DNA from: Siniperca chuatsi
Taxonomy: Eukaryota; Chordata; Actinopteri; Centrarchiformes; Sinipercidae
Length of the DNA stretch: 64,000 nucleotides
NCBI RefSeq assembly: GCF_020085105.1
Contig: NC_058046.1
Coordinates: 3,054,175-3,118,174, forward strand
Reading direction: 5' to 3'
Shown: positions 1 to 64,000 of the stretch, piece by piece
How the letters are laid out: each line of letters begins with the position of its first letter
Numbering within the stretch: the stretch's first letter is position 1
Program-made: the position numbers and the translations under genes
The notes under the pieces: model-generated
What the model was told of the DNA's origin: nothing
The model's database searches: none
The model's input: the letters and a program-made list of their open reading frames with translations, nothing else

Positions 1-221
1 CAAACCTGAAGGAGACACGCAAACAAAACAAAAAAAAAAAAAAGAGAAAAATCAACACTGAAGTTTAGATGTTTAAGCCACATTTACACCCACAGCTGCT
101 TTCACTGACCACAGTCATAAAATAAACTTTGCTGCATCACCAGCTTTTCAAACAGTCACTAATAAGGCTTTAATAAAGGCTCCCAGTCGGGGAATTAGCT
201 CTGAAAAATAGTCAAAATGAA

Positions 222-731
222 GACGGTGTAGTCCCTCATTCGTCCAGGAGTGTTCTATCGTAGAAAAGGTTTCAGTCGTAGTCAGAGCGCCGTGCATTTG
301 CATCTAAAAGCTACAAACCACACATTTGAAGACAGCGAGGTGAAGAGAACCCCTCTTTGAACAGAAATGGTGGTCTGAGATTCAATCTGCCCAAAGTCTA
401 TCACAGTGTATTATCACCTTGGTCACGCCAATCACATGCTAATCAGGTACTTAACAGTGATGAGGGAGGTGCAGCCAGAAAACAATAGGCCTGATTACGG
501 ATTACTGGGCCATCATGGTAACTATTAGGTCAGTTTCAGGTGAAACTAGCTAATCAACAGATACTCAGGTAGACTCCTTCCTGAGGGCGGGGCTTATGTA
601 ACACAGAGTAGCTTAAATTTCTGAGTTCCCGTCCCATTTCTTCACAATTGAGAATGACTTCCGGATGGGAGCCGAAACGTCTTGATTCTGAAAACAGTGT
701 CCAGATGACTACGACTGAAACCTTTTCTACG
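222..731. repeat. modular palindromic repeat, copy A
   Basis: The ends are inverted copies of one module: 'cgtagaaaaggtttcagtcg' near 258-277 and its complement 'ctgaaaccttttctacg' near 715-731. The left end starts with the 'gtgtagtccctcattcgtcc' module seen in the other copies. A 14-bp direct repeat atagtcaaaatgaa flanks it (208-221 and 732-745), which looks like a target-site duplication, though its first 4 bp may belong to the element end. The interior also contains 'gagccgaaacgtcttgattc', shared in inverted orientation with copy C. It shows no intact coding capacity. The family identity is not certain; I suspect a fragment of a Penelope-like retroelement. Confidence 0.7.
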
Positions 732-745
732 ATAGTCAAAATGAA

Positions 746-1123
746 CCTGCACTGGTCATAATATACTAAACTCTTACCTGAACTAACAGACTAACATATA
801 CTACACTTTGTACCGCCACGCTCACTGCGCAACACAGAACGCAGTAAGTCCAAACACAACAAAACACAAACACGCGCTTCTGAAAAAAACTCAGCACAAA
901 AAGAGAAAACAACAAAAGACAACTGTCACTTTATACGCTGTATTTCACTCACTGTGATCTGCTTGGTCATACATTGGACGACGCGGCCCACAACTTACCC
1001 GCTGGCCGCCAGGAAGCCCCTCTGTGCCGTATGTTTTAACTGAATAATCTCTGTGCTCTATTGGGGATCTGTGTGTGTACAGATACAGCAATGCTGATGT
1101 TTAAAAAAGGTCTCAGGACTCAC
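746..1123. other. gle1 intron, no exon recognised
   Basis: Sequence between repeat copy A and gle1 exon 12. I searched the minus strand for the conserved C-terminal GLE1 exon(s) and saw none that fit. The first 207 bases of the window are likewise featureless. Confidence 0.5.
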
Positions 1124-4100
1124 CTCAAGAAAGTCGAACAGCAGCGTTGCTGTGATGTCTGCCAGAGGCTCCATGTTGAGCATCTGAGCCAACCAACGCC
1201 AGCCGTGGTTCAGGCCGTGAGGAGCAGACTGAAACGCATCAAGTAAAAAGTGGATTCAACACAACCAGGAATCACTGTCACACAGATGTGAAGGTCTTAA
1301 TAATGTTTGGAAACGGTGCCTTTCTGAACTCCACAGTGCAGTCTCTGTGACGATGGAGTGAACGAACAAACAAACAAACAAACAAACAGGGACCTCACAG
1401 GAAGTGAGACAGTTTTTACCCCCTGCTTGGCGCCGTAGGGCCACCTCAGCTGGATAATGGCGGCGTAGAGACGGATCATCCCAGACATCCTCTTCAGGAA
1501 ACTGTCCTGACCTTCAACCCCGGAGTCGTCCACACGGTAACCAAGAATCCTGATGAAGTGAGGATTATTTTTGTGATTAATCAAAAACTTATTAACCGCG
1601 TAAAAAAGGAGGGTGTGGCGACACATTTCTGTCTCCCTGACCTCTGGTATTCCTCCACAGGCGTGCCTTCCTTCATCGGAGGGTAATGTGGCACTGCGTA
1701 CGGACATTTCTTGTGCAGGTGGGCGAGGATGAACCCTCCCACTTGCGGGTGCAGCTCCCAGACGCCAGAGGCCACCACGGCGATGGGGAAAGCGGCTTCG
1801 TGGTGAGACGCCACCTCCTCCTCGCCTTGTTTCTACGGGGGGAAAATTTAAAATCAGAAAAAATAATCCCACAGGTAGTTTTGTTGTTGTGTGGTTTGTT
1901 GTGGGTTGTGTTTATTTGTACACATGATAGACTAAATACTGGTAATTTGATTGTTCTGTGTTGCATAAGAAAGTAAGAGTTAGGGGTTTTAATTCCCACT
2001 GTTGTCATCTGCTGTATATTTAAAAAAAGGATAGCACACTGTGATCTAATTTCTCTCTGCTAATCGATATTAACAACAGTCTTTGGGTGAAAGTGAGGTC
2101 TGTCTCACGTAGCAGGATTCCTGAGTTAGCTGGATAACTTGAGTAAAAACCAAATCTGAAACGCGTTCCCAGCTGCGCTCCGTAAAGTTACCCTGATAAA
2201 CTCGGTAATCCTGCTTCAAGTGACAGACTGATCAACAAATTAAATTGCAGACTAAAAAGACATTTTCTATTGAGGGCTGCAACTCATGATTTATTTTGGA
2301 CTGATCAATTAATCATCCAGTGTATAAAATCTCAGTGAATAGTGAAAGTGACCGACCAACAGTCCAAAACCACCGAAATATTTCCCATTTACATGGGAAA
2401 AGCAGCAAATCCTTATATTTGAGAAGCTGGAACCAGAGAATGTTCAGCCTTTTTGCTTGATTAAATAACTAATCAATTATTACAACAACTGTTGTAGATT
2501 AATTATCTGCCAATCGACTAACCGTCGCAGCACTATTTCTAAAGCCAACTTTAATACAATATCATGCGATTTCCCCTTTTTGACGAATGTAAAAGTGACC
2601 GACTGTAAAAATGACTAAAAAAAATAATATCATGTTATATTTCCTTGACGACACTAACTGAAAAGATTTTTAACATTTATTTTTGAATGACCATATTTTG
2701 GTGTTGCATCCCACATTTCCCCTCCTTCCCCACAAGTCATCTATTCAATTTGAGGAGTTTCTGGGATAATATAATCAAACAGCGCCAGAATGGACTCACC
2801 ACAAACTTCTCAGCCAGTTTGTAACTGACGAAGTCCAGGCCCTGCGGATGCTGGGAGGTGGAGACAGACTTCCCCCCCGACACCACCGCCCGTCCCGACA
2901 GCAGCTTGTCGATCTTGTCGAAGATTTCTCTGAGCTGCGATCCAGAGTTGCTGGAGATTTGACTGACGGGGATGCTGGCTGCTTTCTGGAGCTCCAGCTT
3001 CAGCTTCTTGGTCTGAGTCCAGAGAGGAGACATGAAACCATGCGTACAGAGTTCTGCTCGCAAGCAAATACTGAAAATGTTACGCGTCACCATTACTGCA
3101 CTTTTTTTCTTGCCACAACAGCGCTTAATATTACGGCTGGTTATTGAACCTAAATACGTTTTGGGCACTGTAGTATTAAAGACGTCACGTACTCGAACGT
3201 TGGTATGATCAGTTTCATAATCTTGTTTACTTTTTCTTTGATCATGTAGTTCTGATTTATATAAAACTTTGTACCTATTTTAAGACTGTATTTTATTTAT
3301 TATTATTTCACTTATTGTATGGCTGAATCCACATATAGGGAAACTCTTCCTCTCCGACTGGAAAAATACTGGTACAAACAGTAAAGATGAATTTGTATCA
3401 TGCTGTTTTAATCAACTGCTCTTTTCTCTTTTAATTTGTAAAGCACTTTGAGCTGAATTTGTGTATGAAAGGTGCTATAAAAATAAGATATTATTATTAT
3501 TATCATTACTGCGCAAACTCACCTGGACGTCTTTTGGGGAGTTGAGTTGTTCGAAGGACTGAGCACACTGAGCCGCCGACTCCTGCAGCTCCTTGTACCA
3601 TTTCAGCGTGCTGTCTTCAGCGCTGTTCTGCAGCCCTGTTGGAAAACAATAACCGTCAAATGTTTTAAAAAGTACTCGCGGTATTCTGTATGCCTGCATT
3701 ACAGACAAAAAATATTAACTAGTAAAAACTCTAGCTGAGGATGCTGATGGAGAAGTACAGAGAAGGTCATAGGGAGTTGCATTGTGTCTTCGTAGATTTA
3801 GAGAAAGCGTGTGACAGGGTGCCGAGAGAGGAGCTGTGGTATTGTATGAGGTCTGGAGTGGCAGAGAAGTATGTTAGACTGGTGCAGGACATGTATGAGA
3901 GCTGTAAGACAGAGGTGAGGTGTGCTGTAGGTGTGACAGGGGAGTTCAAGGTGGAGGTGGGTGTGCATCAAGGATCGGCTCTGAGCCCCTTCTTGTTTGC
4001 TCTGGTGATGGACGGGCTGACAGATGAGGTTAGACAGGAATCTCCATGGACTGTGATGTTTGCGGATGACATTGTGATTTGTAGTGAGAGCAGGGAGCAG

Positions 4101-7100
4101 GTGGAGGAAAATCTAGAGAGATGGAGGTCTGCTCTGGAAAACAGAGGAATGAAGCTTAGCCGCAGTAAGACAGAATACATGTGCGTCAATGAGAGCGACC
4201 CAGGTGGGACGGTGAGGTTACAGGGAACAGAGGTGAAGAAGGTGCAGGACTTTAAGTACTTAGGGTCAACGGTTCAGACCAATGGAGACTGTGGAAAAGA
4301 GGTGAAGAGGCGAGTGCAAGCAGGTTGGAACGGGTGGAGAAAAGTGTCAGGTGTGTTGTGTGATAAAAGAGTATCAGCAAGAATGAAAGGAAAGGTGTTG
4401 AAGACGGTGATGAGACCAGCGATGTTGTACAGCTTAGAGACAGCGGCACTGAAGAAAAGACAAGAGGCAGAGCTGGAGGTAGCAGAGCTTAAAATGTTGA
4501 GGTTCTCTCTGGGAGAGACGAGGATGGACAGGATCAGGAACGAGGACATCAGAGGGACAGCTCGTGTTAGACGTTTCGGAGATAAAGTCAGAGAGGCCAG
4601 AGTGAGGTGGTTTGGACGTGTTCAGAGGAGAGACTGTGAATATATTGGTAGAAGGATGCTGAGGTTGGAGCTGCCAGGCAGGAGGTCTAGAGGAAGACCA
4701 AAGAGGAGATTTATGGATGTAGTGAGAGAGGACATGAAGTTAATTGGTGTGAGTGAAGAGGATGCAGAGGACAGGGTTAGATGGAGGCACATGATTCGCT
4801 GTGGCGACCCCTGAAAGGGAACAGCCGAAAGGAAAAGAAGAAGAAGTAATAACTCTAGCGAATGCAGTCCTTCACATGTAAGCATTCACTTCTTGCTGCC
4901 ATGTGAGGGTTTGAAGTCTCATTAAAAAAAGAAAAGCTGCTCTAAACCATACGTGTATGTTAACAATAGGTCAGATGACTACATGTAATGTGAAAGGGGT
5001 CACTAGTGTAGCGATGAACCCGGAGAAAAATCACTCAACACTGAAGTTCCCGTTAGCTCTATGGAGCCAGTTAGCGTCTTTAAAACTCATTGTTTGGGTT
5101 TTTTCAGCCCGTTAACTTCAACTCGCATCGGTGTCATTTCCAGCAGCGTACACGACCGGCCCTGCACCGATCAGCAGGCAGACACAGTTAGAGACTAGCT
5201 GGTTAGGAAAGTGGAACATTTAGCAGCTAAAGAGCCAGATAGTTTTCTCAGGAGTTGGTGGAGACCAAACAAGAGCTGAAAAGAGAGTGAATACTGGACG
5301 TATATTCATCAACTTAAATTCACAAACACGACTTCAAATCGAATGATAATGTTTCTTTGTGTCTGCTGGATGTGTAAATAGGCAGATCGCACTGCCTCTG
5401 TCCGTATTTACTGAGACCAAAATTTATCTTCCATGAAGGAATTATATCTACCATACTATCAAAACACTGCGACATTAGAACCAGCGGTAAATTAAGACTG
5501 TCCTCCCCGGGATGATGACCGGCTGGTCCTCACATCTCCAAAGCAAATTGCCAAATTGGCATTATTTGGATAAACTGACCACATATTCGAAATCTAAATG
5601 GTTACTTACATCAAAACTTAATAAAGTGACATAACAGCAGCCCCGGGACGAAAACTATAAAACAGCTTTAAGCCAGGCTCAAAATCTCTGCCATCACCGC
5701 TGGTTGGCACAAAATGCATTCTGAGATACTTGGCTACCAAGTCCACGCGTCAGCTCCCGAACGATCCTCGATAACAGAACACTTGTTGCGTACTTGGCTG
5801 GATGTTGACTCTTTACTTGTGAAATGTCATCAGTCAAGAAAGCAATGTTTTTTTGTTACTTTACAGCCTCCTGACAGTTTTTTTCCCCCAGCTTATAGGT
5901 CGCCAAGAAGATTTTCTACCATCTGGTGAGTTCATTTTTAACATTTTATGAATGGAGTTCTAGGTGACGTCCATGCAGCGACACACAGTATACGGTCCTG
6001 GATCAGAGCGATTCTCTCACCTTTCTTCCGTGCCTTCTCTATGGCCGACTGCGCCGCCTTCTTCTGCGCTTCCTGCTGCGCCTGCAGCTCCGCCTGCTTC
6101 CTGCGCTGCTCTTCCTCCTCCTGGTCCTTCTTCTTCTTCTCTTGAGCCTTGGCGACCTCCTCCTGCATCAGCCGGATCAGCGCCCTCATCTCGTGGAGGG
6201 CTCGCTCGGCCACGGTCATGTCCTCCACGCTGGGAAACTCTCCCTGGAAAGACACAGTAGAAAAAGGTTACAGAGAGTCTGATGAGGGGGATGATCCACA
6301 TCAGAGATCCAAGTCTGATTCATCCTGAACTGGGAAACCCGAGAGCAGCTAGAGAGAAAAACGCTATATAAAATATACAGAACACACATTACATATTCAC
6401 CCTTAGTATCTTTTCAGTTATTAAAAAAACAACACATTTTCCCACACTGACACTAAGGTATATGGCACTTACACTGAATGAAATATTCAAAACCAAGATG
6501 GCATTTTATTCAGCTGCACCATTACATCAAACTTAAAACATTCTAGGTATCTTGTGCATCATTTATACACGTTTCCCCAAAAGCCAGCCTGACATGTTCA
6601 GTATCTTTGTAAAAGTGGAGATCGCCATTAGAAATTCAGATGTAGTTTCAACACTGCTTGACTGCGCACACAGTGTTTTTAAAAGATGGAGCAACCGGAA
6701 GGTCGAGGAGATGTGTAGTGTAGGAAAAAAAATAAAAAATAAATGGAACAAATGGGAAATGTCAAAGTGAAACTTGTTGTAGTGACGTGTTAGTGCTCAA
6801 TCAATCAGTTGACTGATCGATTACTGGATCCAGCGAATATTCATCAACGACTTCTCCTTTCAGCCGTTTAACAACGTTCTCTGGTTCCAGCTTCTCTAAT
6901 GTGAGGACTTGATGCTTTCCTCTGTGTTACGTCATTGTCAAATTAAATATCTTTGGATTTTGGACTGGTGGTCAGAGGAAAATTTATTATTATTATTTTT
7001 TTTAAATAAGCTATTTTGAAATTCTTTACGGCATTTTTCACATTTTCTGACATATTATTGAAAAAATAATCCACACCAAAGTACGATAGATCAAAGTTGA

Positions 7101-10100
7101 GTAAAGAAAACCGTTACGGACGTTTATAAAACGTTTGGGTGATCATTTTACAGTTCACTTTTATTTTATCTTCCAAATAAGTTCCTGTGGGTTTGTTTCC
7201 AACCTGTCTGATCGTCTGACTGCTCGCGTTTCTTCGCTCTTAACTTCTTGTTGTCTTAACAATGTTGTAGCTACTTGAAGTGATACGAATCAAGTTGTAA
7301 CAACACAAGCACAATAATTTTCCATCTCTCTCCAGACTTTTCCCCTGTCAGCGTAGGAAGTTAGCCCCGATCCAAACCTGAACTTTACGACTCAGCAGTT
7401 ACACTGACCTCTGCCGTCTTTCGCACCACCTCGGACACCTGGGAGCACAGCTGGTTCCCGCGGGTGCTGTAGGAGCTGAGGCTGGCCGGTGGGAGATCAG
7501 TTTTGGTGGATGGCTCCAGCAGCTGGTTGAGCTGCAGGATCTCCTCCTGGATGGTGTTAAGGTTACGCAGTCTCTCCCTGCCCTCCGCCTGCCGCTGCCG
7601 CTCGAGCTCCGCCTCCCGCAGCCGCTGCTGCTCCGCCTCCCGCAGCCGCAGGTTGAGGATCTGACGCAGAGGAAGACGAAGGAGATGTGTTTATACTGTG
7701 CAGAACACGCAAGGCTGCTTACAGATGTTTTTCTCGTGAGTTCAGGTGTATCACGCTATCACGAAAACAGGGGTCAGGGTCCATATTTAATCAGGTAACT
7801 CAGAATCACTCCTTGAAATTGTGCTACAGGTGAACCCAGGACTAGAAACACCCCTAACTCTGAGCAGAACTTGTGTTATTTATGAAGCTTCCCACACAGA
7901 CTTTCAGCAAGGAGAAGGATTACGCCTCGGCGACAGCGTGACGTCGCTGTTTCACCACACTCTCACAGTTGCAGGTTGCAGTAGCAGAGAGTGGTAAAAT
8001 TCAAAATGCGGAAAACAGCAAAAAAAATTTCTGCGCAGGCTTTATGTATATAGGCAAATAATACAGGTAACTAAGCCATTTAGGTTATATATGCAAAAAT
8101 ATGTTGTTGTAAGAAATAAAATCCTGCTCCGCCCCATCCAATCACATTGTTTTACAATGCCTATAATAATGTAATAGTGCTGTGTCCTGCATGTATTGTA
8201 AATACTGCAATGATGATTACAATCCCTCTGTAGGCTGTGGGCACTTGTCCACTGCCTTAAAACTGTTTTTGTTTTTTTTATTTATTTACAATTTATTAAT
8301 TATTTGAGCATAGCGCTTCAATATAGCACGACCATTTTAAATAAATAAATAAACGAATAAATGAAGCCCCACATTTGCAAGAATGCAGCTTGTTCTGTAA
8401 ATTAATTAATCTGCACGTTATCTGAGGAGCTGTGAGTGAGCGAAGTTTGATTTATTCCTGCCAGAATTGTTAGCTGTGACAAACTCAATTAATCATTTTC
8501 CCTGTTGCCGTACATCTGTGCGGACCTCGGTTTAGGCGGTGAGAGCACGAGCTCTCTTTTTTTAAATATATTTTTGCCAAAACTCTATTAATCTATTAAT
8601 AAGCTCATTGTCATCACTCAATATGAAATGTCTCTGTCTGGCCTCCATCACTTGGCCCCTGTGGAGCTCTCCTAAATATCAGCTCAGATGGGTGTAATTA
8701 AAAGTTAATTAAGTTGGTAAAATGCTTCGACTCCTAGACCAAAAACACTGAACATTTTTTAGCCAGTTAGGACTGATTTTCTACTCTGAGATGCTTGGCA
8801 AATACCACCGGACTTCATGGTGTTTCCAGACCTTTAAAGCAACCGTCTTTAGGGTGTCGCTCACAGACGTGTCCTCTCTACACGTGGTCTGATGATCGTA
8901 CCTTCATTCTGTGTCGCTGCTCTTCCTTCAGCTTCTCCTGACGCCCGATGCTCTCTTTAGTTCTACAGTGCAGGAAGTGGAAAAGTTTTGATCGAACGTA
9001 ACATTTCAGAAATGAAACAACATTAAGACTTGCGTCTTTGCCCGATGGCTCTTACTCTCTGTCCATCATGTCCCTCATGCTCTGGTACTCCTGCCTCTGC
9101 TTCAGCTCCATGAACTCCTCGAAGCGTTTCAGCTGCTCCGACTCGGAGCTCACCACCGCCGCCACCAGCTTCTCTTGCATCTCCTGCCGCAGTTTGAGCG
9201 CCATCTGAGCAGACACATTTAAGACATCAATCAGGTGAGACTGCAGAGCTTCCTGTCTGCATGTCAGGGTTATTACACCTAACTAATCAAATGGGTTACA
9301 TCCTTGTTTCAGGGCCGGTATGTATAAAACATCCAAGAAATGGTCTTAAAAATGGTCCTTTGACTTATGAGTCAAGAAAGTCTCAGCAAAAAGTAGGACT
9401 AAGGTAAGCTTAAAGTCACTTTCAGCTGCTTCAATATACCGAAACATTAAAGCTTATATGACATATTTCTTCTATAAGCAGGTTGACTTTTCCCCATTCC
9501 TAAAAATCATAAATAAGTCAAAGAAAAAAGAAGAAAAGGATATACTAACCATTTGAAGTGCTAAAAAAAAAAAAAAAAACAAACAAAAAAAAAGACTAAC
9601 TTACAATAAAACTACTTCAAAAATAAAAAGTACTTGGAAAAATATTTTTTTAATAACAAGATAAATTCATTGTTTGGTTCACAAATGAAACACTTGGACA
9701 CATGTTTGGCTGCAACTAATGATCATCTTCATTATCGATTAATTCAATTAATCATTTTATCAGAATGTTAGGGTCAGTCCACATAATACATTTACATTAA
9801 TATAAAGAGAGAAAAGCAGTAAACGTTTGGTATTTTTGCTTTTATTCATTACATCGATTATGAAAATGATTCTTAATTACTTTTCTGCTGATTGACTAAT
9901 CAATTTATCATTTAATTGTTTCAGCACTACTCTGAATGATCTAATTAATGAATCCGCCCCCCCCAAGATGATGTTCTGTCCAAAAATGAAAACTGTTCTT
10001 ACACAAACACTGTATGCGCATTTATGCTCATGCCCTTGTTTAAAATGTACAATCTATTTCACATAAAACACTGTACAGCCAACACTTTATCACACAGCCG

Positions 10101-12963
10101 TTAAGTTGACCTTATGGGATAATAAATATTTTGCCTCCTCTTCGTTTTAAACACTGTACAGCTCTTTTGATTTTAAAACTGACATATTTTACAAATTTTT
10201 TATTGTTAATTTCGACTTCATATTTAAGATTTGTGACTCACAGTACTTTTTCTTTTACTTTGTTTATTGTGAACGTTATGCACCAAAATACCAAGACAAA
10301 TTTCTTGCATGTTGAAAACCTACTTGGAAATAAACCTGAGTGTGATTCTGATTAAGAATCATAGTGTCTGACCTTGGCCTTTTCTCTTTGTTCCTCCTCA
10401 AATTTGATAATGCGTCCCGCCATCTCCATGGCTTTGGGTGACAGCAGGGAGATGGCAGGCAGTGATGAAGGACTGGAAAGTTCGCTGACATCTGCCTCTG
10501 GATCTTCATCCTTCGCGTCATCACTAACAGCCTGCAGCACGTTAACGTGAGGAAAGTCAGAAATTCAGACAGGTGGATTAATTCAAACAGAGTCGCAGAA
10601 AGTAATACAAAGTGTGTAGCTGTTATCATTTTACAGGGAAGAAAGCATAACATCCAGCTCCACAGAAAAGTTAAACATCCCCTTGAAAAACCGGGCAATC
10701 TGCTGGTTTTGAGATATTAAATTTAATATTAAAACTTGTCTGTTTTAGACTGTATCTCTTACATCTGAGTAATGCCTGTCCTTGCAAACCAAAACTGATG
10801 TAAAAACTAATTTGATGCCATGTAACATGACCTTCTGAAACCAGCAGTTCGGGTTGTTTCAAATATATCAATATTCTGTATATATGCTCTCTCAAATACC
10901 ACTAAGCTCCAAAAAACCTTGGTAAAATCACACAAAAGTTATTCCTTTAACTATCAGAAAATACAGTTTAGTCTGACAAGCTTTTTTTCCCCCTCACATA
11001 CAAAAACACTGAAAGACCAGCATGTACGCTGGGACGAGAGACTTGCCTGCTCACTCTCGATCCTTAAAGACGGGGCTGCGGACGGTGTGTTGTGCTTGCC
11101 GTTGATGTCAGGGATGGATCCTGTGGAGGAAGCCGAGGCCGAGATCTCCTCAGAGAGGCCAGGGCTGGAGTCTCCGGAGCTGGAGCCCAGAAAGCAGGAC
11201 GTCTGCAGGGGCAAGGGGTCGAGACGCTCCAAAATGACCCCGGAGCGCGAGGACAAGCTGAGGGCCTCTTTACAACCAGCCAAAATATGCTGCAAGAACA
11301 CAGACACACACTAAACCTCAAGCGTACTTCATTCATGGGGCGCGTTTAATGGTTTAAATGCAGATGAACACACACTGAGCTCCAATTATTTTATCATATC
11401 ACAGACGTTTCAACTACACTTGTTTTTTTCTTTTCAAGGCAGTTTAAAAGACAACAGTCAGATGTAGTTTTAAATATATACACACCACCAAAAGTTAAAT
11501 CACAAACAAATATTCACTATTAGACAAGAAGAGACATAGCATAAGTTGTGGATGGACGCTAATGATTAATTAAACAATGGCAATTAGGCAGTTTTGCTGG
11601 TCAATATTCTAATATTGAACACAAAAGTAACTGTAGTGAAATAAAAAAAATATATAACAAGTCCCTTTAATATGTAGCGGAGTATAAAGTAGCATAAAAT
11701 GGAAATACTCAAGTAAAAGTACAAGCACCTCAAAACTGTGCTTGAGCAAATATACCTAATAACCAGTGGTGGAAGAAGTACTCAGATCCTTTACTCAAGT
11801 AAAAGTACCAATTCAAAAATACTCTCTTACAAGTAGAAGTCCTGCATTCAAAATCCTACTTAAGTACAAGGACAGAAGTGTTATCAGTACAATGTATTAA
11901 GTAAAAGTACTTTTTCTATCAGTCCTTGTGGCCTTTTTTTATTATTATACTACATTTCATTACATGATTAAAATCACTAACACTGATGCATCAATATGGT
12001 CAACGTGGAGCTAGTTTTAACTACTTTATATACAGTTAGGTAGTTTCGTCCAGTGGTTCCCAACCTAGTGTCCGGGCCCTTCCAAAGGTCACAATATAAA
12101 TCTGAGGGGTCGTGAAATGATCAATTGGAGAGGAAAGAAGAAAAAATGTTCTGATACACAAATCTGTTATCATTTTATGAACTTTTTGCTAAATATTGGA
12201 TCATTTGAACGGTTATAGAAATGAAACCATCTGATTAGTTTAGAGGGGAACCATGACAAGATGCTGCTTTTTTTGTGAGGGGTCACAGGCCAAAAAGAGT
12301 TTAATATTCAAATCTTAATCTGAAAAGTAACTACATCTGGCAGATGTAGGTAGTAGTTATGGACATTTTACTCCTCTACAAATGTAGAATGAGATTTTAC
12401 TCTTAAAACGTAGTGAAGTACAAGTCTAAAGTGACATAAAAGGAAATAATAAAGTAAAGTTCTTGAGTAAATGTACTTACTGACTTTCCACCACTGTTTT
12501 ATGTGGCTTACCTTAGACCTATTTTTTGGTGCGTATCCACCAGACAATGTCAGACTCAGTGGAAGACCAAGAGACAAAGTTTCTACACTAGTTAAAAAGT
12601 GAAGAGCCAGTTCTTCGTTTAGCTTAATACTATTAAGGTAAGCAAAACATTAGCTAAATAACGTTGACTAATTAAAGACTTCCACCTGCTGGTGCTCCTT
12701 CCTAATGGTCATAATTGGTGATTTTAGCAAACTGTGGTGCCGGTGGAGCTAAATGGTTAAACAGTCTAGCTAACGTTAGCTAAACAGGCAGGGACAGCTT
12801 TGCTAAAATTAACTAACGTTAGCCATTAGTCAGCTAATGTCTGAGTTAGCTAGAGTTAGCTCACCTCGCCCCTTTCCGACCAGTATGGGTTGTATATGAT
12901 ATTTCCCTTTGGTGAATTTTTTAAGGCCTGTAAAGTTTCCCATCGTAGATTTTCAGCAGGCAT
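1124..12963 (-). CDS. gle1: gle1, mRNA export factor GLE1 (3' end beyond the left edge)
   Basis: GLE1 is the nuclear-pore mRNA export factor that, with inositol hexakisphosphate, activates the helicase DDX19/Dbp5 on the cytoplasmic face of the pore. Twelve exons join in frame: 12865-12963, 11047-11289, 10373-10531, 9056-9204, 8902-8962, 7409-7660, 6021-6243, 3523-3635, 2800-3012, 1642-1832, 1420-1549 and 1124-1228, giving about 646 residues. Visible landmarks are the [11 protein letters not shown] start, a charged coiled coil rich in E, Q, R and K (about residues 170-400), and the C-terminal GLE1 domain with [49 protein letters not shown] and [12 protein letters not shown]. Human GLE1 has 698 residues, so about 70 C-terminal residues (the FWK region) are missing; I found no convincing exon in 1-1123. 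Intron 2 uses a GC donor. An RTE LINE sits in the intron between exons 7 and 8. Confidence 0.95.
3736..4850 (+). mobile_element. 5'-truncated RTE-type non-LTR retrotransposon (LINE) insertion
   Basis: The insertion is bounded by a perfect 9-bp direct repeat AACTCTAGC (3727-3735 and 4851-4859), the expected target-site duplication. It ends in a GAA-rich tail (gaaaagaagaagaag), as RTE elements often do. It carries the C-terminal part of a reverse transcriptase and lies in the intron between gle1 exons 7 and 8, antisense to the host gene. The 5' part (endonuclease and the beginning of the RT) is missing, so it cannot be autonomous. Confidence 0.9.
3741..4814 (+). pseudogene. reverse transcriptase fragment of the RTE-type LINE (open, 357 codons)
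   Basis: A 357-codon open frame without stops covers the palm/thumb part of a non-LTR reverse transcriptase and its C-terminal tail. It begins inside the RT ([18 protein letters not shown], with the first catalytic-type aspartate at about residue 19), continues through [19 protein letters not shown] and reaches the active-site FADD box at about residues 107-110. It then runs on to KYLGS, a C-terminal RxRWFGxVQRR-type region and the terminal RCGDP. Endonuclease and N-terminal RT residues are absent. The ATG at 3741 is incidental, lying 5 bp inside the truncation point. The lack of disabling changes over more than 1 kb suggests a recent insertion. It is called a pseudogene because the element is truncated. 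Confidence 0.85.
5020..5330 (+). repeat. dispersed repeat, copy 1 (pairs with 38990-39260)
   Basis: 'agacacagttagagac' followed by 'agcagctaaagagccagata' and 'caggagttggtggagaccaa' recur in the same order at 39081-39185. This is a common type of anonymous fish interspersed repeat; no terminal structure or coding was recognised. It lies in the gle1 intron between exons 7 and 8, downstream of the LINE. Confidence 0.55.
10020..10353 (+). repeat. LINE/SINE-like retroelement tail, copy 1
   Basis: It is AT-rich and ends 'aaataaacctgagtgtgatt ctgatt', a 3' tail type seen on L2/CR1-like elements in fish. It is clearly related to 42090-42380: both contain 'aaacactg(t/c)acagctcttt' and 'caccaaaataccaag' followed by the same ending. 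No coding capacity is visible. The tail ends only about 18-20 bp from the splice donor of gle1 exon 3 (the exon's lower edge is 10373). Confidence 0.5.
11764..12497. repeat. MITE-like repeat with CAGTGGTGGAA inverted ends
   Basis: The left end is 'cagtggtggaagaagtactc' and the right end is its near complement 'gactttccaccactg'. The body repeats variants of 'tactcaagtaaaagta', a signature I know from abundant non-autonomous hAT-like elements in fish. A segment at about 12045-12320 ('cagtggttcccaacctagtg' to 'gaggggtcacaggcc') looks like a second, nested repeat. I could not find matching 8-bp target duplications, so the exact ends are uncertain. It sits in gle1 intron 1. Confidence 0.6.
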
Positions 12964-13081
12964 CACGGCAGGAGAGGTAAACAAAACCCAAACTACAAAA
13001 CTACTAATAGCGCTAAGCTAAAGCTTGAGCCGCCGGATGAGGTTACATAAATTACAATCCGACGAGAAACAGCCCGCCTAT

Positions 13082-13103
13082 TTCCGGGACGCTCTGTTTC
13101 CGG
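13082..13103 (-). promoter_or_regulatory. paired ETS-type sites in the gle1 promoter
   Basis: Two ttccgg motifs (13082-13087 and 13098-13103) read CCGGAA on the minus strand, 120-140 bp upstream of the gle1 ATG, as in TATA-less housekeeping promoters. Confidence 0.4.
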
Positions 13104-13967
13104 CTGGGCCATACTCTTTATTATATTTTTTTTATGGTTCGGCGATATCATATGAATAGCATTGCACACGATAAAATCTAAACTATGTAATAGCAAGATT
13201 TATTTTACTATTTCGAGTATTTCTGACCCGGTGGCTCAACGGGAAACACCACATTATTGCAGTCCCTAAAGCGGTCCGCCTTTTTAAATCATTCTGTCCA
13301 TCAATTTTTTTCAAATACTCACCTCTCACGCCAAAACGTAAAAGCTGATTGCAATATTACACATTACACATATATTACACAAAATTCGGCGTAAAAGCCA
13401 TTCACCAGTATGCATTTTATCTAATAGCTTCACCTGATCCATGGTGTGACTGCACACCCTGACAACCCAATTATAAATGTTGACATTTAAATTAAACAAG
13501 ATTTTGTTGCATCACAAATATGCCGAGTTAAAGAACAGAACCGAGTAATTTATAAAATATCATAATTTATGTCTTATTTGGTTTTTATATTTGCAAATGA
13601 GCAAGAATATCATGAATTATTAAGTTCTAAATGGGGTTTGGCGTAAGTAGGACGAAAATGTTTTATTTAGGTAATCGCTTTATATGAGTTTACATGTTTT
13701 TTTTTCTAATTTACACAGAAATAAAATGTGAGACTTCAGTTTTAAAGAAGCCTCATGTTAAATGTTATTTAGGGAATTAAAACGGGGGTGTTTATTATGT
13801 GTTCTGTCAGAAAAAATGTATTTGCTCAAAAGGTGAAAAGGTGAGTATTCAAATTCAGATACATGAAAGATGGAAGCAATGCAAGAAATGTGCAGCAAGT
13901 TATTTATTCAAAAGAATATAAATACATTTCAGGCAACTAAAATGTAAGAATTTCATTTTTTAAAAGT

Positions 13968-13973
13968 TTTATT
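13968..13973 (-). terminator. polyadenylation signal of odf2
   Basis: TTTATT on the plus strand (AATAAA on the minus strand) lies about 120 bp after the odf2 stop codon. A second copy is at 13903-13908. Confidence 0.5.
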
Positions 13974-14092
13974 AATTTCATATATAGCATATAAAACTCT
14001 CAGGTCAAGCGTAGTAGTCAATAAATGTCATTTAGGTCTACTACAATGCTTTGGGAATGGATGAATGCTGGTCAGGTTGGAGGATTTTGCAG

Positions 14093-17000
14093 TCAGCTTG
14101 CGAGCAAAGAGTCATTAAACACGTTTCCATATGAGGTTTTGAGAAAATGAACATAGTTGTGCAGACTGCGGTTTGTAGAGTCTGACTGCTCCAGTCTGTC
14201 CTTCATGTTCTGCAGCTGACTCTGGAAACGACGCTCCATCTGAAAACAGAAACAACACATTTTCTTTAAACTAATTTTTATTTCCGCTGTTTGTTACAGC
14301 GCACAGCAGTTCTAGCATGAGAACCAGCGGTTGTATGTCCAAAATCCATGGACATCGCGACGTACCTCCTCCTTGCTTCGCTGTAGCTGACTCTGCTCCG
14401 CTTTGGCTCGGCTCAGCTGGCTCTGCAGGTCCAAGGCTTTAGACTGACACACTCTCTCTTTGGCTAAAACCCTCTGCATGTTGTTGTCCACCTGCAGGCC
14501 AGAAAGGAAAAAGTTGAGTTCAAGTTTTCCTCACTATGTTTACATGGACTGCAATATTATTACCACTATAAACCCCAAAAAAATAACAAAACACTAAAAT
14601 TATTTATCATTTTTCTACTTTTAGATTAATTATGCAGGGGCACTGTAGACGTGTACACACATGAAACCAACTAACTGTAATTACTGGAGTTTTGTGGCCC
14701 ACACATTTCTTGTATGAAAGTTGCTATAAAAAGTTATTGAAATAGTAAAAGAGAATGAGATATCTTGACTTTTATTCCTGTGTGTGTGTGTGTCAACCTC
14801 TTAGGAACTTGAGAAAAACCGGTACAGTTAGCAGAGTCCAACCTTGTTTAAATCATCAAACTGACAATATTCAGTCAAGCGTTTCTCGGCGGCCACTCTG
14901 TGACTCTAAGATAAGTAGTTATGTGATGTTTTGTTCTGAGGACGCTGACGGACAGGTAAAATAAGTGACCGTATAGTTCAGACCTGTCTCTGTGCGTCGT
15001 CCAGAGCTTGCTGTAGCTGTCTGGACAGGACGCTGCACTCGCGGGTCTTCTCCTCCAGCTGCTGCTGAACGCTGCGGATACTGGCTTCCTTCGAGGAGAG
15101 AGCCTGACACATCTCTTTGTTTTCTGCCTTCATGTCCTCCAGCCGCCTACAACAAACGACACAGAAATCAGCAGTTTGGAAAATGTATGGAAACCATTTC
15201 TGTCACAAAGCATTTTGTTTAAAGTAATACTTTTATCTTAAAAATGTATATATTTATTTTTCAAAGTGTCTGTACCGCTCTAAGTTGTGAATTTTCTCTT
15301 TGAGAACGTTGTTCTCCTCCTGCAGCAGCAGGTTCCTCTGCTGAAACGTCTCCAGCTGAGTGCCTTGCTGTTCCACCTGTGGAGGAACACAATTAACAAG
15401 CAACACAGTGTCAGCCATGATATAAATCCATCTCCGTGGAGGCGTCCTGGAGGCCTCGGGGTCTAAATCGCTGGCAATATAACAGCAACATCCCCAGTTC
15501 GAGTCCAGCCAGCAGCTGGATTTTCTGTCAGTTTTCTGTCACCTCTATGCTGCTTGTTTCCAAATAAATACCCCAAAACATATCTGCAGTATTACCTCAG
15601 TAAGCATGAATTTAAAAACTGTGATTCTCTTAAACTTATATCTGTAGCAATCACTGATTGAGTTTATGCACAATCATGTGAAAAAAAAACAAAACTGACT
15701 GGACACATTTCTGTTTTCTTATTATTCTATACATAATCTTTCTGTTTAATTATCAGCGGGGTATATACATTCTTTCCCATTAAAAAGACAAATGAAAGCC
15801 TTTTATTTTATAAAAAATAAAATACTAAAAATGTGTTTTGCTTCCTTCACTTTGATGTTTGAATGATGTATGTATGTTTCTTGTGAATACTGAATAATAT
15901 TTGCATTTTCGTAGATGTAATTTAAAGATTTTTTAGCTACGCAACTTGAGTTTTTTGTAGAGAAACCCTATCAGACAGAAATTATTATTCAAAGAGATTT
16001 TTTAAAACATGTTTTGAGGGGATCTTTAAGTAAGAAAACATACTTTGGCGCTATCTGGTGGGAGTATCAAGAATGACAGCATGGTACTGAGTTGACCACC
16101 ATGTATTTTTTCTTATTTATTTGGCTGGTTTTGAAAGGGATTCAGAAATTAGGCCAGGTGCCCACTAGACATTGTTTTGCTAGAGGACATCGCATATCAC
16201 CCAGCGTAATTTCAGGGGATTTGTTGTCGATTACGCTCAATCAACCTCTCACACAAGAATGCCAGTAAACGCAGACTGGAACGGTTTTTATTTAAGGTCC
16301 GGAGCACAGAAGGGAAATCAACAGCAGTGCGGCGACTCATTCACCGCAGGAAGCCGAAGAGGTTCGGTAATGACTCTGCGAGAAGATTTATACAACTTTC
16401 ATTAGTTGGTTTCTTTTGTAAAGTGAGAATATTTGATCTTCCACCAAAATCTTTAACCTGAAAAGTCGACAGTTTACCAAAACTCTGTCCAATTATCATG
16501 CTGCTTGTGAGACTATTTAATCTGTTGAAGACATGCTTTATATTGAAATGTCAGTTGTTGAACCTTATTAAGAAGCTCTATAACTGTGTTACAGACCTCA
16601 TCTCTCCACATCCTGTGACTTCTGTTTAAAACCTTTAGTTAACTTGTATTTGCTCTATTTTAACAAACTAATGAGTGAAATACAACAAAGTAAACCTTCG
16701 TTATTGCACCATTCCGCCCCCCCTCTAACTATCAAAGCTATAATATATCTTACAGGCTGTTAAGTACCTTGTGTCTGACTTCAGAGAGGGCGGAGTTGTG
16801 CTCCATGTTCCTCCTCTCGTGGGCGTCGGCCTCCTGCTGGGCGTCTCTGAGCTGCTGCTCGGTCCTCCTCAGTCTGTCGGGCAGCGTCTCGAGCTCTCTG
16901 AGCCGGCCCAGCAGCTCCCTCCTCACCTGCTCCTTGTCCCTCTCCAGGCTCACCCTCACCTCCCGCACCTCCTTCTGTGTCATCTCCAGCTTCAGGCAGT

Positions 17001-20000
17001 ACTCCTCCGATTCCAGGCGAGCCTGATGGACCTGCACAGAGAAGTCTGACGTCACTACAACACAGTAAACACAGTAAACTTCAACACTTTCCGGTATCTG
17101 AAGTCTTTCCAGGAAGAGATTATGCTTTTCCAGAGCGTTACTTTAACCGAATCACAGAAAATATATTATCCCATCGCCAGACGTAGATGAGATCTTATGT
17201 GTGTTTTTGTGATTTGGGTGAACTGAACCATTTAAAGTCTCTTTAACATTTGTTTGCGAAAGAAAATCTGTCACCAGTATAAAAACTTCCAAAACTCACG
17301 CTGATGTACTTTGGGTTTTTTTTACCGGGGCATGTTTGCAGAAATCAGTTTGGTTCTACCGACTCTATCGCAGAAAAGGTTTCAGAACACTCCTGGACGA
17401 ATGAGGGACTACACCGTCTTATTTTGAAGAATTTTGGGCAGAAAACCTTGGATCTGGTTCGGGAACTCGAAAACACAGCCAGGAAATTAGCAGACCACAT
17501 CTCCCTGAAACCTTTTCTACGATAGAACACTCCTGGACGAATGAGGGACTACACCGTCTTCTACCGACTCTATCGCAGAATTTAGAAAAGCAAATCATTG
17601 TGCAGAAATTTGGTCAAGTGTGTAAAGTTACTCGTCATTTGTTCGCAGGTTTGAGTGTGCAAAGTGAAGCAGCCTCGCTGAGAGTGTGACTGTACCTTCT
17701 TCTTGTATTTCTCCACCAGGTTTTCGTGCTTTTTGATGGACGATTTCAGCAGACGGGCTTCAGACTGCAGACCTCCGAGCTTCTGCTCAGATGACGTCAA
17801 CTGACCCTAAATATGATGTATGATTATAATAAAGGCCATTGAAATACATTTCCTCTAGTCCACAGAAATTATGAAACAGCAGAAGAAGAAGCTGTCAAAA
17901 CAGATAATTTAACAATATTTACAAATTAACACTTTTGTCAAGAAAATTAGCCATAAGAGACACATTTTTATAACAATTTAGGTGATGATGATTCATGAAC
18001 ACTCAGCGATCATAACGTAGAGAACACTTGTCTTCTATAAATACCCATCCAAGTTATTTTTCTTAAAAGCATAATGTGATGAATGAGGCGCGTTTGATTT
18101 AATAAATGTTTATGAAACTGATTAGAAGTTGTGGGAAATCTCAAATCTGCTGTAGATTTTTCTGAAGGTACCTTGAGTCTTTGGTTGTCCAGCTTGGTGG
18201 AGGCGTTTTCAGCGCTGAGGTGATGAAGCTGATCCCTGAGCTCCTCCCTCTCCGCCCGACTCCTCTCCTCTGCCGAATGAAGCCGAGAGTTCAGCTCGGT
18301 CACCTGACTGTGAAGGAAGCACGTACCACAATTATATACTTTCCAAATTTATAAAAAAAAATATATCTTCATGTCAGTTTTCTAGACTGTAATGAAATTA
18401 AATGTAAAGCAAACCTTTCAAGTGTTATTAAATTGAATATTTATAGCATTTCTCACTGCTCTATATACATTTTATTTATTTTTGTACTAATTTACAGAAT
18501 CGAATAACTGACTCATTAACTCTCTGTCTTGAATACACCATAAAAAACGTGATGGTACTTCAGAAATTCCATCAATGTCCAATTTAATCAAAGTAACACT
18601 ATAGCTGAAGATTAGTCCTCTCAATAACAAATATCACAGTATGTGAAATGACAGCTGTTGTACATTCAGTGTGTAATCATATTTTTTAAAACTCTGTTAG
18701 ACTTGCAAACCTTTTTAAAAAAGGCAATAATTATCAAGTCTTTCATGCATTTTCTCTTAACTAGATAAACTGGTGCAGAGGCGGCATTATATGTGCAGGA
18801 GATCATTATTTTGATTATTTGACTCTGGGGTTTAATTTTGCTCATTCAAATGTTCAAGTAGTAATTTGTGACATTATTATAAACCAGTTCTATTTTGCGG
18901 CAAGAGGAGTTCTTGCTCCACATGACGTGCTGACATAAATTCTGTCTCTCTTACTACAAATCCATAAAAATTCTAAATTATATGATGAAAAAGACGCCAA
19001 AAATAAGTACGATTTTGATATGATTGCCTGATCATCCCGGTCTGTAAATAGGGATGATTGTATCAAAATAACAAAAAGTAAAAATCACAATGTGAAAATG
19101 TTTTTCGGGCCGTACTGTGGCGCACATCATGATGTTTTACAGCAACAAACTAAATGCGCACTCACAATTTGAGAGCAGATATGTCCTCCTCCAGCTGTCC
19201 TTTAGCGGCTGCCTCCTTAGAGTGGCGGAGGCACCAGTCGCTGGATGTGGACAGAGCTTGGGCCAACTGGGATTCCTTAAACAAAATACACATGTTGTCT
19301 TATCATTATTGTTTCAAGTTATTTCACACCTGGAATACATTTATATTTTGGGACATTTTGCTGAGACTCCTGACAAAAGGGGGTAGGAGCTGCAAGACAA
19401 GATTCACAGTAAAGTCAAACAAACTCAACAAGCGAGAAACTGTTCATTCCCACAACACGTCTGTACTGTAGTCTGCTGTGTGTTCTGTACAAACTCAGCC
19501 ATCAGGTGCTTTCAAAGTTAAAATCAGGCTACAGTAGCCTGTCCTCGTGTGTGTTTCACTGGAATATTGCAACTGAACCAAGAGGCTGGCTGAACTTCCT
19601 TTGAACTTGATTTGCATAAAAGCGTGTGATCAGACCACCAGTGAGAAAACTAATTTGCATGCAGGATAAACCACAGAGAGGTCTGCGGATCATTCTAAGG
19701 AACTGGGAAAGACATGTTGCTTGTAATTTTTTGATGCGTTGTGTTCCACCAAGTTACGGGACTAATCTCCGCCCACCACTCTGATGTTCTGTGATTTTCA
19801 GACATTGTGGCGTAGACCCGTGGTACCTCTGAATACTCGCCTTCTCCTGCAGTTTTGCCGCAAGCTGCCTGGCGGACTCTTCAGCTCGCTCGGCCTGCTG
19901 GGTCAGCAGGGCCAGCGCCTCCTGGTCTTGCCGCTCCTCCTTATCCTCCTCTCTCTGCTGCCTCAGATTCTGCAGCTCCTCCTGCAGAGCCTGAAGATCC

Positions 20001-23000
20001 TCCTGCTGCTGCCCGCGGCTCTGCTGCATCTTCTGCTCCACATGCAGAGAAGGAAAGAGACATTCACACATCCAGTTTAAAGGGTAATACAGGCACTTAT
20101 ATGCTGTTGTGACAGTCTGAAAGGGATGAAAATCCCATTTCAGAGGGTCAAATAAGGCGGGTCAGCATCATCCACTTTCTTACATCCCGAAACACCCGGT
20201 AACACTGTATATGAGCAACCAATAGCAAGAACAGGCAGAACTTGATCTACTCCTCCACTACACATTTTTCTGGTGCAAACCTACTGCAACCTTCTTGAGT
20301 TCCAATTGGCTTAAAATGTCACAAGTCATACTTTCAGTAGAGGATTAACGGAATAATTTATCTTTTAAGATAAACACTCACTCTCTTTCAGGTTGCATAC
20401 AATTAGATAGACTGCTTAATATGCTACTTCCAGCGGAGCTACTGAACGACAAAGAAGTGGAAGTTTGACCCGGACGTAGTTTATTTAGCCATGTTGTGGA
20501 CAAACTGTGGATAACGCGGCAGGAGTGGTTTGAGAAGTTTCCATAAATGTTTGGACACGTTTTTTTTACCGTGACTCTGGGTCACCAAGCTGACTACAGC
20601 TGCTGTCCACCACAGAGGAGCAAGCTACAAACGTTTCAGAGCCTCCTACAGGGAATGAGTGAAGAAGAAACAGGCAATATGACCAAAAGTATAAAATCAT
20701 CATAATATATAATATCATCACAGTATCACCATGCTGGATACTGATTTAGTAACAATGACAGTTAAAGAACGAGGGTTTTTAGCCTTCAGAGCTGAAATAC
20801 GTTCGGACACCGGCCGTTTCCCTCTAACACCGACAGTAGCACCCATTTAACTGTCAGTGTGTGTTGGACCGATGAAAACAAGTGGTCCACGTCTGACAGT
20901 TCAAGTGTGTGTGTGTGTGTGTGTGTGTTTTATTGTATTTTATGTTCACAGACCTGAACCTGAGCAGCCAGATGGGCCTTTTCAGCTTCTGTTCTGTTCA
21001 GCTCAGATTCTAGATGGTCGCGGGTTGACTGCAGGATTCTTGAAAGCTCCTCCATCGTCTTCATGTTGTCCTGCCATGACAGAGGGAAGCAGAGGGGGAG
21101 GGGGGAGTTCCTAACTGTGAACACATGAAGCTTAAAAAAGGTGTCTATGGCTGTGTAAGAGATATAAACCTTTTTCTACAAAGCTTTGACAGAATACAAG
21201 TTGTGTAAACTTTCTACTTTGGTAAACCAGTGTAGTAGTAGCACAAATCTAATGGTGAGCTTTTCAAACCTTTTCAAAGTCCAAATGCTCAGCAAGTTTA
21301 GAAGCCTCTTTCTCCTTGTTGGTGAGTTTGGCCAAAAGTCGCTGTAAGAGAAGAAGAAAAACAAGAAAACTCTCCTCGCATGTCTGGTGCCTGACGATAA
21401 AGGTGAATGACCAGGTGATAATTACTCACAATGTTCTCTGCTTCACTGTCGGCGATTCTCTTCTTTAAGGCATCTTTCTGTTCTGACCACACCGCTGATT
21501 CTCTCTGTGGACACAACACAGCATGCAAATAACAGTAAGAAGAGAATTATTGCACGTCGGCATTTGTTCTCCTTGAGTTTTCTTCTACTTCCTGTACCTC
21601 GTATTCACTCCGCTCTCGGAGGAGCTCTCGGAGGCTGTGATTCGTGTTGTCAAACATCTCTATCTTCTCTAACAACAGCTCCTGCTGCCGTCCCAGCGAA
21701 GCTGCATGCAACTTTGACAGCCGCTTGTCCTAAAATATAATTGAATAAATATAAACACAGTCATGTACAGCATTGCATTCATTCATCCTGCATCTATCCT
21801 TCATCCTCCTGATCAACTGTGTACACAAAATGATCGTTTGGTGCCAAATTTACCTTGGCGAGGCTGTCGATAGTTTCCTTCAGAGCTGTCAGCTGATTAG
21901 CTACAGCTACGCCATCGATTTCTGCTTCTACAAGCGCCCTCAGCAGCACGTCTGTCTCTCTGGGTTGACCCCTAGAATCTGACCTGCAAGCAAGAGGAAA
22001 GACAATCAAACTGAAATACCAACGTGTGTATACAGCTGTCATCGCATGAGACATTTATCATAGGCCTGCATCTTTTCTGGTTATTTTGAAAGGTTAAGTT
22101 GCAGCAAAAAGGCATCTCATCCGCACAAAAAAGTTGGCATTTTCGTCAAAATTTATGATGATGAGTCTAAACCCACCAGAGTATTTTTACCACAGTGAGA
22201 AACTCCTTCTGTCTACTCCACAGCAGGTTTTATGTCCTACAGCTGTTTCACAAAATATTACTCAGGGACAAACTGCAGTGTTGACTAACACAGTTCCCCA
22301 AATAAAACAGCACACGAACAACAGTTTTTCAGTAAAAAGAGAAGACTAACACAGTGCACTATGTCCTGTAACTGTAACCTAAGTTTACTGTATTATTTTC
22401 TGGTCTATTTTTGGCAAATGTACGTCTCTGCCTGGACGACAAATGGCAACCCAGCAGAGAAGCCCTTGCTTTTTTAATTTTGAGGGGACTGACAACAACA
22501 ACAACAAAAAAAAAACCTGACATCTCTTAAAACTATCTGGATGGGTTGTCTCATTGTCTACATTTGGACAGTTACAGTATCCACCAAAAGAAGACAAATC
22601 ACCACAAAAGAAAATGTACCCAGATATGAAAAGTACATGAACTGTTCTGAACACTATTAAAGTGTGTTAGGGTGGGTTTTCCTTTGTTATTTTCCGGCTG
22701 CTGAAGAGGCTCATACTTCTTTAAACGACGAATGCTTTCTTGCTCTCTGAGTAGGACGCTGAGGTTTTTGGATACTGCAGCCAGCTCTTCTTCCTGCTCC
22801 TCTGCGTCACGCTGGTGTCCGATTCCACTTTCTGATCGATGCCGCACTCTGCTTCTCTGATCATGAGACACAAACAAACAAGACCCATGTTCAGCGATAG
22901 TGAATAGTTTCTAATTGAATTCGGACGACAAAACGTACAACAGGGCTGCACGATAAACAATAAATATCTGTACTGGATTCTGCAATCAAAGCAGGGGCTG

Positions 23001-23917
23001 AAATATGTTCTTAAAGGAAAAGATATTCAAGCTCTTAAGTATTTAAAGTATTCAGTGCTGCCTAATTCCCTACCGATAAAACATGCTGCGTATCAGTGAA
23101 TATCTTCCATTTCAGTTCAGAGCATCAACATCTTTTACATGTTTGGAACATGTTTACGTGCTTCTAAATTGCATATTACCTCGGTAAACAAGCCATGAAA
23201 TTAGATTATTACTTCTTACTGTTTTGTTTAAATCCAGTTTTGTTTGTAATCTTTGTTTGACCACATTCAGCACTCCTGTCAAACCCTTCTGTCCTGTTAG
23301 GGGTGCGAATCCCTGCCAGAATATCCTTTCCTCTCGCCTCTTGTGTTCATTTGCCTGCATGTTTACTGGCACTGTTTGAAAGCATGGCGGTGAGAGATAA
23401 ACACTATAAAGAGACTTGACACTTGTATGAACCCACATCTCTTCGGCAGGACAGTCTTCCTGGAGGAATCCACGGCGTCCGGACCTTTGGCCTCCCTCCA
23501 TCTCCCTTCACCTGGGCATCTTTTGTCCTGTTCTGCTGAAAAAAGGAGGGATTCCACAGGTAAAACACAAGACTTACTGTGGCATCCTCGTAATAATTTA
23601 TTTGTAAACTCTTTAAAAAGTATGTTAAAGGGAAAATTACAAGGTAAAGAAACTAACAAATCAGTGGGGGTGACAACAGACAGGTGATGACTTTCACAGC
23701 TACAAAATAATGTACTATGCATCTGATATATTTGATCACTATGCATATATATCAGCATTCAAGGTGACCTATAAGAACGTCAATATGTATTTCCACTTTA
23801 ACAAACCTGTGTACTAACCTGTGGGGTCCTGCTGGGACTCCTCCTCATATGAACATGTACAGGTGTGGTCTCCGGTACATGGACGTGAACCGGCGGCGGT
23901 GAATCCCGGGTTTTCAT
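14093..23917 (-). CDS. odf2: odf2, outer dense fibre protein 2 / cenexin
   Basis: ODF2/cenexin is a coiled-coil scaffold of sperm outer dense fibres and of mother-centriole appendages, needed for ciliogenesis. Exons in frame: 23819-23917, 23437-23535, 23220-23312, 22717-22856, 21854-21983, 21598-21729, 21430-21504, 21270-21341, 20954-21070, 19841-20035, 19166-19275, 18172-18307, 17696-17806, 16768-17031, 15276-15376, 14984-15146, 14366-14491 and 14093-14239, about 769 residues. The start (MKTRDSPPPVHVHV, then TPVHVHM) matches the human cenexin-type N-terminus. PKVRTPWIPPG, ALVEAEIDGVAVANQL, QQELLLEKIEMF, LEEKTREC and DRLEQSDSTNRSLQNYVHFL match the family in order. Nearly everything after residue 100 is predicted coiled coil. 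Exons 2 and 3 have weaker splice sites and are tentative, and the 5' edge of exon 10 could shift by 3 bases. The intron after exon 10 has a GC donor. The gene lies directly upstream of gle1 on the same strand, as ODF2-GLE1 do in human. Confidence 0.93.
15450..15530 (+). repeat. possible tRNA-derived SINE remnant
   Basis: A B-box-like AGTTCGAGTCC (15496-15506) follows 'aacagcaacatcccc', a combination I associate with tRNA-derived fish SINEs. A clear A box is not evident. It lies in the odf2 intron between exons 14 and 15. Confidence 0.25.
15540..16740. other. long odf2 intron, no feature recognised
   Basis: AT-rich sequence between odf2 exons 14 and 15 without a convincing open frame or terminal-repeat structure. 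Confidence 0.4.
17376..17558. repeat. modular palindromic repeat, copy B
   Basis: It contains the module 'cctggacgaatgagggacta' twice in the same orientation (near 17392 and 17532), the module 'tctggttcgggaactcgaaa' in the middle, and 'ctgaaaccttttctacgata' near 17508. A 22-bp direct repeat beginning ttctaccgactctatcgcag flanks it (17354-17375 and 17559-17580), which points to target-site duplication, though a few terminal bases may belong to the element. It lies in the odf2 intron between exons 13 and 14. Confidence 0.7.
20905..20928. repeat. (GT)12 microsatellite
   Basis: A 24-bp GT run in the odf2 intron, about 25 bp downstream of the donor of exon 9. Confidence 0.95.
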
Positions 23918-24094
23918 TCTTCTGAGACGTTACAACAACATTTAGATCGCGTTTAGGATCAACGAAGACCCAACCAAACAAATATTAAAAGCGGTGGTTC
24001 ATTACGACCGCGCTAAGTTACATGTTTCCAAGATATTCCCAGACTTTTTGTCTGTGGAGCGGACGGTTGTTTGGGTCGACAAACAACCACCCTG

Positions 24095-24129
24095 ATTGGC
24101 TCGCTCGCAGTATCCTGTTCTGTGATTGG
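24095..24129 (-). promoter_or_regulatory. pair of CCAAT boxes in the odf2 promoter
   Basis: ATTGG occurs at 24095-24099 and 24125-24129. On the minus strand these read CCAAT about 180-210 bp upstream of the odf2 start and next to the X-box-like site, a spacing often seen where NF-Y and RFX cooperate. Confidence 0.45.
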
Positions 24130-24151
24130 TGGAGGCGCGTTTTCGATAAGC

Positions 24152-24166
24152 GTTGCCCGTGGTAAC
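24152..24166 (-). promoter_or_regulatory. RFX X-box-like site upstream of odf2
   Basis: GTTGCC-CGT-GGTAAC is an imperfect palindrome (on the minus strand GTTACC-ACG-GGCAAC) resembling the RFX X-box, with a 3-bp rather than the commonest 2-bp spacer. It is 235 bp upstream of the odf2 ATG. X-boxes mark cilia and centriole genes, which fits odf2/cenexin. Binding is inferred. Confidence 0.55.
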
Positions 24167-24278
24167 CATTTAAAGTAACGGATGATGTTTTAAAACACAT
24201 TAATAGGGCCATCTCCTTACACTCTACTAGCTATCTAAGTTTGTATTTAACGGCCCATTTTTGTCTTACTATCTATCT

Positions 24279-24313
24279 TTCTTAATAAATAAATAAATAA
24301 ATAAATAAATAAA
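24279..24313. repeat. (AAAT)n tetranucleotide repeat
   Basis: A run of aaat/aata units in the odf2-CULT divergent intergenic region. Confidence 0.9.
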
Positions 24314-24561
24314 ACAATCCCAAAAAGGCACAATGAAACCCAAAATGGTGGGCGGGTTACACAATTATTTTTTTCCCCTACAGTTCAAATGTAGCAAATG
24401 TGTCAGTGAAATGGCCTTTCTACAAAGGCAGTATTATTTCAAACTTAAAACTTGTTAAATGCCAATTTAACAGTTATGTGACCGTTGTACTGTAATGTGT
24501 AATGTGCGCAGTTAGAGTAGGAAATGGTTGAGATGACTGCATTTCCTGTTTCTTTCCATGG

Positions 24562-24569
24562 CACTTCCG
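24562..24569. promoter_or_regulatory. ETS-type site upstream of the CULT gene
   Basis: CACTTCCG (complement CGGAAGTG) lies about 280 bp upstream of the first in-frame ATG of the CULT gene, in otherwise unremarkable sequence. Confidence 0.3.
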
Positions 24570-24844
24570 AACAGAAGTTAGCCTAAAGAGCAAGCTAACG
24601 CTCGCTAGCTAGTCGCCTCTTAAGTTCACGAATCACCACATAGTGGTATATTAACACTGCAAGTTAGTACTTCTTGATCGAGTTAACATACTTAAGTGAT
24701 GAATCTGATATTCTTTCGATTGGTATTTGATAACCAAACGACAATCGTCGGTGTTCGCTCGACGCACCTCAGCTAAAAACAAAGCTACTGGGAGTTTAAG
24801 CTAGCTAGCTTGTGATTAGCCTTCCATGTGCGTGCGAGGCAGCA

Positions 24845-26417
24845 ATGATGTGCAAGCGGAGCCTGCGGCTGCTAGTAAAGCAGCTGGAGAGGTTAATAAT
24901 GCAGTATATTTCCTTTGTACTCCTGTTTTATCCCGCTCCATACCAGCCCGGTGAGGCGTGTGCTGCCATAGCGGAAGAGGGGGGAACCAGCCCCGCCACC
25001 CAGATACTGTGCAGGGCGTGTGGGCATGAGCTGGCGTTCGGGACGGACATCCATTTCGTTCCCAGCCGACTGGCGCTCTCCAGCCGCAACGACACGTTGG
25101 TCGGGGGCCGAAGGGTTAACATCCAGCTTTTCGAAAACCCCCACGGACACCGGTTTGAGGTGATTACGTTCAGAAAAGCGGATGTTACCAAGCACTGGCC
25201 GGCAGATAAACACTTCTCCTGGTTCCCGGGGTTCTCATGGACGGTGGCCACCTGTCCTCGGTGTAAAACTCATTTAGGTGGGTACAAACCCTTAATGGTG
25301 CAAACAAACAAAACAATAATAATAATGCATCTTCAACTTAAAACAAGTTATTACTGAGAGCAGTTTCAAGAACATTTTTTGATGAGGTCTGTGTACTGTG
25401 AGATGAGACAGGTCAGATCATTTCGACCACCAAGAAATAAACATTGCTGTGTAAAAACTTTATGCCTGTTTCGACCATCTGGTCACTTTTGTCATCACAT
25501 ACTCCTAACAAGCATGCGATAATTAAACTGTTAAAAGGAAAGAAATATGCTTAATCATGAACTACTTATATCTACACCAGACTGTAGTGATCAGAATTTA
25601 GTATATCATAATAAAGACTGTTTATATATATATATATAAATAAAACTTAACCAACAAATTCAAAAAAGTTATAAAACTTATAAACTTGTATTTATTCCTA
25701 GAACAAGTAACAGTTATTAAATCAAAATTGAGTTATGTACTCATGTAACTTCTTATAATCAAGTCTTGGAGATCATAAGATTCACTGTCTAAATTACGGA
25801 GCAAATAACTTTGAAAAGCAAGTCAAAATAAAAAATATTTTAAGGTTATGCATACTCAAGTTACTTTGGAGAACTGTTCTACTTGTATATATGCCACACT
25901 TTGTTATAGTAAGGATTTATTATTTGAAATCTTAATTTTGGTGCAAGTGATACTTTCAGATTTTAAGTCAAATGAGTCTAGAAACACACACCTGGTAACA
26001 AATCCTTATTAAATACCATAATTGGCATAAAGGTTTGGTATGTCATATTTGGGAGTAAGTGTTAACTTCAAATCTTAATCTCAAAGAAGAAAAAGCAAAC
26101 TGAGAAGCAGCAAGAAACAGGCTTTCATGCTTATCTCATCCTTTACTGGCAGACTTCCCACTTGTTTGGAACCATTTGCTATATTTTAATCATGATATAA
26201 AGCGTGATGCCCATTTATCAAACACTTTAACAAGTTTCCGTTTGTCTTTTCTCTTACTCCAGGCTGGGCCTTTCAGCCCAGTGACTGGCCAGACACGATC
26301 ACGAAAACCAGCTTTGAGGAGTCGGAGCACACCTTCTTGGCTTTAATCAGCCATCGTCTGTTAAGAGAAGACTTTGCTTCAAGCCTGCTAATGACTCCAA
26401 AGTCCTTCATGAGCTGA
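24845..26417 (+). CDS. single-domain CULT (cereblon-type ligand-binding) protein
   Basis: Two exons, 24845-25277 and 26263-26417, join in phase (G codon split at the junction) to give about 195 residues, or 177 if translation starts at the ATG at 24899. The body matches the thalidomide-binding C-terminal domain of cereblon. It has a zinc CxxC (CRACGHEL), ENPHGHRFEV, then HFSWFPGFSWTV, a second CxxC (CPRC) and GWAF; the three cage tryptophans and four zinc cysteines are all present. The cereblon LON domain and the DDB1-binding region are absent, so it should not form a CRL4 substrate receptor. The ATG at 24899 opens a short hydrophobic stretch (MQYISFVLLFY) ending near a cysteine. This resembles a signal peptide, and secreted CULT proteins are known in animals. 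Earlier in-frame ATGs at 24845/24848 add a basic leader. A polyadenylation signal AATAAA lies at 26479-26484. Function unknown; ligand binding is inferred. Confidence 0.85.
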
Positions 26418-26478
26418 CGGACTTTTGACTGTACAGTTAACCCAGGTGCCTTTGCTGCTACCTGAAACTATTTTTTTT

Positions 26479-26484
26479 AAATAA
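26479..26484 (+). terminator. polyadenylation signal of the CULT gene
   Basis: AATAAA lies 62 bp after the stop codon, in an otherwise T-rich context. Confidence 0.6.
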
Positions 26485-26714
26485 AGTTCTATGCACCCAC
26501 TTGGTTTGAAAACTCCCACACATGTAAACACAGTATGTTTTATTATTGTAACAAAGCAAGCTTTACACCTCAAATTTTAAAACAGTTTCTTTTCCCCCCA
26601 GCGGAAAAGGAAAATGTGATTAACTGTGAATTCTATGAGATAACAGGTTTATTTTACCCATGAAGCAGTGGGGGCCAAAATTTACAAGCTTGTTTTTTTT
26701 TTTCCATTTTGTTC

Positions 26715-26720
26715 TTTATT
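26715..26720 (-). terminator. polyadenylation signal of set
   Basis: TTTATT on the plus strand (AATAAA on the minus strand) lies about 690 bp after the set stop codon. It is only 230 bp from the convergent CULT signal. Confidence 0.5.
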
Positions 26721-27409
26721 AAAAATGTCATTTCAAATCTCAATGGATATCTGTAAAACAATACAATGAAAAAAAAAAAAGTCCCATAGAAATGGTGTCA
26801 AAATAACCACTCTCCCCAATAACCAACATACTCCTGCCCCTCCCCAGCTTATCCCACCCCCTCCCCCTAAACATTACAAGTCAAAGGAATGAGCTGGTAC
26901 TCGTTAATCACATAGGGGAAAAATAACAGTTTGGGGATCATCACCCCAACTTAAGAAACAAAAAAAAAAATATATGGGAAAAAAAAAAAATATTGAGGTC
27001 AACTAGCGCTGGGTCACTACACCATGGCTTTAGTCAATTTACCACACAACCTTTAACAGGAGGAATTCTGTGTGAATTGTCTTCAAATTCTACTCAGGAT
27101 GCCGTGCTGATTCTATTTTTATACTTTTCTTTTTTTTTTTTTAAATTATTTTTGAGACGACTTCGGGGATGGTACTCACAATTCAGGGCAAAGTGCCATT
27201 GGCCTAAGATGAGTCAAAGGAGAACATAACATGGCACCAACAAGTGAAGAGGCCTCAGAATGGAAAATGAAGCACACAGGTTTAAAAATAAAAATTTAAA
27301 AAAAAAAAGTAAAAAAATAAACATAAAATTAAACCTTTGCTCCCGAACGTGAGTGGAAAAACCAAACAGGGAATAGAAGGTTGAGGGTCTGGGTAGATGA
27401 TGTTATTTC

Positions 27410-30460
<3,051 letters not shown>

Positions 30461-30740
30461 GTTTTCGCAAGCTGGGGTAACTTACAGACGTCTGAGAAAA
30501 TAGCTGGTAGCTTTGAATCCGGTTTCTCCTTGAACAGGAGAACGTTAATTCGGCGTAAAGTTCAGCGTGCAGAAGCCAACAACGTGCTGCTTTCTACACA
30601 ATGTAGCTGCCGATGAGCGAGCGAGGAGGAAGTCACAGCAAGCGCTGCTCACGCGCTCCTTTCATTACGAACGCGCCTCACCGAATGGAGCAGCGACGAG
30701 CTCCGCCTCTCAAAATAGGTCTCACTACTCGGCTCCAATT
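30461..30740. promoter_or_regulatory. set promoter, divergent from pkn3
   Basis: This is the most GC/CpG-rich stretch near the set start (e.g. gagcagcgacgagctccgcc), followed by a CCAAT at about 30727. It is probably the set promoter. A bidirectional role for pkn3 is possible, but the pkn3 start site cannot be placed. Confidence 0.4.
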
Positions 30741-31310
30741 TGCTGATTTAGTACTGTCTCTTCTCTTAAAATCGCACCCAAAATGAACTAAACCTCGAAC
30801 TGTTGCTTATATTCATCAAATCTGCGATTTTAAAATTAATTGCGGCCAAAAAATACGTTTATTCAGGCAAGGCCAAACCTTCAGTTGGACCGACTCGCAC
30901 TTGCGCACTTTAAAAAGATGCTGAATATCAGTTGAGGCAGGAGCCTCGTTCTGGTGGTCAGTGCAAATTAGCCCGTTAGTCACAGTTTTGTCCCGAGCTA
31001 GCTAATTGTTTGTTTTAGATAAGAAAAGGTCGAATAAACAGGATATTTTTGTTTAGGTTATGTCCAGTAGCTTGCGTACTCCTTCATTGTGTTTATAAAC
31101 AAAGCCATGTCTAAATTATAGCTTTACATTTTCTTATTTAGCGGGGAAAACCTTTATGCTAGTGAACGTGTAATAGCCAATAGTCCAATTACGACAAGTG
31201 TACGGTGAGGAATGATATTTTAAGCGTGTCCTTTTCATGTCTACATGTAACTCATATATTAATGACCTGTCAACTTGAGCCCGCCAATCTCCACTGTCAT
31301 TTTACAGGAT

Positions 31311-32398
31311 AACAGGCGGCTGAGAAGAGGACAACAACAACAAGACAAGACGTGTGTATGCAGGGCTTGGAGACATTCACATTGGGGATTCACAATGCTG
31401 TCAGCAAACCTAGCTGTATGCCCAAGATCATGTTAAGTACACCAGCAGCTGCTCCTTCATTTCCCACCCCCTGGATGTGTGTTGACTACTCTCAGTATGT
31501 TTATTAATGTCTTTCACACCACCTTCTGTCAAAGCAGGTTAAACAAATCTCCTAAAAACTGCAGGCTGGTCTCTTTGCCTTGTCCCGAAGGGAGCAGCAG
31601 CAGCAGCAGCAGCAGCAGCTCTGTGTTTGTCTTTTGGTTGGTGACAGCACGGGAACATGTGGTCCTGCAGCGGCCAATGCCGAGCCCAGAGCAGGCGATC
31701 AGCACTGTCAGACTAGCAGCAGCAGTGCTGGCACGGGAGAGGGACTCTGTAGTCCCCCTGCAGAGAGAAACCCCCTTAAAAGAGAGAGAGAGAGGGAGAG
31801 AGAGGGATTTGATTACAGAGCGGAGGATGAGGATGCAGTGGGAGGAAGGGGATGTTGCAGAGGAGTCTGCAAGGAGGCAAAAACAAACAGGAGGACAGGC
31901 TGTGTGATCCAGATCTCAAGATGTAGGAGCCGCATCAGAAGAGCCCTCTGTCAAAGTGTGAGTGTGTGAACGCACTGTAACATCAGGGGACTTGTGTTTC
32001 AAGGATAGTGAAGGTGGAGAGAGGCGCAACCTGAGAAGTCCCCTCTCCATCTCCACAGAGGATGACAAATTAGTCCTTATTCAGCAAGGAGCGAGAGCAT
32101 CACCCTGAGGTTAGTGAAGTGCAAAGTCATACTGTTTCCACCTGATTTGAACATGTTGTTCTCACTTATCCCCTCTCTTCTTTGACACTTGTTTTTGTCC
32201 AGTATGGAAATGATTTGTGTGTGCAGCACTGTCGCTGGCGATTTCCTCATGCTCTGCCACTTGTTAATATAAACTATGGCTGTATTCAGTCAGTGTGTTG
32301 TTCATGAATGCGCTCCTGTCCCCCGCTGACCTGTCAGGGGGAAAAAGCGTGGTGACGAAGTGGGGCTTGTTGTCTCTTGATGTGATGTCTTTATCCAG
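31311..32398 (+). other. candidate pkn3 5' leader region with CAG repeat
   Basis: This stretch lies between the divergent set promoter and the first recognisable pkn3 coding exon. A possible acceptor precedes 31311. A possible exon with acceptor before 32059 and donor after 32110 (GAG then gttagt) has stops in all three frames, so it could only be untranslated leader. Reading frames through the (CAG)8 tract at 31595-31618 have no resemblance to PKN N-termini. I looked here for the Rho-binding HR1a exon and did not see one. Its role as a leader is inferred from position only. Confidence 0.3.
31595..31618 (+). repeat. (CAG)8 trinucleotide repeat
   Basis: Eight CAG units upstream of the first recognised pkn3 coding exon, possibly in the pkn3 leader. 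One plus-strand frame reads poly-Gln, but it lacks family similarity. Confidence 0.95.
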
Positions 32399-32404
32399 GA
32401 TCAG

Positions 32405-49356
<16,952 letters not shown>

Positions 49357-49826
49357 AAGACGAGCTGAAAAGACCAGAGTGGGGAAATCACCACCAGACA
49401 AAATGTTTTTTTTTTTTTTTTTTTGTGGCTGGGAAGTTCAGACGCTACCTTGGCAGGTAACCAACCATCATCATTTACGTATAATCAACCCCCTTTTGAC
49501 AAGAAAAAGAAGTCAAGTGACCAGTTACTTTACTTAATGTCCCTTTAATGTTTCTGTCCCAAAAATTATATATAATCAATGAGTCCTGTTTAGCTGTGAG
49601 TGAACAGAAGGACTTGCAAGAACATTTACAGGACTCTTTAGTGCTGTATTAGTTGATTAATTAATCAATCACTTGGCATAAAATTAATCAGTGAGACACA
49701 TGAACACTTTTTACAACTGTTGGTCAGCCGCCAATAAGCACTTTTTTAACTTGTAATGGCCATTGGTCATCATAACTTTTAACAGTTTATAGACTAAGTT
49801 GATTAATCAAAAAAAAAAGACATTAA

Positions 49827-50130
49827 AGGAATAGTTGGGAAATAGTCTTATTTGCTTTCCTGTTGCGAGTTAGATGAGAAGATTGATAACTGCTTGCTAG
49901 CTTAGCTTAGCACAAACGCTGGAAAAGGGCAACCAGCTAGCCTAGCTCTGCCCAAAGGTAACAAAATCTACCTACCAACCACTCAACCCCACTAGCTGTT
50001 TCCCTGTTTCCAATCTTTATGCTAAGCTAAGCTAATCGACTACTGGTCCGTAGCTTCATATTTACCGTACAGACATGAGAGTGATCTTCATTTAACTCTT
50101 GGCAAGAAAGCAAACAAGTGTTCTATTCCA
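49827..50130. mobile_element. TTAA-flanked foldback MITE
   Basis: It is flanked by TTAA (49823-49826 and 50131-50134), with short inverted ends aggaatag and ctattcca. Internally 'gctagcttagcttagcac' pairs with 'atgctaagctaagctaatc', so the element can fold back. This is a frequent short non-autonomous DNA element type in teleosts, with TTAA preference as for piggyBac. It lies in the pkn3 3' flank. An AATAAA just after it (50135-50140) could serve as a pkn3 polyadenylation signal. Confidence 0.6.
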
Positions 50131-50139
50131 TTAAAATAA

Positions 50140-53088
50140 AGTATTTCTGTAGTTGGAGCCCTGTATTGTTCAAAAACAGATTATAGGCTAGAAAGTGACC
50201 TCCTTGGCCAATAATCATTTAGCTATTTGTATTGATCAACAACCCTTCAAGCCCCCACATGGTCACTTTATCCTCTGGAGCAGTAAAAATCTCACTTAAT
50301 TACCCCTTTTTAAAGAAAGTTCCCCACCCTGGTCTTGGTAGTACTACCAAATGAACAAACACCTTGGACATTTCTGCAGCTCAGTCATTTTTAAACCAGA
50401 CACTACATACGATCCCATGGCTGATTTTGCTGACTGTTCTCACCGCCATCCAATCGACAGCCAGTTGTCGATCAAGTAACTAATCTATTTTGTTGTTAAC
50501 AGAGCAAAGAAAGCGATTGTAGCCCTTTATATTCTCTGTGGAGAGTCGAGCTTTGTTCTGACTGTTCCAGCAGTAATACAACTCTACCCTCACCTGAGTT
50601 TATTCATGAGATTTGGTCAGGTGAAGGTGAAGGTGAAGGTGAAGTGTTGTACAAACTGATGAAAGGCAGATACAGGGTGCTTTAAGAGTTTATAACAGTA
50701 TCACCTCTTCCTTACATTGCTTTGTTCCTCTTTTATAGTCTAATTTCAACACTGGATAATTTGCTATGTACCAGCCAAATACAGGGGGTTTACAAATGAG
50801 TGCAAACTAAATCTTAAATTACAGTAGCGTGCAGAACACTTCGTAAAGCTCTGATAATGTTTGATTGTTGTAAAGACTGTCAAGAGAGGTGTAATCTGCC
50901 TTATGTTGCCTCAAAAATGTATAAAATTGATGATTGTCATACCTCTCTGAAAGTTAATATGTAATGCTGACTCGTATTGTGTAGCAGTGTTGGCTGCCTC
51001 AGTTGCTGGTGCATCAGTCACAAACAGGGCATGTAATGTTATGTAATGTGGTAAGAGGAAATGTCTCACGGATCATGACGACATAATATCACAAAGGAAA
51101 ACTACAACGGCACAAAGAGAGAATTAGAATTGCCACAGCCAACAGCACTGACTGATGGAAAATTTCCTTAACGACAAAAACAAATAATTATTTATTAGCT
51201 TCACCAAATTAGAATTTACTCCAGAGCTATTGTCTTATTATTTTAGTTACGCTGCGTGATAGGGTGCAGATCAATAAGTAAAATGTCAAGCGCTGTACAC
51301 ATCTTGGTCACAATTCTTTAAACAACTAATTGGTGAGGTGTTAAAAAAATAATTTTTAAATCATCAAATATTGATATCAATCTCAAAAATCCAGGATTGG
51401 TCGGGTTATAATAGTCACTACTCCAAAACTGTTAGAGCTAGCCAAACTAGCTAGGTAGCTACCCAGCTAAGATAACTCCTTTAGCAAAGTCACTGCTGAT
51501 GTTGATATGCTAATGCTAACTGCTACTAGTTTCTGGCTAATCAAGTTCAGGTTTATTATTCCAACTATGATAAATGTAGCTGAGATAAAATTATGTTTCT
51601 TCAAGATTACGTTGTAGAAACATTTCGACAAAACATCACATAAAGCATAAAAACATTTCTCATCAAAACAGTGCTGAGAAGCTAATCATACATCACAGTT
51701 TGCTAGTTAAATAATGTGGTAGGATTAGCTAAACTTAATCTCATGTTCTCATTTCAAGCAGTGAAATGATTGGTTCTCTGTCATGAACAGTTCACAGATT
51801 AACTATAAATTTACTGAATTCTGTTAAGTTAAAACATTATTGCCATTTTTAATAAACTTATAAATGTAATTCTTGCCACTAATAACCAGTCGTAGCCTCT
51901 TTGAGCATCCTGTGTGTTGGAGACAGATGGAGTTTGCTTTGTGGCCTTTGCTTATTATATTTATTTCAGATATTTATCCCTCAGAGGTACAGTATGTGCT
52001 GCCGTTTCTATGCATCACTGTGACAGGCTTCGCCCACTGCCTTGACCAAACAAATGAAACAAAGCTAACCCAATTTCTGGTTACAAGACTTTTTTAAAAG
52101 ATGTTAAATCCAACATGGAAATGTTTAATGTATTTGTCGAGTCATTTCCTCGTAGCAAAGACGTGCGCATCCACATATCAGTCTCCTCCTGACCAACTGT
52201 TTTCTGTTACAACGGTAGAAGTGCATGGCACCGTGGTGAACTTGTGCGCTAGATATCCTGTAATTGCTAGCGGTATAAAAGAAGCCATAGAGAATCTAAT
52301 ATAGCCATAATAGTTTAAAAAAAATATATATGTATTTTGAATTTAGCAATTCTGTGATACTGAGCTCTAATGATGTCAGTGCAATAAGAGAAGAGGAAGA
52401 AGAGGAGCGGCAGGGACGAAGCTTGAAGATGCATGCCCTGATTTTGTTGAAGTGCATCCAAAAGTCCCAATGTTTCCTTCCACCTTGTTTTTTGATATTT
52501 TCAAACTCACAGCTGAGTTTAAGAACATCAGCACTAGGGGAGCGCTGGGGGAACTATTGGGCACAATATCTTTAAAGAGTAACTTAACACTAAATTCACT
52601 TTTAGAATTAGTCAATTATATGTATAGTCATGTTATTATACTATCAATTGATCTAGTCCCAGTCTTTAGTGTTCACAGCAGTTCTTTACCTTTTTTCAGA
52701 GAAACATTGAGTAAATCTGTCATCTAGACCAAAAGAAATCTGTGACACTGTCTTCCACACCCCTTAAGTACAAGGCAACGTCACAACACCGCCCAATCGA
52801 GATATACAGTATAAAAACAGAAATCAACTTTCGGCTGTTTGGAGAGTTCTTCCCGACAACCGTACTGTCTCAGGCCGTCATCCAGAAGTCATAGAACCGT
52901 AGTTAACGCATGTAATTCTTGTTTGTAGTTGGAATTTGAAAAGAGATTGAGATTGTGCGACAGATAATAGTTGGGTCACAGTTACACTTAAGTGAAAAGC
53001 AAGCTTTTCGTCTCCAGCGTTAACAACTACATTGATTAAACAAAGACAGACGAATAAAAAACGCAGCAGAAAGCGCGTCTGTATGGAA

Positions 53089-53090
<2 letters not shown>
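50140..53090. other. pkn3-zdhhc12 intergenic region, left part
   Basis: No coding exon is recognised. It may include a long pkn3 3' UTR at its left end. 51420-51560 has 'gctagccaaactagctaggt'-type low-complexity repeats, and 52740-52920 reads like anonymous dispersed repeat. Confidence 0.35.
50621..50644 (+). repeat. (GTGAAG)4 tandem repeat
   Basis: Four hexamer units downstream of pkn3. Confidence 0.9.

Positions 53091-53180
<90 letters not shown>
53091..53180. repeat. (AT)45 microsatellite
   Basis: This is an uninterrupted 90-bp AT dinucleotide run between pkn3 and zdhhc12. It creates spurious Ile-Tyr open frames on both strands and is likely unstable and polymorphic. Confidence 0.98.
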
Positions 53181-53182
<2 letters not shown>

Positions 53183-53945
53183 CAAAACAACTGGGTGAGC
53201 ACAAAACAAAAAACAAGAGCAAAATCAGTCTTGAGCGCCCAACCCCTCATTTCTGTCTGCTTTCTTGAAATTCTCAAATTTTGATTTTTTAAATAACGCA
53301 TAAGCGTTGCTCAGTCTCATACGCCACTGCCCCCAGCTTTTGTTTTGAAAGTGGATGGAGGTGTCTAACAAGACGACACTTGACTTCCAGGTCAAATCGA
53401 ACAGATTAGCTCTGCTCTCGGAAGTCTTGAGTTCGCACTCAGGGGGTTCAGGTCATGGATGTATTAATAGAGCTCATATGGCACCGCCACGCAGCCTTGC
53501 TGCTAATTTGTCCGCGTGGCCACTCACAGTACTGCAACGGGAAAAAAATCCCCTGCAGCCCCAAATAGTATTTTCCCCATAGACCACCATTATAAGAGAG
53601 ATGTCTGTAAAACTGTTCACAGGGCACCTCGACCTGCAAGCAAGGTCGATTATGAATTTTTAATCCATGAATTTGTGTGAATGTTGTCACAATGTAGAGG
53701 TTTTGGGCCGAGCGGGAACAAGGTGGCAGGGCCAGCGGGGGGAAACGCTAATGAGCATGTGCAGAAGGCCGCACAACGTGGAAGCTAGAAAACCTTTTTG
53801 CGCTAGGCAAGCAATTGTGAGTAGGCGCCATCTTTGAATCAAGTATCCCTTTACTATAATCCATGGTTCAGATTACCGAAAGTGAGAATGAGCAACTTTG
53901 ACAATAACAAGCGAGAAAAGCCATATTGTTTGTTTAAACGTTTAA

Positions 53946-54410
53946 ACCACAGACTGTATATAAAGATGGACGACGTGACAGCTCCCCGAAAGTGAAGCCA
54001 AAACATCTCGAGCGCCCCCTGGTGGCTGGCTGCAGTATAGGTCATAAACCCCGCCCCCTCCATGTTAGTGGATGGGACATGAGCCAAACTAAAGTAAAAA
54101 AAAAACGTACACGTCAAATAAATTTTTCCCAAAGATGGTTTCTGTCATTTTAGGTAGTTCTTATCACGCTGATGTATGTTCAAGTGTTCATTTTTTGATG
54201 TTTGGTTTTAATTAGTTATTTGATGCTATAAAAAGGGGGTGTCACATCATGATTGACAGCTGAGGCCGGCTCGCGATTGAGTCGGCCAGGTGTACAAATG
54301 ACGTCACCAGCGCAAGATGGCCGCACCCGCATCCAGTATATTTTTGCTTCATTTTTGTACAGTGGGTGGAAGTGGAGACGCGTCGTCCATCTTTATATAC
54401 AGCCTGTGGT
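53946..54410. mobile_element. TTAA-flanked MITE with about 30-bp inverted repeats
   Basis: The left terminus 'accacagactgtatataaag' continues 'atggacgac'. The right terminus is its inverted copy with a couple of differences (ending 'gtatataaa'-complement, agcctgtggt). TTAA flanks both ends (53942-53945 and 54411-54414), the piggyBac-type target. It is 465 bp long with no coding capacity; the inner 'cgccccctggtggctggctg' block is typical of this fish family. Confidence 0.8.
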
Positions 54411-54414
54411 TTAA

Positions 54415-55745
54415 ACAATGAATCTTTCAGGCTTAAAGCGTCTGTTACGCTCACGTTTCTGTCGTCACTCGCGCACAAAACTGATTCTGCTCTTACATAT
54501 CTGTGCCCGATTGCTCTCGCATGTTCTTTTGTCATTTATTCACTTCCATACATAGAAGGTAGTAATTATCTGATTTGAAAGCATTTTTGAATACGCGAAG
54601 AAGGCGTGTTTTAGCTGTAACGGGGTGTTAAGTTGCTCTTTAAACAAATAGGACCGCTGTCCTGAAACTGAAAGGTCCCGAAAGGCCAGTATGTCCATTC
54701 ATGGCCAGGTGTCCTGCTGAAGTGTCCCTGAGCAAGATACTGAACCCTCTACCGGATAAGATTGTCAGCTAAATTGGTAAACTGTAACAAGACAACCAGC
54801 CGGCGTTGATTTAGCTGCTGTAGCACTTTAAGTTTATGCTGCTGAATATTACATGTTACTTATGTGTCAGTACTGTATTTATGTACGTATGTGAAGCATC
54901 CTGACTAGGAATGTCAGTCTCTACAGATGTACTCTATAACAACATGCATATCATCAGTGTTTTAATGTACTCTTGTTGTCAAATAAATACAAACAGAACA
55001 AATACTGTAAAAAAAAAAAAAAATGTTTGCAAAATGGTGTGAAAATTATCTTTTTAAATTATTACATTTATTTTTAACAGTAAAAACAAACAGTTACATT
55101 AAACAAAAAGCAAAAGACATTATTTGCAACAGACATAAAGGCCCTTAGTGTTATAACGTGGGGTCACCACTCTCACGAGGCAACGACAGAAACATTTACA
55201 GAAGAGAAAGTGGTGACCAGACCTGAGGAAAAAATAGTTTCAATCAGGCAGAGTGGTTTTCTTCTGAAAATACTGTTTGTTTTTTATGCATTTCTGTAAT
55301 TGTGGACTTAACTATCACCACATAGTGTTCAGCCTTTTTGCCCTGGAGTGTAATGAATCCAGCGATATTCAGTCAGAAAAGGGTCTGTAAAAAAAATTTT
55401 AAAAAAAGTCTCCCAGACAAATTGCTCCCAGACCAGAGTTTAATTAAATATTCAGGAATTATCTGCAAACCGTGAAGGGGAAGTTTCCATCTGCCAGCCA
55501 GATACTAGTTGTGAAACCTCATTGCTTTTTGGTCAGCAGAATCAAGTATCGCTGTCAAGAACCAAAAAATGAGCGCAGAATGTCAGATCCTTAGCCTTGT
55601 TTACTGACTCTTTGGTAGGATTATGCCTTACTTATAATTCTGTTCTTTTCAAACTGTAAAGAGCAACACACACACACACGCTGTGAGAGTATGACACGCG
55701 TCAAAACACCCGCACGAAGAAGTCTGGATTACTTTGTTAAATGAA
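54415..55745. other. pkn3-zdhhc12 intergenic region, right part
   Basis: It contains a fish repeat phrase 'gaagtgtccctgagcaagat' at about 54720 and a plus-strand aaataaata followed by an A-run at 54980-55023, which looks like a retroposed or transcript 3' end. A minus-strand polyadenylation signal near 55068 could be the distal end of zdhhc12. Confidence 0.35.
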
Positions 55746-55749
55746 AACA

Positions 55750-56640
55750 AGACTACAGCCATGCTAGTAGCTCTATGAGGCTTTAGCTAAATGCTAAAGT
55801 TAACATGCTAACATGCTGACATTTAGCAGGTATAATGTTTACCTTGTTCTCCATCTTAGTTTAGCATGTTAGCATACTAACATTTGCTAATTAGCGTTAA
55901 ACACAAAGTACAGCTGGGTATTTGGTCATAAACCCTACATGAAAAGTCAGAGGATGACCAAAGTGATTACAATTCATCCTGAGGGAAACATGAATGTCTG
56001 AACCAAATTGAGATATTTCATTCAAAACCACAAATGTGAACCTCACGGTGGCGTTAGAGGAAAAGTCAGAGGATGACTTAAGTAGGGCTGGCCCCTAAAA
56101 GCCTAAATGAATCACTGCACTTTCTTTTTAGCTGCGTCACTGTACACAGAGCAACGGCATGGCAGAATATGAACTTTACAAACAGAGCAAAGTGACCTCA
56201 AACTTAACGCTGGTACGACCGCCTGTTCTGCCATCCAGTGTGAGGATTTTATAACTGAACTATTAACACTTTTTATTCCTCTGTGTGGAAATCTGATGTT
56301 TGCACATCACAGATGATGAACAAGGGCATTAAAACGTGAGTCTTACAGGTAAAACGTGAGACTCGTGTAGGCTAACTCTAACTGGGCAGGGCAGTGAATA
56401 ATATATTTCTCATATTTGTAAGTAAGGTGTGTTGGAGAGAAACCTTCAGAGTCCGTGCATCGGGTTAGAAGTGCAGACTGATCGGGGACAGCCCTACACC
56501 AAAGTCATTAAGATTCATCCTCTGAGGAACATGAATGTCTACAAAATTTAATGGCAATCCATCCAATAGTTTCTGAAATATTTCAGTCAGGACCAACGTG
56601 GTAAACAGACATTGACATCACTGCTAGCGTGTTTAAAAGT
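55750..56640. repeat. anonymous fish repeat block ('gctaacatgctaac' / 'gaacatgaatgtct')
   Basis: Iterated short blocks such as 'taacatgctaacatgctgac' and 'aacatgaatgtctgaaccaa' (again near 56530 as 'aacatgaatgtctacaaaat') match a widespread class of teleost repeats. It could lie within the 3' UTR of zdhhc12 if that transcript runs as far as about 55070, where a minus-strand AATAAA occurs. No gene is seen. Confidence 0.45.
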
Positions 56641-56964
56641 TGTTTTTTTGTTGCAGAAAAACATGTTTCTACTCAAAAGTTAGGTAAGCGGGGTAATCAT
56701 GTTTTGTTATGTGAATCACATCAAAAATCAGGTACAACAGCGTTGAAAATTGATTAAGCCATAACTAGCTTGAATGCAGGTAATTTGCTTAATGTCTGGC
56801 TGTATGTCTGCTCTCAACGTTTGCAGGTAGTTACGCAATTCAGTTGTCAAGTTCTACCCAAAAGGGAAATAAAAAGAACTGAAATCTGCTTTTGAGGTTG
56901 TAAAATGATTTTTTTTTTTTCCCTGAAAGTAGTGTCTGACAGTAACGTGCCGTCTGGTTGGTGG

Positions 56965-59900
56965 TCAGACAGAATTTGGGGTGTTTCTGTAGTATATCTG
57001 CTCCCACACCACCGTCCTGCAGATGCAGAAGAAATGCCACAGGTTGCAGAAGACTCCGCGGTCAAAGGGGTTCTCCTCGTCTCCGCAGTTCTTCAGGTAC
57101 GAGATCCTGTGATGGGACATGAACTCCCAGGTGGTGTAGTTGATGGAGACCAGGTAGAGGTGGCAGCCCAGCAGCAGCAGCACCACCACAGAGAAAACAC
57201 CAATAACGCCCAGCGCCGCCAACAGGAACCCGTTCACTCTGAACCACAGCTCCCATGTGACGCTGGGTGAAATGCCAGACCTGAAAGATACACACTAGTG
57301 TTAAAGAGAAATACAACCAGTGGTGGTGGTTATTTTCAGGGTTGTTCTCTGCCCTGAACAATGCCTGGCAGGCTGACTGTCTTGCCAAACTATGTACAGC
57401 CCCCAACAAGTACCCATCATTCACATCACCACCAATCATATGTTACAGTTTAGGTTATAGATGGTATCGATTAGAGTTTTGGTTCTGCGGATTTAACACC
57501 TGACATACGTGACAGGGTTGAGCGCATTCATTCATTATTATTTCAAACTGATTTAGGGACATGAGAATTAGGTCTGCCGATCCTAACAAAGGATGCAGAA
57601 TCTGGTGGCAGTATATTGATCAGAAATTGATCATTCGGATTCCTAATTATTCTTAGCACTTACTATAGTAATACAAAAAAGCAAGCATGGCACATTTCTG
57701 ACGGGTAGAAATAACCTCATTGGTTGGGTTAAACTTCAGCAAGCGAAGATATACAGTTTTTCTGGCTAAGTTAATATTAGACTGAAAAAACCAAGAGGTA
57801 AGAGAACAGGGAAGCCAAACTCTGTTACGTGCAAATTAGCAAGTTATCTTTAGTTAGCAGGTTAGCCTAACTAACATCCAAAGTTCAAACTAGCTGCACT
57901 AGTAATACTAACATCTGGAGATGTTGTTTATTTCTTGTCACTTAGGCCAGTGCGTTCCCAACCTTTTTGCCTTGTACCCCTCAAAACAAAGCAATCTGTA
58001 TCACTGGTTACATCATGTCACCAAAGAGTGACATATTCCTTGTTTTATTTGAATAACTTTTATCCGAAGGAAGTAAAATTATCGACTAATTTACCAGAAA
58101 AAGAGGGCAAAGATTAGTGGAAACAATTAGAATAATGTTTAATGCTTTCCTCTTCTGTTAATCATCTCGAGACTCCTCGAATTCATGACTCCTTGTGGCG
58201 GTCCCAATCACTGGACCATAACAATTACTGGACCATAACAATCACTGGACCATAAGTGTATCTCTTAGTCCGTCTTCCTTGTCCCAGCTGCAACTTGTTT
58301 GGCTTCTCACTGACGCCAGACAGCGAGACAACGCCACCCGTGTGATGGCCTCTCTTCACCGGCTTCCAGAATCGATTTTTTTTAAATTGTGGACTGACGT
58401 CTTCTTACATCTCAGGCCTTTTCAACCCTCAAATCTTCTCCAGCTCTTTGAGGTTTTCTGACCCAAAGCTGTGCTGTTGTGCAGCACTTTGGTCAACTTG
58501 TGTTGCTTTTTATACATGAACTTGTCTATGTTTTATCAAAGTTTCTTTAAGTTTATTTGGATACCCATCAGTTTTCACTGTAGCAGTTAACAAAGACTTC
58601 CTTCAGTTGTTCTTTGGCTCTACTCAGTGAGGTTTAAGCCAACCAGAGATGTGTGTGCAATCTACATTAACCTTCAGAGCAGTCCAAGTTGGAAAATGTA
58701 CATGAGCAACACATTAAAAGGTCCAGTGTGTGACATTTAGGAGGAGCTATTGGCAGAAATGGAATATAATATTCATAAGTATGTTTTCATTAGTGTAGAA
58801 TCACCTGAAAATAAGAATCGTTGTGTTTGTATTACCTTTAGAATAAGCCGATTATATCTACAGAGGGAGCGGGTCCCCTTCCACGGAGGCCGCCATGTTT
58901 CTACAGTAGCCCAGAACGGACAAACCAAGTTTCGCAGCCACCGTAGTTTCTCCTACACGCTTGGAACGCGACGGTGAGGCGAGCGGTATTCAAATGGTTG
59001 CAAACTGCAATTTCACTGCTAGATGCCACTAAATCCTCCACACTGGACCTTTAAAGCCCCCGTTTACCAAATGTAAACAGAGATTAGTCTACCAATTTTC
59101 TAGTATTCTCAAATACGAGTGTTACCTAATTCAGCCTAATGTTGTAGAGATAAACCTGCAGAGCAGAGTACACTGTCACTATGTGATAATTTTTCACTGA
59201 CTCAGAACTAGAAAGCAAACTGAGGGTGCAAGTATTTGACCAGATAAGGACATTTATCTTAAAGGCTACGGAGGGGGGGGGGTTCGGCAGACGTACAGAG
59301 CGATGTGAAGAGCCCACAGAAGAGCGAGCAGCTGCACCAGCAGGTAGACGATGAACCAGCGGTGGTTCCTCTCTCCTACGCAGTTCTCGATCCAGGGACA
59401 GTGGTGGTCGAACCGTCGAACGCAGCGTTTACACGTCTGACAGTGCTTCGCTCTCATTGGCTGCTGCTTGAAAAAAGAGAGAGAGAGAGAGAGAGGGGGG
59501 TGCTATTTTAACTGGGAAAAGTTAAACCACTCTCAAGGTCTTTCAGACCATTCATCATCTTTTGATACTACCAAAGTTGTCAGACATTTTTAAATTCTAC
59601 ACACAGTGGCTTTAACACCGTGTCTGCACTGGCTGTGCAGCCAAACAGTCGCATCACCAGCAGCTTCAGTGTCTACACAGGATGCGTTCAGGCACTGTAC
59701 TGCTGTGTAGGTCACCCTTGGCAGTGCTCGCTGCCAATAAAACCACGCTACTACTACAGTTGTATATTGGGCTCTGAGTGCTGCCAAAACATGGGTGACC
59801 TACGCTCAGTATTGTGCCTGAACGCATCCTGTGTAGACATCAGGGTTTCTGCAGGTTTACCAAGTTCAATTTAAGACCTTTTTAGTACCACATAGAAAGC

Positions 59901-62900
59901 AGTATCATACCTGTTTTCATGATCATACCAGCCAAATTACTGAAGGATGATGGAAAACCAGTAGGGACATTATTATTATTATTATATCATATTTTTTTCA
60001 GTAGTTCCCCGCAGTATTTAGTAATAATTCCTATTTAAATTAAAGCAGCCTGGACCCAGATAACGACAGAAAATGTATGGGTGGATTAACCAATTAAAAA
60101 TGATTAATTAATTTAAATTAATTTAAGTTTTTGCTGAAATCAGCACTTGCCTGTTATGATACATTGACTTCCTAGTTACTGTAGCTGCAGGTCTGGTGGT
60201 GCTGACTGAAACTCCACATAAAAAGGATTGAACAGCCTCCTGCAGCACAATCCACTGTCAACAACAATGCCGCTTTTAGTTTATAGGTGTGTAACGTCTC
60301 CCGGAAGCCCGCAATCACATACAAAAACATTTTATAACTAACATTACTGCTTACGGCAAGCAAGAGAAAATATTTAATACTTTTCTAAATTAAATTTAAG
60401 ACATTTAAATACCTTCTAAGGCCATTTTTTTTAGGAAACTGACTGCAGTAAGACCTGCAGATACCCTGACGAGGCACTGACGGAGGACTGGAGCTGCTGG
60501 TTATGTGCTGCTTTAGCTGCACAGCCAGTGCAGACACGATGTTAAAGTCACTGTATGTAGAATTTGAAAATATGTGACAACTTTGGTAGTAACACATTTT
60601 CAAATTCATGCAGTTTTCTAAAAAGACCAAGTCTGCACTGTTGCACACAAGTGTGACTAATACCCTCAACTAACACTCTTGACACCTTTCATGAATGGTG
60701 GGTTTCTCCCTCTTTAATGAGCTGCTGTGGCTTTTTGCTGTATAATATCTTGCTGGTGCTGAATTCACAGCAGGGGAATCGTGCTGATTCGCTCACATTT
60801 AAGTAGAAAAAAAAAAAAAGAAAACACACTTGCCAGAGGATACAGACATGGATTGAAAAGATGCTTTAAGTCGTGTTTACAGGTGTAAAGTGAAATGCGA
60901 GCGGTTTTGAGTATACAGCTGTATTGATTCAAATAGCAGCAGATCAGTTACGTCAGACACACATTAGACGGACGACTAAAAACCATGAGATGTGGTTGAC
61001 CTTGAGCTAACATTACATTCTACTATAAAAACAAGCAAAATGGAAATTTAGAGAATACATGGAAAGAAAGGAGAAGCGAATATGAATGAATATAAACAGT
61101 AAAAATACTGGATTTTCTTTTTTCTTAAAAGACGTTAGATCTGCTTTACAGCCTGACTGATTGCATCATCATGCAACAGGGTGACAAGACGTGTCCCAAG
61201 TGTTTTAGACACAACGAGGAGAAAAGGCTAATCTGAGTTTGAGCTGGAAAAGAAACAGAACATAAACTGATAGACTTTGTTTGATAAAGTATTGGTTATG
61301 ACCTATGAATATGGATATTACATAGAAATAAAGGAAATAATTGGTATTGTCTGACCAGTTTTATCATATTTATAATTACTTTTTTCCCCCGTTTTGTTCT
61401 TTATCTGCTTTGTATCGATAAAAGTTGTGAGTACTGGTCAAAATGGTTATTACGTATGAAAATGGATATTATATGGAAAGAAAGAAAATACTTGGTATTG
61501 TGAAAAACTTTTTTTCCTCCCCCCTTAACTTTATGTATGTGGTCTACAAGTGTTATCACTTTTATAATTCTTTCCTCATTTCTTTTCTGTGGTCTCTTTG
61601 CTCAGTGGGTTTCCACTGGGTTTGTATGTGTATTTGCTAGATAAATGTCAAAAGACAATAGTCATTTTAATTCCCTTTGAGGACTAGATGGACCGAGACT
61701 GATATGGACTGGAGGTGATCCTAACTTGATGCCCTGTTGGTGTTGTCTCGGTTATGCCTCTCTTTCCTCCTGGGACTACTGGGAAAGCAACCCTTAACAC
61801 AAAGCTAACTACTAATAAAGATTGAGCTGTATTGTTTTAAACCTGGTGACCTGCCTGTTCAGTTCTCCTGTGCATTTGTGTTCCACTAAAGCAAAAAATT
61901 ACAAAATAAAGTCTTAAAAATATATATATATATAAACTGATGGAAATATGTGACTATGCAGACTTGTTGGGAAAGCATACGTGTCAATAACAAACTCGTG
62001 TTAAAAATTTCAGATGCCGATGAACACAGAGTGTAAGTTGGCGGCCGGCAGCAGCTGGTTACCTGCAGCAGGCAGTATCCACAGCGCCGCAGCCGAGGGG
62101 TCGAAGTCTGAGGAATCATCGACTCCATTTCCTCATTTGAACCCTGAACGCCCTGCGCAACACAGACTGATGTGGGTCACACACATACGCGCACACACAC
62201 ACACACACACACACCATCCACTGTGACCTTTACTTAAAAGGACTATAAACTCATGTTATTGCGTGTTTTAGTCTGTTTTCTAAAAATCACATGTACTTAC
62301 CATCGCTGCTGACCATTTTCTATAGTACAGTATGGGTTTCTAGATTAATTCCTACAAGAAAATCAACTTCCACAGACTTTAAAACATGTGATAGGGTGAC
62401 AACATGTTACATCACAGTAAACATGTAGTGGAAAGCACAGTGACCACTGTAGTGCAACAAACGATCAGAAACACACATAACATTGTTCACGACATCTGTG
62501 TCTGCTTGGTCTTTGTTAGTTCATCTCACCTGGACCGTGTCGGTGAGAACGAAGCCAGGGTCCATTAAAGAAACAGCAAAGTATAACAGCACCGACAGCA
62601 TGACCAGGAGGAAGAACAGAACCGGCAGCAACAGCTCTCCTCGCTCCTCACACTTCCGCAAATCTGCACACACACACACACACACAAAACTAACTAATCT
62701 AGCCAAATGTGTTTTGTCTCAGGCCGTTGATACTCACGCACTGGTGTTTTGGATATGACTACTGCTGCTTCCATGCAATATTAAATCTAACCTGGAGATG
62801 GATGATATGGTCTAGAACATTCATATGAGTTTATTTAACTGTAATAAAGACTTTCAGACTGGGAAAATAAAACATAATTAAAGCTGTGTCATCACATATT

Positions 62901-63084
62901 ATCACTACATAGCCTGTGAAAACAGTTGTATAATGTCTTCTGAGGCTCTGGAGAGAGTTTTCTGGATAAAGTCTGGAAAAATAACCCTGATGGCATCTAA
63001 TGAAAGACGCTATCGTCATTATGGAAAATGTAGGATCCCTCGTTTTTGGAGCTCGACCCATACTACAGACTGAAAGTCCGGATA

Positions 63085-63128
<44 letters not shown>

Positions 63129-63751
63129 TCTTTTGAGTCTTCCACCTTTATGGAAGTCATTGAGTCACTGGAGTACTCCTTTAATATGAAATATAATCTC
63201 CACCTCCATGTAATAAGCAAACACATAACCTTGGTGATGGCTTGCATGTCCCAGCTTTTCTTTCTTTCTTTCTTTCTGTTTCTTCATGTAACCAGGTGAA
63301 AGTCTCACTAAGGTTAAAATATATTTTTCAAGTGAGACCATGCCAAGCGGGCATCATAAAAACATGACTGCAACAATAAATACATTATAAACAACATAAA
63401 ACCCAGTTAAGGTGCATATAAAAGGAGGTATTTTAGTTGTCAGAACTATCCAAATAGAGCTAAAGAAAATGCTTTCTGAATTTGAGCAACAACAGTGGGA
63501 CATCTGCATGAGTCAGGGGACCTGGAGCTGGACTGGGAGTCCTGGAACAACTCAACCTCTAATACTATTTACTATTTGTTTTAGGAACCATGTGATCTGT
63601 TGTTGTAACCTCCCTCCGGAACTGTACAAGTTGTCCCAGTTTTAATTAACTTACCGGTGTTGTGCAGGAACAGTATGAGGGTTATGACCCAGGTTAGCAG
63701 GGTGTGTGTGGCCCGAACCAGAAACCCGGTCCGAAACATGTTCTGCACCAT
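56965..63751 (-). CDS. zdhhc12: zdhhc12, DHHC-type palmitoyltransferase 12
   Basis: ZDHHC12 is an integral-membrane protein S-acyltransferase of the ER/Golgi that transfers palmitate to cysteines through an autoacylated DHHC cysteine. Five exons in phase: 63655-63751, 62530-62663, 62063-62152, 59297-59463 and 56965-57280, giving 267 residues, the same length as I recall for the human protein. Order: first membrane helix ([12 protein letters not shown]), second helix ([20 protein letters not shown]) with VSLMDPGFV, a cytosolic loop, then the cysteine-rich domain with [16 protein letters not shown] and [20 protein letters not shown], then two further helices, the family TTxE motif (NYTTWEF) and NPFDRG. 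The ATG at 63751 has a strong context (A at -3, G at +4) and aligns with the human start; an in-frame ATG at 63766 has a weaker context. Exon 2 has an unusual (TG)n acceptor. It converges on pkn3, as in human. Confidence 0.96.
58205..58255 (+). repeat. three tandem copies of a 17-bp unit
   Basis: The unit caatcactggaccataa recurs three times with one or two differences, in a zdhhc12 intron. Confidence 0.85.
58717..59052. mobile_element. MITE with AAAGGTCCAGTGTG inverted ends
   Basis: The left end AAAGGTCCAGTGTG (58717-58730) is perfectly complemented by CACACTGGACCTTT (59039-59052). It is about 336 bp long with no open frame of note, and an interior 'ggaggccgccatgtttctac' block is a phrase common in fish MITEs. 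It is located in the last zdhhc12 intron. The target duplication is unclear because the flanks are A/T-rich. Confidence 0.7.
59567..60590. mobile_element. 1-kb element with long (~80-100 bp) terminal inverted repeats
   Basis: The left arm starts 'actaccaaagttgtcagaca' and includes 'gtgtctgcactggctgtgca'. The right arm is its reverse complement at 60505-60590, ending 'ttgtgacaactttggtagt'-like sequence. The arms match over roughly 80 bp with scattered differences. A second, nested inverted pair ('tctacacaggatgcgttcag' near 59673 and its complement near 59818) forms a large hairpin inside. No transposase is visible, so it looks like a foldback-type non-autonomous element. It lies in the zdhhc12 intron just 5' of exon 4 (on the minus strand). 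Confidence 0.7.
60600..62000. other. zdhhc12 intron 3, no further feature recognised
   Basis: AT-rich intronic sequence between the long-TIR element and exon 3, with weak internal duplication ('ttatgacctatgaatatgga' and 'ttattacgtatgaaaatgga', near 61297 and 61446, each followed by 'tattacata/tattatatgg'). No gene was seen. Confidence 0.4.
62192..62214. repeat. (CA)n microsatellite
   Basis: A 23-bp CA run about 40 bp upstream (on the minus strand) of zdhhc12 exon 3. Confidence 0.95.
62666..62686. repeat. (CA)n tract forming the exon 2 acceptor of zdhhc12
   Basis: On the coding (minus) strand this reads as (TG)n ending directly in the acceptor CAG before zdhhc12 exon 2 (62663). There is no separate C/T-rich tract. 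Confidence 0.9.
63087..63125. repeat. (TA)n microsatellite
   Basis: About 39 bp of alternating TA in the first zdhhc12 intron. Confidence 0.95.
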
Positions 63752-63990
63752 TTTAATATATTTCATTAGCACCGCTGCTAATTAGCTAGCTAGCTGTTTT
63801 TTTTTTAAACTACATAGCTAGGGTGGTTAACGTTACGAAAATAAAACAAATACATACAAAATTTAATACATTCTAACTATGCTAGGAAATAAACGTGGAA
63901 TTTATCAAATAATCGTGTAGCTAATTGCAGTAGTAAATGCGCATTTTATACATTTTATGCCTGAATCGATATTATCCATCCTGGTATCGC

Positions 63991-63998
63991 CACTTCCG
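63991..63998 (-). promoter_or_regulatory. ETS-type site upstream of zdhhc12
   Basis: CACTTCCG reads CGGAAGTG on the minus strand, about 240 bp upstream of the zdhhc12 ATG at the very edge of the window. Confidence 0.3.
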
Positions 63999-64000
63999 TG

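What the first reader, a model, noticed from the sequence alone, without database searches (positions are those of the whole stretch)
24845..26417. Stand-alone CULT-domain gene with an intact tri-tryptophan ligand cage
The deduced protein keeps both zinc CxxC pairs and all three cage tryptophans of cereblon's thalidomide-binding domain. It lacks the LON and DDB1-binding parts and may carry an N-terminal signal peptide. A small secreted or luminal ligand-binding protein of this type has no settled function in vertebrates, and it sits here in an otherwise ancient syntenic block where I recall no human counterpart. This is the best candidate for undescribed biology in the window.
Basis: partly seen in the sequence, partly recalled or inferred. 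Interest (0 to 1): 0.7.

Follow-up and report, generated by a model that had tools for sequence, protein, structure and literature searches.

The report
Fish-type secreted cereblon-domain (CULT) gene
The window holds a small two-exon animal gene for a protein made almost only of the thalidomide-binding (CULT) domain of cereblon; proteins of this kind were described from animals up to fishes in 2015, so the gene looks real but of a known kind whose job is still unknown.

Summary
A two-exon gene model (24845-25277 joined to 26263-26417, GT-AG intron, AATAAA at 26480) encodes 195 residues. They match the cereblon CULT domain (PDB phmmer E 1.5e-11) and a profile of 60 bacterial CULT domains (E 5.9e-20; no other of 1220 window ORFs matched). 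Both zinc CxxC pairs, the three cage tryptophans and the NPHG motif are kept. No LON domain was found in 14.9 kb upstream. The N-terminus has a signal-peptide-like hydrophobic stretch, but also a basic amphipathic start that resembles a mitochondrial presequence; secretion is likely, not shown. 'Undescribed biology' is only partly right: Lupas et al. 2015 (PMC4287342) described this class, animal proteins of one CULT domain plus signal sequence, from placozoans to fishes and not beyond, with a zebrafish member. That would also explain the missing human counterpart. Most likely function (inferred): an extracellular or luminal binder of cyclic imides or uracil-like ligands. Structure prediction and the own-genome search did not complete. 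Verdict: real gene model, known kind, function open; low interest.

The parts
24845..25277 (+). Coding exon 1: N-terminal targeting region, first zinc CxxC (C56, C59), NPHG motif (98-101), SWFPGFSW with cage W126 and W132, second CxxC (C137, C140)
25278..26262 (+). Phase-1 GT-AG intron, 985 nt
   Evidence: joining the exons raises the CULT profile score from 58.2 to 67.6 bits
26263..26417 (+). Coding exon 2: GWAF with third cage tryptophan W146 and F148, C-terminal FLALISHRLL segment, tail, stop
26480..26485 (+). AATAAA, candidate polyadenylation signal
24893..24928 (+). Hydrophobic stretch LIMQYISFVLLF (residues 17-28), candidate signal-peptide core; the (-3,-1) small-residue rule allows cleavage after residue 38, 40, 41, 43 or 48
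24845..24898 (+). Residues 1-18, net charge +4, amphipathic (moment 0.65; 1.5% of 5000 shuffles reach it): presequence-like start, absent if translation begins at Met19 (24899)
24826..24954 (+). Upstream ATG opening a 42-codon out-of-frame ORF that overlaps the start; matters only if transcription starts upstream of it (another upstream ATG at 24699 opens a 25-codon ORF ending at 24776)

Best explanation
A protein-coding gene of the known animal family of secreted, single-domain CULT proteins (group II of Lupas et al. 2015). Shown here by sequence: gene model, CULT homology, intact zinc and cage residues, no LON domain detected. Inferred: the N-terminus directs it into the secretory pathway, where it folds around one zinc ion and holds a small ring in the three-tryptophan cage. 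The most likely natural ligand, by homology with cereblon, is a cyclic imide (for example a C-terminal aspartimide or glutarimide of an aged peptide), with uracil or uridine as second candidate. Without a LON part, and outside the cytosol, it would not act as an E3 substrate receptor; it would act as a soluble scavenger, sensor or carrier of such ligands.
For: PDB matches, E 1.5e-11 to cereblon and 1e-9 to bacterial 4v2y; bacterial-profile match E 5.9e-20. Human pocket residues N351, P352, H353, S379, W380, W386, W400, F402 (numbering; printed one too high) are N98, P99, H100, S125, W126, W132, W146, F148 here. F at the H378 position is the bacterial majority, 48 of 60. No LON in the product or upstream. 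The hydrophobic N-terminal stretch exceeds all of 60 bacterial N-terminal parts, whose starts are not established. After cleavage at 40 or 41 only the four zinc cysteines remain, and there is one N-glycosylation sequon, N82-D-T. The family with this architecture: PMC4287342 section 7. C-terminal cyclic imides as cereblon ligand: PMC11974815 and PMC12117711, passages. Uracil and uridine binding by a bacterial CULT protein: PMC4287342 section 9.
Against: No comparison with zebrafish NP_001121712.1 or any other named member: their letters were not at hand. The stretch between the hydrophobic core and the cleavage candidates 40/41 is long (about 11 residues), and residues 1-18 look like a mitochondrial presequence. 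E377, H378, Y384 and Y355 of human are H123, F124, F130 and H102 here (human numbers), so ligand preference may differ. A 14-residue insertion follows the first CxxC relative to human. Pfam gives only a sub-threshold Yippee-Mis18 match (15.3 bits, cut-off 26.6). No expression data, no structure prediction.
Confidence: 0.8

Rival explanations
1. It is targeted to mitochondria, or dually targeted through two start codons: the long form (Met1) carries an amphipathic presequence, the short form (Met19) a signal peptide.
For: Residues 1-18 have net charge +4 and helical moment 0.65, reached by 1.5% of 5000 shuffles; Met19 lies within the hydrophobic stretch 17-28.
Against: Lupas et al. assign a secretion signal to the animal family; a signal peptide with a long basic n-region gives the same pattern. 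No predictor trained on either class could be run.
Confidence: 0.12
2. It is a fragment or pseudogene of cereblon that lost its LON exons.
For: CULT homology; phmmer scores cereblon chains (up to 47.3 bits) above the bacterial CULT chains (41.3 to 42.8 bits).
Against: Intact frame, splice sites and polyadenylation signal; no LON trace upstream; only 33 of 122 aligned columns identical to human CULT, rank 58 of 61 among human and bacterial domains in that alignment, low for a recent copy of a vertebrate cereblon, though identity over columns of differing length is a crude measure.
Confidence: 0.05
3. It is a yippee/Mis18-like or other beta-tent protein rather than CULT.
For: The best Pfam match is Yippee-Mis18.
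Against: That match is below the curated cut-off; all 46 PDB sequences at E<=0.001 are named cereblon or 'cereblon isoform 4', and the three CULT tryptophans are present.
Confidence: 0.02

Closest known systems
Secreted animal CULT proteins, group II of Lupas et al. 2015 (e.g. zebrafish NP_001121712.1)
   Same: One CULT domain, no LON found, N-terminal signal-like segment, zinc and cage residues
Cereblon (CRBN), thalidomide-binding domain
   Same: CULT match by sequence, zinc CxxC pairs, three tryptophans, NPHG
   Different: No LON part found; residues at human E377, H378, Y384 and Y355 differ; 14-residue insertion after the first CxxC and a 9-residue one after GWAF
Bacterial single-domain CULT proteins (e.g. 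MGR_0879 / MsCI4, 4V2Y)
   Same: Single CULT domain; F at the 378 position as in 48 of 60; best identity 42 of 105 columns (L001)
   Different: No comparable hydrophobic N-terminal stretch in 60 of 60 bacterial N-terminal parts; the bacterial profile scores human CULT (78.0 bits) above this protein (67.6 bits)

Membership tests
CULT domain family | Significant sequence match to the CULT domain | tested here: met
CULT domain family | Two CxxC zinc motifs | tested here: met
   C56, C59, C137, C140
CULT domain family | Three cage tryptophans and NPxG hairpin motif | tested here: met
   W126, W132, W146; N98-P99-H100-G101
CULT domain family | Beta-tent fold | not tested
   Structure prediction was busy at every attempt
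Secreted animal CULT proteins (Lupas group II) | Consists of the CULT domain, no LON | tested here: met
   No LON match in the product or upstream; limited power for single short exons, no transcript data
Secreted animal CULT proteins (Lupas group II) | N-terminal secretion signal | tested here: inconclusive
   Hydrophobic core and (-3,-1) sites present; no trained predictor; presequence-like start
Secreted animal CULT proteins (Lupas group II) | Clusters with named members | not testable with these tools
   No collection offered holds animal genomes or proteins
Cereblon | LON domain | tested here: not met
Cereblon | DDB1-binding part | not tested
   No separate search was made; the 195-residue product outside CULT is only a 55-residue N-terminus and a short tail

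The most novel reading that the evidence does not exclude
Fish make an extracellular (or organellar) counterpart of cereblon's degron reader: a secreted CULT protein that captures damaged, cyclic-imide-ended peptides or uracil-like metabolites outside the cytosol, a role lost in land vertebrates, with altered ligand preference (H, F and F at the human E377, H378 and Y384 positions).
Probability: 0.3. Interest if true: 0.55.

Novelty: new member of a known kind. Interest (0 to 1): 0.22.

Why it matters
Cereblon's CULT domain is the target of thalidomide-type drugs and is recruited by many degrader drugs. A fish protein with the same cage might bind such compounds outside the cytosol, which would bear on zebrafish thalidomide work, and its natural ligand would help to explain why the cage is so widely kept. 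As a class it is not new: the family was named in 2015. I saw no function for it in what I read or in the listings of three paper searches.

Tried and rejected
Cereblon with upstream LON exons: searched in six frames over 10001-24902, nothing at E<=0.01. Chance motif: rejected. Viral relatives: two scans of viral contigs; in each 2 stretches matched a pattern and none was confirmed. Literature: 'CULT domain' + cereblon + secreted gave 1 paper. 'CULT domain' gave 15 papers, of which I opened three: PMC4287342 (sections 7, 9, 10 and passages), PMC11974815 and PMC4449219 (passages only). Six specific phrases gave 32 papers, 30 listed; by title the listed ones other than PMC4287342 and PMC11032742 use the words in other senses, and PMC11032742 was not opened. 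'cereblon + aspartimide + bacterial + CULT' gave 0. Of the 42 papers on C-terminal cyclic imides (10 listed) I opened PMC11974815 and PMC12117711 (passages). The sand fly paper cited by Lupas (PMC2714351, passages) holds neither 'cereblon' nor 'CULT'. A PDB search of one minus-strand frame of 26418-41399 gave 0. The bacterial promoter and terminator scan does not bear on an animal gene and was not used. The apparent extra residue before SWFPG in the pairwise human alignment was dropped as a pocket difference: most bacterial domains also have F before S, so the extra residue lies further upstream. No tree was built, because only one cereblon and no named secreted member were at hand; whether this protein is nearer to cereblon or to the bacterial group is open, since column identity and phmmer bits point opposite ways. 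Rows dropped: 6 of 66 bacterial loci (L009, L026, L047, L054, L062, L065) did not fit the motif-spacing filter. That filter itself demands both CxxC pairs and W..G..W, so their invariance among the 60 is imposed and is not evidence.

Full report
What is there. The plus strand at 24845-26417 holds a compact two-exon gene model. Exon 1 is 24845-25277 and exon 2 is 26263-26417, separated by a 985-nt phase-1 intron with GT and AG ends, a pyrimidine-rich stretch before the acceptor, and AATAAA at 26480. The product has 195 residues. The stop-to-stop ORF of exon 1 starts at 24809, so an in-frame stop lies just upstream.

Is it CULT? Yes, by sequence. phmmer against PDB gave 46 distinct sequences at E<=0.001, all named cereblon or 'cereblon isoform 4'; best E 1.5e-11 (47.3 bits), bacterial 4v2y 1e-9. 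A profile of 60 bacterial CULT domains matched the spliced product (5.9e-20, 67.6 bits) and its exon-1 ORF (58.2 bits), and no other of the 1220 ORFs of 30 residues or more in the window; human CULT, added as a control, scored 78.0 bits. The bacterial set had been fetched with an alignment of the window and human domains, so this is support rather than an independent discovery. No Pfam model passes its cut-off: the best is Yippee-Mis18 at 15.3 bits, cut-off 26.6.

The pocket. The alignment holds the window protein, human CULT and 60 bacterial domains (60 of 66 loci passed the motif filter). The filter demands both CxxC pairs and W..G..W, so conservation of those among the bacteria is imposed. 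Not imposed, and the same in all 60, in human and here, are N98, F127, G145, W146 and F169 (the last lies in the C-terminal segment). P99 (57 of 60), H100 (40), S125 (47) and F148 (44) are the commonest bacterial residues and are as in human. Human E377, H378 and Y384 are H123, F124 and F130 here; F is found in 48 of 60 bacteria at the second and 19 of 60 at the third of these positions. Human Y355 is H102 (numbering from His353 and Tyr355 in PMC12117711 passages). The protein shares 42 of 105 columns with its best bacterial relative and 33 of 122 with human, which ranks 58th of 61; phmmer, in contrast, scores cereblon chains above the bacterial ones. Which group is nearer is therefore open.

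The N-terminus. Residues 17-28 have a mean Kyte-Doolittle value of 2.21; 0 of 60 bacterial N-terminal parts reach it (their true starts are not known). The small-residue rule allows cleavage after 38, 40, 41, 43 or 48; after 40 or 41 a 17.5-kDa protein remains whose only cysteines are the zinc ligands, with one N-glycosylation sequon, N82-D-T. Against a plain reading, residues 1-18 form a basic amphipathic helix like a mitochondrial presequence (moment 0.65, 1.5% of 5000 shuffles as high), and a start at Met19 would remove it. Out-of-frame upstream ATGs lie at 24699 and 24826, the second overlapping the start. No trained predictor was on hand.

Surroundings. Pfam gives two NAP matches for set, both below the cut-off of 28.6 bits (25.9 and 25.3). 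The CULT gene would thus be head to head with odf2 and tail to tail with set. A sub-threshold HR1 match on the plus strand near 32.4 kb (22.5 bits, cut-off 33.1) suggests pkn3, which I recall lies beside SET in human. No LON domain was detected upstream.

What is known. PMC4287342 (sections 7, 9 and 10 and find passages) describes two main groups besides cereblon. Group II is animal proteins, placozoans to vertebrates but not beyond fishes, made of the CULT domain with an N-terminal secretion signal; a zebrafish member is in its alignment, and it reports a sand fly member as a salivary protein. The window gene has this architecture as far as tested, and by its neighbours the genome looks vertebrate (inference), so it is best filed there. 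Membership is not fully proved: the signal peptide is inconclusive and no named member could be aligned.

Mechanism. [quoted passage not shown]). With the cage residues intact, binding of an imide- or uracil-like ring is the best inference. Work as a ubiquitin-ligase receptor is unlikely because the LON part is missing and the protein would lie outside the cytosol; this was not tested. Scavenging, sensing or carrying the ligand are all open.

Limits. The structure prediction and the search of the window's own genome did not complete (5, 10, 19, 31, 39, 46, 58). No animal sequence collection was offered, so orthology, expression and absence from land vertebrates rest on the 2015 paper.

Noticed in passing
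   Followed up: partly
27502-29200, minus strand: set gene (NAP family) with an acidic stretch at 27502-27642, tail to tail with the CULT gene.
   Followed up: partly
32402-32482, plus strand: Sub-threshold Pfam HR1 match (22.5 bits, cut-off 33.1), perhaps a pkn3 exon; a SET-PKN3 neighbourhood is recalled for human.
   Followed up: no
53090-53180: Pure TA dinucleotide array, 45.5 copies, 100% matches.
   Followed up: no
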